Part shown: in pieces, positions 1-64,000 of the stretch
How positions within the stretch are numbered: the first letter of the stretch is position 1
Layout of the letters: each line of letters begins with the position of its first letter
DNA from: Lysobacter sp. yr284
GTDB taxonomy: Bacteria; Pseudomonadota; Gammaproteobacteria; Xanthomonadales; Xanthomonadaceae
NCBI RefSeq assembly: GCF_900107375.1
Contig: NZ_FNPT01000001.1
Location: forward strand, 1 to 64,000
DNA length: 64,000 nucleotides
Direction of reading: 5' to 3'
The notes under the pieces: generated by a model
Database searches by the model: none
What the model was told of the DNA's origin: nothing
The model's input: the letters and a program-made list of their open reading frames with translations, nothing else
Made by a program: the position numbers and the translations under genes

Positions 1-1344
1 GCCGGCCCCGGCCAGCGCGTGGGCCTGTGCCTGCCGCGCGGCTGCGACCTGCTGGTCGCGCTGCTGGCGATCCTGAAGACCGGCGCGGCCTATGTGCCGG
101 TCGATCCGCATGCGCCCGCGGCTCGGCGCGGCTTCATTCTCGAAGACAGCGGCGTCTGCCTCAGCGTCAGCCAGCGCGCGCTGGCCGTCGAGCTGCCCGG
201 CACGGCGTTGTGCCTGGACGATCCGTTCACCCGCGCGCAGCTCGATGCCGTGGTGCCGGGCGAGTTGCCTAAGGTACCAGTCGATGCGCCGGCCTATCTG
301 ATCTATACCTCCGGCTCGACCGGCACGCCCAAGGGCGTGGTGGTCACGCACCGCAACGTCGAGCGGCTGTTTACCGCAGCTACGCAGGACGGCCATTTCG
401 CGTTCGACGAACACGACGTGTGGAGCCTGTTCCACTCGCATGCGTTCGACTTCGCGGTGTGGGAACTGTGGGGCGCGTGGCTGTATGGCGGCCGCGCCGT
501 GCTTGTGCCGGAAGCGGTCTGCCGGCAGCCCGATGCTTTCCTTGATCTGCTGGCCGAGCAAGGCGTCACCGTGCTCAATCAGACGCCCTCGGCGTTCTAC
601 GCGCTGCAGTCGCAGGCGGTGCGACGCGAGGTTCCGCTGAGCGTGCGCACGGTAGTGTTCGGCGGCGAAGCCTTGGAGCCCTCGCGCCTGCAGCCCTGGC
701 GTGAGCGCTACCCGAGCGCCGAGTTGGTCAACATGTACGGCATCACCGAAACCACGGTGCACGTCAGCTTCCACCGTCTCAGCGACGAAGACCTGCAAAG
801 CCCGGCCAGCCGCATCGGCCGCGCGTTGCCGGACCTCGCAGTGCACGTGCTCGACGATGCCGGCCAACCGGTACCGTTGGGCGTGGTCGGCGAGTTGGTG
901 GTCGAAGGCGACGGTGTCGCCCAAGGCTATTGGCAACGACCGGAACTGACCGCCGAACGTTTCGTCGCCATCGATGGCCAACGCCGCTACCGCTCCGGCG
1001 ACCTCGGCCGCTACCACGCCGACGGCTCGCTGGAGTACCGCGGCCGCGGCGACGATCAGGTCAAGCTGCGCGGCTACCGGATCGAGCCGGGCGAGATCGC
1101 GGCCAAGCTGGCGGCATTGCCGCAGCTCGTCGATGCCGCAGTGACGGTCGAAGGGCAGGGCGAAGGCGCGTGGCTGATGGGTTACGCAGTCGCCGCGCCG
1201 AACGCCGAACCCGACCCGCAGGCGCTGCGCGATGCACTGCGTGCGGTGCTGCCGGACTACATGCTGCCGCGTCAGATCCAGCTATTGCCGGCGCTGCCGC
1301 TGACCGCCAACGGCAAGCTCGACCGCAAGGCCCTGCCCAAGCCG
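1..1344 (+). repeat. Direct repeat copy 1: Thr adenylation domain
   Basis: This segment matches 17360-18703 with a constant offset of 17359 and no indel that I could find. The two translations differ at about 14 of some 448 residues by eye. Similarity stops sharply at the A-T linker after KALPKP. The left edge lies outside the window, so the repeat may be longer. Confidence 0.93.
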
Positions 1345-1649
1345 CAGACCGAGGACCGCGACGAAGGCGCGCTCGAATCGGCCAGCGAACAACGCCTGGC
1401 CGAGCTGTGGCGACAGTTGCTCGGCGGCGAGCGGCCTGGACGCCATGCGCATTTCTTCGCCCGCGGCGGCCACTCCTTGCTGGTGGTGCGCCTGGCCGAG
1501 GCCATCCGCGTCGAGTTCGCGGTGGCCGTGCCGCTGAAATCCCTGTTCGAGCAGCCGCGGCTGGCCGAACAGGCGGCCTTGCTCGACGCCCTCGCCGCAC
1601 CGCAATCGGCGCCCGAACAAGCGGACGAAACCTGGGAAAGCTTCGAACT

Positions 1650-1653
<4 letters not shown>
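1..1653 (+). CDS. NRPS, C-terminal part: A(Thr)-T (5' end outside window)
   Basis: The reading frame is open from base 1, so the gene begins upstream and only about 550 residues are seen. They form most of an adenylation domain (YTSGSTGTPKG near nt 302, NMYGITETT near 730, NGKLDRKALPK near 1310) followed by a peptidyl carrier domain with GGHSL (phosphopantetheine Ser codon at 1474). The pocket residues by GrsA numbering read D-F-W-N-V-G-M-V-H, the threonine pattern (known family code DFWNIGMVHK). The protein ends in an acidic, aromatic tail (ETWESFEL) directly before the stop; such tails can dock onto the next synthetase, whose N-terminus looks like a docking domain. The stop overlaps the next start as ATGA. 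The A domain is almost identical to the last A domain of the locus at 17360-18703. Substrate assignment is inference from motifs. Confidence 0.93.
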
Positions 1654-11245
<9,592 letters not shown>

Positions 11246-11249
<4 letters not shown>

Positions 11250-14200
11250 CCGCTGCTTCCGAACTGCGCGCGATCGCCGAGCGCGCGATCAACCTGCCGG
11301 CGCACAAACAGGACCTGTTCCTGGCGCGCCTGGACGAACGCGGCCTGGACGCGGCGCTGCTGCCGATCGTGGCCCGCGCCGATACCGACGCGGCCACGCC
11401 GCTGTCGTTCGCCCAGCGCCGCATGTACCTGGTCGAGCGCATGTCGGCGCAGGCGCTGTACAACCTCGCCTCGGGCCTGGAATTGCACGGCGAACTGGAC
11501 CTGCAGGCGCTGCGCGGGGCGCTGGACACGATCGTCGCGCGCCACGCGGTGCTGCGCACGGTGTATCGCGAAGTCGACGGCGTCCCCCAGCAACAGGTGT
11601 TGGCACACGCACCGGTGGCGCTGGAGGAGCGCCGCTTGCAAGACGATGCCGAGCGGCAGGTACGCGAGCGGCTCGACGCGATGCAGGCGCAGCCGTTCGC
11701 GCTCGACGCCGAAGCGCCGCTGCGGATCGAGCTGTACCGGCTCGGCGAGCGTCGCTGGGCGCTGCTTTGGTGCGTGCACCACATCGCCTTCGACGCCTGG
11801 TCGGAAGGGGTGCTGCAGAACGAACTGGTGCAGGCCTATTCGGCCCTGGCCGACGGCCGCGCGCCGGCGCTGGCGCCGCTGTCCGCGCAGTACGCCGACT
11901 ATGCCGCCTGGGAAGGGCTGTGGCAGCGCAGCGCCGGCTTCCGCCGCCACAGCGATTACTGGCACGATGCGCTGGCGGGCGTACCGGATCAATTGTCGCT
12001 GCCGTTCGACCACGCCCGGCCCGCCGCTTCGGCGCGCGGCCACGCCGGCGCCGAAGCCCGCCGCACGCTGCCGCCGGCGCTGACCCGGCGTCTGTACGAA
12101 CTGACCGCGAACCTGCTGCCGGGGCGCGAGACCACCCTGTACACCTTGTTGCAGACTGCGTTCGCCTGGTTGCTGGCGCGCTACGGCAACACCGGCGACC
12201 TGTGCATGGCGACCTCGATCGCCAACCGCCAGCGCGCCGAACTCGAGCCGCTGATCGGCTGCCTGGTCAACACCCTGGCGATCCGCCACCGGGTCGAGGC
12301 TGCGCTGCGTTTCGACCAGGCCGCAGCCGCCGCCGGCGACACCATCACCGCCGCGTTCGAACATGCGCAGGTGCCGTTCGAACACGTGCTGGAGCGGCTG
12401 GACATCGCCCGCGACGGCGCCCGCCCGCCGCTGTGCCAGGTATTGTTCGTGCTGCAGAACGTACCCGACGCCGGCGCCCTGGCCTTGCCGGGGCTGAGCA
12501 TCGCGCCGCTGGCGCAGGAACAGCGGCTGGCGCGCTTCGACCTCAGCCTGCGCATCGCCGAGCGCCGCGACGAGGCTCATCTGGGCCTGCATCTGGAGTA
12601 CAGCACCGAGCTGTTCCAGGCGCCGACGGTCGAACGCCTGCTGGCCGACTTCGAGGCGGTGCTGGAACAGGTCTGCGCCGCGCCGCAGATGCGCTTCGCC
12701 GATGTCGTGCTCGCGCATGAGGCGCGGGGCGAAACGGTCGAGCTGGTAGCCGCCGCCACCGCGCAATCGCTGCTGTGGCAGGCGCCGGCACAGGCGGTCG
12801 CAGTAGAAGAGGGCGATGCGAGTTGGACCTACGCGCAGCTGCGCACGGCGGCCGGGCGGATCGCCGCGGCGCTCGATGCGGCGGGAACGTCGCCGGGCGC
12901 GCACGTGGCACTGTGCCTGCCGCGGACGTTCGCGCAACTGGCGGCGATGGCGGCGGTGTGGCATCGCGGCGCGGCGTGGTTGCCGCTGGACCCGCAGCAT
13001 CCCGATGCTCGGCAGATCGCCGTGCTTGAGGACAGCGGCGCGCAGGTCGTGATGGGGTGGGGCGCTGCGCCGGCGTGGCTGCCGGCATCGGTGCGCTGGC
13101 TCGATGCCGAATCGGTCCTGAGCGACACCGAGCCGTATGCGGAGCCTTCGCTTGTGGATGTAACGGCCGATACGCCGGCCTACCTGATCTACACCTCTGG
13201 CTCGACCGGCACGCCGAAGGGCGTAGTGGTGAGCCAGGGCAATCTGGCACACTACGTCGCCGGCGTGCTGCCGGTGCTGGGGCTGAGCGAAGACGCCTCG
13301 TTGGCAACGCTGTCCACGGTCGCGGCCGACCTCGGCTTCACCGCCTTGTTCGGCGCGTTGCTCAGCGGGCGCCGGGTGCGCCTGCTGCCGGCGGAACTCG
13401 CGTTCGATGCGCAAGCATTGGCCGCGCATCTGCAGGCGCATCCGGCGGATTGCCTGAAGATCGTGCCGTCGCATCTGGCCGGCTTGCTCGCCGCGGGCGG
13501 CGGCGCATCGGTATTGCCGCGCGAATGTCTGGTGACCGGCGGCGAAGCCTTGACCGGCGCGTTGGTCCAGCAAGTGCGCGCGCTCGCGCCGTCGCTGCGG
13601 ATCGTCAACCATTACGGCCCGACCGAAACGACCGTCGGCATTCTGACCTGCACCGTGCCGGACGAATGGCCGGCAGAGCAGGGCATCCCGGTCGGCCACC
13701 CGCTGGCCGGCAACGAGGCCTGGGTACTGGACCGGTTCGGCTTGCCGGCGCCGGTCGGCGTGACTGGCGAGTTGTATCTGGGCGGCGGCAATCTGTCGCT
13801 GGGATACTGGCAGCGTGCAGAGCAGACAGCCGAACGCTTCGTCGCTCATCCGTTCGCGCCGGGCCGCACGCTGTACCGCAGCGGCGACCTGGCCAAGACC
13901 GATAGCGAAGGCCGGATCGTGTACCTCGGCCGCGGCGACCACCAGGTCAAGATCCGCGGCTACCGCGTCGAACTCGGCGAAGTCGAGCAAGTGCTGGCGC
14001 AGCTGCCCGGCATCGAAGTCGCCGCGGTACTGGCGTTGCCGGGCGCCAACGGCGTCCTGCAACTAGGCGCTTGCGTGCAAGGCACGCTGGATGGCATCGC
14101 CGAAGCGTTGGCGCAAAGACTGCCCGAATATCTGTGCCCGACCCGCTGGCGCATCGTTGAATCGATGCCGCGCCTGGGCAACGGCAAGATCGACCGGCAA

Positions 14201-17200
14201 GCGCTGGCCGAGCTGCTGCAACAGGATGAGACTGATCCCTCGGCCGAAACCGCCGAGGAAGCCCCGGTCAACGAAGTGCTGCGCGAGCTGTGGCAGAAGC
14301 TGCTGGGCCGCGCGCATATCGGCGCGCACGAGAATTTCTTCGCCCTGGGCGGCGATTCGATCCTGAGCCTGCAGGTCGTGGCGCGGGCGCGCCAGGCCGG
14401 GCTGGCGCTGATGCCGCGGCAGCTGTACGACCATCCGACCCTGGCCGCGCTGAGCGCGCAGGTGCAGGCGACCGCGCCGGCGCCCGCCGCACCCAAGCCC
14501 GCACCTGAGGCCGAACAAGCCTTCGGCCTGACCCCGATCCAGCACTGGTTCTTCGAACAGGCGCTCGACGAACCCGCGCACTGGAACATGTCGGTCTGCA
14601 TCCGCATCCCCGAGCGCCTGCAGCCGGCGGCGCTGGAAACCGCCGTGCGCGCCGTGGCCGAACGCCATCCGATGCTGCGCGCCCGCTTCGCCCGCGACGC
14701 GGCCGGCGCCTGGCAGCAGCGCATCGCCCCTTGGCTGCCCGCGCAGTTCGCCCATCTCGAAAGCGATGCGGCGGGCCATGCCGCATCGATGCGCGCCTGG
14801 CAAGCCAGCCTGGACCTCGGCAACGGGCCGCTGTTCCGCGCGCTCTATCTCACCGCCGCCGATGCCGCGGACGGACGTCTGTTGCTGGTCGCCCACCATC
14901 TGCTGATCGATGGCGTGTCCTGGCGCGTGCTGCTGGAGGACCTGCAGCGCGCCTATCGCGACGCCGCCGACGGCCGCGAGCCGACGTTGGCGTCGCCGCC
15001 GGCCGCGTTCAATCAATGGCAGCGGCATCTGCACGAAGGCCTGTCGCCGCAGCGCCTGCAGCAATGGCGCGAGTACTGGGCGCGGCCGCAGGCCGGCGAC
15101 TACGCGCGCCTGCCGTTCGCCGCCAGCGACAACCGCGAGTGCGATGCCGCCAGCGTGCACGCGCGGCTCGACCGCGCGGCCACCGCGCGCTTGCTCGGCG
15201 AGGATACGCGCGCACTGCGCACTCAGCCGCAGGAACTACTGCTGGCCGCGCTGGCGACGGCGCTGGCCCGACTGTGCTGCGCCAACGACATCCTGATCGA
15301 ACTGGAAGGCCACGGCCGCGAGCCGGTCGACAGCGAGCTGGACCTGTCGGAAACCGTCGGCTGGTTCACCAGCCGTTATCCGGCGCGGCTGCGCCTGCCC
15401 GCCGGCGCCGCGCCGGCTGCGACCCTGACCGCGGTCAAGGACCAGTTGCGCGACATTCCCGATCGCGGCCTGGGCTACGGCGTGCTGCGCTATCTGCACG
15501 GCGAGCTCGCGCAGGCGCCGGTGCCGCAGGTCTGCTTCAACTACCTCGGCCAGGTGCGTTCGGGCGAGGCCGGCGGCTGGGACTTCGCCGGCGGCGACGA
15601 CGGCGGCAGCCGCGCGCCGGGCACCCGCCGCAGCCATCTGCTCGATGTCGGCGCCCTCGTCGTCGACGGCGAGTTGAGCGTGGACTGGACCTATCCCGCC
15701 GACGCGGTCGGCCGCGACGCGATCCAGGCACTGGCCGACGCTTTCATCGCCGCCTTGCGGGCGCTGCTGGCGTTGGACGGCCGCGACGCCGCCGCTCCCA
15801 CCCGCAGCGACCTGCCGCTGGCCGGGCTCGACGATGCCGGTTTCGACCGCCTGATCCACCGCTACCCGGACCTGGAAGACGCCTATCCGGTCTCGCCGCT
15901 GCAGCAGGGCCTGTTGTTCCATGCCCTGGATGCCGGCGAGCAGCCGCTCTACATCAACCAGAGCACGGTCACCCTCGAAGGCGAGTTCGATGCCGACGCG
16001 TTCGCGCAGGCGTGGACGCTGGCGCTGGCGCGGCATCCGATCCTGCGCACCGGCTTCGCCTGGGACGGCCTGGAGCGGCCGCTGCAGGTGGTGCGCAGCC
16101 GCGCGTCGCTGCCGCTGCGCCGGCACGACCTGCGCGAGCGCGACGAGGCCGGCGTCGCCGCGGCCCTGGCCGAAATCCAGCGCGAGGACCGCACCACGCC
16201 GTTCGCGCTCGACGAAGTGCCGCTGATGCGGGTGCGCCTGCTGCAGTGCGCGCCGCAGCGGCATATCGTGGTGTGGACGCGCCACCATCTGATCGTCGAC
16301 GGCTGGAGCTCCGGCCTGCTGATCCAGGAGGTGATGGCCGGCTACCGCACGCTCGCTCGCGGACAACGCCCGTCACTGCCCGCCGCGCCGCCGTATCGCG
16401 ATTATCTGGGCTGGCTGGCGCGGCAGGACCGTGCGCGCTCCAGCCAATGGTGGTCGCGCGAGTTGAGCGCGCTCGACGCACCGGCGCGGCTGCCCGAAGC
16501 CGCCGCTCCGCAGCCCGGCTTCGCCCATGTGCAACGCGAACTCGATGCGACGGCAGCGGCCGCGCTGGCCGCCGCCCACGCGGTGACGCTGGGCACCGTG
16601 GTGCAGGGCGCGCTGGCGCTGGTGCTGCGCCGCTATTACGGCCGCGACGATTTCTGCATCGGCCTGACCAGTTCCGGCCGTCCGGCCGAATTGGCCGGGG
16701 TGGAACGCATGCTCGGCGTGTTCATCAATACCTTGCCGCTGCGCTTGCGCATGGGCCGCGCGCAAGCCGAGCCTGCGCAATCGCCGGGCGCATGGCTCGC
16801 GCAACTGCAGCGGCACGGCCTGGACCTGCGCGAACACGAACACCTGCCGCTGGCCGAGGTGCAAGCGCTGTCCGGCCTGCCGGGCGGCGTCTCGCCGTTC
16901 GACACATTGCTGGTGTTCGAGAACTATCCGGCGGCAGCTGGCGAGGCCGGCGGCGAATTGCGCGTGCGCGAACACGAAGGCGCGGACCTGACCCATTACC
17001 CGCTGACCCTGGCGATGCTGGCGGACGAATCCAGGCTGCACGTGCAAGCCGTGCTCGACCGCAGCAAGCTCGATGGCTGGCTGGTGGAGCAACTGCTGGA
17101 GGACCTGGCGTTCGTGCTGCGGCAATTGCCGTCGTTGCAACGCCTGGACGACTTGCCGCTGCTGCCGTCGCAGACCCGTTCGGCGGCGTGGACCGGACGC

Positions 17201-19819
17201 GCCAGCTATCCGAGCACCGGCAGCCTGGTCGCGCGCTTCGCCGAAGTCGCCCGGCGCCATCCCGCGCGTATCGCAGTCTCGACCGAAGACGGCGAACTCG
17301 ACTACGCCGCGCTCGACCGGCGGTCTTCGCAACTGGCGACGCTGCTGATCCGCCAAGGCGCCGGCCCCGGCCAGCGCGTGGGCCTGTGCCTGCCGCGCGG
17401 CTGCGACCTGCTGGTCGCGCTGCTGGCGATCCTGAAGACCGGCGCGGCCTATGTCCCGGTCGATCCGCATGCGCCGGCGGCGCGGCGCGGGTTCATTCTC
17501 GAAGACAGCGGCGTCTGCCTCAGCGTCAGCCATCGCGCCTTGGCGGTCGAGCTGCCGGGCACGGCGTTGTGCCTGGACGATCCGTTCACCCGCGCGCAGC
17601 TCGATGCGGTAGTGCCGGGCGACTTGCCCGAAGTACCAGCCGACGCGCCGGCCTATCTGATCTACACGTCCGGCTCGACCGGCACGCCCAAGGGCGTGGT
17701 GGTCACGCATCGCAACGTCGAGCGGCTGTTTACCGCAGCTACGCAGGACGGCCACTTCGCTTTCGACGAACACGACGTGTGGAGCCTGTTCCACTCGCAT
17801 GCGTTCGACTTCGCGGTGTGGGAGTTGTGGGGCGCGTGGCTGTACGGCGGCCGCGCGGTGCTGGTGCCGGAAGCGGTCTGCCGGCAGCCCGATGCGTTCC
17901 TTGATCTGCTGGCCGAGCAACGCGTCACGGTCCTCAACCAGACGCCCTCGGCGTTCTACGCGCTGCAGTCGCAGGCGGTGCGACGCGACGTTCCGCTTCA
18001 AGTGAGAACAGTGGTGTTCGGCGGCGAAGCCCTGGAACCTTCGCGCTTGCAACCCTGGCGCGAGCGTTATCCGAGTGCCGACCTCATCAATATGTACGGG
18101 ATCACCGAAACCACGGTACACGTCAGCTTCCACCGTCTCAGCGCCGAAGACCTGCAAAGCCCAGCCAGCCGCATCGGCCGCGCGCTCCCGGACCTCGCGG
18201 TGCACGTGCTCGACGATGCCGGCCAACCGGTACCGTTGGGCGTGGTCGGCGAGTTGGTAGTCGAAGGCGACGGCGTCGCCCAAGGCTATTGGCAACGACC
18301 GGAACTGACCGCCGAACGTTTCGTCGCATTCGACAGCCAACGCCGCTACCGCTCCGGCGACCTCGGCCGCTACCGCGCCGACGGCTCGCTGGAGTACCGC
18401 GGCCGCGGGGACGATCAGGTCAAGCTGCGCGGCTACCGGATCGAGCCGGGCGAGATCGCAGCGAAGCTGGCGGCATTGCCGCAGCTCGTCGATGCCGCAG
18501 TGACGGTCGAAGGGCAGGGCGAAGGCGCATGGCTGATGGGCTACGCAGTCGCCGCGCCGAACGCCGAACCCGATCCGCAGGCGCTGCGCGAGGCGTTGCG
18601 CGCGGTGCTGCCGGACTACATGCTGCCACGCCAGATCCAGCTATTGCCGGCGCTGCCGCTGACCGCCAACGGCAAGCTCGACCGCAAGGCCCTGCCCAAG
18701 CCGGACGCGGCGCAAGCGGCCGACCGGCGCATGCCGCGCAATGCGCTGGAATGGCAGTTGCTGGACGCCTGGCGCCAGGTGCTGGCGCGCAACGACTTCG
18801 GCATCGACGACGATTTCTTCGCCCTCGGCGGCCATTCGCTGCTCGCCACCTCGCTGCTCAGCCGCCTGCGCCGCCTGCGCGGCCAGGACCTGCCGCTGGC
18901 GCTGGTGTTCCAGCATCCGACCATCGCGCGCATGAGCGAGCACCTGGGCGCGCAGCGCGCCGGCGCCAACGCGCTGGTGCGCCTGCGCGGCAGCGGTGCG
19001 GCGACGACGCGGCTGTTCTGCCTGCACCCCGGCGGCGGCCACACCCTGGCCTATGCGCCGGCGCTGGAGCGCCTCGATGCGAACGTAGCTGCGTTCGGCA
19101 TCAACTCGCGCATGCTGGTCGACAGCCAGTGGCGGCCGGCCAGCCTGGAGGCGTTACTCGACGACTATCTGGCGCTGATCCGCGCCGAGCAGCCCGAAGG
19201 CCCGTACGCGCTGCTGGGCTGGTCGCTCGGCGGCACGCTCGCTTACGCCCTGGCCGAGCGGCTGGAGCGCGCCGGCGACGCGGTCGCCTGGGTCGGCCTG
19301 ATCGACTGCTTCGGTTGGCGCGAGAAGGAACGCGTCGCCGATCCCGCCCTGCACGGGCTGCGCTGGTTGCCGGAGTACTTCGCCTATCTGGAACCGGCCC
19401 AGCGCGAACCGCTGTACGCGCAGCCGCAGCGGCTGGCCGAACTGGACGCCGCGCTCGCGCACGCGGCCGACGAGGCCGCGCGCCAGGCCGTGCTCGCCGC
19501 GCACTATGCCGCGCTGGCGGGGCAGGGCGTGGCCGACGCCGAACGCCACCTGCTGCAGCTGCGCCTGTTCCGCAGTTGGGACGAGGTGCTGGCGGGTTAC
19601 CGACCCGGCCGCCTCGCCGCGCCGGTCGCGCACTGGCAGGCCGCCGACAGCGTGGCCCTGTTCGGCGGCAACGCCGACGCCTGGCAGGCGCACGCCGCGG
19701 TCGAGCAGACCGTGCTGGCGGGCGACCACTACTCGATCATGCAGTCGCCGGCCCTGGCCGACGCCGTGGCCGCGGCCGCGCGCCGCGCCCGCGCCGCAGA
19801 GGTGTCCCCATGTCGCTGA
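11246..19819 (+). CDS. NRPS, terminal: C-A(Asp)-T-E-C-A(Thr)-T-TE
   Basis: A 2857-residue terminating synthetase. Domains in order: condensation (HHIAFDA at 178); adenylation with pocket D-L-T-K-V-G-H-V-G, the aspartate pattern; carrier with LGGDSI (Ser 1038), the form that usually precedes epimerases; epimerisation domain (LTPIQHWFFEQ start, HHLLIDG at 1217); a condensation domain with YPVSPLQQGLLFHAL and HHLIVDG (1680), as expected for a D-accepting C domain; adenylation with D-F-W-N-V-G-M-V-H (Thr); carrier GGHSL (Ser 2531); and a type I thioesterase with GWSLGG (nucleophile Ser 2660). The predicted end of the peptide is therefore D-Asp-Thr, released by hydrolysis or cyclisation. The aspartate could be hydroxylated by an enzyme outside the window. 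The ATG overlaps the preceding stop as ATGA, and the stop overlaps the exporter start by 10 nt. Confidence 0.95.
17360..18703 (+). repeat. Direct repeat copy 2: Thr adenylation domain of last module
   Basis: Second copy of the 1.34-kb segment at 1-1344, inside the terminal NRPS gene. Most differences are silent third-position changes or conservative ones (for example Glu/Asp in PSAELVN versus PSADLIN). Identity is lost just after KALPKP at the A-T linker. Such tracts are known in NRPS genes from recombination or gene conversion between A domains; that origin is an inference here. Confidence 0.93.
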
Positions 19820-21474
19820 TCCGCCTGTTGTTCCGCAGCCATCGCGCGTTCATCGCCCTGGCCCTGTTGCTGAGCCTGGTCAGCGCCGCGATCGGCGTGG
19901 CCATGATCGGCTACGTCGACCGGCTGCTGGCGCAGGTCGGCGACGTGCGCGGGCTGGCCGGCTTCGCCGCGCTGCTGGTGGCCTTGTTCGTGTTCGGCAG
20001 CGCCGCGCAACTGGCCATGTCCACGCTCGGCCACAAGGTGGTCTACCGGCTGCGCCAGACCATGGTCAAGCGGGTGCTCGACACCGACGTGGAGCGGCTG
20101 GAAGCGGTGGGGCTGGCGCGCATCCTGGCCACCCTCAACGGCGACATCAACACCATCACCCTGGCCTTCGCCAGCCTGCCGTCGGTGGTCTACGGCATGA
20201 CCCTGACCCTGGGCGGCTTCGCCTACCTGGCGTGGCTGTCGCTGCCGCTGTTCGCCGCCTGCGCGCTGATGATCGCCGTGGCGGTGGGCTGCAGCGTCGC
20301 GCTGATGGCGCGCACCCGGCGCGAGGCGCGCCTGGCCCGCGACATGGAGGACCATCTCTATCGCCACTACCAGGCCGTGGTCGAGGGCCGCAAGGAGCTG
20401 GCCCTGAACCGCGACCGCGCCCGCAGCGTGTACGAACACGAGTTCGAACCCGACGCCCGCCGCAGCCGCGACCACGAGATCCGCACCGACATCTACAACG
20501 GCCTCAACCAGAACTGGATCAACACGATCCTGCTGGCCACCATCGGCCTGGCGTTCTTCCTGGTCGGCTATCTCGGCTGGGCCAGCCCGGGCACGGCCGC
20601 GACCTTCGCCTTCGCGCTGATGTTCCTGCGCACGCCGATGGCCGGCATGGTCGGCTCGGTGCCGAGCCTGATCGCCGGCAGCGTGGCCCTGGCCAAGGTC
20701 GACAGCCTGCAGTTGGCGCCGCACCGCGAAGGCTTCGGCCACGACGACGCGGCGCTGCCGGCGGACTGGTCGCGCCTGCAGCTGCGCGGCGCCGCCTATC
20801 GCTACGCGGCGGCGACCCCGGAGGAACCGGGCTTCGGCGTCGGCCCGATCGACCTGAGCCTGCGCCGCGGCGAGCTGTTGTTCGTGATCGGCGGCAACGG
20901 CAGCGGCAAGAGCACGCTGATGCGGGTGTTGTCGGGCCTGTACCGCCCGCAACAGGGCGCGCTGTGGCTGGACGACACCGAGATCGACGCCGCCCGCACG
21001 CCGGCCCTGCGCCGCCTGTTCGCCACGGTGTTTTCCGATTTCCACCTGTTCAACCGCGTGCTCGGCCCGGACGGCGGCCACCTCGGCGACGAGCGCGCGC
21101 TGGCGCTGCTGACCCGGCTGGAACTGGCGCACAAGGTCTCGATCGGCGCCGGCGTGCTGTCGGACACGCGCCTGTCGCAGGGCCAGCGCAAGCGCCTGGC
21201 GTTGTTGCTGGCCTGGGCCGAGCAACGGCCGATCCTGCTGCTGGACGAATGGGCGGCCGACCAGGACCCCGGATTCCGCCGTTTCTTCTACGAGCAGTTG
21301 CTGCCGGAACTGCGCGCGGCCGGCAAGACCATCGTCGCGGTCAGCCACGACGACCGCTATTTCCACCTCGCCGACCGGGTGCTCAAGCTCGACGGCGGCC
21401 AATTGGCCGAATACGACGGCGACAGCGCCGTGGGAGGGCGAACGGCGCATGCGCCGGCGCAGGCGCTGGGGTAA
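19810..21474 (+). CDS. Cyclic-peptide/siderophore export ABC transporter (PvdE/SyrD family)
   Basis: A 554-residue fused permease-ATPase of the inner membrane. The N-terminal half (about 10-295) has six hydrophobic segments. The C-terminal half has Walker A GGNGSGKST (361-369), signature LSQGQ (455-459), Walker B ILLLDE (475-480) and the switch His 513 (VSHDD). Length and layout match the PvdE/SyrD family, which exports non-ribosomal peptides or their precursors to the periplasm. The start overlaps the NRPS stop by 10 nt and the M28 peptidase gene follows after 12 nt. It is therefore the likely exporter of the encoded peptide. No specific symbol is given because the product is unknown. Confidence 0.9.
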   Translation: MSLIRLLFRSHRAFIALALLLSLVSAAIGVAMIGYVDRLLAQVGDVRGLAGFAALLVALFVFGSAAQLAMSTLGHKVVYRLRQTMVKRVLDTDVERLEAVGLARILATLNGDINTITLAFASLPSVVYGMTLTLGGFAYLAWLSLPLFAACALMIAVAVGCSVALMARTRREARLARDMEDHLYRHYQAVVEGRKELALNRDRARSVYEHEFEPDARRSRDHEIRTDIYNGLNQNWINTILLATIGLAFFLVGYLGWASPGTAATFAFALMFLRTPMAGMVGSVPSLIAGSVALAKVDSLQLAPHREGFGHDDAALPADWSRLQLRGAAYRYAAATPEEPGFGVGPIDLSLRRGELLFVIGGNGSGKSTLMRVLSGLYRPQQGALWLDDTEIDAARTPALRRLFATVFSDFHLFNRVLGPDGGHLGDERALALLTRLELAHKVSIGAGVLSDTRLSQGQRKRLALLLAWAEQRPILLLDEWAADQDPGFRRFFYEQLLPELRAAGKTIVAVSHDDRYFHLADRVLKLDGGQLAEYDGDSAVGGRTAHAPAQALG

Positions 21475-21486
21475 GGTCGGCGCCCT

Positions 21487-23820
21487 ATGACCAACACGCC
21501 CTCGCTTCCGTCCCCGCCCGGCGCGCTCGCCCGCGGCCTGGCCCTGTTGGCGCTGCTGGCCTGCGCCGCCGTCTCCTGGCTGGACGTGCGGCCGCCGCCG
21601 GCGCGCGGCGATGGCGCCGCGGCGAGCGAGTTCTCCGCCGCGCGCGCGATGCGCCACCTGCCGTCGATCGCATCCAGGCCGCACCCGGTCGGCAGCGCCG
21701 AGAACGCGCGGGTGCGCGCATACCTGCTCGCGCAACTGCAGGCGCTGGGCCTGCAGCCGCAGGTGCAGACCGCGTTCGTGGCCAAGCCCGACCGCTGGGG
21801 CGTGGTCGCCGGCACCGTCCACAACATCGTCGCGCGCCTGCCCGGGCGCGAGCCGGGCCGCGCGGTGGCCCTGATCGCGCACTACGATTCGGTGACCACC
21901 GGTCCCGGCGCCGCCGACAACGGCGCCTCGGTCGCCGCGATCCTGGAAACCCTGCGCGCGCTGCGCGCCGGCGCGCCGCTGCGCAACGAGGTGATGGTGG
22001 TGTTCACCGATGCCGAAGAAGCGGACCTGCTCGGCGCCGAAGCCTTCGTCGCCCAGCATCCGTGGGCGCGGCGGATCGCGCTGGCGCTGAACTTCGATTT
22101 CCGCGGCAACCGCGGCCCGTCCATGCTGTTCGAAACCAGCGCCGGCAACGGCCGGCTGGTGGCGCAGTTCGCCGCGGCGGCGCCGCACCCGATCGGCGGC
22201 TCGCTGGGCTACGAACTGTACCGGCGCATGCCCAACAGCACCGACTTCAAGGTGTTCAAGCACGCCGGCATCGCCGGGCTCAACTTCGCCGCGATCGAAG
22301 GCCACACCCACTACCACACCCAAATCGACCGGATCGATCGCTTGCAGCCCGACAGCGTGCAGCATCTGGGCGAGAACATGCTCGCCGCGACGCGCAGCTT
22401 CGGCGAATCGGACCTGCAACGCATCGACGGCGAAGACCGGGTGTTCTTCAACGCGCCGGGCCTGGGCATGCCGAACTACGGCGCGGGCTGGGCGCTCGCG
22501 TTCACCGCGCTGGCGGTCGCGCTGAGCATGGTCCTGCTCGCGGCGGGGCTGCGCGGCGGCGCGATCCGCGGCGCCGGCGTGGCCCGCGCCTTGCCGGTCT
22601 TCGCGCTCGGGCTGGTAGCGGCCGGCGCGGCCTGCCAGGCGGTGTGGATCGCGGTCGGCTGGCTGCATCCAGGCTACGCGACGTTGCTGCAGGGCGACAC
22701 CTACAACAGCCATTGGTACCTGCTTGCGTTCCTGGCCCTGGCCGCGGGCGTGCAGACCGCGCTGCTGGCCGCGACGGCGCGCTGGTGCAGCGCGCTGGAG
22801 GCCGGATTCGGCGCGATGCTGGTGTGGACCGCACTGCTGTGCTGGGCCGCCGCGACCGTGCCGGGCGCCGGCTATCTGCTGTTGTGGCCGCTGCTGGCGG
22901 TGCAGGCCGGCACGTGGGCGAGCCTGGCGCGGCCGGGCCGCGGGCTGTCGGCGAACGCGCGGCTGGCCGTGCTGACCGTCGCGGCGATCCCCGGCGTGGC
23001 GCTGTTCGCGATGGTGCTGTGGGCGCTGTTCGTGGCGCTGACCCCGTCGTTGGCGTTCGTCGCCGGCGTCGCGGCCATGCTGCTGTTCGGCCTGTTCGCG
23101 CCGTTGCTGGCGCAGATCGCGGGCAGCGGGGCAGGGCGCTGGGTCCCGTGGCTGGCGGCGCTGGCGTTGCTCGCCGTCGGCTCGGTCACCGCCGGCTTCG
23201 ACACCGCCCATCCGCGCCAGAACAGCTTGCTGTACGCGCAGGATGGGGCCAGCGGCAAAGCCTGGTGGATTTCGCGCGACGACCGGCCCGACGCATGGAC
23301 CGGCCGCTACCTCGGCGCATCGCCGACGCAGCGGACCATGCCGGAATTCTTCGGCCCCGATTCCGATTCGTTCTGGGCCGGCGCGACGCCGGCGGTTCTG
23401 GCGCCGCCGACGCTTCGGCTCGACGCGCAGCGCAGCGACGCGCACGTGCGCACGCTCGAACTGACCCTAGCCTCCGCGCGCAACGCGCCGCGGCTGATGT
23501 TGAGCGTGGACGGCGCGAGCGTACTGCGCGCCTCCATCGCCGGCGTCGAGTACCCGAACGCGGAGGCGGACGGCAGCGAAGAATGGATGCTCGACCTGTA
23601 CGGACAAGGCGACGCGCCGCTCCAGATCGAGCTGCAGCTCAAGGCCGGATCGGCCTACGCGATCCGCCTGGTCGATGCGTCGTACGACCCCACGATGATG
23701 CGCGTGCCGCGCCCCGAGGGCATGGTCGCGCAACCGTTCTCGCTCAACGGCGCGGCGCTGGTCCGCAGCGAGTTGCGCGGCGGCGCGGACGCGGCCGCCG
23801 CGGACAAGGCCGGGCCTTGA
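21487..23820 (+). CDS. Membrane M28 family metallopeptidase
   Basis: A 777-residue protein with an N-terminal hydrophobic anchor (about 17-33). A zinc aminopeptidase domain follows (about 50-330), with AHYDSV (His 132), ADNGAS (Asp 144), TDAEE (175-178) and a late GHTHYHT metal-binding motif. Several transmembrane helices (roughly 340-560) precede a C-terminal extracytoplasmic domain. This is the architecture of the ERMP1-like M28 group. The domain is expected on the periplasmic side. Its place 12 nt after the exporter suggests co-transcription with the NRPS genes, so it could trim or inactivate the peptide, or merely be carried along. Its role in the pathway is inference; the family call is firm. 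Confidence 0.87.
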   Translation: MTNTPSLPSPPGALARGLALLALLACAAVSWLDVRPPPARGDGAAASEFSAARAMRHLPSIASRPHPVGSAENARVRAYLLAQLQALGLQPQVQTAFVAKPDRWGVVAGTVHNIVARLPGREPGRAVALIAHYDSVTTGPGAADNGASVAAILETLRALRAGAPLRNEVMVVFTDAEEADLLGAEAFVAQHPWARRIALALNFDFRGNRGPSMLFETSAGNGRLVAQFAAAAPHPIGGSLGYELYRRMPNSTDFKVFKHAGIAGLNFAAIEGHTHYHTQIDRIDRLQPDSVQHLGENMLAATRSFGESDLQRIDGEDRVFFNAPGLGMPNYGAGWALAFTALAVALSMVLLAAGLRGGAIRGAGVARALPVFALGLVAAGAACQAVWIAVGWLHPGYATLLQGDTYNSHWYLLAFLALAAGVQTALLAATARWCSALEAGFGAMLVWTALLCWAAATVPGAGYLLLWPLLAVQAGTWASLARPGRGLSANARLAVLTVAAIPGVALFAMVLWALFVALTPSLAFVAGVAAMLLFGLFAPLLAQIAGSGAGRWVPWLAALALLAVGSVTAGFDTAHPRQNSLLYAQDGASGKAWWISRDDRPDAWTGRYLGASPTQRTMPEFFGPDSDSFWAGATPAVLAPPTLRLDAQRSDAHVRTLELTLASARNAPRLMLSVDGASVLRASIAGVEYPNAEADGSEEWMLDLYGQGDAPLQIELQLKAGSAYAIRLVDASYDPTMMRVPRPEGMVAQPFSLNGAALVRSELRGGADAAAADKAGP

Positions 23821-23910
23821 ACCCATGCGCCGCCGGTTCGCATTGATCGCGTTCGTGTCGCGCCGGATTCGGCGCGATGCCCGCCGCGCATGCGGCCGGG
23901 CGCGAGCGCG

Positions 23911-24594
23911 CTAGGCCTCGTCCGCCCCATCGGCCGCCTGCAGCAGGTAGCCCAGGCCGCGCATCGCGTGGATCTCGATGCCGGCCGGCGCCAGCGTGCG
24001 CCGCAGCCGGGAAATATGCGATTCCAGCGTGTTGGATTCGATGTTGTCGTCGAAGCCGTACACCGCCTCCTGCAGCTTGGCCCGCGATACCGTCCTGCCG
24101 GCGCGCAGGCACAGCGCCTCCAGCACCAGCAATTGCCGGCGCGGCAGGTTCAGCTGGCTGCCGTGCAGGCTGGCGCAGCGGTCGGCGAAATCGAACTGCA
24201 GCGCGCCCAGCGTCATCGTCGGAATCTGCTGCTGCGCAGGGCGCCGGCACACCGCGCGGATGCGCGCCAGCAATTCGTTCACGTCGAACGGCTTGGTGAT
24301 GTAGTCGTCGGCGCCGGCGTCCAGGCCCTGGATGCGGTCGCCGACCTGGTGGCGCGCGGTCAGGATCAGTACCGGCAGGCCCGGCTGCGCGCGCCGCGCC
24401 AGCGGGATCAGCGATACGCCTTCGCCGTCGGGCAGCTGCCAGTCCAGGATCAGCGCGCGGTAGTCGGCGTCGCTGAGCGCGCGCCGCGCCGCGCCCAGGT
24501 CGGCGGCGACGTCGAGCACGATGCTGTGCGCGGCCAGCGCGCTCTTCAACGCCTGCGACAGGCCTTGATCGTCTTCGACCAGCAGGATGCGCAT
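23911..24594 (-). CDS. OmpR-family response regulator
   Basis: A 227-residue regulator. The receiver domain has the acidic pair in VEDD (8-9), phospho-acceptor Asp 51 (LILDWQLPDG) and Lys 101 (ITKPFD). The C-terminal winged helix contains the SNTLESHISRLRRTL recognition region. It resembles QseB/BasR/PhoP-type regulators. The start ATG lies 2 nt after the stop of the sensor kinase, so the two form one transcript. With the RND efflux pair directly upstream on the same strand, it probably controls efflux or envelope stress. Reading frames that fuse it to upstream sequence are artefacts of the GC bias. Confidence 0.92.
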   Translation of the reverse strand: MRILLVEDDQGLSQALKSALAAHSIVLDVAADLGAARRALSDADYRALILDWQLPDGEGVSLIPLARRAQPGLPVLILTARHQVGDRIQGLDAGADDYITKPFDVNELLARIRAVCRRPAQQQIPTMTLGALQFDFADRCASLHGSQLNLPRRQLLVLEALCLRAGRTVSRAKLQEAVYGFDDNIESNTLESHISRLRRTLAPAGIEIHAMRGLGYLLQAADGADEA

Positions 24595-24596
24595 GC

Positions 24597-25961
24597 TCAG
24601 GCCCCCCGCGCCGGCGCCGGCAGCAACGGCAGTTGCACGCAAAAGCGCGCGCCGCCCTGCGCCGAGCGCGACACCCGGATGCTGCCGCGGTGCCGGGTCA
24701 CCACTTCGCGCGCCAGGTGCAGGCCCAGGCCGCTGCCCTGGGCGGCGGGGTTGAGCCGGTAGAACGGCGAGAAGATCTGCGGATATTCCTCCTCGGCGAT
24801 GCCCGGGCCGGCGTCGGACACGCTGATGCGCGCCTCGCGCGACACGCTCAGTTCGATCTCGCCGGCGCCGCCGCCGTGGGTCATGGCGTTCTGCAGCAGG
24901 TTCATGATCACCCGCTGCAAGGCGCCGACGTCGCCGGACACGTACACCGGCTGCGCGGGCGCGTCGAACGAGAACGCATACCCGGCCTTGACCAGCAGCG
25001 GCGCGATGTCCTCGCCGACTTCGCGGCAGACCTGGACCAGGTCGAGGGTGTCGTTGGCGATGAGCCCGCGGTCGACCCGCTGCAGGTCCAGCAGTTGTTC
25101 GGAGATGTTCTCCAGCCGCGCGATGTCGCTGAGCAGGCTGGTCTTGGCCGGCCCGGCGGCCAGCGCGGCGGCGCGCGCGCGCACGATCGCGATCGGCAAG
25201 CGCAGCTCGTGGGCGGCGTTGCCGAGGAAGCGGTCGCGCGCCTCGGCGGCGTCCCAGATCCGGTCCAGCGCCTGGTTGAACGCGTCGATCAGCGGCTTGA
25301 GTTCGGAGGGCACCGCGGCGACGTCGAGATGGCGGCTGCGGCGGTTCATGTCGACCCCGCGCGCCTGCTCGGCGACCTTGCCGATGCCGCGCAGGCCGCG
25401 GCGCACGATCCACGGCACCAGCAGCAGGATCACGATCGCCACCGGCAACGCCATCCACAGGCTGACGAAGTAGAACAGCGGCGCGAACAGGCCGATCACG
25501 CCTTCCTCGGGCACGCCGCCGACGATGATCCGCAACCGCCCCCAATCGCGCTCGGCGACGACCAGGGTCGCGGCCAGGCGCGGGTCGGGGCTGCGCAGGT
25601 CGGAATCGCTCAACAGCGGCAGCATCGCCACCACCGGCCGGTACTCGGGCGGCAACTTGCCCCAGGTCAGGGTGTGTCCGGCCTCGTCCACCGCCGCCAG
25701 CCAGGCGGTTTCCGGCGCTTCGCGCAGCCGCGGCGGCAGCCGCGCCGGGTCCAGGGCGAGCACGCCGTTGCGGCGCTCGATGGCCTGCGCCGCATCGTCG
25801 GCGGTGTCGCGGTAGATCGTGCGCGATTCGGGCTTCCACAGCACCACGCACAACACGGCGAACAGCGCGAAGATCAGCGACACCACGCCCAGGCCCACGC
25901 GCCAGGCGATGCGCCGGCTCAACGACGGCGCGCGGAAGAAGGACGGGATCGGGTTACGCAT
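24597..25961 (-). CDS. Two-component sensor histidine kinase
   Basis: A 454-residue membrane kinase. The first transmembrane helix lies at about 20-45, a periplasmic sensor region of about 120 residues follows, and the second helix is near 170-195. Then come a HAMP-like linker, the phospho-acceptor box NAAHELRLPIA, the N box (LLQNAMTHGG), the G1 box (DAGPGI) and the G2 box (GSGLGLHLA). It is the partner of the adjacent OmpR-type regulator. It starts 131 nt downstream of the RND pump stop, so it may share that transcript or have its own promoter in the gap. The sensed signal cannot be read from the sequence. Confidence 0.92.
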   Translation of the reverse strand: MRNPIPSFFRAPSLSRRIAWRVGLGVVSLIFALFAVLCVVLWKPESRTIYRDTADDAAQAIERRNGVLALDPARLPPRLREAPETAWLAAVDEAGHTLTWGKLPPEYRPVVAMLPLLSDSDLRSPDPRLAATLVVAERDWGRLRIIVGGVPEEGVIGLFAPLFYFVSLWMALPVAIVILLLVPWIVRRGLRGIGKVAEQARGVDMNRRSRHLDVAAVPSELKPLIDAFNQALDRIWDAAEARDRFLGNAAHELRLPIAIVRARAAALAAGPAKTSLLSDIARLENISEQLLDLQRVDRGLIANDTLDLVQVCREVGEDIAPLLVKAGYAFSFDAPAQPVYVSGDVGALQRVIMNLLQNAMTHGGGAGEIELSVSREARISVSDAGPGIAEEEYPQIFSPFYRLNPAAQGSGLGLHLAREVVTRHRGSIRVSRSAQGGARFCVQLPLLPAPARGA

Positions 25962-26092
25962 GCTCGCTCCGGCGACGGCTGCAACGCGCAAAGCGTCGCC
26001 GGCATGATAGTCGCAATCGCGCCGGGCCCGGCCGCCGCAGGCCCGGCCTTGCGCGCCCGCGGCGGTGCGCGCGCAGGCGGCCGCGCGCGGCG

Positions 26093-29000
26093 TCAGGCGC
26101 GTTCGGCGGCATCCCCGGCACCGGCGCCGCTTCCCGGCGAAGCGCCGGCCCTGGCCTGCGCATCGGGCTCGGCCGGATTGTGGGTGATCAGCCGGGCCAG
26201 TTTCGGCGTCAGCCACAACTCGGCGTCTTCGACGAATTCGTACACCACCGGCACCAGCACCAGCGACAGCACGGTCGAACTGATCAGCCCGCCGATCACC
26301 GCCAGCGCCATCGGCACGCGGAACTCCGAGCCTTCGCCCAGGCCCAGCGCGGTGGGGATCATGCCGGCGGCCATGGCGAAGGTGGTCATCACGATCGGCC
26401 GCGCGCGTTCGCGGCAGGCCAGCACCAGCGCCTGGTGCTGGCTGGCGCCGTCGCGTTCGGCCTCGATCGCGAACTCGACCAGCAGGATCGAGTTCTTCGC
26501 CGCCAGCCCCATCAGCATCAGCAGGCCGATCAACGCCGGCAGGCCCAGCTCGGCGCCGCCGAGCAGCAGGCCGAGGAAGGCGCCGGCCAGCGACAGCGGC
26601 AGCGCCGCCAGGATCGTGATCGGCTTGAAGAAGCTGCGGAACAGCAGCACCAGCACCGCATAGATCATGAAGATGCCGGCGGCCAGGGCGAGGCCGAAGC
26701 TGGCGAACAGTTCCATCTGGTTCTCGCCCTGGCCGTAGGCGGGGTTGGTCACGCCCGGCGGCAGGTTGCGCAGGATCGGCAGGGCGTTGATGCGGGCCAT
26801 CGCCTGGCCCAGCGAGACCTCGTGCAGCTCGGCCTCGACCATCGCGCGGCGTTCGCGGTCGTAGCGCTCGATGCGCGCCGCGCCGGCCTGGAAACCCAGG
26901 TCGGCGACCGCCGACAGCGGCACCGAACCGCCCGCGGCGGTGGGCACGCGCAAGGCGCCGATGACCGCGAGATCGCCGCGCGCGGCATCGTCGAGCCGCA
27001 CCCGCACGGTGAGTCGCTCGGTGCCGGCGTTGAACTTGGCCGAGTTGGCGTCGACGTCGCCGAGCGTCGCCACCCGCGCGAGCGCCGCGACCGCTTCGGG
27101 AGTGACGCCCAGGCGCGCGGCTTCGGCCGGTTTCAGGCGCACGATCAGCTCGGTGCCCGGACGCGGAGTCACCTCGTGCACGTTGGCCAGCTCCGGCAGG
27201 CCGCGCATCTGCCGCTCCAGCGTGCGCGCGGCCTGTTCCAGCGCCGCGCCGTCCTCGCTCGACAGCAGGACCTGGACCACGGTGCTGCCGCCTTGCCCGG
27301 CCGGCCCGTAGCCCAGGCGCACGTCGGGGATGGACAGCATCGACGCGCGGATGTCGGCCTGGAATTCCTGCGTGGTCAGCGCGCGGTCCTCGCGCAGCAG
27401 CACGGTGATGTTGCTGCTGCCGGCGGCGTCGGTGGCGAGCGTGGCGAATACGGTCTTCACGTCCCCGCGCTTGTGCAGCTCGCGGGTGAGGCGCTGGGTG
27501 GAGGCCCGCAGGTCGTCCAGGGTCGCGCCGGGCGCGCCTTCCATGGAGATCTGCACGATGCCGTTGTCGGTCGGCGGGGTGTAGCCGGTCGGCAGCGCGG
27601 CGGCCAGGAACAGCGAGCCGACGAAGATCGCCACGCCCAGCGCCAGCGAGATCCAGCGATGATCCAGCGCCCAGTCCAGCGCGCGGCGGTAGCCGCCGCG
27701 GAACGGCTTGCGCGCATGGGCCTGCGCCTGCGGGGCGAGGAAATAGGCGCACATCAGCGGCGTGAGCATGCGCGCGACCACCAGCGAGGACAGCACCGCC
27801 ACCGCCACGGTGATGCCGAACTCGAAGAAGAACTGGCCGACGAAGCCGCTCAGGAACGACACCGGCAGGAACACCACCACGATCGACAAGGTGGTCGCGG
27901 TCACCGCCAGGCCGATCGCGTCGGAGCCCTCGAACGCGGCCTGGAACGGCGTTTCGCCGAGCTGGATGCGCTTTTGGATGTTCTCGATCTCGACGATGGC
28001 GTCGTCGACCAGGATGCCGATCACCAGGGTCAGCGCGAGCAGGGTGATCATGTTGAGGCTGAACCCCATCGCCGCCATGATCGCGAAGGTGGGGATCAGC
28101 GAGATCGGCATCGCCACCGCGGCGATCGCGGTCGCGCGCCAGTCGCGCAGGAACGCCAGCACCACCAGCGCGGCCAGCAGCATGCCCTCGATCAGGGTAT
28201 GCACGGTGGCGTCGAAGCTGTGGCGGGTGTTCTCGGCCGAGGAGACGATGCGGGTGAAGCTCAGTCCGGGATGGCGCCGGGCCAGTTCGTCGACGGCTTC
28301 GATGGTGGCTGCTTCCACATCGACGTCGGAGGCGGCCTTGGTCTTCATCACCTGGAAGCCGACCACCGGCGCGCCATTGAGCAGGGCCAGGCTGCTGCGT
28401 TCGCCGCCGCCGCTGCCGACCTGGGCCACCTCGCCCAGGCGCACGGTGCGGCCGTCGCCGGTCGGGATCACCAGCTGGCGCAGGCTCTCCACGCTCTGCG
28501 CCGCGTTGAGCACGCGCACGGTCTGCTGGTGCCCGCCGACGCGGGCGCTGCCGCCGCCGATGTCGGTGCTGAAGCCGCGCAGCGCATCGTTGACCTGCGG
28601 CGCGCCCAGGCCCAGCGCTTCCAGCCGGGCCGGGTCGAGGATCACGTTGATCTCGCGCTCGACGCCGCCGACGCGGGCGACCTGGGCGACGCCGTCGGCG
28701 CCGATCACCTCGCGCGCCACGGTGTCGTCGATGAACCAACTCAGCTCCACATCCGACATCGCCGGCGCCGACACCGCGTAGGTCAGGATCGGCATCTGGT
28801 CGATGTCGAAGCGGCGCACCACCGGCTCTTCGATCCCGCGCGGCAGCGTCGCGCGCACGCCGTCGATGGCCGCGCGCACCTCGTCGGTGGCTTTCTGCGG
28901 ATCGGCGCCGACCACGAACTCGACCGTGGTCGAGGACAGGCCCAGCGACACCGTCGAGCTGACGTGGTCGACCTCGGCGATGCTGGCGACCGCGCCCTCG

Positions 29001-29206
29001 ATCTCGCGGGTGATCTGGGTCTCGACCTCCGACGGCGCCGCGCCGGGCAGGGCGACGGCGACCTGCACGATCGGGAACGACACGTCCGGGAACAGCTTGA
29101 TCGGCAGCGCCTTGTAGCCGGCCAGGCCGGCGAGCAGCAAGGCGATGAACAGCACGCTGACCGGGATCGGGTTCTTGATCGACCAGGCCGAAACGCCGAG
29201 CTTCAT
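26093..29206 (-). CDS. RND efflux pump, inner-membrane transporter (AcrB/MdtB-like)
   Basis: A 1037-residue proton-driven pump. It has the family layout: TM1 at the N-terminus (IKNPIPVSVLFIALLLAGLA), a large periplasmic porter domain, TM2-6, a second porter domain and TM8-12. The proton-relay aspartates are visible in TM4 (LVIGILVDDAIVEIEN). Length is normal. The adaptor gene stops 1 nt before this start, so the pair is coupled. No outer-membrane TolC-type gene lies nearby, so the pump probably uses one encoded elsewhere. Substrates cannot be predicted, although the neighbouring NRPS locus makes a role in peptide tolerance possible. Confidence 0.93.
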   Translation of the reverse strand: MKLGVSAWSIKNPIPVSVLFIALLLAGLAGYKALPIKLFPDVSFPIVQVAVALPGAAPSEVETQITREIEGAVASIAEVDHVSSTVSLGLSSTTVEFVVGADPQKATDEVRAAIDGVRATLPRGIEEPVVRRFDIDQMPILTYAVSAPAMSDVELSWFIDDTVAREVIGADGVAQVARVGGVEREINVILDPARLEALGLGAPQVNDALRGFSTDIGGGSARVGGHQQTVRVLNAAQSVESLRQLVIPTGDGRTVRLGEVAQVGSGGGERSSLALLNGAPVVGFQVMKTKAASDVDVEAATIEAVDELARRHPGLSFTRIVSSAENTRHSFDATVHTLIEGMLLAALVVLAFLRDWRATAIAAVAMPISLIPTFAIMAAMGFSLNMITLLALTLVIGILVDDAIVEIENIQKRIQLGETPFQAAFEGSDAIGLAVTATTLSIVVVFLPVSFLSGFVGQFFFEFGITVAVAVLSSLVVARMLTPLMCAYFLAPQAQAHARKPFRGGYRRALDWALDHRWISLALGVAIFVGSLFLAAALPTGYTPPTDNGIVQISMEGAPGATLDDLRASTQRLTRELHKRGDVKTVFATLATDAAGSSNITVLLREDRALTTQEFQADIRASMLSIPDVRLGYGPAGQGGSTVVQVLLSSEDGAALEQAARTLERQMRGLPELANVHEVTPRPGTELIVRLKPAEAARLGVTPEAVAALARVATLGDVDANSAKFNAGTERLTVRVRLDDAARGDLAVIGALRVPTAAGGSVPLSAVADLGFQAGAARIERYDRERRAMVEAELHEVSLGQAMARINALPILRNLPPGVTNPAYGQGENQMELFASFGLALAAGIFMIYAVLVLLFRSFFKPITILAALPLSLAGAFLGLLLGGAELGLPALIGLLMLMGLAAKNSILLVEFAIEAERDGASQHQALVLACRERARPIVMTTFAMAAGMIPTALGLGEGSEFRVPMALAVIGGLISSTVLSLVLVPVVYEFVEDAELWLTPKLARLITHNPAEPDAQARAGASPGSGAGAGDAAERA

Positions 29207-29207
29207 C

Positions 29208-30287
29208 TCAACGCTCCGCGGCGGACGGGGCCGGCGACAGGGCAGGGGCAGGGGACGCGGCGGCCAGCTCCGGCTTGACCCGGTCGCCGTCGATCAGAAA
29301 CGCGCCGCCGGCCAGCGCCACCCGGCTGCCCACCGGCGGCCCCTGCAGCAGCTCGACCATGCCGGCCGAGCGTCGGCCGGTCTTCACCGCCACGCTGCGG
29401 GCGCGGTCGTCGCGGTCGATCAACGTGACCTGCGGGCCGCCGGCCTCGAAGCGCACCGCTTTTTCCGGCACCGCCGCGACCGGCGCGGAGCGGCTGGCGA
29501 AGACCGCGCGGGCGAAGCCGCCCACGCGCAGGTCCGGGTCGGCCGGCAGCGCGACGCGCACGCGGCCGAGCTTGGTCTTGGGATCGATGCGCGGGCTCAC
29601 CAGCCGCACCCGGCCGGCGAAGGTCTTGCCGTCGGCGAGCGTGGTTTCGACCGCCTGCCCAACCTCGATGTCCAGGATCGCCGCTTCGGGCACCTCGGCA
29701 TCGAGTTCGACCAGGTTGTCGCGGACGATGCGGTACAGGGGCTCGCCGCCGGACAACGAGCCCGGCCGCGCCGCGCGTTCGATCACCACGCCGGACACCG
29801 GCGCGCGCACCGTCATTTGCTGCAATTGCGTTTCCAGTTCGCGCAACTGCGCCTGGGCTACGCGGGCCTGGCTGCGGCGGCGGCCGATCTCCTCCTCCGA
29901 CATCACCCCGGTGCCGTCGAGGCCGCGCATGCGTTCGGCTTCGATCACCGCGTTGGCGGTCTGGGCGCGTTGCTGCGACAGGCGTTCGCGCAGCAACGCG
30001 TCGTCGAGCACCGCCAGCGGCTGGCCGGCGCGCACCTGCGCGCCTTCCTCGACCAGCACGCGCAGCACCCGCACGCCGGCGTGCTCGGCGCCGACCGCCG
30101 CTTCCTCGCGCGCGACCAGCAGGCCCGAGGCGCTGGCCGCGCCGGCCAGCGCGCGGCTTTCCACGCGCGCGACCGACACCGCGCGCACGGTCTCCGGCGC
30201 CCGCGGCGCGGCGGGTTTCTGCTGCGAGCAAGCGTCCAGGAAAAACGCGGCGCAGGCCAGCAGGACGGAGGCGGGGGTCGAGGTCAT
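29208..30287 (-). CDS. RND efflux periplasmic adaptor lipoprotein (MFP)
   Basis: A 359-residue membrane-fusion protein. The N-terminus is a lipoprotein signal with lipobox LDAC (Cys near residue 20). It is followed by the first half of a lipoyl-like domain (VLVEEGAQVRAGQPLAVLD), a helical hairpin (about 100-150), the second half of the lipoyl domain (MTVRAPVSGVVIERAARPGS), a beta-barrel and a membrane-proximal domain. It links the inner-membrane RND pump encoded 1 nt downstream to an outer-membrane channel. First gene of the efflux and two-component unit; 133 nt separate it from the haemolysin III gene. Confidence 0.92.
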   Translation of the reverse strand: MTSTPASVLLACAAFFLDACSQQKPAAPRAPETVRAVSVARVESRALAGAASASGLLVAREEAAVGAEHAGVRVLRVLVEEGAQVRAGQPLAVLDDALLRERLSQQRAQTANAVIEAERMRGLDGTGVMSEEEIGRRRSQARVAQAQLRELETQLQQMTVRAPVSGVVIERAARPGSLSGGEPLYRIVRDNLVELDAEVPEAAILDIEVGQAVETTLADGKTFAGRVRLVSPRIDPKTKLGRVRVALPADPDLRVGGFARAVFASRSAPVAAVPEKAVRFEAGGPQVTLIDRDDRARSVAVKTGRRSAGMVELLQGPPVGSRVALAGGAFLIDGDRVKPELAAASPAPALSPAPSAAER

Positions 30288-30420
30288 GGTCGGGGCGGTC
30301 TGAATCGAAGGGGGGGAGGCGGGGAGGCGGGATCGGCAATCGCGAATCGCTGAGCGATGCGGACACGCCTGCAGACCGGTGGCGCAGCCAACCGGCGCGA
30401 AGGCGCGCCGTCGGCGCAGG

Positions 30421-31143
30421 TCAGACCTGCGCCGACGCGCCGCCCAGGACCAGCGAAGCCACGGCGATGAAATGGCACGCGCTTCCAGCGATCACGAAGA
30501 CATGCCACAACGCATGCATGCCGGCGCGGCGGCGCGACATCAGGTAGAACGGCGTCCCTGCCGTGTAGGCGAGCCCGCCGGCCGCCAGCCACAACAAGGT
30601 GGCGCGGGCGAAATGTTGCAGGAACGGCTGCGCGGCGATCACCACCACCCAGCCCATCGCCACGTAGACGGCCGTGGAGATCCAGCGCCGCCCGATCGAG
30701 GCGCGCAGCTTCAGGCCGATGCCGATCGCCGCCGCCGGCCAGACGATCGCCAACAGCAACGCGCCCCAGCCGCCGCCCAGCTGCACCGCGAACGGGGTAT
30801 AGGTGCCGGCGATCAGCAGGTAGATCGAACAGTGGTCGAGCGCGCGCAGCAGCGGCTTGCGCGCGGCGTCGGCGCTGCCGTGGTACAGCGCCGAGGACGT
30901 ATACATCGCCAGCAGCGCGACGACGAACACGCACACCGATGCGGCCAGCGCGAACGGGCCGCGGCTCAGGCTCGTCGCGACGATCCATGCGCCGAGCACG
31001 GCGAAGACCGCCGCGCCGGCCGCGTGGGTCAGCGCGTTGGCGCGCTCTTCCGACGGAATCGAACGCAGCCACGACGATCGCCGTCGCGACGGGCGCAGGT
31101 TCCAGGCCGCGGAAGTCAGGCCGTAGCGGGTTTCGTGGTCCAT
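30421..31143 (-). CDS. Haemolysin III family (HlyIII/YqfA-like) membrane protein
   Basis: A 240-residue protein with about seven hydrophobic segments. It carries the family's conserved motifs: SSALYHG, LDHCSIYLLIAGTYTPF and HALWHVFVIAGSACHF, whose Ser, Asp and His residues form a putative metal site as in PAQR-type receptors. The name is historical and does not prove haemolytic activity. I chose ATG 31143 because the extension to 31428 is arginine-rich and carries the perfect hairpin of the upstream region. It is divergent from the DUF3011 gene. Confidence 0.87.
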   Translation of the reverse strand: MDHETRYGLTSAAWNLRPSRRRSSWLRSIPSEERANALTHAAGAAVFAVLGAWIVATSLSRGPFALAASVCVFVVALLAMYTSSALYHGSADAARKPLLRALDHCSIYLLIAGTYTPFAVQLGGGWGALLLAIVWPAAAIGIGLKLRASIGRRWISTAVYVAMGWVVVIAAQPFLQHFARATLLWLAAGGLAYTAGTPFYLMSRRRAGMHALWHVFVIAGSACHFIAVASLVLGGASAQV

Positions 31144-31217
31144 GGTCGTTTGGCCTGTGGCTCGGGCAGGACGCCGGGCGGGCTCCTCGAACCAGCGACG
31201 GTAGCCAGCGAAGCTTG

Positions 31218-31257
31218 CGCGAACTATGCGGCGCGGTCGCGCGCCGCATAGTTCGCG
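31218..31257. repeat. Perfect 18-bp inverted repeat with 4-nt loop
   Basis: Left arm 31218-31235 (CGCGAACTATGCGGCGCG), loop GTCG, right arm 31240-31257. All 18 base pairs are perfect. It lies in the 296-bp region between the divergent haemolysin III and DUF3011 genes, so it is upstream of both. It lacks a T tract and is not an ordinary terminator. It may be a protein-binding site or a mobile palindromic element. Confidence 0.9.
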
Positions 31258-31439
31258 ATGCGCGTTAATCGCAGGCTCACACGACCGCGACGCGCACGCG
31301 ACAAGGTTCGCGCAAGCATCGGGGCGCATCATGGCCCGGCCCACGCGGCCGTCGCGTCGCGGCGATCCGCGCGCCATCGGTATCGGACCGGGCCGAAGCG
31401 GCTCGCGTTCGTCCACGAACCCCCACAAGGAGAACCCCC

Positions 31440-31964
31440 ATGTACGTACGCATCGCTTCCGGCCTGGCCCTGGCCGCCGGACTCGCCCTGTGGGCGAGCG
31501 CCGAAGCCGCGCCGCAATACAACGACTACGGCGGCGGCAACACCATCCGCTGCGAATCCGACGGCGGCCGCCAACAGTACTGCGATGCCGACACCCGCGG
31601 CGGCGTGCGCCTGAATCGCCAGCTGTCGAAATCCTCGTGCATCCAGGGCCGCAGCTGGGGCTACGACCGCCGCGGCGTGTGGGTGTCGCAAGGCTGCCGC
31701 GCCGATTTCGAGATCGGCCGCGGCGGGCACGGCGGCGGCGCCTGGGGCGATCGCGATCGCGGCCGCGGCGGCGGCGGCGGGCAAGTCCTCACCTGCGATT
31801 CCAACAAGGATCGCCAGAACCGTTGCAACGCCAGCGTGCGCCGCGGCGCGCGGCTGATCCGGCAGAACTCCAACTCGCCGTGCATCGAAGGACAGAGCTG
31901 GGGCTGGGATCGCAACGGCGTGTGGGTCAGCAACGGCTGCCGCGGGCAGTTCCAGATCGATTGA
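31440..31964 (+). CDS. Secreted DUF3011 protein with two repeats
   Basis: A 174-residue protein with a cleavable signal peptide (cut near AEA-AP, about residue 23). Two copies of the DUF3011 module follow, around 37-92 and 115-174. Each has a C(E/D)S start, three further cysteines, a (R/I)RQ(L/N)S core and WG(Y/W)D..GVWVS.GCR near its end. The modules are joined by a Gly/Arg-rich linker (RGGHGGGAWGDRDRGRGGGGG). The paired cysteines suggest disulfides in the periplasm or outside the cell. The function of DUF3011 is unknown. A clear ribosome-binding site (AAGGAGAA) lies 6 nt before the ATG. Confidence 0.85.
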   Translation: MYVRIASGLALAAGLALWASAEAAPQYNDYGGGNTIRCESDGGRQQYCDADTRGGVRLNRQLSKSSCIQGRSWGYDRRGVWVSQGCRADFEIGRGGHGGGAWGDRDRGRGGGGGQVLTCDSNKDRQNRCNASVRRGARLIRQNSNSPCIEGQSWGWDRNGVWVSNGCRGQFQID

Positions 31965-32010
31965 GCCGCGGCAGACACCAGGACTGACGGGGCAGCCTAT
32001 TTCAGCTACC

Positions 32011-32718
32011 GTGCTTGCCAGCGATGCCGCATCATCAGGCGAGGGCAGGCGATTGGCAGCTTCCAACAGAACAACCGCAGAAAGCCCGTCGTCCGGGCTT
32101 CCTGCGCCTGAGCGCGCCGCGCGCCAACCCGTCTTCCAGCAGGTGCTCGGCGAGGATTGGCACCGTCTCGGCGAGGTCATCAGGCGCCATTACTTCCTGC
32201 GCGGCTTCAGCGACGACTACACCTGCGTCAAGGGCACCATGCAGGAGGTTTGGCACAGCGCGATCGCCAAGTGCCTGATCCCGTTCGCGCGGATATTCGG
32301 TGCGCTGGTCCCTTATCGCGGGACGGACGTGCCGATCGAGGTCCACTACAACGCCAGGCCCGACGATGGCACGGTCCACTGGGACCGCGTGTTCCATTTC
32401 GCCGGGCGCCCGCCGTTCCATTTTCTCTCCCACATGGAACATGTCGGCGGCAACGACGTGATCGAGTTCATCCGTTTCGGAGTGGGGATGCGGCTGAAGG
32501 TGACCGCCGAGGACGGTGCGCTCGTGTTCCGCGACGCGGGCTATGTCTGGCGGATGTTCGGTGCCGATGTGCCTTTGCCGCTGGGGCTGCTGCTCGGCCG
32601 CGCGTATATCGAGGAGCGGCCGGTGGATGCCGGGCACTTCAGCATGCGCATGACCCTGACTCATCCGCTGCTCGGCGAGTTGTTCCGCTATCGCGGCCGT
32701 TTTTCGCTCAACGACTGA
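32011..32718 (+). CDS. DUF4166-like conserved protein
   Basis: Up to 235 residues. The core from about residue 42 to the end (FQQVLGEDWHRL, YRGTDVPIEVHY, DDGTVHWDRVFHF, SHMEHVGGNDVIEFIRFGVG, ALVFRDAGYVWR) resembles the DUF4166 family from memory. No signal peptide or metal motif is evident and no function is known. The start is uncertain. GTG 32011 has no ribosome-binding site, whereas TTG 32053 has GAGGG 8 nt upstream and would give 221 residues. There is no in-frame ATG before residue 70. Confidence 0.7.
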   Translation: MLASDAASSGEGRRLAASNRTTAESPSSGLPAPERAARQPVFQQVLGEDWHRLGEVIRRHYFLRGFSDDYTCVKGTMQEVWHSAIAKCLIPFARIFGALVPYRGTDVPIEVHYNARPDDGTVHWDRVFHFAGRPPFHFLSHMEHVGGNDVIEFIRFGVGMRLKVTAEDGALVFRDAGYVWRMFGADVPLPLGLLLGRAYIEERPVDAGHFSMRMTLTHPLLGELFRYRGRFSLND

Positions 32719-32749
32719 TCCTGCTGGCTATCGGCCGCGTCCCATCGCG

Positions 32750-33214
32750 TCATACAGGCGATGTGTCAGTAGTGCTCCGCCAAACCATGGCGACCAGCCA
32801 GAAAGAAAACAGCTGAATGGTCTCGGCCACGACGGCATCGCACTGCACCCGGGCCTTGCGGGTAAGCGGGTGCTCCGGCTCGATGGTGCCGACCACCGCG
32901 TCCCCGAGGAGCAGGTGGTAGTCCCGGACCAACAAGGTCTGAGGCTTGAGCAGCAAGGCTTGCCCAGAGCAGGTCAGGTCGAACGAGCGCCCCAGCAGGC
33001 TGCGCCTCTTCGCGACGGCAACGACGTTTCCCTCGCGCTCAAGCGTCCAGCTCGCATTGACCCAACCTTCTTTTCGAATCTCGAGCCTCGCGCCTTCGAT
33101 TGCGATGGCGCCTTGATCCGATAGCGGCCCGAATGTCAGCTCGGCAGCGCCCAGCGCAAGGCCGGACACCGAGTAATTCCACGAGAAGACCGAGTGCGGC
33201 GTGCATTCCAGCAT
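32750..33214 (-). CDS. Conserved hypothetical protein
   Basis: A 154-residue protein I cannot assign to a named family. It begins with FSWNYSVSG. The middle looks beta-rich (ARLEIRKEGWVNASWTLER, RSFDLTCSGQALLLK, RDYHLLLGDAVVGTI). It then has the motif EPEHPLTRKARVQ and ends in a hydrophobic helix (IQLFSFWLVAMVWR). I recall this pattern from uncharacterised bacterial proteins, possibly with a tubby/LURP-one-like barrel. It converges with the DUF4166-like gene, 31 nt apart. Confidence 0.65.
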   Translation of the reverse strand: MLECTPHSVFSWNYSVSGLALGAAELTFGPLSDQGAIAIEGARLEIRKEGWVNASWTLEREGNVVAVAKRRSLLGRSFDLTCSGQALLLKPQTLLVRDYHLLLGDAVVGTIEPEHPLTRKARVQCDAVVAETIQLFSFWLVAMVWRSTTDTSPV

Positions 33215-33517
33215 CGGTATCGACCTTGGCGTTGCGGGGCGACCAGACTATCTGTTCGGGAGACGGGTCGAAAGCGCGATGGTCGCGCGGAGACGATCGC
33301 CTCGCTGCATCCGGGTTGCGTGGACAATGGCGGCGCGCGCCCTGAGCTGTACGGCGACACATCGTCTTCGCTCTACACCCGCGTGCGTGCCTGGTCCGAA
33401 CAGGGCAGGGGGCAGGACTCCTGGCAGGGGATGGCTGACCGGGACCACGCCTCCCCCGCAAACTGCTTTTTGAGAGGCAACAGTGATGCGCTACGCTTCC
33501 CCGCACAGGGGGAAGGT
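33215..33517. other. Divergent intergenic region, nothing recognised
   Basis: About 300 bp between divergent genes. It must hold both promoters, but I see no convincing operator, terminator or RNA motif. Open frames across it show no family resemblance. Confidence 0.5.
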
Positions 33518-33988
33518 ATGAAGCCAGGGATTGCGATGCTGCTGCTGTTGTTCTCGCTGCAGGCGAGCGGGCAGGCGGTTTACAAGTGCGTAGGGAAGGG
33601 CGGGGCCGTCTCGTATCAGAGCGAGCTGTGCGACAACGGCAGGCCCACTAAGGCCTGGGCGGCCACGCCAGAGCCGGAGCCGACTGACGCGCAGCTGCGG
33701 GCACGCTTGCTCGCACAGGAGCGTGCGCAGGCCGAATCGCGGGAGCTTGCTGCCAGGGCTGGGCGTGCGCCTGGGGTGTCTAGCGCTCGTTCTGGCGCGG
33801 CCCAGGGTGCGGCTATACCCATCGGCGGCAGTGCGTGCGCGGAAGCGCGTGCGAAGCGGGATGCTTGGCTTCGGAGCGACCTGGGCTTTAGCGCCGGCGT
33901 CGACACTCGGCGATCTTGGGATGACTTCGTCTGGAACGCCTGCACAGGTGCGGGGCTATCCATCGGCGGCATGCAGCCCGCTCCCTAG
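33518..33988 (+). CDS. Secreted DUF4124-like protein
   Basis: A 156-residue exported protein. The signal peptide (MKPGIAMLLLLFSLQASGQA) is followed at once by VYKCVGKGGAVSYQSELC, which matches the start of DUF4124 domains (Y.C....G...YQ...C). The middle is a charged coiled-coil-like stretch (about 55-90). The C-terminal part has one more cysteine pair (SACAEARAKRD and WNACTGAG). Function is unknown. ATG 33518 is preceded by a strong ribosome-binding site (GGGGGAAGG) and starts a proper signal peptide, so the longer upstream frame is rejected. Confidence 0.75.
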   Translation: MKPGIAMLLLLFSLQASGQAVYKCVGKGGAVSYQSELCDNGRPTKAWAATPEPEPTDAQLRARLLAQERAQAESRELAARAGRAPGVSSARSGAAQGAAIPIGGSACAEARAKRDAWLRSDLGFSAGVDTRRSWDDFVWNACTGAGLSIGGMQPAP

Positions 33989-33998
33989 ATAAATTTCG

Positions 33999-34014
33999 CA
34001 TAATGTGTATTATG
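33999..34014. promoter_or_regulatory. Dyad CATAAT-N4-ATTATG in AT-rich promoter-like island
   Basis: A stretch of roughly 45 bp (33989-34035) is strikingly AT-rich for this genome. It contains a perfect 6+4+6 inverted repeat. It lies 64 bp upstream of the small gene at 34078 and contains several TATTAT/TATGTT hexamers usable as -10 elements. A role as operator is inferred. Confidence 0.4.
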
Positions 34015-34077
34015 TTATTGTACGTAGCATTGCCAACACGGCTCATCCGCCCACCAACCCTCAGACATCGTTTCCCC

Positions 34078-34344
34078 ATGGACCTCTCCAACTCGAAAAT
34101 CGATCTCACCGGCGACTGGCTCGGCTGGCGCCAACGCGGGCGCTGGCTCATATCCGACGACGGACAACGCATCACCATCGGGCGTCTGCGCGGCCTGCTA
34201 TGGCGCGAGCAAATGGAACTCTACCGGCAAGGTTTCGCCTCGCGCCGCAAGGCCGAACAGGCCAAGAGCCGACGGGCCTTTCCGGTCAAGGTCGTCGTGG
34301 TCGACCTCGCCGACTATCGCTGCAACGGCCTGGCGGCTTCGTAA
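34078..34344 (+). CDS. Small hypothetical protein, possibly phage-related (DUF3653-like)
   Basis: An 88-residue basic protein. The pattern GDWLGWRQRGRWLISDDGQRI..GRLRGL loosely resembles DUF3653 proteins of Xanthomonadaceae prophages (W.GW ... tPeG ... dLr.L). That match is by eye only. A lysine/arginine-rich helix (RRKAEQAKSRR) follows. The ATG at 34078 was chosen because the longer frame from 34003 would run through the AT-rich promoter island. No partner genes are evident. Confidence 0.5.
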   Translation: MDLSNSKIDLTGDWLGWRQRGRWLISDDGQRITIGRLRGLLWREQMELYRQGFASRRKAEQAKSRRAFPVKVVVVDLADYRCNGLAAS

Positions 34345-34592
34345 TCGCCTGACTCGCAGCAAGCATCCGCCTGCTTGAAATCTGGCCGTTACGACCGCCG
34401 CCAGCGCCCCAGAATTCGCGCTGGCGGGCCTGCCCGTACACGCCGGTGCCGGCGGCCCCAACCGTAAGGTTCCCGAAAGGTACGACGGCGGCCTCGTCGC
34501 CCAGTCTGGGCGCAACCGCCGGTCAGGACGACACCGGCGAGCGGCCCGCCGGACGTGCGGGCGAGCGTCGTCAGCTCAACGAGGATCTCATC

Positions 34593-34817
34593 ATGGCCAG
34601 CATCGATTACGCCGGTTACGGCGTGTGGAACAACACCAACGACGTCACCAGCAAGGTCCGCCAGCAGTACAACGCCGGCCAGCGCACCTTCATCGCCAAC
34701 AACGGCGATTACGGCGATCCGTCGCCGGGCGATCGCAAGTACCTGTACATCGTCTGGAACGGCTCCGACAGCGGCGTGGTCGGCGAGGACGACAGCCGCG
34801 GCATCACCGTGCCGTAA
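34593..34817 (+). CDS. Small acidic protein, crystallin/DUF3395-like pattern
   Basis: A 74-residue protein with no signal peptide. Its spacing (IDYAGYG...NDVTSKVRQQYNAGQ..FIANNGDYGDPSPGDRKYLYIVW) recalls a small beta-rich module, as at the C-terminus of DnaJC11 (DUF3395), in which DVT..V and GDP.PG..K are conserved. The resemblance is from memory and unproven. GAGGA stands 7 nt before the ATG. It stands alone, and its function is unknown. Confidence 0.55.
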   Translation: MASIDYAGYGVWNNTNDVTSKVRQQYNAGQRTFIANNGDYGDPSPGDRKYLYIVWNGSDSGVVGEDDSRGITVP

Positions 34818-35164
34818 GCGAAGGGTTCGTCGCTGCCGATTTCGCATAACGCGAAGATCACGGGATCTCACGGGCGTCGGTCGGCATGACCGGCGCCTGT
34901 GCGCGTCTGGCTTTCCGTCGCTTCTGTCCTCGCAGCCGCCATGGCTTACAGGAGCGCGTAACGGACATCCTGCAGGACGCTTGCGCGCCTCCATGCGTAC
35001 GTCCCGGCGCGACTGAGGCGTGATTCCCTCAAGGCCGCGGCAGAGCGAATAGCGACAGCATCAATGTGTCGAACCTGTTTCGACGACGAAACACCGCGAT
35101 CCGGTTCGCCATCGCCGGATATGCGCAGCGATGCTGCTCGCCCCGCCCCGCTCGACACCAAGCC
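34818..35164. other. Intergenic region, nothing recognised
   Basis: About 350 bp downstream of both flanking genes (convergent). I see no strong hairpin with a T tract and no recognisable small gene. Confidence 0.5.
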
Positions 35165-35965
35165 TCAGGCATCCAGCGTCGCTCCGCCGTCCACGCGCAG
35201 GTCGTGCAAGGTGATGTGGCGCGCACGATCCGACAGCAGGAAGCAGACCGCCTCGGCGATGTCGTCGGGCTCGGCGATGCGTCCGAGCGGAATGCCGATG
35301 CGGAAGCGCTCGCCGTCGCCGCGCAGGATGCGCTGGCGCGCCGCGTCGTCGGCAGCGAACGCGCGCTGCATGGCGGTGTCGGTGGAACCGGGCGAGACGA
35401 TGTTGCAACGCACGCCGCACGGCGCGAGTTCCAGCGCCAGGCAACGCAGGTACTGAGTCGCGGCCGCTTTCGAGGCGGCGTAGGCCGACATGCCGGTGCG
35501 CGGCGCGGCGGCCGCGTTCGAGCCGACCGCGACGATGCTGCCGCCGCGGCGCTCGCGCATGCGCACGGCGACGGCGCGGGTGGTGACGAACACGCCGCGT
35601 GCGTTGACCGCCATGCATGCGTCCCAGTCGTCGGGATCCAGTTCGACCGCCGCGCCGACGCGCAGGATGCCGGCGACATGCGCCAGGTGCGCGATCGGCC
35701 CCAGTTCGTCCTCGATCCGCGCCACCGCCGCCTCGACCGCAGCGACATCGGCGACATCGCAGGCCTGCGCCAGCACCTGCGCCGCCTGCCCGCGCAGCGC
35801 CTGCGCCGTCGCCTGCAACCGCGCCTGGTCGCGATCCAGCAACGCCAGGCGCGCGCCCTCCCCCGCCAGCCGCGCCGCCGTCGCCGCGCCGATCCCCTGC
35901 GCCGCGCCGACCACCACCGCCACCCGCCCGGCGAACTCCCCTGCCCCGCTCTGCGATACGTTCAT
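35165..35965 (-). CDS. entA: 2,3-dihydro-2,3-dihydroxybenzoate dehydrogenase
   Basis: A 266-residue short-chain dehydrogenase that oxidises 2,3-dihydro-2,3-dihydroxybenzoate to 2,3-dihydroxybenzoate (DHB) with NAD. It has the Rossmann motif [13 protein letters not shown] near the start, [19 protein letters not shown] containing catalytic Ser/Tyr/Lys, and the C-terminal VDGGATLDA. The length and this YAASKAA context fit EntA/DhbA/VibA. It is the last gene of the six-gene catecholate operon. Its ATG overlaps the stop of the ferric reductase gene (ATGA). Confidence 0.92.
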
Positions 35966-36810
35966 GCCGGCGCATCCTGTAACGCGTCGGCCTGCGCTTC
36001 GAATTCGTCCATGATCCGATGGCGCTCGTCGTGATAGCGCTCCTCGTCCCAACGGTGCTTCCAATACGGCACCGCGTACATCATCGCGCGCGCCACCCCG
36101 CGCTCGCGGGCGAGAAAATCGCGGATCGCCACCACTTGCGCGCTCTCGCCGGCCAGGGTCGCCGACACCGTCTCGCCGTCGTGCCACGGCAGTTCGCGCA
36201 CCGCTTCCAGCAGCCGCCGGCTCGCGCCGGCCGGTGCGCCGTCGCGCGAGAACCAGCGCGCCTGCAAGCGCGGGTGGGTGGGCAAGGGCTGGATCTCGCC
36301 GGCATCGGGCGCTTCCAGCAAGGCATCGATGCGCGCCTGCGCCGGCAAGTGCGCGATCACCGCGCAGATCAGCGCGTAGCTGCTGGGATCGCCGACCAGC
36401 ACATGCCGCGCGGCCTCGGCGCGGAACAGCGCCGGCCCGCCGGGGCCGGCCACGCCGAGCGCGTCGCCCGGCCGCGCCGCGGCGGCCCAGCGCGAGGCGG
36501 GGCCGTCGTCGCCGTGCAGCACGATGTCGATGTCGAGTTCGCCCGCGGCCGGATCGATCCTCGCGACCGTGTAGGTGCGCACCGCCGGCCGTACCGCGCC
36601 GGGCGGCCACACCGGCCCGTGCTCGCCGAACGTCGGCAGCGCCGGCGCCTGCCCGGCCGCGGCCGGCAGCAACAGCTTGATGTGCGCGCCTTCGCTGCCG
36701 ACGGGGAAGCCGTCGAGTTCGGGCCCGCCGACGGTGATCCGGCGCATCTGCGCGGTGCGTTGGGCGATGCGCAGCACCCGCAGCAGCCGCGCGCGCGGAC
36801 GCGCGCTCAT
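35962..36810 (-). CDS. Siderophore-interacting protein / ferric-siderophore reductase (ViuB/YqjH family)
   Basis: A 282-residue cytoplasmic flavoprotein expected to reduce the imported ferric catecholate with NAD(P)H and so release iron. The FAD-binding domain carries RTYTVARID and VLHGDDGPASRWAAAARPGD. The C-terminal SIP domain has HVLVGDPSSYALICAV and ends with YWKHRWDEERYHDE. It lies inside the biosynthetic operon and overlaps both neighbours by ATGA, which links iron release to siderophore production. No receptor or periplasmic uptake gene is in the window. Confidence 0.9.
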   Translation of the reverse strand: MSARPRARLLRVLRIAQRTAQMRRITVGGPELDGFPVGSEGAHIKLLLPAAAGQAPALPTFGEHGPVWPPGAVRPAVRTYTVARIDPAAGELDIDIVLHGDDGPASRWAAAARPGDALGVAGPGGPALFRAEAARHVLVGDPSSYALICAVIAHLPAQARIDALLEAPDAGEIQPLPTHPRLQARWFSRDGAPAGASRRLLEAVRELPWHDGETVSATLAGESAQVVAIRDFLARERGVARAMMYAVPYWKHRWDEERYHDERHRIMDEFEAQADALQDAPA

Positions 36811-38138
36811 GCGGCCTCGCGCGCGAGCGCGCCGTGCAGCTCGTCCAGGCGCAAGCCGGGATCGGCCAGGGCCGCGCGCATCAGCGCGACCAGGGCGCGA
36901 TGGTGCGCGTCCAGCGTCGCCGCGTCGTAGGCCTGCGGATTGGCCTCGATGTCGAAGCGAACGCCATCGGCCAGCGGCGACACGGTCAGGTCCAGGTCCT
37001 CGACCGAGCCTACCGAGACCGGATGCGCGCGGCTGCGCAGGCCGTCGAACACGAAGCCGCGATCGAACGGCATCAGGTTGAGCACCGGCCCGTACAACTG
37101 TGCGTGGCTGTCGCCCAGGCCGAGGTCCTGGCGCAGCCATTCGTAGTTGTAGCGCTGGTGCGGGCGCAGTTCGCGCAATTCCGCGGCGACCGCGCGCGCC
37201 AGTTCGGCGAAGCTCCACTGTGCTTGCAGGCGCAGGCGCAGCGGCACCACGTTCATGCCCATGCACGGCACGCCCAGCGCCGCCGTGCCGAGCCGGTTCA
37301 TCACCAACAGCCCCAGCGACACCGTGTCGCTGCCGCTGCGCGCGCGCATCCAGGCGAACACCGCGGCGATCAGCCACGCCGACCAGTCCACGCCGAGCGC
37401 GCGCGCCGCCTGTTGCCAACGCTGGTGTTCGCCCGCCGGCAGTTGCAGGCGCGAAGAGCGCGCGCTGTCGCCGGGCGCGCACTTGGGCCCGAGCGTGACC
37501 GGCTCGGCGAGATCGCCGCAACGCTGCAGCCAGAACCCGCGGCTGTGCGCGAACTCGGGCAAGGCGCGATAGCGCGCCTCTTCGGCCACCACCGGCGCCA
37601 GCGACCAGTCGCGCGCCGCCGGCGCCGCGCGGCCGCCGGTCCGGGCCGAATACAGTTCGGCGACGCGGTGGATCAACAGCAAGTAGGCGAAACCGTCGAG
37701 CGCGATGTGATGCGCGCGCAGATACCACAGGTGACGCTGCGCGCCCAGGCGGATCAGCGCGGTCGCGAACAACGGGCGCCGGGCCAGGTCAGCCGGGCGC
37801 AGCAGGTCCTCGCGCATCCAGCGCCAGGCGCTGTCCCAGGGCGCGTCGCAGCCGGCATAGTCTTCGCGGCCGATCACCACGCTGCGCGATTCGCGCAGGC
37901 GCTGCACCACCTCGGCGCCCTCGCCTTCATAGCGCATGTGCAACGCATCGCAGGCCTGCAGGGTTTCGCGGATCGCCGCCTCCAGCGCCGCCTCGTCGAG
38001 CGGGCCTTCCAGTTCCACCGCCTCGGCGGTCCACAGCGCCGGACTGTCGGGGTCCAGTTGTTGCGCCGACCACATGCCCAGCTGCGGGCCGGTGAGCGGC
38101 AGCGAAATCGTGGCGTCGGCCGCCAGCCCGCCGGACAT
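36807..38138 (-). CDS. Free-standing condensation enzyme (VibH-like amide synthase)
   Basis: A 443-residue stand-alone NRPS condensation domain with no carrier or adenylation domain. The start LPLTGPQLGMWSAQQLDP matches the C1 motif. The active site is HHIALDG (143-149). Late motifs include MGMNVVPLRLR and RYNYEWLRQDLG, as in EntF/VibH-type C domains. VibH has about the same length and joins DHB, carried on VibB, to a free polyamine. By analogy this enzyme would transfer DHB from the adjacent EntB carrier to a soluble amine. The amine is unknown here. A catecholate called lysochelin is reported from Lysobacter enzymogenes with a related gene set. Its ATG shares one base with the entB stop. 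Confidence 0.88.
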   Translation of the reverse strand: MSGGLAADATISLPLTGPQLGMWSAQQLDPDSPALWTAEAVELEGPLDEAALEAAIRETLQACDALHMRYEGEGAEVVQRLRESRSVVIGREDYAGCDAPWDSAWRWMREDLLRPADLARRPLFATALIRLGAQRHLWYLRAHHIALDGFAYLLLIHRVAELYSARTGGRAAPAARDWSLAPVVAEEARYRALPEFAHSRGFWLQRCGDLAEPVTLGPKCAPGDSARSSRLQLPAGEHQRWQQAARALGVDWSAWLIAAVFAWMRARSGSDTVSLGLLVMNRLGTAALGVPCMGMNVVPLRLRLQAQWSFAELARAVAAELRELRPHQRYNYEWLRQDLGLGDSHAQLYGPVLNLMPFDRGFVFDGLRSRAHPVSVGSVEDLDLTVSPLADGVRFDIEANPQAYDAATLDAHHRALVALMRAALADPGLRLDELHGALAREAA

Positions 38139-39012
38139 CAGGCGGCCCGCCGTTGCTGGATCAATTCCCACCACTGCGCCACGCTGCCGCGCTCGGCCAG
38201 TTCGACCAGGCCGATGCGTTCTCCGCGCGCCGACCAGCGCTCCAGCAGCGTCATCATCCGGATCGAATCCAGCCCGGCTTCGAAGGGATTGTCGTCGGCG
38301 CCGATCTCGGCGAGCGGGCGCTCCATGATCAGCGCCAGTTCGGTGCGCAGCGCGGCCAGGCTCGCCGGCAGGCCGGCGCCGTCGGCCAGCGCCTGCGCGC
38401 AGTCGGCGCGGCCGAGCACCACGCCGCAGCGGCGCGAAACGTAATCCAGCGCCAGTTGGTGTTCTTCGGCGGAGAAATCCGCGAGCGCGTCGGCGACCAG
38501 GAACGGCTGGATGTCGTGCATGAAGGCATCGGCCACGGTCATCATGCAGCCGATATGGGCGTAGATGCCGCAAACGATGAGCTGGTCGCGGCCCTGCTCG
38601 CGCATGCGCTCGCGCAGGTCGCTGGAAACGAAGGCGCTGTAGCGCCATTTAGTCAGCACGGTGTCGTGCGCGCGCGGCGCGACCGGCGCGGCGACCGGCG
38701 CCAGCTGCGGCTGGGCGGTGATGCCCGGCCCCCACCATGGCTGCAGCAGGCCGCGCTGCTGCGCGCTCTGCACCGGCGGCTGGGCGGTATAGACTACCGG
38801 CACGCCGGCGTCGTCGCAGGCGTCGCGCAGCGCACGCACGTTCTCCAGCAACTGCGGCACCGGCGCCTGGGCCTGGTCGTAGAACGCCAGGAAATACTCC
38901 TGCAGGTCGTGGATCAGCAGCACCGCGCGCGCGGGCTCCGGGCGCCACTCCACCCGGTTGGACGGCCACTGCTGCGGACCGGGCATGGGATAGGCGGCGA
39001 TCTTGGGAATGG

Positions 39013-39016
<4 letters not shown>
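38138..39016 (-). CDS. entB: Isochorismatase with aryl carrier domain
   Basis: A 292-residue bifunctional protein. Residues about 1-215 are the isochorismatase, which makes 2,3-dihydro-2,3-DHB from isochorismate: [13 protein letters not shown] with the catalytic Asp, Lys in TKWRYSAF, and [17 protein letters not shown]. Residues about 218-292 are an aryl carrier domain with GLDSIRMM, phosphopantetheine on Ser 251. It receives DHB-AMP from EntE and presents DHB to the condensation enzyme. Its ATG overlaps the entE stop. Length agrees with EntB (about 285 residues). Confidence 0.94.
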
Positions 39017-40670
<1,654 letters not shown>

Positions 40671-40674
<4 letters not shown>

Positions 40675-41966
40675 GCCCTGCCCTGCGCTTCGGCCACGTG
40701 CGCCAGCCCCATCGCGCCGAGCATGGTGCGCAGCTTGGCCGTGGTCTCGGCCAGTTCGGCCTCCGGTTGCGAGCCGGCGACGATGCCGGCGCCGGCGAAC
40801 ACCGTCGCGCGGTCTTCCTCGACCAGGGCGCAGCGGATCGTCACCGCCCATTCGCCGTCGCCGTCGCTGTCGCACCAGCCGACCAGGCCGGTGAACAAGC
40901 CGCGGTCGTAGCCTTCCAGTTCGCGGATCGTGCGCCGCGCCGGTTCGGTCGGATAGCCGCACACCGCCGGCGTGGGATGCAGCGCCAGCGCCAGCCGCAG
41001 CGAACTGGTCGCCGGATCGCGCAGCACGCCGTCCACGCGCGTGGACAGGTGCCACATGGTCGGCGTGGCCAGCAGCGAAGGTGTCGCCGGCACCTGCAGT
41101 TCGCGGCAGAACGGGCGCAGCGCCGCGGCCACGTCCTCGATCACCAGCGCATGTTCGTGCAGGTCCTTGGCCGACTGCAGCAGGCCCTCGGCGCGGCGCC
41201 GGTCCTCGTGCGGATCGGCGCTGCGCGGGATCGAGCCGGCCAGCGGATTGGACACGATCCGCGCGCCGCGCTTGGACAGCAGCAATTCCGGGCTGGAGCC
41301 GATCAGGCAGGCGGCGGGGCCGCCGGCGCCGGCCAGGTCCATGGCGAAGGTGTACGCCGACGGCGCGCGCGCCAGCAACTGCGCGAGCAATTGCGTCACC
41401 TCGACCCGCGCATCGATGCGCAGGCTGCGCGACATCACCACCTTGCGCAGGCCGCCGTCGTGGATGCGTTGCAGCGAGCGCTCGACGTTGCGCTTGAACT
41501 GCGCCGGCGCCGGCACCGGCTCGACGTTCGGCGCGATCGCCAACGCGTCGCGCGCCTCGCCGCGCACGGCGCCGCGATGGCGCGCGCGCCCGGCCGCGAA
41601 CGCGGCCTGGGCCGGCACCCACAACCGCGCGGGTTGGCCGCCTTCGAACGGCACCGCGCCCAGCAACGGCAAGCGCCCGGCGTCGGCGGCGACCCGCGCC
41701 AGCAGGCGCTCGCTGGCGCCGGCGAGGTCGTCGTCGCTGGCGCGCGTCAGCGGCTCAAGCACGCCGCGCGCATGCAGTTGGGTGTGGCTGGAGGAGAACA
41801 GCGAATCGTGCGCGCGATAGCTCGACAGCAAGGCCGGCGCGGCGACTTCTTCGGCCGCTTCGTGGCCGGGCGCGCATGCCTCGAATCCAACCAGGCCCGA
41901 CTCGCCCGCGCCGGTTTCGCTCGCGGGAACAGGCGCCAGCAGCGCCGATTGGGATTCGTCGTTCAT
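40671..41966 (-). CDS. entC: Isochorismate synthase
   Basis: A 431-residue chorismate-binding enzyme that converts chorismate to isochorismate, the first step of DHB synthesis. Conserved segments include [63 protein letters not shown] and [11 protein letters not shown]. The first 40 residues are poorly conserved. ATG 41966 was chosen because it has GGAG 7 nt upstream; the longer frame is an arginine-rich extension. First gene of the operon, so its upstream region should hold the iron-responsive promoter, although I do not see a convincing Fur box. Confidence 0.92.
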
Positions 41967-42507
41967 CGCCGCGCTCCGGCACGCGCAACGACGCGCTCGC
42001 CGCGAGGATCGCGGAAGACGGAAGGCGAAAAGCGGAAACCAAGCGTCGCGCAAGCCGCGCGTGGGAATGCGTTCAAGGGGCACCTGCAGGCTCTGGGGTC
42101 GAGAGCTTGCGGGCGCGAACGCCGGCTGGCCGGAAATGGACGAGCCGTGAGTACGTCGTCCGTGTGAGGAGGAATTATGCCACTTGCGCGAGTCCGGGCA
42201 AGCGCTTGCGCGCCACGCGCGAGATGAACGAAACCGCGCGCACGGCCACGCGCGCAGCTACGCCGAACCCGGCCGCGGGTTCAAGCCGTCGCGATGCGAT
42301 AGGCATCACAGCCGGACAAATCCGCTTTGCGACTCGCATCACGCCGCTGTGCGCGATGCAGCCAGCCCGGCATGCCACCGCAAACCGTCGCGCTGGCCGC
42401 GATCGACCCGCACCGGCCCGACGGCGCCAACCGCGGCGGCTGTCGTCAGGCCCGCGATTCGCCGTGCCTGCGCTTGTGCTGCGCGCACCGCCGCAGCCGC
42501 ATGCCGT
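41967..42507. other. Region upstream of entC, no gene recognised
   Basis: About 540 bp. Frames that cross it are short or rich in Arg/Ala and match nothing I know. It should carry the promoter of the siderophore operon. A short dyad GATGC-N5-GCATC at 42293-42307 is the only symmetric element noted, and it does not fit the Fur consensus. Confidence 0.5.
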
Positions 42508-42894
42508 TCATGCCGCCAGCCAGCGCAACGCCCCACGCATCGCCACCGCCCCGGCCAGCGTGGCCAGCAGCGACGCGCCGACGTGCGCGGCCACGATCGC
42601 CCCGGCCCAGCCGTATTCGCCGCGCAGCAGCAGGCTGGAGGTCTCGGCCGAAAACGTCGAGAACGTGGTCAGGCCGCCGAGGAAACCGGTGGTCAGCGCC
42701 AGCCGCAACGCCAGCGGCAGGGTTTCGTACTGGGCGAACACCGCCATCGACAGGCCCATCAGCAGCCCGCCCAGGACGTTGGCGGCCAGGGTGCCCATCG
42801 GGAGGGTCGGGAACAACGGGTTCAGGGCCAGGCCGAGCCACCAGCGCAGCAACGCGCCCAGGCCCGCGCCGATGAAGATGCTCACAGCCGACAT
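42508..42894 (-). CDS. crcB: Fluoride exporter/channel CrcB
   Basis: A 128-residue inner-membrane protein with four transmembrane helices. The Fluc/CrcB signatures are GAGLGALLRWWL, GTLAANVLGG (conserved Asn) and TTGFLGGLTTFSTFS (the Phe/Ser/Thr ion track). It forms a dimeric channel that lets fluoride leave the cell. An in-frame GTG at 42903 stands 9 nt after AGGAG and may be the true start. The gene lies about 100 nt behind a fluoride riboswitch, which fits fluoride-induced expression. Confidence 0.95.
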   Translation of the reverse strand: MSAVSIFIGAGLGALLRWWLGLALNPLFPTLPMGTLAANVLGGLLMGLSMAVFAQYETLPLALRLALTTGFLGGLTTFSTFSAETSSLLLRGEYGWAGAIVAAHVGASLLATLAGAVAMRGALRWLAA

Positions 42895-42991
42895 GCCATC
42901 CACGCGCTCGGACTCCTCACGGTTTGCAAGGAGCGCGCGCGGCGGGCATCGACTGGACGGCGACACGCCTGCGCACCCGCGCTCCGGGGGT

Positions 42992-43062
42992 GGGCAGGCA
43001 TCATCAGCCTTGGCGGCGGTTCGCCTGTCGCGACAGGACCGGAGGAATGCCATCTCCGCCGG
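42992..43062 (-). ncRNA. Fluoride riboswitch (crcB motif)
   Basis: Read on the minus strand, this stretch holds the crcB motif elements in order: stem CGGAG/CTCCG closing the loop ATGGCATTC, a variable hairpin CCTGTC-GC-GACAGG, then AACCGCC, and GGCTGATGATGCC. The loop GGCAT (43051-43047) is complementary to the 3' ATGCC (43001-42997), the expected pseudoknot. Downstream, CTCCT (42933-42929) can pair with AGGAG (42917-42913), the likely ribosome-binding site of crcB. That suggests control of translation; this last step is inference. Confidence 0.85.
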
Positions 43063-43198
43063 CCATGCTACCGCAGCGGCAAATCCGCGAACAAGCGCGC
43101 GCCCGCGGCCGGCCGCGCGCGACCCGGGCCGCGCCTGCGGCAGGCAAAATCACGGCATCGCGGCCGCTCGGCAGCATGTCGAACTGAACGCGGCGCGC

Positions 43199-43220
43199 AA
43201 CCTTCCCACCCGGGAAGGTT
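43199..43220 (+). promoter_or_regulatory. CueR-like (MerR family) copper operator upstream of copL
   Basis: The dyad AACCTTCCC-ACCC-GGGAAGGTT has the same arms (ACCTTCC and GGAAGGT) as the E. coli CueR site before copA. The spacer between those arms is 6 nt here versus 7 nt there. It lies about 105 bp upstream of the copL start. The flanking -35 and -10 elements are weak. Confidence 0.65.
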
Positions 43221-43325
43221 CCACCATCGCCTGCGATTGCGTGCACAATGCGTTTCGTTCGTACGCGAGCCCGGTTCTCGCCGTCGTTCGCCGCTCCCAT
43301 CGCATCCACTGCCCTGCCCTCGCGC

Positions 43326-43769
43326 ATGTCCTTTCTTTCGCTGCTGCTGCGCCTGTCGCTGATCGTCGCGTTGAGCCTCAACGGCTACGCGTCGGCGGCG
43401 ATGATCGCCAGCGGCGGCCACGCGATGGGCCCGCGCATGGCGACGGCGCCCGCGCCCGCGGCGGACGAGGCGATGGCCGACTGCCACGACGGCATGGACA
43501 TGCCGGCGATGGCGCACGACGCCACGGCGAAGGGCCACCACGGCGGCGCCCCCGATTCCGCGCCGCCTCCCGGCGATCCGGCCGCCGCGCACGACGGCGA
43601 CTGCTGCGGCAAGTTCGCCTGCCAGTGCGATTGCCTGCAGGCGGCCAGCATCGCCCATGCGATCGTGCCGCTGCCGCCGCGCCTGGACGAGATCGCGCCG
43701 GCGCTGCCGAACGCGCACGCGCCGCCCAGCGGCGTGCTGAGCCTGCCGATCCGCCCACCCATCGCCTGA
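43326..43769 (+). CDS. copL: CopL-type metal-binding regulatory protein
   Basis: A 147-residue exported protein. The signal peptide (MSFLSLLLRLSLIVALSLNGYASA) is followed by a His/Met-rich region (GHAMGPRM, CHDGMDMPAMAHD, GHHGG) and the cysteine cluster DCCGKFACQCDCLQ, typical of CopL of xanthomonads. In Xanthomonas, copL precedes copAB and is needed for copper-induced expression. The same order is seen here. ATG 43326 gives a proper signal peptide; the longer frame from 43248 does not. Confidence 0.85.
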   Translation: MSFLSLLLRLSLIVALSLNGYASAAMIASGGHAMGPRMATAPAPAADEAMADCHDGMDMPAMAHDATAKGHHGGAPDSAPPPGDPAAAHDGDCCGKFACQCDCLQAASIAHAIVPLPPRLDEIAPALPNAHAPPSGVLSLPIRPPIA

Positions 43770-43940
43770 TTCGCGACCGCCGGCCCTGCGCCGGCCCACG
43801 GCCGTACGCGCCCGCGGCGAACGCCGCGCGCCGTCGTCCGTCCGCACGCGCGCGGCGCGGCCCACCGCCCGCCCGCGCATCGCTTGCCGCCAGAACGATC
43901 GCGGCGCTTCCCCCTCGCCGGCAACGGCACGGAAGGTCAA

Positions 43941-45761
43941 ATGAATTCACATATTCCCCCCTACGGCGCGCCGCTGGACCGCAGCCGCCGCCGCTTCGTC
44001 GCCGGCCTCGCCGCCGGCGGCGCCATCGCCGGCAGCGGCCTGTGGCGCGGCGCGTTCGCCGCGCCGATGGCGCACACCCCACGCGTTCTCAGCGGCACCG
44101 AATTCGATCTCGACATCGGCGCCACCCAGGTCAATTTCACCGGCCGCGTACGCCCGGCGGTGACCGTCAACGGCAGCCTGCCGGCACCGATCCTGCGCTG
44201 GCGCGAAGGCGACACCGTCACCCTGCGCGTGGCCAACCGCCTGCGCGAGGGCATGACCTCGATTCACTGGCACGGGCTGATCCTGCCGGCCAACATGGAC
44301 GGCGTGCCCGGCCTGAGCTTCGACGGCATCCGCCCGGGCGAGAGCTACGTCTATCGCTTCCGGGTCGGCCAATCCGGCACTTACTGGTATCACAGCCACT
44401 CGCTGTTCCAGGAACAGGCCGGCCTGTACGGCGCGATCGTGATCGACCCGCGCGAGCCGCATCCCTACCACTACGACCGCGAGCACGTGCTGCTGCTCTC
44501 GGACTGGACCGACCTGGAACCGGCCGCGCTGTTCCGCCGGCTCAAGCAGATGTCGAGTTACGACAACTACTACAAGCGCACCGTCGGCGACGCGCTGCGC
44601 GACGTGCGCGACAAGGGCCTGGCCGCGACCCTGCGCGACCGCGGCGAATGGGGGCGCATGCGCATGACCCCGACCGACCTGTCGGACGTCAACGGCCACA
44701 CCTATACCTATCTGCTGAACGGCGTCGCCCCCGCGGGCAACTGGACCGGCCTGTTCAAGCCCGGCGAGAAAGTGCTGCTGCGCTTCGTCAACGGCTCGGC
44801 GATGACCTACTTCGACGTGCGCATCCCCGGCCTGAAGATGACCGTGGTCGCCGCCGACGGCATGCCGGTGCATCCGGTCAGCGTCGACGAGTTCCGCATC
44901 GCCGTGGCCGAGACCTACGACGTCATCGTCGAACCCTCGGGCCAGGACGCCTACACGATCTTCTGCCAGGACAACGCCCGCACCGGCTACGTGCGCGGCA
45001 CCCTGGCGCTGCGCCCGGGTCTGGAAGCGGAAGTGCCGCGCACCGACCCGCGCCCGCTGCTGACCATGGAGGACATGGGCCACGGCGGCATGGGCGGGCA
45101 CGGCGGCCACGACATGTCGTCGATGAAGGGCATGGAAGGCGGTTGCGGCGGCAACATGGGCGGCGGCAAGGCCAAGGGCATGGAAGGCGGCTGCGGCGCG
45201 AACATGGGCGGCGGCAACGGCATGGCCGGCATGGACCACGGCGCCGGCGCGAAGCCCGGCGGCGACGAGCGCCTGATCGACATGCGCGCGATGAGCGTCT
45301 CGCCCAAGCTCGACGATCCCGGTATCGGCCTGCGCGGCAACGGCCGCAAGGTGCTGACCTACGCCGACCTGCACAGCGTGTTCCCCGACCCCGACGGCCG
45401 CGAGCCCGGCCGCGAGATCGAGCTGCACCTCACCGGCCACATGGAGAAGTTCGCCTGGTCCTTCGACGGACAGAAATTCATGGGCGCCGAGCCGATCCGG
45501 CTGACCTACGGCGAGCGCCTGCGCATCGTCCTGGTCAACGACACGATGATGACCCACCCGATCCACCTGCACGGCCTGTGGAGCGACGTGGAGAACGAGA
45601 AGCAGGAGTTCCAGGTGCGCAAGCACACCGTCGACATGCCGCCGGGGACGCGCCGCAGCTACCGCGTGCGCGCCGACGCGCTCGGCCGCTGGGCCTTCCA
45701 CTGCCACCTGCTCTACCACATGGAAGCGGGGATGATGCGCGAAGTGAGGGTCGAAGAATGA
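43941..45761 (+). CDS. copA: Copper-resistance multicopper oxidase CopA
   Basis: A 606-residue periplasmic multicopper oxidase. A twin-arginine signal (RSRRRFVAGLAAGGAIAGS) indicates folded export. Copper ligand motifs are HWHG (109-112) and HSH in YWYHSHS near the N-terminus, with HPIHLHG and HCHLLYHMEAGM at the C-terminus. Between the second and third domains is a Met/Gly/His-rich segment (GHGGMGGHGGHDM, MSSMKGMEGG repeated) that binds copper in the PcoA/CopA group. A GGAAGG ribosome-binding site precedes ATG 43941, and the upstream extension lacks the Tat context. The stop overlaps copB. Confidence 0.95.
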   Translation: MNSHIPPYGAPLDRSRRRFVAGLAAGGAIAGSGLWRGAFAAPMAHTPRVLSGTEFDLDIGATQVNFTGRVRPAVTVNGSLPAPILRWREGDTVTLRVANRLREGMTSIHWHGLILPANMDGVPGLSFDGIRPGESYVYRFRVGQSGTYWYHSHSLFQEQAGLYGAIVIDPREPHPYHYDREHVLLLSDWTDLEPAALFRRLKQMSSYDNYYKRTVGDALRDVRDKGLAATLRDRGEWGRMRMTPTDLSDVNGHTYTYLLNGVAPAGNWTGLFKPGEKVLLRFVNGSAMTYFDVRIPGLKMTVVAADGMPVHPVSVDEFRIAVAETYDVIVEPSGQDAYTIFCQDNARTGYVRGTLALRPGLEAEVPRTDPRPLLTMEDMGHGGMGGHGGHDMSSMKGMEGGCGGNMGGGKAKGMEGGCGANMGGGNGMAGMDHGAGAKPGGDERLIDMRAMSVSPKLDDPGIGLRGNGRKVLTYADLHSVFPDPDGREPGREIELHLTGHMEKFAWSFDGQKFMGAEPIRLTYGERLRIVLVNDTMMTHPIHLHGLWSDVENEKQEFQVRKHTVDMPPGTRRSYRVRADALGRWAFHCHLLYHMEAGMMREVRVEE

Positions 45762-46885
45762 AGACCACACCCCTCCTGCCCCGCTCCGCGCTGGCCCTGG
45801 CGCTGTCGTTCGCCGGCGTCGCCGGCGCGCAGCAGCACGATCACGCCGCGCACGCCGCGCACGCCGCGCACGCCGCGCACGCCGCGCACGCGGCCGACGC
45901 CGCGCCCGCGGCGACGATGGACCATTCGCGAATGCAGCATTCGCCGGCCGGCGGGCCCGCCAAGAAGACGCCGGCGAAGCAGGCCGCGGCGAAGGCGACC
46001 TCCGCGGACGACGCGCAGACGGACCATTCCACGATGGATCATTCCGGCCACTCCGCGCCGGCTGCCGCGCCTGCGTCGAAAGCGGCGATGGACCATTCGC
46101 AGATGGACCACTCCGGGATGGACCACTCGCAGATGGGCCACGGCGCCGCGCCGCGTGCCGACGCGGCGCAGCCGCCGCGCGAACCGATCCCGCCGCTCAC
46201 CGACGCCGACCGCACCGCCGCGTTCCCGCCGATCGGCCTGCACATGCAGCACGCGCCCGAGTTCGGCCGCATGGTGGTGTTCAACCGCCTGGAAGCGGTC
46301 GACGCCGACCACGGCAGCGCCCAGGCCTGGGAAGGCCAGGCCTGGTTCGGCAACGACACCGACCGCCTGTGGCTGCGCAGCGAAGGCGAGCGCGAGGACG
46401 GCCGCACCGAATCGGCCAACCTGGAGGCGCTGTACGGCCGCGCGATCTCGCCGTGGTGGGACGTGGTCGCCGGCGTGCGCCACGACTTCCGTCCCGAGCG
46501 CTCGCAGACCTGGGCCGCGTTCGGCCTGCAGGGGCTGTCGCCGTACAAGTTCGAGGTCTCCGCCACCGCCTACCTGGGCGAACGCGGGCAAAGCGCGCTC
46601 AACCTGGAAGCCGAGTACGAACTGCTGCTGACCAATCGCCTGATCCTGCAGCCGCTGGTCGAAGTCGAGTTCTACGGCAAGGACGATCCGCGCCGCGAAA
46701 CCGGCGCCGGCCTGAGCACCGCCGAGGCCGGCCTGCGCCTGCGCTACGAGTTCAGCCGCAAGTTCGCGCCGTACATCGGGGTGAGCTGGGAGCGCGCGTT
46801 CGGCGACACCGCCGACTACCGGCGCGCGCACGGCGAGCGGATCGAAGACACCCGCCTGGTCGCCGGCGTGCGGCTGTGGTTCTGA
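45758..46885 (+). CDS. copB: Copper-resistance outer-membrane protein CopB
   Basis: A 375-residue protein. After a signal peptide comes a long low-complexity metal-binding region (about 25-145) of HAA units and MDHS(Q/G/R)M repeats. The C-terminal 230 residues form the CopB/PcoB beta-barrel domain (FNRLEAVD, WEGQAWFGNDTDRLWLRSEGE, NLEALYGRAISPWWD, YIGVSWERAFGDTADYRR, GVRLWF). It sits in the outer membrane and works with CopA. The ATG overlaps the copA stop. Confidence 0.94.
   Translation: MKTTPLLPRSALALALSFAGVAGAQQHDHAAHAAHAAHAAHAAHAADAAPAATMDHSRMQHSPAGGPAKKTPAKQAAAKATSADDAQTDHSTMDHSGHSAPAAAPASKAAMDHSQMDHSGMDHSQMGHGAAPRADAAQPPREPIPPLTDADRTAAFPPIGLHMQHAPEFGRMVVFNRLEAVDADHGSAQAWEGQAWFGNDTDRLWLRSEGEREDGRTESANLEALYGRAISPWWDVVAGVRHDFRPERSQTWAAFGLQGLSPYKFEVSATAYLGERGQSALNLEAEYELLLTNRLILQPLVEVEFYGKDDPRRETGAGLSTAEAGLRLRYEFSRKFAPYIGVSWERAFGDTADYRRAHGERIEDTRLVAGVRLWF
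45842..45895 (+). repeat. 9-bp tandem repeat in copB (His-Ala-Ala units)
   Basis: Five perfect copies of CACGCCGCG (45842-45886) are followed by one variant copy (CACGCGGCC). They encode HAA repeats in the metal-binding N-terminal part of CopB. The 9-bp unit keeps the frame when copies are gained or lost. Confidence 0.9.
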
Positions 46886-46923
46886 AGGAGCGCAGCGATG
46901 AACGCATTGCTTAGAACCGGCCT

Positions 46924-47658
46924 GTGGCTGGCGGCGCGCTCTTGGGCGCGGGCGCGCTCGGCGCCGCGACGCTGTGGTCCGGCGTCTATGACGTCGGCGC
47001 CGACGCGCCGCACACGCGGTCGGTGTACGCCGTGCTCGAGTACGCGCGCGAGCGTTCGGTGGCGGCGCGCGCGGGCGCGCTGGCGGTGCCGGCCGATCTC
47101 GACGACGCCGAACGCGTGCGTCGCGGCGCCGGCAACTACGCGGCGATGTGCGCGGGCTGCCATCTGACCCCGGGCGCCGGCCCCAGCGAGTTGTCGCGCG
47201 GCCTGTATCCGGCGCCGCCGAACCTGTCGCAGCGCGAAGTCGATGCCGCGTCCGCGTTCTGGACGATCAAGCACGGCATCAAGGCCTCGGGCATGCCGGC
47301 CTGGGGCGGCAGCATGGACGACGCCCACCTGTGGGACCTGGTCGGCTTCCTCGGCCGGCTGCCCACGCTGGACGCGCAGGGCTATCGCGAACTGGTCGCG
47401 CGCAGCGACGGACATTCGCACGGCGGCGGCGAGGACGCGTCCGGGCATGGCGCCCTGGGCGGGCATGCGCACGACGGGCCTGCCGCGGGCGAAGGCCATG
47501 GCCACGACGCCGGCGATGGCGGCTCCGGCGACGGACCGGCGCATGCGCACGACGATGCGCATGCGCCCGAGCCGGACCGCGCCCGGCCCGATGCGCCCAC
47601 CGCGCCGCCCGCCGAGCGCGCGCACCGGCACGCCGACGGCCAACCGCACCAGCACTGA
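46924..47658 (+). CDS. Cytochrome c with His-rich tail (apparent 5' frameshift)
   Basis: From GTG 46924 the protein has 244 residues: a membrane/signal segment, a class I cytochrome c domain with CAGCH (76-80) and a later GMPAW methionine ligand, then a long His/Gly/Asp-rich tail (GHSHGGGEDASGHG, GHGHD, HAHDDAHA) ending HQH. It lies 38 nt after copB and probably belongs to the copper operon. The only good ribosome-binding site (GAAGGAG) precedes ATG 46898, which opens a typical signal peptide (MNALLRTGLWLAA) but in another frame. The gene is therefore either frameshifted, mis-sequenced, or initiated at the weak GTG. Confidence 0.8.
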   Translation: MAGGALLGAGALGAATLWSGVYDVGADAPHTRSVYAVLEYARERSVAARAGALAVPADLDDAERVRRGAGNYAAMCAGCHLTPGAGPSELSRGLYPAPPNLSQREVDAASAFWTIKHGIKASGMPAWGGSMDDAHLWDLVGFLGRLPTLDAQGYRELVARSDGHSHGGGEDASGHGALGGHAHDGPAAGEGHGHDAGDGGSGDGPAHAHDDAHAPEPDRARPDAPTAPPAERAHRHADGQPHQH

Positions 47659-47667
47659 CCCGACGAC

Positions 47668-47697
47668 GGCCGGCTCCGCTTCGCGGCGGAGCCGGCC
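47668..47697 (+). terminator. Hairpin after the copper operon
   Basis: A 12-bp perfect stem GGCCGGCTCCGC / GCGGAGCCGGCC with a 6-nt loop (TTCGCG), 9 nt after the cytochrome stop. There is no T tract, so it may be a weak terminator or a transcript-stabilising stem. Confidence 0.5.
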
Positions 47698-47931
47698 TGG
47701 CGGGATTGCGGCAAAGCCGAACCCAAGCGCCGCCCCGAAGGCCCTTCCACGCGCCACGACCGATCCCCGGCAACGCCGCGGTTGCGCTTCCAGCGGGCCC
47801 GAGTCCCGATCCTTCTGCGCTGGCGCGAAGACATTCGAACCCGCCGTTTCTCGATGCTTGCAGACCAGCGAACCCGTCGCCGCTCGCTCCGGTAGACGCC
47901 CTGCGGCCTCGCCGCTTGCCGCCGTCGTGGC

Positions 47932-47957
47932 AGGGCCTTCAGGCCCGATGCTTTTCC
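47932..47957 (+). repeat. Dispersed intergenic repeat, single arm
   Basis: CAGGGCCTTCAGGCCCGATG followed by CTTTTC matches the left arm of the full inverted repeat at 61423-61501. Only a degenerate partner (GCCCCGAAGGCCCTTCCAC) is found, about 200 bp to the left. Confidence 0.6.
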
Positions 47958-48084
47958 CCGGCTGCCGCGCACTCGCTGAACCGCGCACTGCGTCGCACTC
48001 CCCCGCCGCCGCGCTCGGCTTGGGCCGCTGCAAGCGCGCGGCTATGATGTCGCTGAAGCCATCATCGCGGCCGAGGAGCCAGCC

Positions 48085-48513
48085 ATGTCGATCAACTCCA
48101 AGGCCCGTCGCGACGCCAAGAAGCGCAAACTCGCCCGCGCCCGCCCGGTCGCGGCGGTGGGCGCCAGCATCGAGCCGCACGCCGAACTGCGCGACGCCCA
48201 GGGCCAGCTGCTCGGCGGCATCGTCCGTCGCGACGGCGAATGGACTCTCGGCCTGGGCGGCCGCATCGTCGGCGGCTCCGACAGCGCGGCGCGGGTGCTG
48301 GCCCTGCTCGAACGCGCCGCGTCGCTGCACCGGCGCGAAGGCCGCCAGGTCAACCTGGGCTGCTCCAGCGCGCTGCGCCGCGCCGCCGACCAGGAACTGG
48401 CCGAGCGCGGTCTGAGCTCCGAGCAGTTCCGCGAAGAGCTGGAGAAAGAGCTGGCGATCGACCCGCCGCCCGCGCTCAACGTCGTCGCCGACGCCGGCGG
48501 CGCACGCCACTGA
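48085..48513 (+). CDS. Conserved hypothetical protein
   Basis: A 142-residue soluble protein. The N-terminus is strongly basic (MSINSKARRDAKKRKLARAR). A small beta region follows (HAELRDAQGQLLGGIVRRDGEWTLGLGGRIVGGSDSA), then helices with a charged C-terminus. I do not recognise a named family. GAGGAG precedes the ATG by 8 nt. It converges with the hybrid kinase gene, 10 nt apart. The basic head suggests RNA or DNA contact, but that is only a guess. Confidence 0.7.
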   Translation: MSINSKARRDAKKRKLARARPVAAVGASIEPHAELRDAQGQLLGGIVRRDGEWTLGLGGRIVGGSDSAARVLALLERAASLHRREGRQVNLGCSSALRRAADQELAERGLSSEQFREELEKELAIDPPPALNVVADAGGARH

Positions 48514-48523
48514 ACCGCCGCCG

Positions 48524-50788
48524 CTAGGCCTGCACGGCCAGCGACTCCCAGCGTCGCTGCAGCCCGGCCAGTTCTTCCAGCAAGGTCGCCACCGCAGCGG
48601 CCGATTCCGGCAACGGCCGCTGCGCCAGTTGCAGTTCCAGCGCCTGCGCGCGCGCCGCCGCATGGCTGTCGTACAAGGCGATGGCGCCGGCGCAGCGATG
48701 CAGCGCCGCCGCCAGCGCGACCGCGTCTTCGGCCTGCAACGCCTCGGCGATGCCCTCGCGCTCGCGCGGCAACTCGCGCAGCAACAACGGCAGCACCGCG
48801 CGCAGGCCCGAGCGGTCGGGTTCGGCCGGCACCGGCGCCGGCGCCGCCGCCGGCAACCAGCGCCGCAGCGCCCGCTCCAGCTCGCCCAGCCGCACCGGCT
48901 TGACCAGGCAATCGTCCATGCCGGCCGCGCGGCAGCGTTCCAGTTGCTCGGGCAAGGCGCTGGCGGTGACCGCCACGATCGGCAGGCGCGCGCCGCCGCT
49001 GCGCGCTTCCTCGGCGCGGATCGCGCGGGCCAGTTGGTAGCCGTCCGGCTCGGGCATCTGGCAATCGCTCAACAGCAGGTCGAAGCGGCCCTCGCGCAGC
49101 GCCGCCAGCGCCTCGCGGCCGCTCGCGCAGACCCGGCTGGCGTGGCCGAGTTCGAGCAGCTGGCGCCGGATCAGCTCGCGGTTGATCGGGCTGTCCTCGG
49201 CCACCAGGATCCGCACCGTTCCCGGCTCGGGAACCGCTGCGCGCGCCGCGCGCGCGGCGGCCGCGGCCGGCGCGAGGCTGGCCGGGTCGCGCGCCCATTC
49301 GCAGGCGCGCCGCACATGCAGGAACAACAAGGGATCGGCGTGCACCGCATAACTCTGCGAGCCGCCGTCGCGATCCTCGCGGCGCATCCGCAGCTGGCCG
49401 GGGCGCTCGCCGTCCTCGAAACTCAGGTCGGCGCGTTCGCCCGCCATCGCCGGGCGCTGGCGCAGCGCCGCCAGCCATTGGCGCAAGGCGTCGGCGCGGC
49501 GCGGATCGGCCAGCCGCACCGCCACCCGCAGCGGCGCCGGCGCGGCCGCCGGCTCGGTCGCGGCGGCCACCGCCACGCGCAGCGGCAGTTCCACCGTCGC
49601 CCGCGTGCCCTGCCCGACCCGGCTGTCCAGGCGGATGCGCCCGCCCATCAACTCGACCAGTTGCCGGCAGATCGACAGCCCCAGGCCGGTCCCGCCGTAA
49701 CGGCGCGAGGTGCTGTCCTCGCCCTGCCGGAACGGCTCGAACGCGCGCCGCAGTTGCGCCGGGCTCATGCCGATGCCGGTGTCGCCGACCTCGATCGTCA
49801 GCTTGGCCGCGCGCACCCGCATCTCCAGCCACACCCCGCCGCTCTCGGTGAACTTGACCGCATTGCCGAGCAGGTTCAGCAGCACCTGGCGCAGCCGCGC
49901 GGCATCGCCGAGCACGCTGTCGGGCACCGCCGCGTCGACCCGCAGGTCCAGGCGCAGGCCGCGGTTGCGGCAGTCCGCGGCGGCGTGCATCGCGACCGCG
50001 TCGGCGAGCCCGCGCGGCTGCAGCGGCGCCCATTCGATGCGCAGCTGCCCGGCTTCGATCCTGGACACGTCGAGGATGTCGCCGACCAAGGCCTGCAGGC
50101 TCTGCGCCGATTCGTGCATGTAGCCCAGCAGCGCCTGCTGGTCGGCGTCCAGCGGCGAGCGCTGCAGCAGTTCCAGCATGCCGACCAGTCCGGCCATCGG
50201 CGTGCGGATCTCGTGGCTCATCGTCGCCAGGAAATGCGACTTGGCGCGGGTCGCGGCCTCGGCCTGCTCCTTGGCCCGGGCCAGCGCCAGGGCCTGCACG
50301 TGCACGTCGGTGACCTCGACGAAGTATCCGGTGTAGCCGGCCTGGCCGCTGTCCTCGCCGGGCTGCAGCGGCCGCGGCAGCGCGCTGACCCGCACCCAGC
50401 GCCATTGGCCGTCGTCGCCGTGCACGCGGAAGTCGGCATGCAGTCCGCTCATGGCCCGGGTCGCGGCGCGGATCGCCTGGCGCAGCCGCGGCAGGTCGTC
50501 GCGGTGCACGCGCGCGAACAGCGAACGCGAATCCACCGCCGCGCGCTCGGCGCCGATGCCGAACAGCAACTCCGGGCGCCCGGTCAGGTAAGGGAAACGG
50601 ATCTGCCCGTTGGCGGCGCGCTGCGCCTTGAACACCACGCCCGGCAGGTTGCGCGCGACCTCGCGCAGCTTGCGGTCGGCCGCTTCGCGCCGGCGCGATT
50701 CGCGGCGCAGGCGCAGGTGGAGCACGGCGATCAGGTTGATCGTCAGCAGCGCCACCGACACGATCACCAGCACCCGGTTCCAAGGCAC
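48524..50788 (-). CDS. Hybrid sensor histidine kinase (BvgS/EvgS-like), N-terminus uncertain
   Basis: From GTG 50788 the protein has 754 residues: one transmembrane helix (about 5-23), a PAS domain (about 45-160), a coiled segment, the dimerisation box FLATMSHEIRTPMAG, a HATPase domain (LLNLLGNAVKFTESGG, GDTGIGM, GTGLGLSICRQL), a receiver domain (ILVAEDSPINRELI, phospho-Asp in LLLSDCQMPEPDG, Lys in CLVKPV) and a C-terminal Hpt-like helix bundle with HRCAG. The frame stays open upstream to 51238 and encodes a signal-peptide-like stretch (RLRRLAAWALAALALAG) and a short Ala-rich periplasmic part, but has no ATG, GTG or TTG. The GTG used here falls within YRYGVPWNRVL, a segment that in BvgS-type kinases precedes the membrane helix, so the true protein is probably longer. 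It is partner to the regulator just upstream. Confidence 0.88.
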   Translation of the reverse strand: MPWNRVLVIVSVALLTINLIAVLHLRLRRESRRREAADRKLREVARNLPGVVFKAQRAANGQIRFPYLTGRPELLFGIGAERAAVDSRSLFARVHRDDLPRLRQAIRAATRAMSGLHADFRVHGDDGQWRWVRVSALPRPLQPGEDSGQAGYTGYFVEVTDVHVQALALARAKEQAEAATRAKSHFLATMSHEIRTPMAGLVGMLELLQRSPLDADQQALLGYMHESAQSLQALVGDILDVSRIEAGQLRIEWAPLQPRGLADAVAMHAAADCRNRGLRLDLRVDAAVPDSVLGDAARLRQVLLNLLGNAVKFTESGGVWLEMRVRAAKLTIEVGDTGIGMSPAQLRRAFEPFRQGEDSTSRRYGGTGLGLSICRQLVELMGGRIRLDSRVGQGTRATVELPLRVAVAAATEPAAAPAPLRVAVRLADPRRADALRQWLAALRQRPAMAGERADLSFEDGERPGQLRMRREDRDGGSQSYAVHADPLLFLHVRRACEWARDPASLAPAAAAARAARAAVPEPGTVRILVAEDSPINRELIRRQLLELGHASRVCASGREALAALREGRFDLLLSDCQMPEPDGYQLARAIRAEEARSGGARLPIVAVTASALPEQLERCRAAGMDDCLVKPVRLGELERALRRWLPAAAPAPVPAEPDRSGLRAVLPLLLRELPREREGIAEALQAEDAVALAAALHRCAGAIALYDSHAAARAQALELQLAQRPLPESAAAVATLLEELAGLQRRWESLAVQA

Positions 50789-51234
50789 GCCGTAACGGTA
50801 GCGGGTGGCGGTGCCGCGGTCGCGGATGCGCTGGCGCTCGGCCTGCGGCGCGCCGTCGGGCCGGCGCTCGCTCTGCCCTGCCGAGATGCCGGGGCCGGCG
50901 GCGGCCAGCGGACCCGCGGCCGGGCCGGCGGCGTCCTGCGCGGGCGACCGAGCCGCGCCTGGCGCGGCGCGCGCTGCGGCGACTTTTTCGCCGATTCGCT
51001 TGGTTGCGGCACGCGCTTCGGCAGCGCGCTCGTCGATGTTTGTGCCGGCGCCGTCGAACCTCGCTCGGCCGGCCTCAAGCGCGCTCGGCGCCGTGACCTG
51101 CCCCGGCTCGGAACTGCAGGCGCGCGCCTGCGCCGAACCCGCCAGCGCGAGCGCCGCCAGCGCCCACGCGGCCAGCCGGCGCAGCCGCGCGCGTGGGCCC
51201 GCATCGACGCCTGCCGCTCGGGCGCCGGCCGGGT

Positions 51235-51903
51235 TCAGGACAGCAGGCCTTCGCTGCGAGCGTATTCGTAGATCTCGCGATCGTTGCGCAGCCCCAGCTT
51301 GGCCATCGCATCGGTCTTCTGCCGGCTGATGGTCTGCTTGCTGCGGTGCAATTGCGCGGCGATCTGCGACACGCTGTGGCCGGCGACGAACAACCGCATC
51401 ACCTCGGCCTCGCGCGGCGACAGCGCGAGCCCGGCGCGCGCGAGCGCGGCCGCCGGGTCCAGCAGGGCCGACAAGGCGTGGCTGTAGTAGCGCTGCCCGT
51501 GGGTCACCGCGGACACCGCCTGGGTCAGTTCGGCCGCGGCCGCGGCCTTGTCGAGCAGGCCGGCGACGCCGGTGTCGGCGATCGAACGCAGCATCGGCGC
51601 GTTGCCGATCATGGTCAGCACGATCACCGGCAGTTGCGGATGACGGCGGCGGATCAGCCCGAGCAGGGTCAGGCCGTCGCCGGCGCGGCTGCCGGGCATG
51701 GAAAAATCGGTGATCAGCAGGTCCAGCGGCGTGACCGCCAGCAGGCCCAGCAGTTCGTCGGCGCCGGCGGCTTCGGCCACCACCGTCCAGGCGCCGCCGC
51801 TTCCAGCATCGAGCAAGGCGCGCACGCCGGCGCGCACCACCGGATGGTCGTCGGACAAGGCGATGCGCAAGGGCTCGCGCGGATGATCGGGCAGCTCGTT
51901 CAC
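51235..51903 (-). CDS. NarL/FixJ-family response regulator
   Basis: A 222-residue regulator. The receiver domain has ALSDDHPVVRAGVRALL, phospho-Asp 66 (LLITDFSMPG) and Lys in LLDKAA. The C-terminal LuxR-type helix-turn-helix has LSPREAEVMRLFVAGHSVSQIAAQLHRSKQTISRQKT. It resembles BvgA/EvgA/RcsB. GTG 51903 was chosen because CAGGAGGAAC lies 7-9 nt upstream; the longer frame to 51975 has no such site. Its stop abuts the open frame of the hybrid kinase, so both form one two-component operon. Confidence 0.9.
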   Translation of the reverse strand: MNELPDHPREPLRIALSDDHPVVRAGVRALLDAGSGGAWTVVAEAAGADELLGLLAVTPLDLLITDFSMPGSRAGDGLTLLGLIRRRHPQLPVIVLTMIGNAPMLRSIADTGVAGLLDKAAAAAELTQAVSAVTHGQRYYSHALSALLDPAAALARAGLALSPREAEVMRLFVAGHSVSQIAAQLHRSKQTISRQKTDAMAKLGLRNDREIYEYARSEGLLS

Positions 51904-52097
51904 GGTGGCGTTCCTCCTGAACAGCCTTTCGCCGTGAGCATGCTTAGGCGGACAAAACGTGCGCGGGACGGACATGGCGCACGTTCGTCGCGCCGCGGCG
52001 GCCGGGCCTGGCGGCGCGGGATCCGCTTCGGCCGCCGCATCGGCAGGCGCCGCCCGCGCGGGGCGATGCAGGCGAAATGCAGGCGAAATTCAGGCGC

Positions 52098-52129
52098 AAA
52101 AAGATCGGGCCGCACTGGGCGGCCCGATC
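52098..52129 (-). terminator. Rho-independent terminator of the OmpA lipoprotein gene
   Basis: On the minus strand an 11-bp perfect stem GATCGGGCCGC / GCGGCCCGATC with a 5-nt loop is followed by TTTTT. It lies about 50 nt after the stop at 52180. Confidence 0.88.
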
Positions 52130-52179
52130 GCGAATGCAGGCGCCGCGAGCGTCGCGGCGCGGGGGTCAGGGATGCTCGT

Positions 52180-52902
52180 TCAGGAGCGCACCGGCACCAG
52201 GGTGATCTCGACGCGGCGGTTCTGGGCGCGGCCGGCCTCGGTGTCGTTGCTGGCGATCGGCCGGGTCTTGCCGGCGCCGGTGAGGATGAAGCGGTCGCGC
52301 ACCAGGCCCTTGGACATCAGATAATTGCCGACCGAGGCGGCGCGCTGTTCGGACAGGCGCTGGTTGACCGCGTCGGTGCCGACGCTGTCGGTGTGGCCGG
52401 CGACCTCGACGATGGTCTGGTTGTACTCGGTCAGGGTGCTGGCGACGTTGTCGAGCACCGGATCGAACTTCGGATCGAGGTTGGCGCTGTTGAAGGCGAA
52501 GGTGATGTTGCTGGGCATGTTCAGGGTGATGTTGTCGCCCTGGCGGATCACGTCCACGCCGGTGCCCTGCATGCGCTCGCGCAGCGCGCGTTCCTGGCGG
52601 TCCTGGTAGTTGCCGATCGCGCCGCCGGCGAGGCCGCCGACGCCGGCGCCGATCAACGCGCGCTGGCGGCGCTCGGTGGCGTCGTTGCCGCTGAGCAGGC
52701 CCGCGGCGACGCCGGCCAACGCGCCGATCAGCGCGCCCTTCTGGGTCCGGTTCATGCCGCCCTGCTGCTGCGGCTGCTGGTTGGGATCGCCCGGGTACGG
52801 CTGCTGCTGGCCGCCGTAGTACCCGCCGCCGCCGGTGGCGCAGCCGGCGAGCAGCGCGGTCATGGTCGCGGCGGCGATGGCGAGTTTGAGTTGGGTCTTC
52901 AT
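52180..52902 (-). CDS. OmpA-family lipoprotein with glycine-zipper region
   Basis: A 240-residue outer-membrane lipoprotein. The signal ends in lipobox LLAGC (Cys near 21). A Gly/Gln/Pro-rich linker follows. A glycine-zipper segment (KGALIGALAGVAAGLLSG, RALIGAGVGGLAGGAIGNYQD) lies at about 55-110. The peptidoglycan-binding OmpA C-terminal domain follows (ITFAFNSANLDP, VEVAGHTDSVG, NQRLSEQRAASVGNYL, GRAQNRRVEITLVP). It resembles YiaD-type proteins, which anchor the envelope to peptidoglycan. ATG 52902 has GAGGA upstream and starts the lipoprotein signal; the longer frame is rejected. Confidence 0.9.
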   Translation of the reverse strand: MKTQLKLAIAAATMTALLAGCATGGGGYYGGQQQPYPGDPNQQPQQQGGMNRTQKGALIGALAGVAAGLLSGNDATERRQRALIGAGVGGLAGGAIGNYQDRQERALRERMQGTGVDVIRQGDNITLNMPSNITFAFNSANLDPKFDPVLDNVASTLTEYNQTIVEVAGHTDSVGTDAVNQRLSEQRAASVGNYLMSKGLVRDRFILTGAGKTRPIASNDTEAGRAQNRRVEITLVPVRS

Positions 52903-53041
52903 GGGCTGTCCTCGTCTGCTGGGGCTGGGCGCCCACAAGCTAATCACGCCGCCGTGGGGGACGAGTGACGGAGGCGGATGCCCGTTCAGGCTCGGGCCGG
53001 GAAGACGCGCGGCCCTTGCCCGCGGGGTTTGTGGCTTTTGC

Positions 53042-53109
53042 GGGAGGGCCTTTCAGGCCCGACGCCTTGCGGTCGCCTCAGACAAGAGCATCGGGGCCGA
53101 AGCCCTCCC
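53042..53109. repeat. Dispersed intergenic inverted repeat
   Basis: Left arm GGGAGGGCCTTTCAGGCCCG and right arm ending GCATCGGGGCCGAAGCCCTCCC face each other across about 20 bp. Sequence and layout match the copy at 61423-61501. It lies just after the wax ester synthase stop and could fold as a large hairpin. Confidence 0.8.
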
Positions 53110-53118
53110 ACGCAGGCC

Positions 53119-54579
53119 TCAGGCCATCAGCGCCGCGGCGCCGTCGGCGTCGAGGGTCTGCTCCCAGTCGCCCATCAGCGCCAGGTACAGCAGCTTGTCG
53201 AACTCCGCGCCGAAGCGGCCGATCACCTCGTCCGGGTCGGGGATCAGCTTGCCGTCGGCGATCAGGCCGAAATGCACGCGGCCGTTGTAGCTCAGGATCG
53301 AGATGCCGACCCCGATCGAGCCGGTCTGCGGCACCCAGAACATCATTTCCTCGAGCCGGCAGCCGGCCATGTACAGGGGCTGCTGCGGTCCCGGCACATT
53401 GGTCGCCACCGCGGTGGCCTTGCGGCTGAACAGCTCCAGCGCCAATCCCTGCATCTGCACCGGCGCCATGCCGAGCGCGGCCAAAAGCCCAAATGCGACA
53501 ATGGCTTGGCGTGAATTCTTAAGGTTATTCATGCACTCGGCGACGCGCTCCACCCGGCGGATCGGGTTGGCCTCGCCGACCGGCAGGTCGAGGAACACCA
53601 AGCCGAAGTGGTTGCCGAGCTTGCGCGCGTGCTCCAGCGGCCGCAGGTTGACCGGCACGGTCGCGCGCAGGGTCAGGCCGTCGACCGCGTCGCCGCGCTC
53701 GATCATGTAGCTGCGCAGCGCGCCGGCCGCGGTCGCCATCAGCACGTCGTTGACGGTGCAGTCGCAGGCGCGGCCGACCGCCTTGACCTCTTCCAGGTCC
53801 AGCGGCTCGGCCCAGGCCACCCGCTTGGACACGCCGAGCTTGCCGCGCAGCATCGACGGCGGGTCGTCCGACAGCGACAGCGCGTGCAGCAGTTCGCGCG
53901 CGATCTCGCCGCCCTCCTTGGCCAGCATTGCCGCCAGGGTCGGGTCGCGGTACATCTCCATGCTCTTCTCGACCGCCTTGCTGCCGAGCTTCATGTAGCG
54001 CTCGACCGCGCCGACCCGGCGCGCCACGTCGGCGCCGTCCTGCTTGAGCCAGGCGTGCGGCAGGTCGCTGCCCTTGGCCGGCTGCGCGGTGGTGTCGGTC
54101 AGCGACAGCAGCACCTGGACCAGGGCGATGCCGTCGGCATAGCTGTGGTGCAGGCGCGCGACCAGCGCCGAGCCGCCGTGGTAGCGCTCGACCAGGTGGA
54201 ACTGCCACAACGGCCGGCTCGAATCGAGCGGGCTGGACGCGAGCTGGCTGACGAAGCGTTCAAGCGCGCGCTTGCCGCCGCGCCCGGGCAGCGCGGTGTG
54301 CTGCACGTGCCAGTCCAGGTCGAGGTCGTCGTCGGTCTGCCAGTAGGCGCCGGCGGCGGTGTCCACGGCTTTTTGGCGGAACCGGCCATAGGCGAGGAAG
54401 CGTTGCTTGATGACCTTGCGCAGCGCGTCCACCGACATCGGTTCGGCGAACATCAGCACCCCGGTGATCATCATCGGATTGGTCGGGCGCTCCATCCGCA
54501 GCCAGGCCGTATCGACCCGCGACATCGGTTCGCGTCGCGCGCGCCGGCGCTGCCCTGCACCCGTTTCTGCCTTCGCCAT
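53119..54579 (-). CDS. Wax ester synthase / diacylglycerol acyltransferase (WS/DGAT)
   Basis: A 486-residue acyltransferase that uses acyl-CoA to esterify fatty alcohols or diacylglycerol to storage lipids. The N-terminal condensation-like domain has MSRVDTAWLRMERPTNPM and the active-site HHSYADG (HHxxxDG). The C-terminal WES_acyltransf domain has CTVNDVLMATAAGALR, ATVPVNLRP, LGNHFGLVFLDLP and ATNVPGPQQPLYMAG. Length is typical. The exact product cannot be told apart by sequence. GGAG precedes ATG 54579. It stands as a single gene with a repeat element at its 3' end. Confidence 0.93.
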   Translation of the reverse strand: MAKAETGAGQRRRARREPMSRVDTAWLRMERPTNPMMITGVLMFAEPMSVDALRKVIKQRFLAYGRFRQKAVDTAAGAYWQTDDDLDLDWHVQHTALPGRGGKRALERFVSQLASSPLDSSRPLWQFHLVERYHGGSALVARLHHSYADGIALVQVLLSLTDTTAQPAKGSDLPHAWLKQDGADVARRVGAVERYMKLGSKAVEKSMEMYRDPTLAAMLAKEGGEIARELLHALSLSDDPPSMLRGKLGVSKRVAWAEPLDLEEVKAVGRACDCTVNDVLMATAAGALRSYMIERGDAVDGLTLRATVPVNLRPLEHARKLGNHFGLVFLDLPVGEANPIRRVERVAECMNNLKNSRQAIVAFGLLAALGMAPVQMQGLALELFSRKATAVATNVPGPQQPLYMAGCRLEEMMFWVPQTGSIGVGISILSYNGRVHFGLIADGKLIPDPDEVIGRFGAEFDKLLYLALMGDWEQTLDADGAAALMA

Positions 54580-54709
54580 GCGTGTCTCCGATGCGTTCGG
54601 GCGAGTGAATCATGCGTGCGTCGGAGGAGTCAACGCGCCGGGTCGGGAATCGCGAACGAGGGGAAAACGCCGGCAGGCGACGGCCCCACTGCGCCGCGCC
54701 CGGCCGCGG

Positions 54710-56140
54710 TCACTCCCGCAACCGGCGATACGCCTCCAGCGCCGCATCGCGCCCGGCCGCCAGATCGACCAGCGGCTGCGGCGGATAGTCCGGCGCCTCG
54801 CGGCGCAGGCGGCGCGGGTCCTGCCACGGGGCGAAGCGCAGCGGCACCGGCAGGCCGGCCAGCTCCGGCACCCAGCGCGCGATGTAGCTGCCGTCGGGAT
54901 CGAACTTCTCCGACTGGGTCACCGGATTGAACACGCGGAAGTACGGCGCGGCGTCGGCGCCGGTGCCGGCGACCCACTGCCAGCCCAGGGTGTTGTTGGC
55001 CAGGTCGGCGTCGACCAGGGTGTCCCAGAACCAGCGCGCGCCGTGCCGCCAGTGCAGGCGCAGGTGCTTGGTGAGGTAACTGGCGACGATCATGCGCACG
55101 CGGTTGTGCATCCAGCCGGTGGCCCACAGCTCGCGCATGCCGGCATCGACGATCGGCACGCCGGTGCGGCCCTGCTGCCACGGCTCCAGCTTCGGCGGCG
55201 CGGCGCGCGCCCAGTCGAAGTCGGCGAAGCGCGGGTTGAAGTTCTGTTCGGGCGTGTCGGGGAAATGGTGCAGCAGGTGGTGGGCGAACTCGCGCCAGCC
55301 CAGTTCGCGGATCGCCGCGTCGACGTCGCGCGCGTTGCCGGCGTTGCGTTCGGCCTGCAACGCGGCGACCGCGCGCCACGGCGCGATCTCGCCGAAGTGC
55401 AGGTGCGGCGACAAGCGCGAGGTGCCGACGCGGTCGGGCCGGTCGCGCTGTTCGGCGTAACCGCGCAGCGCGCCGTCGACGAAGGTCTCCAGCGCCGCGC
55501 GCGCGCCGGCTTCGCCCGGGCTCCAGTGCTGCCAGAACGCCCGGTCCCAACCCAGCTTGGGCAGCAGCCGCAACGCTTCCAGCGGCACCCCTTCCGGCCC
55601 TTCGCGCGTGGCCGGCAGCGAGGCCGGCGCCTGCCACGACGGATGCTCGCGCCAGTCGGCCAGGGCCGCGCGCCAGAACGGGGTGAACACCTTGAACGGG
55701 CCGCCCTGCTTGGTCCGCAGCGTCCACGGCTCGAACAGCAGCGAGCCGTTGAAGCTCTCCGCCTCCAGGCCGGTGCGCCGCAACTGCTGCTTGATCCGGG
55801 TGTCGCGTTTTTCGATGTAGGGCTCGTAGCGGCGGTTCCAGAACACCGCCTGCGCGCCGGTGGCCAGCGCCAGCGACTGCAGCGTCGCCAGGCTCGGGCC
55901 GAAGAACCGGCGCAGGTGCGAGCCGCGCTTGCGCAGGTCGGCGTCCAGCGCGGCCAGCGAATGGTGCCGCCACGCGTCCGAGGCCGCGCCCGGCGTCCAT
56001 GCGCCGTGCTCGTCCGGCGCGTGGATGTAGACCGGCACCGGGACGAACCCGGCCTCCAGCGCCGCGCGCAGGGCCGGGTTGTCGTCCAGGCGCAGGTCGT
56101 CGCGGAACCAGACCAGGGCGGGGGTTGCGGCTGCGGTCAT
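54710..56140 (-). CDS. phrB: Deoxyribodipyrimidine photolyase (class I CPD photolyase)
   Basis: A 476-residue flavoprotein that repairs UV pyrimidine dimers with blue light. The N-terminal antenna domain begins LVWFRDDLRLDDNPAL. The C-terminal FAD domain has TSRLSPHLHFGEI, RELGWREFAHHLLHHFP, GMRELWATGWMHNRVRMIVASYL and DLANNTLGWQWVAGTGADAAPYFRVFNP, the family's most conserved block. ATG 56140 was chosen because it directly precedes the domain; the upstream extension runs into the terminator of the neighbouring protease gene. A cryptochrome-type role cannot be excluded, but conservation fits a working photolyase. Confidence 0.94.
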   Translation of the reverse strand: MTAAATPALVWFRDDLRLDDNPALRAALEAGFVPVPVYIHAPDEHGAWTPGAASDAWRHHSLAALDADLRKRGSHLRRFFGPSLATLQSLALATGAQAVFWNRRYEPYIEKRDTRIKQQLRRTGLEAESFNGSLLFEPWTLRTKQGGPFKVFTPFWRAALADWREHPSWQAPASLPATREGPEGVPLEALRLLPKLGWDRAFWQHWSPGEAGARAALETFVDGALRGYAEQRDRPDRVGTSRLSPHLHFGEIAPWRAVAALQAERNAGNARDVDAAIRELGWREFAHHLLHHFPDTPEQNFNPRFADFDWARAAPPKLEPWQQGRTGVPIVDAGMRELWATGWMHNRVRMIVASYLTKHLRLHWRHGARWFWDTLVDADLANNTLGWQWVAGTGADAAPYFRVFNPVTQSEKFDPDGSYIARWVPELAGLPVPLRFAPWQDPRRLRREAPDYPPQPLVDLAAGRDAALEAYRRLRE

Positions 56141-56221
56141 CGAGGCCCGCACAGTCCGTTGAAGGGACCCCAGTATGCAGGCAGAACCGCCGCCGGCAGC
56201 GAGCCGCGCCCGCGCCGCAAG

Positions 56222-56255
56222 CGAAACGGGCCGCCGCCCTCGCAGGCGGCGGCCC
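56222..56255 (-). terminator. Terminator of the first S8 protease gene
   Basis: An 11-bp perfect stem (GGGCCGCCGCC / GGCGGCGGCCC) with a 6-nt loop, followed on the minus strand by GTTTCGC. It lies about 105 nt after the protease stop. The T run is short, so efficiency is uncertain. Confidence 0.65.
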
Positions 56256-56361
56256 ATGCTTGGTGCGCTCGCGCTACGCGCCGGCCGTGTCGCGCCGGCG
56301 GCATCGCCGCGACCCTACGGCGCACGCGCCGCGGCCGCGCGGCGCGTGCGCCGGGGGCGGA

Positions 56362-58050
56362 TCACTTCGCCGGAACGGTGCGCTTGAGCTCCTCGATCGC
56401 GTCCTTGACCTGGACCAGGCCCCAGCCGGTGTTGTCGTCGCGGCCGGCGGCGTCGATGTCCTTGGCGCTGGCGAACAAGGCCTCGCGCACCTGCTGCGCG
56501 GTCGCGTTCGGCCGCGCGCTCCACACCACCGCGGCCGCGCCGGCCACGTGCGGCGCTGCCATCGAGGTGCCGTCCTTGACCGCATAGGACGAGTCGTTGA
56601 CGCTGGCGATCCCGCTCACGGTCATGGTCTGCCCCGCCAGTCCCGCCAGGATCGCCTCGCCCGCGGCCTTGCTGATGCCCGTCGCCGGCAGGGTGCTGGC
56701 GGGCGACAGACTGCCGGCGAAACCGCCGGCGACGTTGTTGTAGATCGCCACGCCGAGCGCGCCGCCCGACTTGGCGTTGGCGACCTTGTCGACGAAGTTG
56801 ATCTCGCCGCGCTGGCACAGCACGATCTTGCCCCTGAACGCCGCCGAGGCGGCCTTGCACAGGCCGCCGTCGACCCAGCCCGCGGTGGCCCTGGACTTGG
56901 CCGAGCCGCCCATGACGTCTGCCGGGAACGTGGCGCTGCCGACCTGCAGCGGTTCGCTGGTCGACAGCCCCAAGCTGCGCACCCCGACGCCCGGCGCGGC
57001 CAGGTCGATCTGGTTGTTGTACTCGGAGAAGCTCGCGCGCACGTTGTTCGCATTCACCGCCGCCACCGACACCACGCTCGGGTAAGAGGCCGGATAGAAC
57101 AGCGGGTTCACCAGGGTCGTGCCCGGAAACGGCGTCTCGGCGTAGTTGCCGGCGGCGGCGATCACCAGCGTGCCGCGGTCGGCCGCGTTCTTGAATTCGG
57201 TTTCCTCGGTCGCCGACCGGTTCGGGCCGCCGAGGCTCATGTTGATCACCTTGGCTCCGGCCGCCTCGCACTTCTTGACCGCCGCGACGTTGTCGGACGC
57301 GAACAGGACCGCCTTGCAGTCGGCGCCGTCGAACATCTTGACGATGTGCAGCGAGACCTTGCCCGGGCTCACGCCGACCACGCCGACGTTGTTGTTGGCC
57401 GCGGCGATGGTGCCGGCGACATGGGTGCCGTGGCCGCAGGTGTCGGTGTCCCAGCTGCTGCCGAAAATGTTGGCGCTGCCGCCGATGGCGATGCCGGCGA
57501 GGTCCTCGTGGGTCTTCTTCAGGCCCGAGTCGATCACGCAGACCTTGACCCCCGCGCCGGTCGGCGCGCCGGCGTCGAGCGCGCCGTCGCCATCGGCGTC
57601 CCATACCGCGCTGGCCTGGACCTGGCCGATGCCGCCGGGCGCGTCCTGCTGCAGCAGGTAGCGCGGCTGGTCGATCTCGACCGACTCCACCGCCGGGTCC
57701 TTGCGCAGGCTTTCCAGCGCTTCGCGCGACGGCAGGGTGAACACCGCGCGGCTGAGGCCTTCGAAGCGGTGGTGCAGCGCCGCCTGGCCGAGCTTGCGCC
57801 CGCGCAGGCGCTCGTTCACGCCGCGCACGTTCGCGCTCATGCGCTCGTTGGAGCGGGCCACGACGCTGGCGATCTGGTCGAGGATGGCTTGCGGCGCGGT
57901 CGGCAGCACGGTCGCGGTCGCGGCCGTCGGCGCCTCCTTGAACTTGACCCACACCCGCGGCGCCTCGCCGCCCTGCGCGGCCGCGGCGCCGGAGGCGGCC
58001 AATGCGGTCAGGCCCAGGCCCAGCGCGCGCACCAAGTTGCTCTGCTTCAT
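56362..58050 (-). CDS. Secreted S8 (subtilisin-like) serine protease with PA insertion
   Basis: A 562-residue exported protease. Signal peptide about 1-25; I9-type propeptide with WVKFKEAP and VESVEIDQPRYL (to about 140). Catalytic residues are Asp 174 (CVIDSG), His 207 (GHGTHVAGT), Asn 302 (AAAGN) and Ser 496 (GTSMAAPHVAG). Between about 345 and 480 a PA domain (GGLCKAASAAFRGKIVLCQRGE) interrupts the catalytic domain and may bind substrate. The first residues (MKQS) and whole layout match the next gene, so the two are tandem paralogues. AAGGGGA precedes ATG 58050. Likely a secreted lytic enzyme. Confidence 0.92.
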   Translation of the reverse strand: MKQSNLVRALGLGLTALAASGAAAAQGGEAPRVWVKFKEAPTAATATVLPTAPQAILDQIASVVARSNERMSANVRGVNERLRGRKLGQAALHHRFEGLSRAVFTLPSREALESLRKDPAVESVEIDQPRYLLQQDAPGGIGQVQASAVWDADGDGALDAGAPTGAGVKVCVIDSGLKKTHEDLAGIAIGGSANIFGSSWDTDTCGHGTHVAGTIAAANNNVGVVGVSPGKVSLHIVKMFDGADCKAVLFASDNVAAVKKCEAAGAKVINMSLGGPNRSATEETEFKNAADRGTLVIAAAGNYAETPFPGTTLVNPLFYPASYPSVVSVAAVNANNVRASFSEYNNQIDLAAPGVGVRSLGLSTSEPLQVGSATFPADVMGGSAKSRATAGWVDGGLCKAASAAFRGKIVLCQRGEINFVDKVANAKSGGALGVAIYNNVAGGFAGSLSPASTLPATGISKAAGEAILAGLAGQTMTVSGIASVNDSSYAVKDGTSMAAPHVAGAAAVVWSARPNATAQQVREALFASAKDIDAAGRDDNTGWGLVQVKDAIEELKRTVPAK

Positions 58051-58252
58051 GACATCCCCTTCTCGGTCGTTGGAATCGGCTCCGTGCTGGAGCGATCTCG
58101 TCCGCAATGCCGCGTCCGATGATTTCCACAACGGGACGCGCGGGGGGCCTACCTACCCCGCCGGATCACTTTCAGACTCGTCCTAGATGCCGATGTGTGC
58201 GCACGCAACGCCGCGGCGACACACTCGTCGCGCCCGCGCGCCGCACACAAAC

Positions 58253-58279
58253 GAAAACGGGAGCCCCGAGGGGCTCCCG
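58253..58279 (-). terminator. Rho-independent terminator of the second S8 protease gene
   Basis: On the minus strand a 10-bp perfect stem CGGGAGCCCC / GGGGCTCCCG with a 2-nt loop as drawn is followed by TTTTCGTTTG. It starts 30 nt after the protease stop. Confidence 0.9.
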
Positions 58280-58308
58280 TCGTCGCTGCACGCGTGGGTC
58301 CGGCGCGC

Positions 58309-59964
58309 TTACTGCGACTGCAGCTCGGCGATCGCCGCCGGGATCTGCACCAGGCCCCAGCCGGTGTTGTCGTCGCGGCCGGCCGCGTCGATGTCCAGCG
58401 CGGTGGCGTCGAGCGCATCGCGCACCTGCTGGGCGGTGGCGGTGGGCTTGGCGCTCCACACCACCGCGGCGGCGCCGGCGACGTGCGGGGTCGCCATCGA
58501 GGTGCCGCTCATGGTCTCGTAGGCGCTGTTGGCCACCGACGGGGTGGCGTCGACGCTGGCGGTCTTGCCGGCGAGGTTGGCGACGAGGTACTCGCCGTCG
58601 GCCTTGCTGATCGCCACGCCCGGCAGGGTCGAGGTCGCCGGCTGCAGGTTCGGCGCGGTGCCGGTGTACAGCGCCGGCGCGAACGCGCCGTCGACGTTGT
58701 TGTAGATCACCACGCCGGCCGCGCGCGCGCCCTGGGCCTTGTTGACCTTCTCGTAGAAGGTGCTGGTGCCGCGCTGGCAGACCACGATCTTGTTGCGCCA
58801 GGTGGTCGAGGAGGTCTGGCACAGGCCGCCGTTGACCCATCCGGCGCTGGCGCTGGCCTGCTTGGTGCCGCCGATCGGGGTGGCGGCGAAGCTGGAGGTG
58901 CCGACCGTCAGCGGGTCGTTCTTGAGCGGATAGGTGCTCAGCACGTCCACGCCCGGCGCCGCCAGTTCCACCTTCGGGGTGAACTGGGAGAAGTCGGCCT
59001 TGACGTTGGCCGAATCCACCGCCGCCACCGAGACCACGCTGGCGTAGCCGGCCGGATAGCTCTGGGTGTTGTTGCCGTCGTTGCCGGCCGCGGCGATGCT
59101 GAGCACGCCGGCGTTGGCGACGTTCTGGAACGCGGTGCGCTCGGCGGTGGACGCGGTCGGGCCGCCCAGGCTCATGTTGATGATCTTGGCGCCGGCGGCC
59201 TGGCAGCGCTGCGCGGCGTCGGCCAGGGTCGAGGAGTAGGTCCATGAGCACTGGCCGTGGCTGCTGCCGTTGTAGCCGTTGCTGCCGAAGATCTTGACGA
59301 TGTGCAGCGAGACCTTGCCCGGACTCACGCCGACCACGCCGACGTTGTTGTTGGCCGCGGCGATGGTGCCGGCGACGTGGGTGCCGTGGCCGCAGGTGTC
59401 GGTGTCCCAGCCGGTCGGGTAGCCGGTGATGGTCATGCCGGCGAAGTCTTCGTGGCTCTTGTTGAGGCCCGAATCGATGATGCAGACCTTGATCCCGGAG
59501 CCGTTGGCGGCGCCGGTGTCGAGCACGCCGTCGCGGTTGGCGTCCCACACGTTGCGCGCCTGCACCTGGTCGATGCCGGGGGGCACGCTCTGCGCCTGCA
59601 GGTAGCGCGGCTGGTCGATCTCGACCGATTCCACGTCGGGGTTGGCGCGCAGCGCCTTGACCGCTTCCGGCGAGGACAGGGTCATCACCGCGGTGTTGCT
59701 GCGGTCGAACTGGTAGTTGAGTTGCGCATCGCCGGCCTTGGCCGCGTTGAGCTTGCCGCGCAGCGCCTGGATGCGCTGGCCCAGGTCCGCCGGCGCGGCC
59801 AGGCCGCTGCGCGCGTTGGCGGCGTTCGCCGCAGCGCCGGCGCCGGACTTGAACTTGACCCACACGCGATTGGGGTTGGGCCCTTCCTGGGCCATCGACG
59901 CGGTGGACAGGGTGGTGGCGGCCAGCGCCAGGCTCAACGCGCACATCAACTTGCTCTGCTTCAT
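58309..59964 (-). CDS. Secreted S8 serine protease with PA insertion (paralogue)
   Basis: A 551-residue paralogue of the neighbouring protease. Signal peptide (MKQSKLMCALSLALAATTLSTASMA), propeptide (WVKFKSGAG, VESVEIDQPRYL), catalytic Asp in CIIDSGLNKSHED, His in GHGTHVAGT, Asn in AAAGNDGNN and Ser in GTSMATPHVAG. A PA insertion (GGLCQTSSTTWRNKIVVCQRG) lies before the Ser block. Unlike the paralogue it has an extra loop after IVKIFG (SNGYNGSSHGQCSWTYSS). The segment around the active-site His is almost identical to the other gene in DNA. It has its own terminator, and its promoter should lie in 59965-60217. Confidence 0.92.
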   Translation of the reverse strand: MKQSKLMCALSLALAATTLSTASMAQEGPNPNRVWVKFKSGAGAAANAANARSGLAAPADLGQRIQALRGKLNAAKAGDAQLNYQFDRSNTAVMTLSSPEAVKALRANPDVESVEIDQPRYLQAQSVPPGIDQVQARNVWDANRDGVLDTGAANGSGIKVCIIDSGLNKSHEDFAGMTITGYPTGWDTDTCGHGTHVAGTIAAANNNVGVVGVSPGKVSLHIVKIFGSNGYNGSSHGQCSWTYSSTLADAAQRCQAAGAKIINMSLGGPTASTAERTAFQNVANAGVLSIAAAGNDGNNTQSYPAGYASVVSVAAVDSANVKADFSQFTPKVELAAPGVDVLSTYPLKNDPLTVGTSSFAATPIGGTKQASASAGWVNGGLCQTSSTTWRNKIVVCQRGTSTFYEKVNKAQGARAAGVVIYNNVDGAFAPALYTGTAPNLQPATSTLPGVAISKADGEYLVANLAGKTASVDATPSVANSAYETMSGTSMATPHVAGAAAVVWSAKPTATAQQVRDALDATALDIDAAGRDDNTGWGLVQIPAAIAELQSQ

Positions 59965-60217
59965 CGATCCCCCGGGGATTGGAATGACGGGGCCGGCTCC
60001 GGTCGGAGGCGGCCGTCGGGCGCGATCGTTCGTGCCCGATGTCAATCCAAACGGGGCTGCGAGGGTGCCACCCTACCCCGGGAAAACACCCAGGCCGGCA
60101 CCGGATTTTCGTCCCGTGCGCGCCTGGAAAATGCAAGTAAACGCGTGTTTTTTGTGCGCAGATTTACTCGACGGCGTCCACAACTCGCGCAGCGCGATGC
60201 GCGGCCGATGCACGCGC

Positions 60218-61294
60218 TCAGGTCTCGACGAAACGCACCCGGCGGGTGATCGAGCAGGTCAGCTCGTAGCCGATGGTGGCGCTGGCCTCGGCGATCCGCT
60301 CCACCGGCAGCTCCGGCCCCCACAGTTCGACCGGGTCGCCGACCGCGGGCGACTCGATGCCGCGCAGGTCGATGGTCATCAGGTCCATCGACACCCGCCC
60401 GATCAGCTGGGTCTCCTGCCCGCGCACGCGCACCGGCGCGCCCGAGGGCGCCGCGCGCGGGTAGCCGTCGCCGTAGCCGATCGCGGCCACGCCGACGAGC
60501 ATGTCTTCGGGGCATTCCCAGGTCGCCGCGTAGCCGACGCGCTCGCCCTTGCGCACGCGGTTGACCGCGATCAGCCGGGTCGACAGGGTCATCGCCGGAC
60601 GCAGGCCGAAGTCGGCGCCGGTGCGGCCCTCGACCACGCTGATGCCGTAGAGCAGGCCGCCGGGACGGATCCAGTCGCCATGCGCATCGGGCCAGCCGAG
60701 CACCGCGGCCGAGTTCGACAGCGAACGCGCGCCGCCGAGGCCTTCGGTGGCGGCGGCGAACGCGGCCAGCTGCTGGCGGGTCTGCGGGTTGGCGAATTCG
60801 TCGGAGCTGGCGAAGTGGTTCATCAGCACGATGCCGCCGGCCACCGCCGGCGCCGCGGTCAGGCGCACGTAAGCCTCGCGCACGAACTCCGGAGCGAAGC
60901 CGAGCCGGTGCATGCCGCTGTCGATCTTGAGCCAGCAGCGGATCGGCTCGCCCGGCCCGGCCTGCTCGAGCATTTCGATCTGGCTGATGTGATGGACCAC
61001 GGTCTCCACGCCGAGGCGGCGCAGCTGCGGCAGGTCCTCGGGTTCGTCGAAGCCCGACAGCAGCACGATCGGCTGCGACAGCCCGGCCGAGCGCAGCCGG
61101 TCGGCGTCGGACAGCGCGGCCACGCCGAAGGCGTCGGCGCCTTCCAGCGCGCGGGCCACGCGCTCCAGCCCGTGGCCGTAGCCGTCGGCCTTGACCACCG
61201 CCATCACCCGGCTGCGGGGAGCGAAGGCGCGGGCCTGGGCGAGGTTGTGACGCAAGGCGTCGGTGTGGATGTGTGCGCAAGTCGGTCGTGCCAT
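60218..61294 (-). CDS. alr: Alanine racemase
   Basis: A 358-residue PLP enzyme that converts L-alanine to D-alanine for peptidoglycan. The PLP lysine is Lys 35 (AVVKADGYGHG) and the catalytic tyrosine Tyr 255 (RVGYAATWE). Other family motifs are IDSGMHRLGF, RPGGLLYG, AIGYGDGYPR and GRVSMDLMTID. Length is typical. ATG 61294 starts at the conserved N-terminus; ATG 61303 is 9 nt upstream and also possible. A biosynthetic (alr) versus catabolic (dadX) role cannot be decided; no dadA is adjacent, although an oxidoreductase begins 1.8 kb away. Confidence 0.94.
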   Translation of the reverse strand: MARPTCAHIHTDALRHNLAQARAFAPRSRVMAVVKADGYGHGLERVARALEGADAFGVAALSDADRLRSAGLSQPIVLLSGFDEPEDLPQLRRLGVETVVHHISQIEMLEQAGPGEPIRCWLKIDSGMHRLGFAPEFVREAYVRLTAAPAVAGGIVLMNHFASSDEFANPQTRQQLAAFAAATEGLGGARSLSNSAAVLGWPDAHGDWIRPGGLLYGISVVEGRTGADFGLRPAMTLSTRLIAVNRVRKGERVGYAATWECPEDMLVGVAAIGYGDGYPRAAPSGAPVRVRGQETQLIGRVSMDLMTIDLRGIESPAVGDPVELWGPELPVERIAEASATIGYELTCSITRRVRFVET

Positions 61295-61422
61295 GGCGCA
61301 CATTCTAGCGGCGCGGTCGCGGCGGGCTATGAGGCGAATGTGAAGTGGCGGCTGCGCGCAGGATGGGCAAAGCCCAGCGACGCAGCAAGGCAGCCTTCGG
61401 GCATGCGGTTTCCGGCTTTTGA

Positions 61423-61501
61423 GGGAGGGCCTTCAGGCCCGATGCTTTCGGCTCAGGTCGCGGGTCTTCGAAACCAAAGCATCGGGGTTGAAGGCCCTCC
61501 C
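61423..61501. repeat. Dispersed intergenic inverted repeat (best copy)
   Basis: Left arm GGGAGGGCCTTCAGGCCCGA plus TGCTTT and right arm AAAGCATCGGGGTTGAAGGC plus CCTCCC are nearly perfect inverted repeats of about 26 bp, separated by about 27 bp. It lies between alr and the glycine-zipper gene. Related copies occur at 53042-53109 and near 47932. Confidence 0.88.
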
Positions 61502-61519
61502 ACAAAACCACGCGCCCAC

Positions 61520-61549
61520 AAAAAACCGCGCGCGGTCGCCCGCGCGCGG
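61520..61549 (-). terminator. Rho-independent terminator of the glycine-zipper gene
   Basis: On the minus strand a 10-bp perfect stem CCGCGCGCGG / CCGCGCGCGG with a 4-nt loop is followed by TTTTTT. It lies about 28 nt after the stop at 61578. Confidence 0.9.
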
Positions 61550-61577
61550 CTCGGTGTTGCGGCGGCGGCCGGCTGCG

Positions 61578-61910
61578 TCAGTCGCAGCGGCGCTCGATCA
61601 CCGTCTCGGTCTTGTTCTGCTGGTTTTCCTGGATCTTGCGGCCCGCGAACGCGCCGCCGACCGCGCCGGCCGCGGTGGCCAGCTTCTTGCCGTTGCCGCC
61701 GCCGACCTGGTTGCCGAGCAGGCCGCCGGCCACCGCGCCGATCGCGGTACCGGCGATCTTGTGTTGGTCCTTGATCTGCTTGGGACGCTGCACTTCCACG
61801 TTGTAGCAATGCGGGGTCTTCTTCGACTTGGTCTGCGCGCCGGCGGCGCCGGTGACCATGACGCAGGACACCAGCGCAGCGGCGATCATGGTTTTGAAAG
61901 TGGAGTTCAT
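61578..61910 (-). CDS. Glycine-zipper 2TM domain protein
   Basis: A 110-residue exported protein. Signal peptide (about 1-25, ending TGAAGAQ), then a basic segment, then two glycine-zipper helices (KIAGTAIGAVAGGLLGNQVGGGNGKKLATAAGAVGGAFAGRKIQ read in two parts, about 50-92), as in the 17-kDa surface antigen/SlyB group, and a Cys near the end (IERRC). It is probably a small envelope protein. ATG 61910 has GGTGAG upstream; ATG 61919 is the alternative. It has its own terminator. Confidence 0.8.
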   Translation of the reverse strand: MNSTFKTMIAAALVSCVMVTGAAGAQTKSKKTPHCYNVEVQRPKQIKDQHKIAGTAIGAVAGGLLGNQVGGGNGKKLATAAGAVGGAFAGRKIQENQQNKTETVIERRCD

Positions 61911-62179
61911 ATAACTCACCGAGGGAGTTGGAAGGGCGATGTCTACGATGCGCCCGGACTCGTCATAAAGACGTCAATCCCGCACATCGCCCCGGCAGGC
62001 TAGCCGCCCCAGCCTGAACGGGCGCATGCGCCTGTGCGCTGCGCGCGGCGGAATTCTCGGAGCGTGCACGGCGTCGCCGAATGCGCGCCGCGCGAAGCGG
62101 TACCGCGCCCTGCCCCGGCCGCCTATGATCGGCATCTGCCCGCGCCCGCGCGGGTGTCGTCCGCACAGGAGAACCGCGC

Positions 62180-62833
62180 ATGGACCGCATTGCGGCCCGT
62201 ATCACCAGCACCCCGATCGCATGGCTGTGCGCGTGCCTGTTGCTGGCCGCCTGCGGCCAGCGCGAAGCGGCGCAGACCGCGCCCGCGGCTGCGCCCGCAG
62301 CCGCGGCACCTGCCGTACCCGCCACCACCGCTGCGCCCGCGCCGATCGCGGCGGCGGCAACGGCCACGCCGCCCTATCGCTTCGCGTTCGCGGCCAAGCA
62401 CGACAAGCGCAGCAAGGACCCGCGCGTGGTCGACTGGGGCGAAGACGGTTGCGGCTCCTACCCGGTCGCCGAGGTCGAGTCGATCCCGCTGCACGACGCG
62501 TGGCTGCTGCCGGACTGGGTGGTCGAGTTCGACGACCAGGGCCGCGAGATCGCGCGCTGGGGTCGGCCGATGGCGGCCGAGCTGGTCGCACTGGACGGCC
62601 CGCGGCTGCGCTTCCGCGTCGACGGCCACGGCCAGAAAGGCGAGTTCGCCACCGACGCCGACGGCGCGCTGCAGCCGCTGAGCGCCAGCGGCGGCTCCTT
62701 GTACGCCAACGCCCGGCAGATCGAATGCCCGCGGCTGCCGACCTTCGCCGAATCGGATTACGCGCAGTGCTTCGTGGTCAAGGACGCCGCCGGCGCGGAA
62801 CGCCGGCTGGCCTGGGAAGCGCCCTGCACCTGA
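62180..62833 (+). CDS. Putative lipoprotein of unknown function
   Basis: A 217-residue protein with a lipoprotein signal (lipobox LLAAC, Cys near residue 25). An Ala/Pro-rich linker (to about 62) follows, then a globular domain with DWGEDGCGSYPVAEVESIPLHDAWLLPDWVVEFDDQGREIARWGRP and three further cysteines. The linker suggests it stands off the outer membrane. I do not recognise the domain. AGGAGAA lies 8 nt before the ATG. Confidence 0.78.
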   Translation: MDRIAARITSTPIAWLCACLLLAACGQREAAQTAPAAAPAAAAPAVPATTAAPAPIAAAATATPPYRFAFAAKHDKRSKDPRVVDWGEDGCGSYPVAEVESIPLHDAWLLPDWVVEFDDQGREIARWGRPMAAELVALDGPRLRFRVDGHGQKGEFATDADGALQPLSASGGSLYANARQIECPRLPTFAESDYAQCFVVKDAAGAERRLAWEAPCT

Positions 62834-63128
62834 GTTGCGCGGCGCTGTGCGGCGCAACATGCATGCAGCGGCGACGCGACGCGATGCCCGCCGCCATCCG
62901 CCTGCCGCCGCGCTGATAGATGTAATCGAGTTGGCGTTCTGCGCAATGGGTCGCTCGCCACGGCGCGCGCGCGCCCGCATGATGCAGGACCGCTCGCGTA
63001 CGGTCGCCCGACCCAGGCGCGCGCGATCCACGCGTATCGCCGCGCACGCCTGCCGCGAGAGTCTGCGGCGAACGCGGTCACGCGACCCGAGCCGATGACG
63101 GACGCGCCCCGCGCGCGATGGAGCGAGC
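62834..63128. other. Intergenic region, nothing recognised
   Basis: About 295 bp between two plus-strand genes. No terminator with a T tract and no operator is evident; it should hold the promoter of the oxidoreductase gene. Confidence 0.5.
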
Positions 63129-64000
63129 ATGGCCGATTACGATGGTTACGATGTCGTGGTGGTGGGCAACGGCATACTGGGCATGGCGACCGCGCATGCG
63201 CTGCGGTTGCGCGATCCGGGCTTGCGCGTGGCCGTGGTCGGCCCGGCGCCGCGGCCGGGCGCGGCCTCGGCCGCCGCCGGCGCGATGATGGGCTGCTACG
63301 GCGAAGTCACCGCGCAGCTGCTGCGCACGCCGTCCGGACGCGCCAAGCTCGCCAAGGGTCTGCTCGCCGCGCAGCATTGGCCGGACTGGCTCGACAGCAT
63401 CAACCAGGCCCTGCCGGCCGAGGATCATGTCGCGCTGACGCCGGGCACGATCGTCTTCAGCAACAACAAGTCCGGGATCATCGAGGACGAGAACTACGCG
63501 GCCATCGTGCAGGCGCTGGAGGAAAACGGCGCGGCCTACGAGACGCTCGACCCCAACCGCATCGACGGCCTCGCCCCGGCCGAGGACTGCCGCCCCAGCC
63601 GGGCCCTGTACCTGCCCGACGAAGGCTCGATCGACGCCGCCAAGTTATTGAGCGCGCTGAGCGCGCTGATCGAGCGCGCGCCGAACCTGAGCTTCATCGA
63701 CGACACCGCGACCGGCCTGGACATCCACGGCGGCCGCATCCAGGCCGTGCGCCTGCGCGAGGGCGGCCGCGTCGCCGCGCCCCAGGTCGTGCTCGCCGCC
63801 GGGGTCTGGACCCAGGCCGTGCTCGACAGCGTGCCGGAGCTGGCGCGGCGCATTCCGCGGCTGTTCTGCGGCGGCGGCACCTCGCTGCTGCTCGACACCG
63901 GCCCGCGCGCGCAGGCGCACGTGCTGCGCACGCCCAACCGCGCCTTCGCCTGCGGCCTGCACGCGGTGCCGCGCGGCGGCGGCCGGCTCTACGTCGGCGC
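63129..64000 (+). CDS. FAD-dependent oxidoreductase (DAO family), 3' end outside window
   Basis: About 290 residues are visible and the frame is still open at the window end. The N-terminal dinucleotide-binding fold is YDVVVVGNGILGMATAHALR (GxGxxG). A second conserved stretch is VVLAAGVWTQAVLDSVPEL, typical of DAO-family enzymes such as glycine oxidase, sarcosine oxidase and D-amino-acid dehydrogenase. The segment AASAAAGAMMGCYGEVT fits the family's position after the FAD fold. The substrate cannot be told from the visible half. GGAGCGAGC precedes the ATG. Confidence 0.85.
   Translation, partial: MADYDGYDVVVVGNGILGMATAHALRLRDPGLRVAVVGPAPRPGAASAAAGAMMGCYGEVTAQLLRTPSGRAKLAKGLLAAQHWPDWLDSINQALPAEDHVALTPGTIVFSNNKSGIIEDENYAAIVQALEENGAAYETLDPNRIDGLAPAEDCRPSRALYLPDEGSIDAAKLLSALSALIERAPNLSFIDDTATGLDIHGGRIQAVRLREGGRVAAPQVVLAAGVWTQAVLDSVPELARRIPRLFCGGGTSLLLDTGPRAQAHVLRTPNRAFACGLHAVPRGGGRLYVG

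What the first reader, a model, noticed from the sequence alone, without database searches (positions are those of the whole stretch)
1..19819. NRPS assembly line for an unrecognised peptide ending Thr-X-Pro-X-D-Asp-Thr
Reading the pocket residues module by module gives Thr, a Glu239-type pocket, Pro, a second Glu239-type pocket, Asp (followed by an epimerase) and Thr, then a thioesterase. I know no described Lysobacter peptide with this order: lysobactin and WAP-8294A2 have no such Pro/Asp/Thr tail, and tripropeptin- or plusbacin-type peptides differ as I recall them. The front of the line lies outside the window, so length and any fatty-acid start are unknown.
Basis: partly seen in the sequence, partly recalled or inferred. 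Interest (0 to 1): 0.75.

Follow-up and report, generated by a model that had tools for sequence, protein, structure and literature searches.

The report
Lysobacter ten-module peptide siderophore synthetase
These genes are the back half of a ten-step enzyme assembly line in a bacterium of the Lysobacter group that most likely builds an iron-scavenging peptide, perhaps gripping iron with three hydroxy-aspartate residues and nothing else, which would be an unusual way to bind iron.

Summary
Window 1-19819 holds Thr, X, Pro, X, Asp(+epimerase), Thr modules and a thioesterase. The contig begins at window base 1, inside a near-identical internal repeat. I found the front on contig C20 of the same genome, and the whole line in two relatives, one of them L. 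enzymogenes ATCC 29487. It has ten modules: Asp, ?, D-Arg-like, D-Asp, Thr, Lys-like, Pro, Lys-like, D-Asp, Thr, then TE.

In front of it stand a siderophore-type TonB receptor, a PepSY_TM gene, a type II thioesterase and a TauD hydroxylase; behind it stands a peptide exporter. The TauD groups with enzymes from formomarinobactin/marinobactin-type clusters. The genome's one match to the Orn/Lys N-hydroxylase family is a general flavin monooxygenase, so three beta-hydroxyaspartates would supply exactly six iron ligands.

Best reading: a new beta-hydroxyaspartate peptide siderophore, possibly using hydroxyaspartate alone. Chemistry is untested. A published table probably already lists the cluster as an 'unknown NRPS' of L. 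enzymogenes. Genes for the known siderophore lysochelin lie separately at 35165-41762.

The parts
1..1653 (+). 3' part of NRPS gene 2: adenylation (Thr, DFWNVGMVHK) and T domain of module 5; the rest of gene 2 is on contig C20 (26386-32654) plus a gap of about 4.4 kb
1650..11249 (+). NRPS gene 3: TubC_N docking, then C-A-T x3 (modules 6-8: Lys-like, Pro, Lys-like)
1662..1805 (+). TubC_N docking domain of gene 3
   Evidence: Pfam PF18563
3114..4868 (+). A domain of module 6, code DIESAGTVAK (basic, Lys-like)
6243..8000 (+). A domain of module 7, code DVQFAAHVVK (Pro)
9369..11093 (+). A domain of module 8, code DIESVGTVVK (basic, Lys-like)
11246..19819 (+). NRPS gene 4: C-A(Asp)-T-E-C-A(Thr)-T-TE (modules 9 and 10)
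12656..14383 (+). A domain of module 9, code DLTKVGHVGK (Asp)
14516..15799 (+). Epimerization domain of module 9 (HHxxxDGxSW and EGHGR motifs; E clade of the C-domain tree)
17129..18862 (+). A domain of module 10, code DFWNVGMVHK (Thr); 17360-18703 is 94% identical to window 1-1344
19046..19816 (+). Terminal thioesterase domain, GWSLGG at 19217
   Evidence: Pfam PF00975
19810..21474 (+). Peptide exporter: over the cut-off of TIGR01194 cyclic peptide ABC transporter (409 bits, cut-off 286) and of the YojI-type model NF007813 (647, cut-off 604)
21487..23820 (+). M28-family peptidase behind the exporter; a similar ORF sits there in G019 and G005; role unknown

Best explanation
The locus makes and handles a beta-hydroxyaspartate peptide siderophore. 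Four NRPS proteins with ten modules build roughly Asp-X-D-Arg-D-Asp-Thr-Lys-Pro-Lys-D-Asp-Thr, perhaps N-acylated at the first Asp. The stand-alone TauD enzyme hydroxylates carrier-bound Asp. The TE releases the peptide, linear or as a lactone. The ABC protein behind gene 4 exports it. The TonB receptor brings the ferric complex back, and the PepSY_TM protein probably helps reduce or release the iron. With no hydroxamate or catechol gene in the cluster, the most economical coordination is three beta-hydroxyaspartates (positions 1, 4, 9), six oxygen donors in all. Shown: gene content, module order, homologies, no recognisable N-hydroxylase in the genome. Inferred: hydroxylation of all three Asp, acylation, iron binding, transport. 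My estimate is about 0.85 that it is a siderophore and about 0.55 that all three Asp are hydroxylated and bind iron.
For: Receptor above the TIGR01783 siderophore cut-off (300.7 against 223.5), one of 8 such genes in the 6.25-Mb genome. A PepSY_TM gene follows it, one of 6 over the cut-off. Among the 45 loci of a capped named-genome scan, the TauD's best relatives outside Lysobacteraceae are 53-57% identical and mostly Pseudomonas (P. graminis and others) and Marinobacter; the tree sets it apart from the own genome's two other scored TauDs. P. graminis FmbI is assigned Asp hydroxylation in formomarinobactin (PMC13037486, section read). Modules 4 and 9 have the A(Asp)-T-E-C layout of the formomarinobactin and marinobactin-type Asp modules. 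Peptide exporter. No Orn/Lys N-hydroxylase: the one PF13434 match is a general flavin monooxygenase. Fur-like sites before the receptor and the TauD, kept in three genomes; the TauD one also in L. pythonis. The same contig carries TonB/ExbB/ExbD, heme oxygenase and FecI/FecR-type genes upstream.
Against: No chemistry. TauD and beta-hydroxy-Asp also occur in antibiotics (tripropeptin, plusbacin), and no NCBIfam model names this TauD: its four matches are far under their cut-offs. The exporter family is not siderophore-specific: the genome's only other TIGR01194 gene over the cut-off sits by another NRPS at C40. The Fur-like sites match only 13-14 of 19 bases; 20 shuffles of C20 reached 11-13 (13 once), and another 13/19 site lies inside a gene. 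Module 1 has tandem T domains and no E domain, yet is followed by a C domain of the clade that elsewhere follows E domains. Module 2's substrate (DMLVLGGVIK) is unknown. There is no FAAL starter as in formomarinobactin. The Lys reading of the DIES pockets rests on a recalled code, and Arg against Orn at module 3 is not settled.
Confidence: 0.8

Rival explanations
1. A siderophore of mixed or incomplete hydroxyaspartate type: only the Asp residues followed by E domains (4 and 9) are hydroxylated, and iron is completed by another group, such as an N-terminal acyl or aryl cap, the unknown residue 2, or a modified Lys.
For: Module 1 differs from modules 4 and 9 (T-T, no E). The first C domain is divergent; it joins a PKS-fed C domain of this genome in one tree (support 85, weak) and the FAAL-fed C domains' wider group in another (94/85). 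Residue 2 is unidentified. Potashchelin, variochelin and lactuchelin pair one or two OHAsp with hydroxamates.
Against: No recognisable N-hydroxylase. A catechol cap from the lec genes is unlikely to be required: in PMC9410377 Table 1 the tssF-type NRPS cluster occurs without the entE-type cluster in CX06 and C3, and the entE-type without the tssF-type in M497-1, although both occur in CX03 (that the tssF-type cluster is this one is my inference).
Confidence: 0.3
2. A cationic lipopeptide antibiotic of the tripropeptin/plusbacin kind, whose beta-hydroxyaspartates bind calcium or a lipid target and not iron.
For: Lysobacter makes such peptides, and the plusbacin candidate cluster has TauD enzymes. 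This peptide would carry three basic residues. An exporter of the same family stands by another NRPS of this genome.
Against: Siderophore-type receptor and PepSY_TM beside the synthetase. The TauD groups with the formomarinobactin-type enzymes, not with the TauD of this genome's WAP-like locus. Residue order differs from the tripropeptin and lysocin orders quoted in PMC9581180. Separate E domains here, where the plusbacin candidate cluster has dual C/E domains.
Confidence: 0.1
3. Assembly artefact or decayed cluster with no functional product.
For: The contig breaks inside the cluster at repeat boundaries.
Against: Whole and colinear in complete genome G019 and in G005, with all four genes open there; the gene pairs compared between strains are 87-94% identical by protein (gene 2 was not compared with G005).
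Confidence: 0.03

Closest known systems
Formomarinobactin / marinobactin-type clusters (Pseudomonas graminis, Marinobacter)
   Same: Stand-alone TauD 54% identical, A(Asp)-T-E-C layout, TonB siderophore receptor, exporter, TE
   Different: Those have six modules with a FAAL starter, Dab, Ser and two N-hydroxyornithines plus an N-hydroxylase. Here there are ten modules, no FAAL, no recognisable N-hydroxylase, three Asp and basic residues.
Potashchelins, variochelins, lactuchelins (lipopeptide OHAsp siderophores)
   Same: NRPS lipopeptide siderophores with Asp hydroxylated by TauD enzymes or domains (passages). The Arg-position pocket of the Variovorax cluster (DAEDLGAITK) resembles module 3.
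   Different: They combine one or two OHAsp with hydroxamates, and TauD is wholly or partly a fused domain. None has the present residue order.
Tripropeptin / plusbacin
   Same: Lysobacter lipopeptides with beta-hydroxy-Asp; two TauD enzymes in the plusbacin candidate cluster
   Different: Tripropeptin C is quoted as alloThr-Pro-Pro-Arg-OHAsp-Ser-OHPro-OHAsp; antibiotics, not siderophores.
Lysochelin (lec cluster)
   Same: Siderophore of the same genus; lec-type genes lie 15 kb from the NRPS in this window at 35165-41762
   Different: Two 2,3-DHB on spermidine, made by an NRPS-independent pathway (PMC11233812 passages).
'Unknown NRPS, tssF' cluster of L. enzymogenes CX03/CX06/C3 (PMC9410377 Table 1)
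   Same: Probably the same cluster: TssF lies about 14 kb downstream in G019
   Different: Listed there only as unknown; that paper guesses enterobactin and pyochelin for the strains' siderophores. Its table also gives a locus range in L. antibioticus 76, which it repeats for another cluster, so the match is not certain.

Membership tests
Beta-hydroxyaspartate peptide siderophores (NRP metallophores) | NRPS with one or more Asp-loading modules | tested here: met
   Three Asp codes (modules 1, 4, 9) in G019 and G005; in the window's own genome modules 1 and 9 are read and module 4 falls in the gap
Beta-hydroxyaspartate peptide siderophores (NRP metallophores) | Siderophore-type Asp beta-hydroxylase (TauD fold) in the cluster | tested here: met
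   TauD Pfam match, 54% identity to the P. graminis enzyme, groups with those enzymes. By homology only; the published IBH/TBH profiles were not available and no NCBIfam model reached its cut-off.
Beta-hydroxyaspartate peptide siderophores (NRP metallophores) | TonB-dependent siderophore receptor in the cluster | tested here: met
   TIGR01783 300.7 bits over the cut-off of 223.5, 1 of 8 in the genome; whether it takes this product is untested
Beta-hydroxyaspartate peptide siderophores (NRP metallophores) | Iron-repressed expression (Fur) | tested here: inconclusive
   13-14/19 Fur-like sites before the receptor and the TauD, conserved; shuffles reached 13 once in 20
Beta-hydroxyaspartate peptide siderophores (NRP metallophores) | Product binds Fe(III) and feeds the producer | not testable with these tools
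   needs chemistry
Marinobactin/formomarinobactin family | FAAL starter and N-hydroxyornithine modules with an N-hydroxylase | tested here: not met
   No FAAL-like domain before C1 and no DGE-type Orn codes; the only PF13434 match is a general flavin monooxygenase
Tripropeptin/lysocin peptides | Published residue order | tested here: not met
   Predicted order against the orders quoted in PMC9581180
Lysochelin (lec) | 2,3-DHB biosynthesis and condensation genes make the product | tested here: not met
   These genes form a separate set at 35165-41762 and are no part of the NRPS line

The most novel reading that the evidence does not exclude
The product is a siderophore that binds iron with three beta-hydroxyaspartates alone (hexadentate, no hydroxamate, no catechol) and would therefore be strongly photoreactive. 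The synthetase got its second Asp-Thr unit by an internal duplication of an A(Asp)-T-E-C-A(Thr) block that still undergoes gene conversion.
Probability: 0.45. Interest if true: 0.65.

Novelty: new variant of a known kind. Interest (0 to 1): 0.5.

Why it matters
[quoted passage not shown] This locus is a strong candidate for a second one, present in L. enzymogenes ATCC 29487. If all three Asp are hydroxylated it would be an all-hydroxyaspartate siderophore; a phrase search for siderophores with three beta-hydroxyaspartates found no paper (six wordings, open-licence papers only). Many siderophores that bind iron through OHAsp are cleaved by UV-A light and reduce the iron to Fe(II), which bears on iron sharing in soil and on biocontrol strains.

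Tried and rejected
Rejected: C37, C4, C18, C22, C40, C15, C42, C35 and C29 as the missing front of the line, on the stretches fetched: the few 31-base words shared with the window were internal, and no match of 500 bases or more at 80% identity to the G019 or G005 clusters was found. Not every end of every contig was fetched. C20 was found from its ORF lengths and proved by synteny.

My first reading of module 3's code as DTLD... was wrong; the fuller alignment gives DTEDVGAISK (compare). Searching papers for literal codes gave 0 hits, but that search used the misread DTLDVGAISK; the corrected code was not searched.

N-hydroxylase check: the single PF13434 match is over Pfam's cut-off (28 bits against 21.3), so I looked at it. 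The 442-aa protein is a general flavin monooxygenase (Pyr_redox_3 111 bits, PF13434 36 bits over positions 90-210 only; no NCBIfam model over its cut-off among the 25 shown; none of 49 matched solved structures is named as an ornithine or lysine hydroxylase).

Interface-domain idea (hydroxylase recruited by a degenerate C domain): the Variovorax cluster has such a degenerate C-like domain before its Asp module (NPLAAD instead of HHxxxD), but none of the Lysobacter C domains aligned looks like it. The paper I recall as defining interface domains is not held and a search found no other, so the point stays open. A docking signal at the C-terminus of the TauD was looked for by eye and not seen. 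Gene 1's N-terminus resembles TubC_N by eye, but Pfam gave no hit.

Chance of the receptor neighbourhood: 8 over-cut-off receptors in 6.25 Mb make proximity to one given cluster a matter of a few per cent (my arithmetic). TonB-PepSY pairs also occur elsewhere in the genome (C16, C24, C29), so the pair counts as one observation, not two.

Rows dropped: TauD tree, 23 of the 45 named loci used, 22 left out by my choice (33 rows in all); G005 left out of the C-domain tree (55 of 68 domains); A domains of 250 aa or less or 380 aa or less not coded.

Full report
What is in the window. Bases 1-19819 carry three colinear NRPS ORFs. The window is the first 64 kb of contig C32 of its genome, so the synthetase is cut by a contig end.

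Why the front is missing. Window 1-1344 is 94% identical to 17360-18703, and the first 95 bases are identical. The last 64 bases of contig C20 are identical to window 12846-12909, and its last 150 bases are about 97% identical to 12760-12909. So both contig ends fall inside two copies of one repeat, A(Asp)-T-E-C-A(Thr). The stretch between them, about 4.4 kb in G019, has no better match in the own genome than the module 9 copy at 77%. I infer that the assembler merged the two copies. In G019 the two copies are 85% identical over 6 kb; in G005 they are 82% and 93% identical over two stretches of 3.0 and 1.7 kb.

The whole line. C20 aligns to the complete genome G019 along its full length, immediately upstream of the window's stretch, at 91-92%. 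G019 and G005 carry the line unbroken. G005 is Lysobacter enzymogenes ATCC 29487: the named locus L083 lies wholly inside the G005 stretch. Of 20 genus genomes searched with gene 3, only these two and the own genome match it over its whole length. Module order and codes from own and G019/G005 sequence: 1 Asp (DLTKxGHVGK), 2 unknown (DMLVLGGV[IL]K), 3 Arg-like with E (DTEDVGAISK), 4 Asp with E, 5 Thr, 6 DIES[AL]GTVAK, 7 Pro, 8 DIESVGTVVK, 9 Asp with E, 10 Thr, TE. Module 4 is read from G019 and G005 only. A related line, 61-70% identical in the parts held, lies on two contigs of L. pythonis, likewise broken at a shared Asp-module end, with codes DLTKIGHVGK, DMLILAAVIK, DTEDVGAITK, DIESVGSVAK, DVQFTAHVVK and DIESIGTVVK.

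How sure are the residues. The same extraction recovered the published residue order of formomarinobactin in P. graminis, and Asp, Ser and Pro pockets and a basic pocket at the Arg position in a variochelin-like Variovorax cluster (structures). Module 3 resembles that last pocket (DAEDLGAITK). It also shares DTED with two pockets of this genome's WAP-like cluster (DTEDMGYVDK, DTEDMGLVDK), which I recall as ornithine modules; so Arg is favoured over Orn, not proved. DIES..V pockets resemble the Lys pocket of bacitracin synthetase (DAESIGSVCK, recalled, no call).

Stereochemistry. In a tree of 55 C-like domains the domains after modules 3, 4 and 9 fall in one clade with the E domains of the reference clusters (100/100). 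The C domains after them fall in a second clade, of the kind that accepts D residues (100/99). The C domain of module 2 is also in that second clade, although module 1 ends in two T domains with no E. I leave that unexplained.

What surrounds it. On C20, in order: TonB receptor 13593-15836, PepSY_TM 16203-17819, type II thioesterase (minus strand, ends near 17758), TauD (ATG read at 18574) to 19635, NRPS gene 1 19706-26389, gene 2 from 26386. Behind gene 4: exporter 19810-21474 and M28 peptidase 21487-23820. Upstream on C20: TonB, ExbD, ExbB, heme oxygenase, a large TonB receptor with an STN domain, FecR, an ECF sigma factor and another TonB receptor. Receptors over the TIGR01783 cut-off number 8 in the genome, PepSY_TM genes 6. 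Of two exporters over the TIGR01194 cut-off, the other stands by a different NRPS at C40, so the exporter alone does not argue for a siderophore.

The hydroxylase. In 297 family genomes, 25 had a TauD match at E <= 1e-60, and 4 (own, G019, G005, G145) were 81% identical or more. In the tree of 33 rows the Lysobacter enzymes fall in an unresolved group (support 81) with the Pseudomonas/Marinobacter enzymes and with Bordetella ansorpii and Pokkaliibacter enzymes, and apart from the TauDs at C32:1192529 (WAP-like locus) and C22:1819 of the same genome. That the P. graminis DSM 11363 enzyme is FmbI is my assignment, from the species and the matching module order. Formomarinobactin's FmbI is assigned Asp hydroxylation by its authors.

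No other chelator. The Orn/Lys N-hydroxylase family gave one match in the genome, 28 bits against a cut-off of 21.3 and partial. The 442-aa protein behind it is a general flavin monooxygenase. Catechol genes seen here are the lec-type set at 35165-41762 (2,3-dihydro-DHB dehydrogenase, siderophore-interacting protein, condensation, isochorismatase/carrier, DHB-AMP ligase and chorismate-binding proteins), which fits the six-gene lysochelin cluster described in PMC11233812 (passages).

Regulation. The best Fur-like sites in C20 include one about 63 bases before the TauD ATG (18511) and one 65 bases before the receptor (13528). Both are conserved in G019 and G005, and the TauD one in L. pythonis (14/19). 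Shuffles gave maxima of 11-13. This is suggestive only.

Start of the chain. There is no FAAL. The first C domain has an intact HHIVADF motif. In one tree it sits with the C domain of a PKS-NRPS of this genome (support 85), not with the first C domain of the WAP-like cluster; in the other it sits in a wider group with the FAAL-fed C domains (94/85). I take acylation as likely but unproved.

Literature. PMC4657364 (passages) reports CAS activity without complete known siderophore clusters in Lysobacter. PMC9410377 (passages with Table 1) lists an 'Unknown NRPS, tssF' cluster in CX03, CX06, C3 and L. antibioticus 76; TssF lies about 14 kb beyond this cluster's end in G019, so for L. enzymogenes it is probably the same. 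Searches combining Lysobacter, siderophore and hydroxyaspartate terms (2 papers, and 12 of 17 listed) and phrases for three hydroxyaspartates (0) listed no paper on this product that I could recognise. The library holds open-licence papers only, and Reitz 2019 is not held.

Verdict. A real, conserved, ten-module NRPS inside an iron-uptake locus, best read as a beta-hydroxyaspartate siderophore system. It works like the formomarinobactin systems but fails their defining FAAL and hydroxamate features. Its special point is three Asp modules and no other recognisable chelator.

Noticed in passing
35165-41762 (-): Six-gene lysochelin-type (lec) catechol siderophore set; two siderophore systems within 45 kb in this genome.
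   Followed up: partly
C20:22784 and 22997 (NRPS gene 1): Tandem T domains after the first Asp module, no E domain, yet the next C domain belongs to the D-accepting clade.
   Followed up: partly
1-1500 and 12656-18862: Duplicated A(Asp)-T-E-C-A(Thr) block; copies 82-93% alike within relatives, suggesting gene conversion, and the likely cause of the contig break.
   Followed up: yes
21487-23820: M28 peptidase behind the exporter, with a similar ORF there in G019 and G005; could trim or recycle the peptide.
   Followed up: no
23911-30287 (-): Two-component system, RND pump and membrane fusion protein next to the cluster in own and G019, not at that place in G005.
   Followed up: no
C15:194327-198155 and C42:117698-121526: Two contig ends share a 3.7-kb NRPS stretch at 99.7% identity: another repeat-caused break in a different NRPS cluster.
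   Followed up: no
L084/L142/L143 (Lysobacter pythonis): A 2.9-Mb genome keeps a related form of this large NRPS line on two contigs.
   Followed up: partly
C30, L128:1015-2343 (-): A 442-aa flavin monooxygenase about 3 kb from a lone condensation domain (C30:107200-108126): perhaps a small separate NRPS cluster.
   Followed up: no
56362-59964 (-): Two neighbouring ORFs with similar N-termini (secreted-protein-like paralogs).
   Followed up: no
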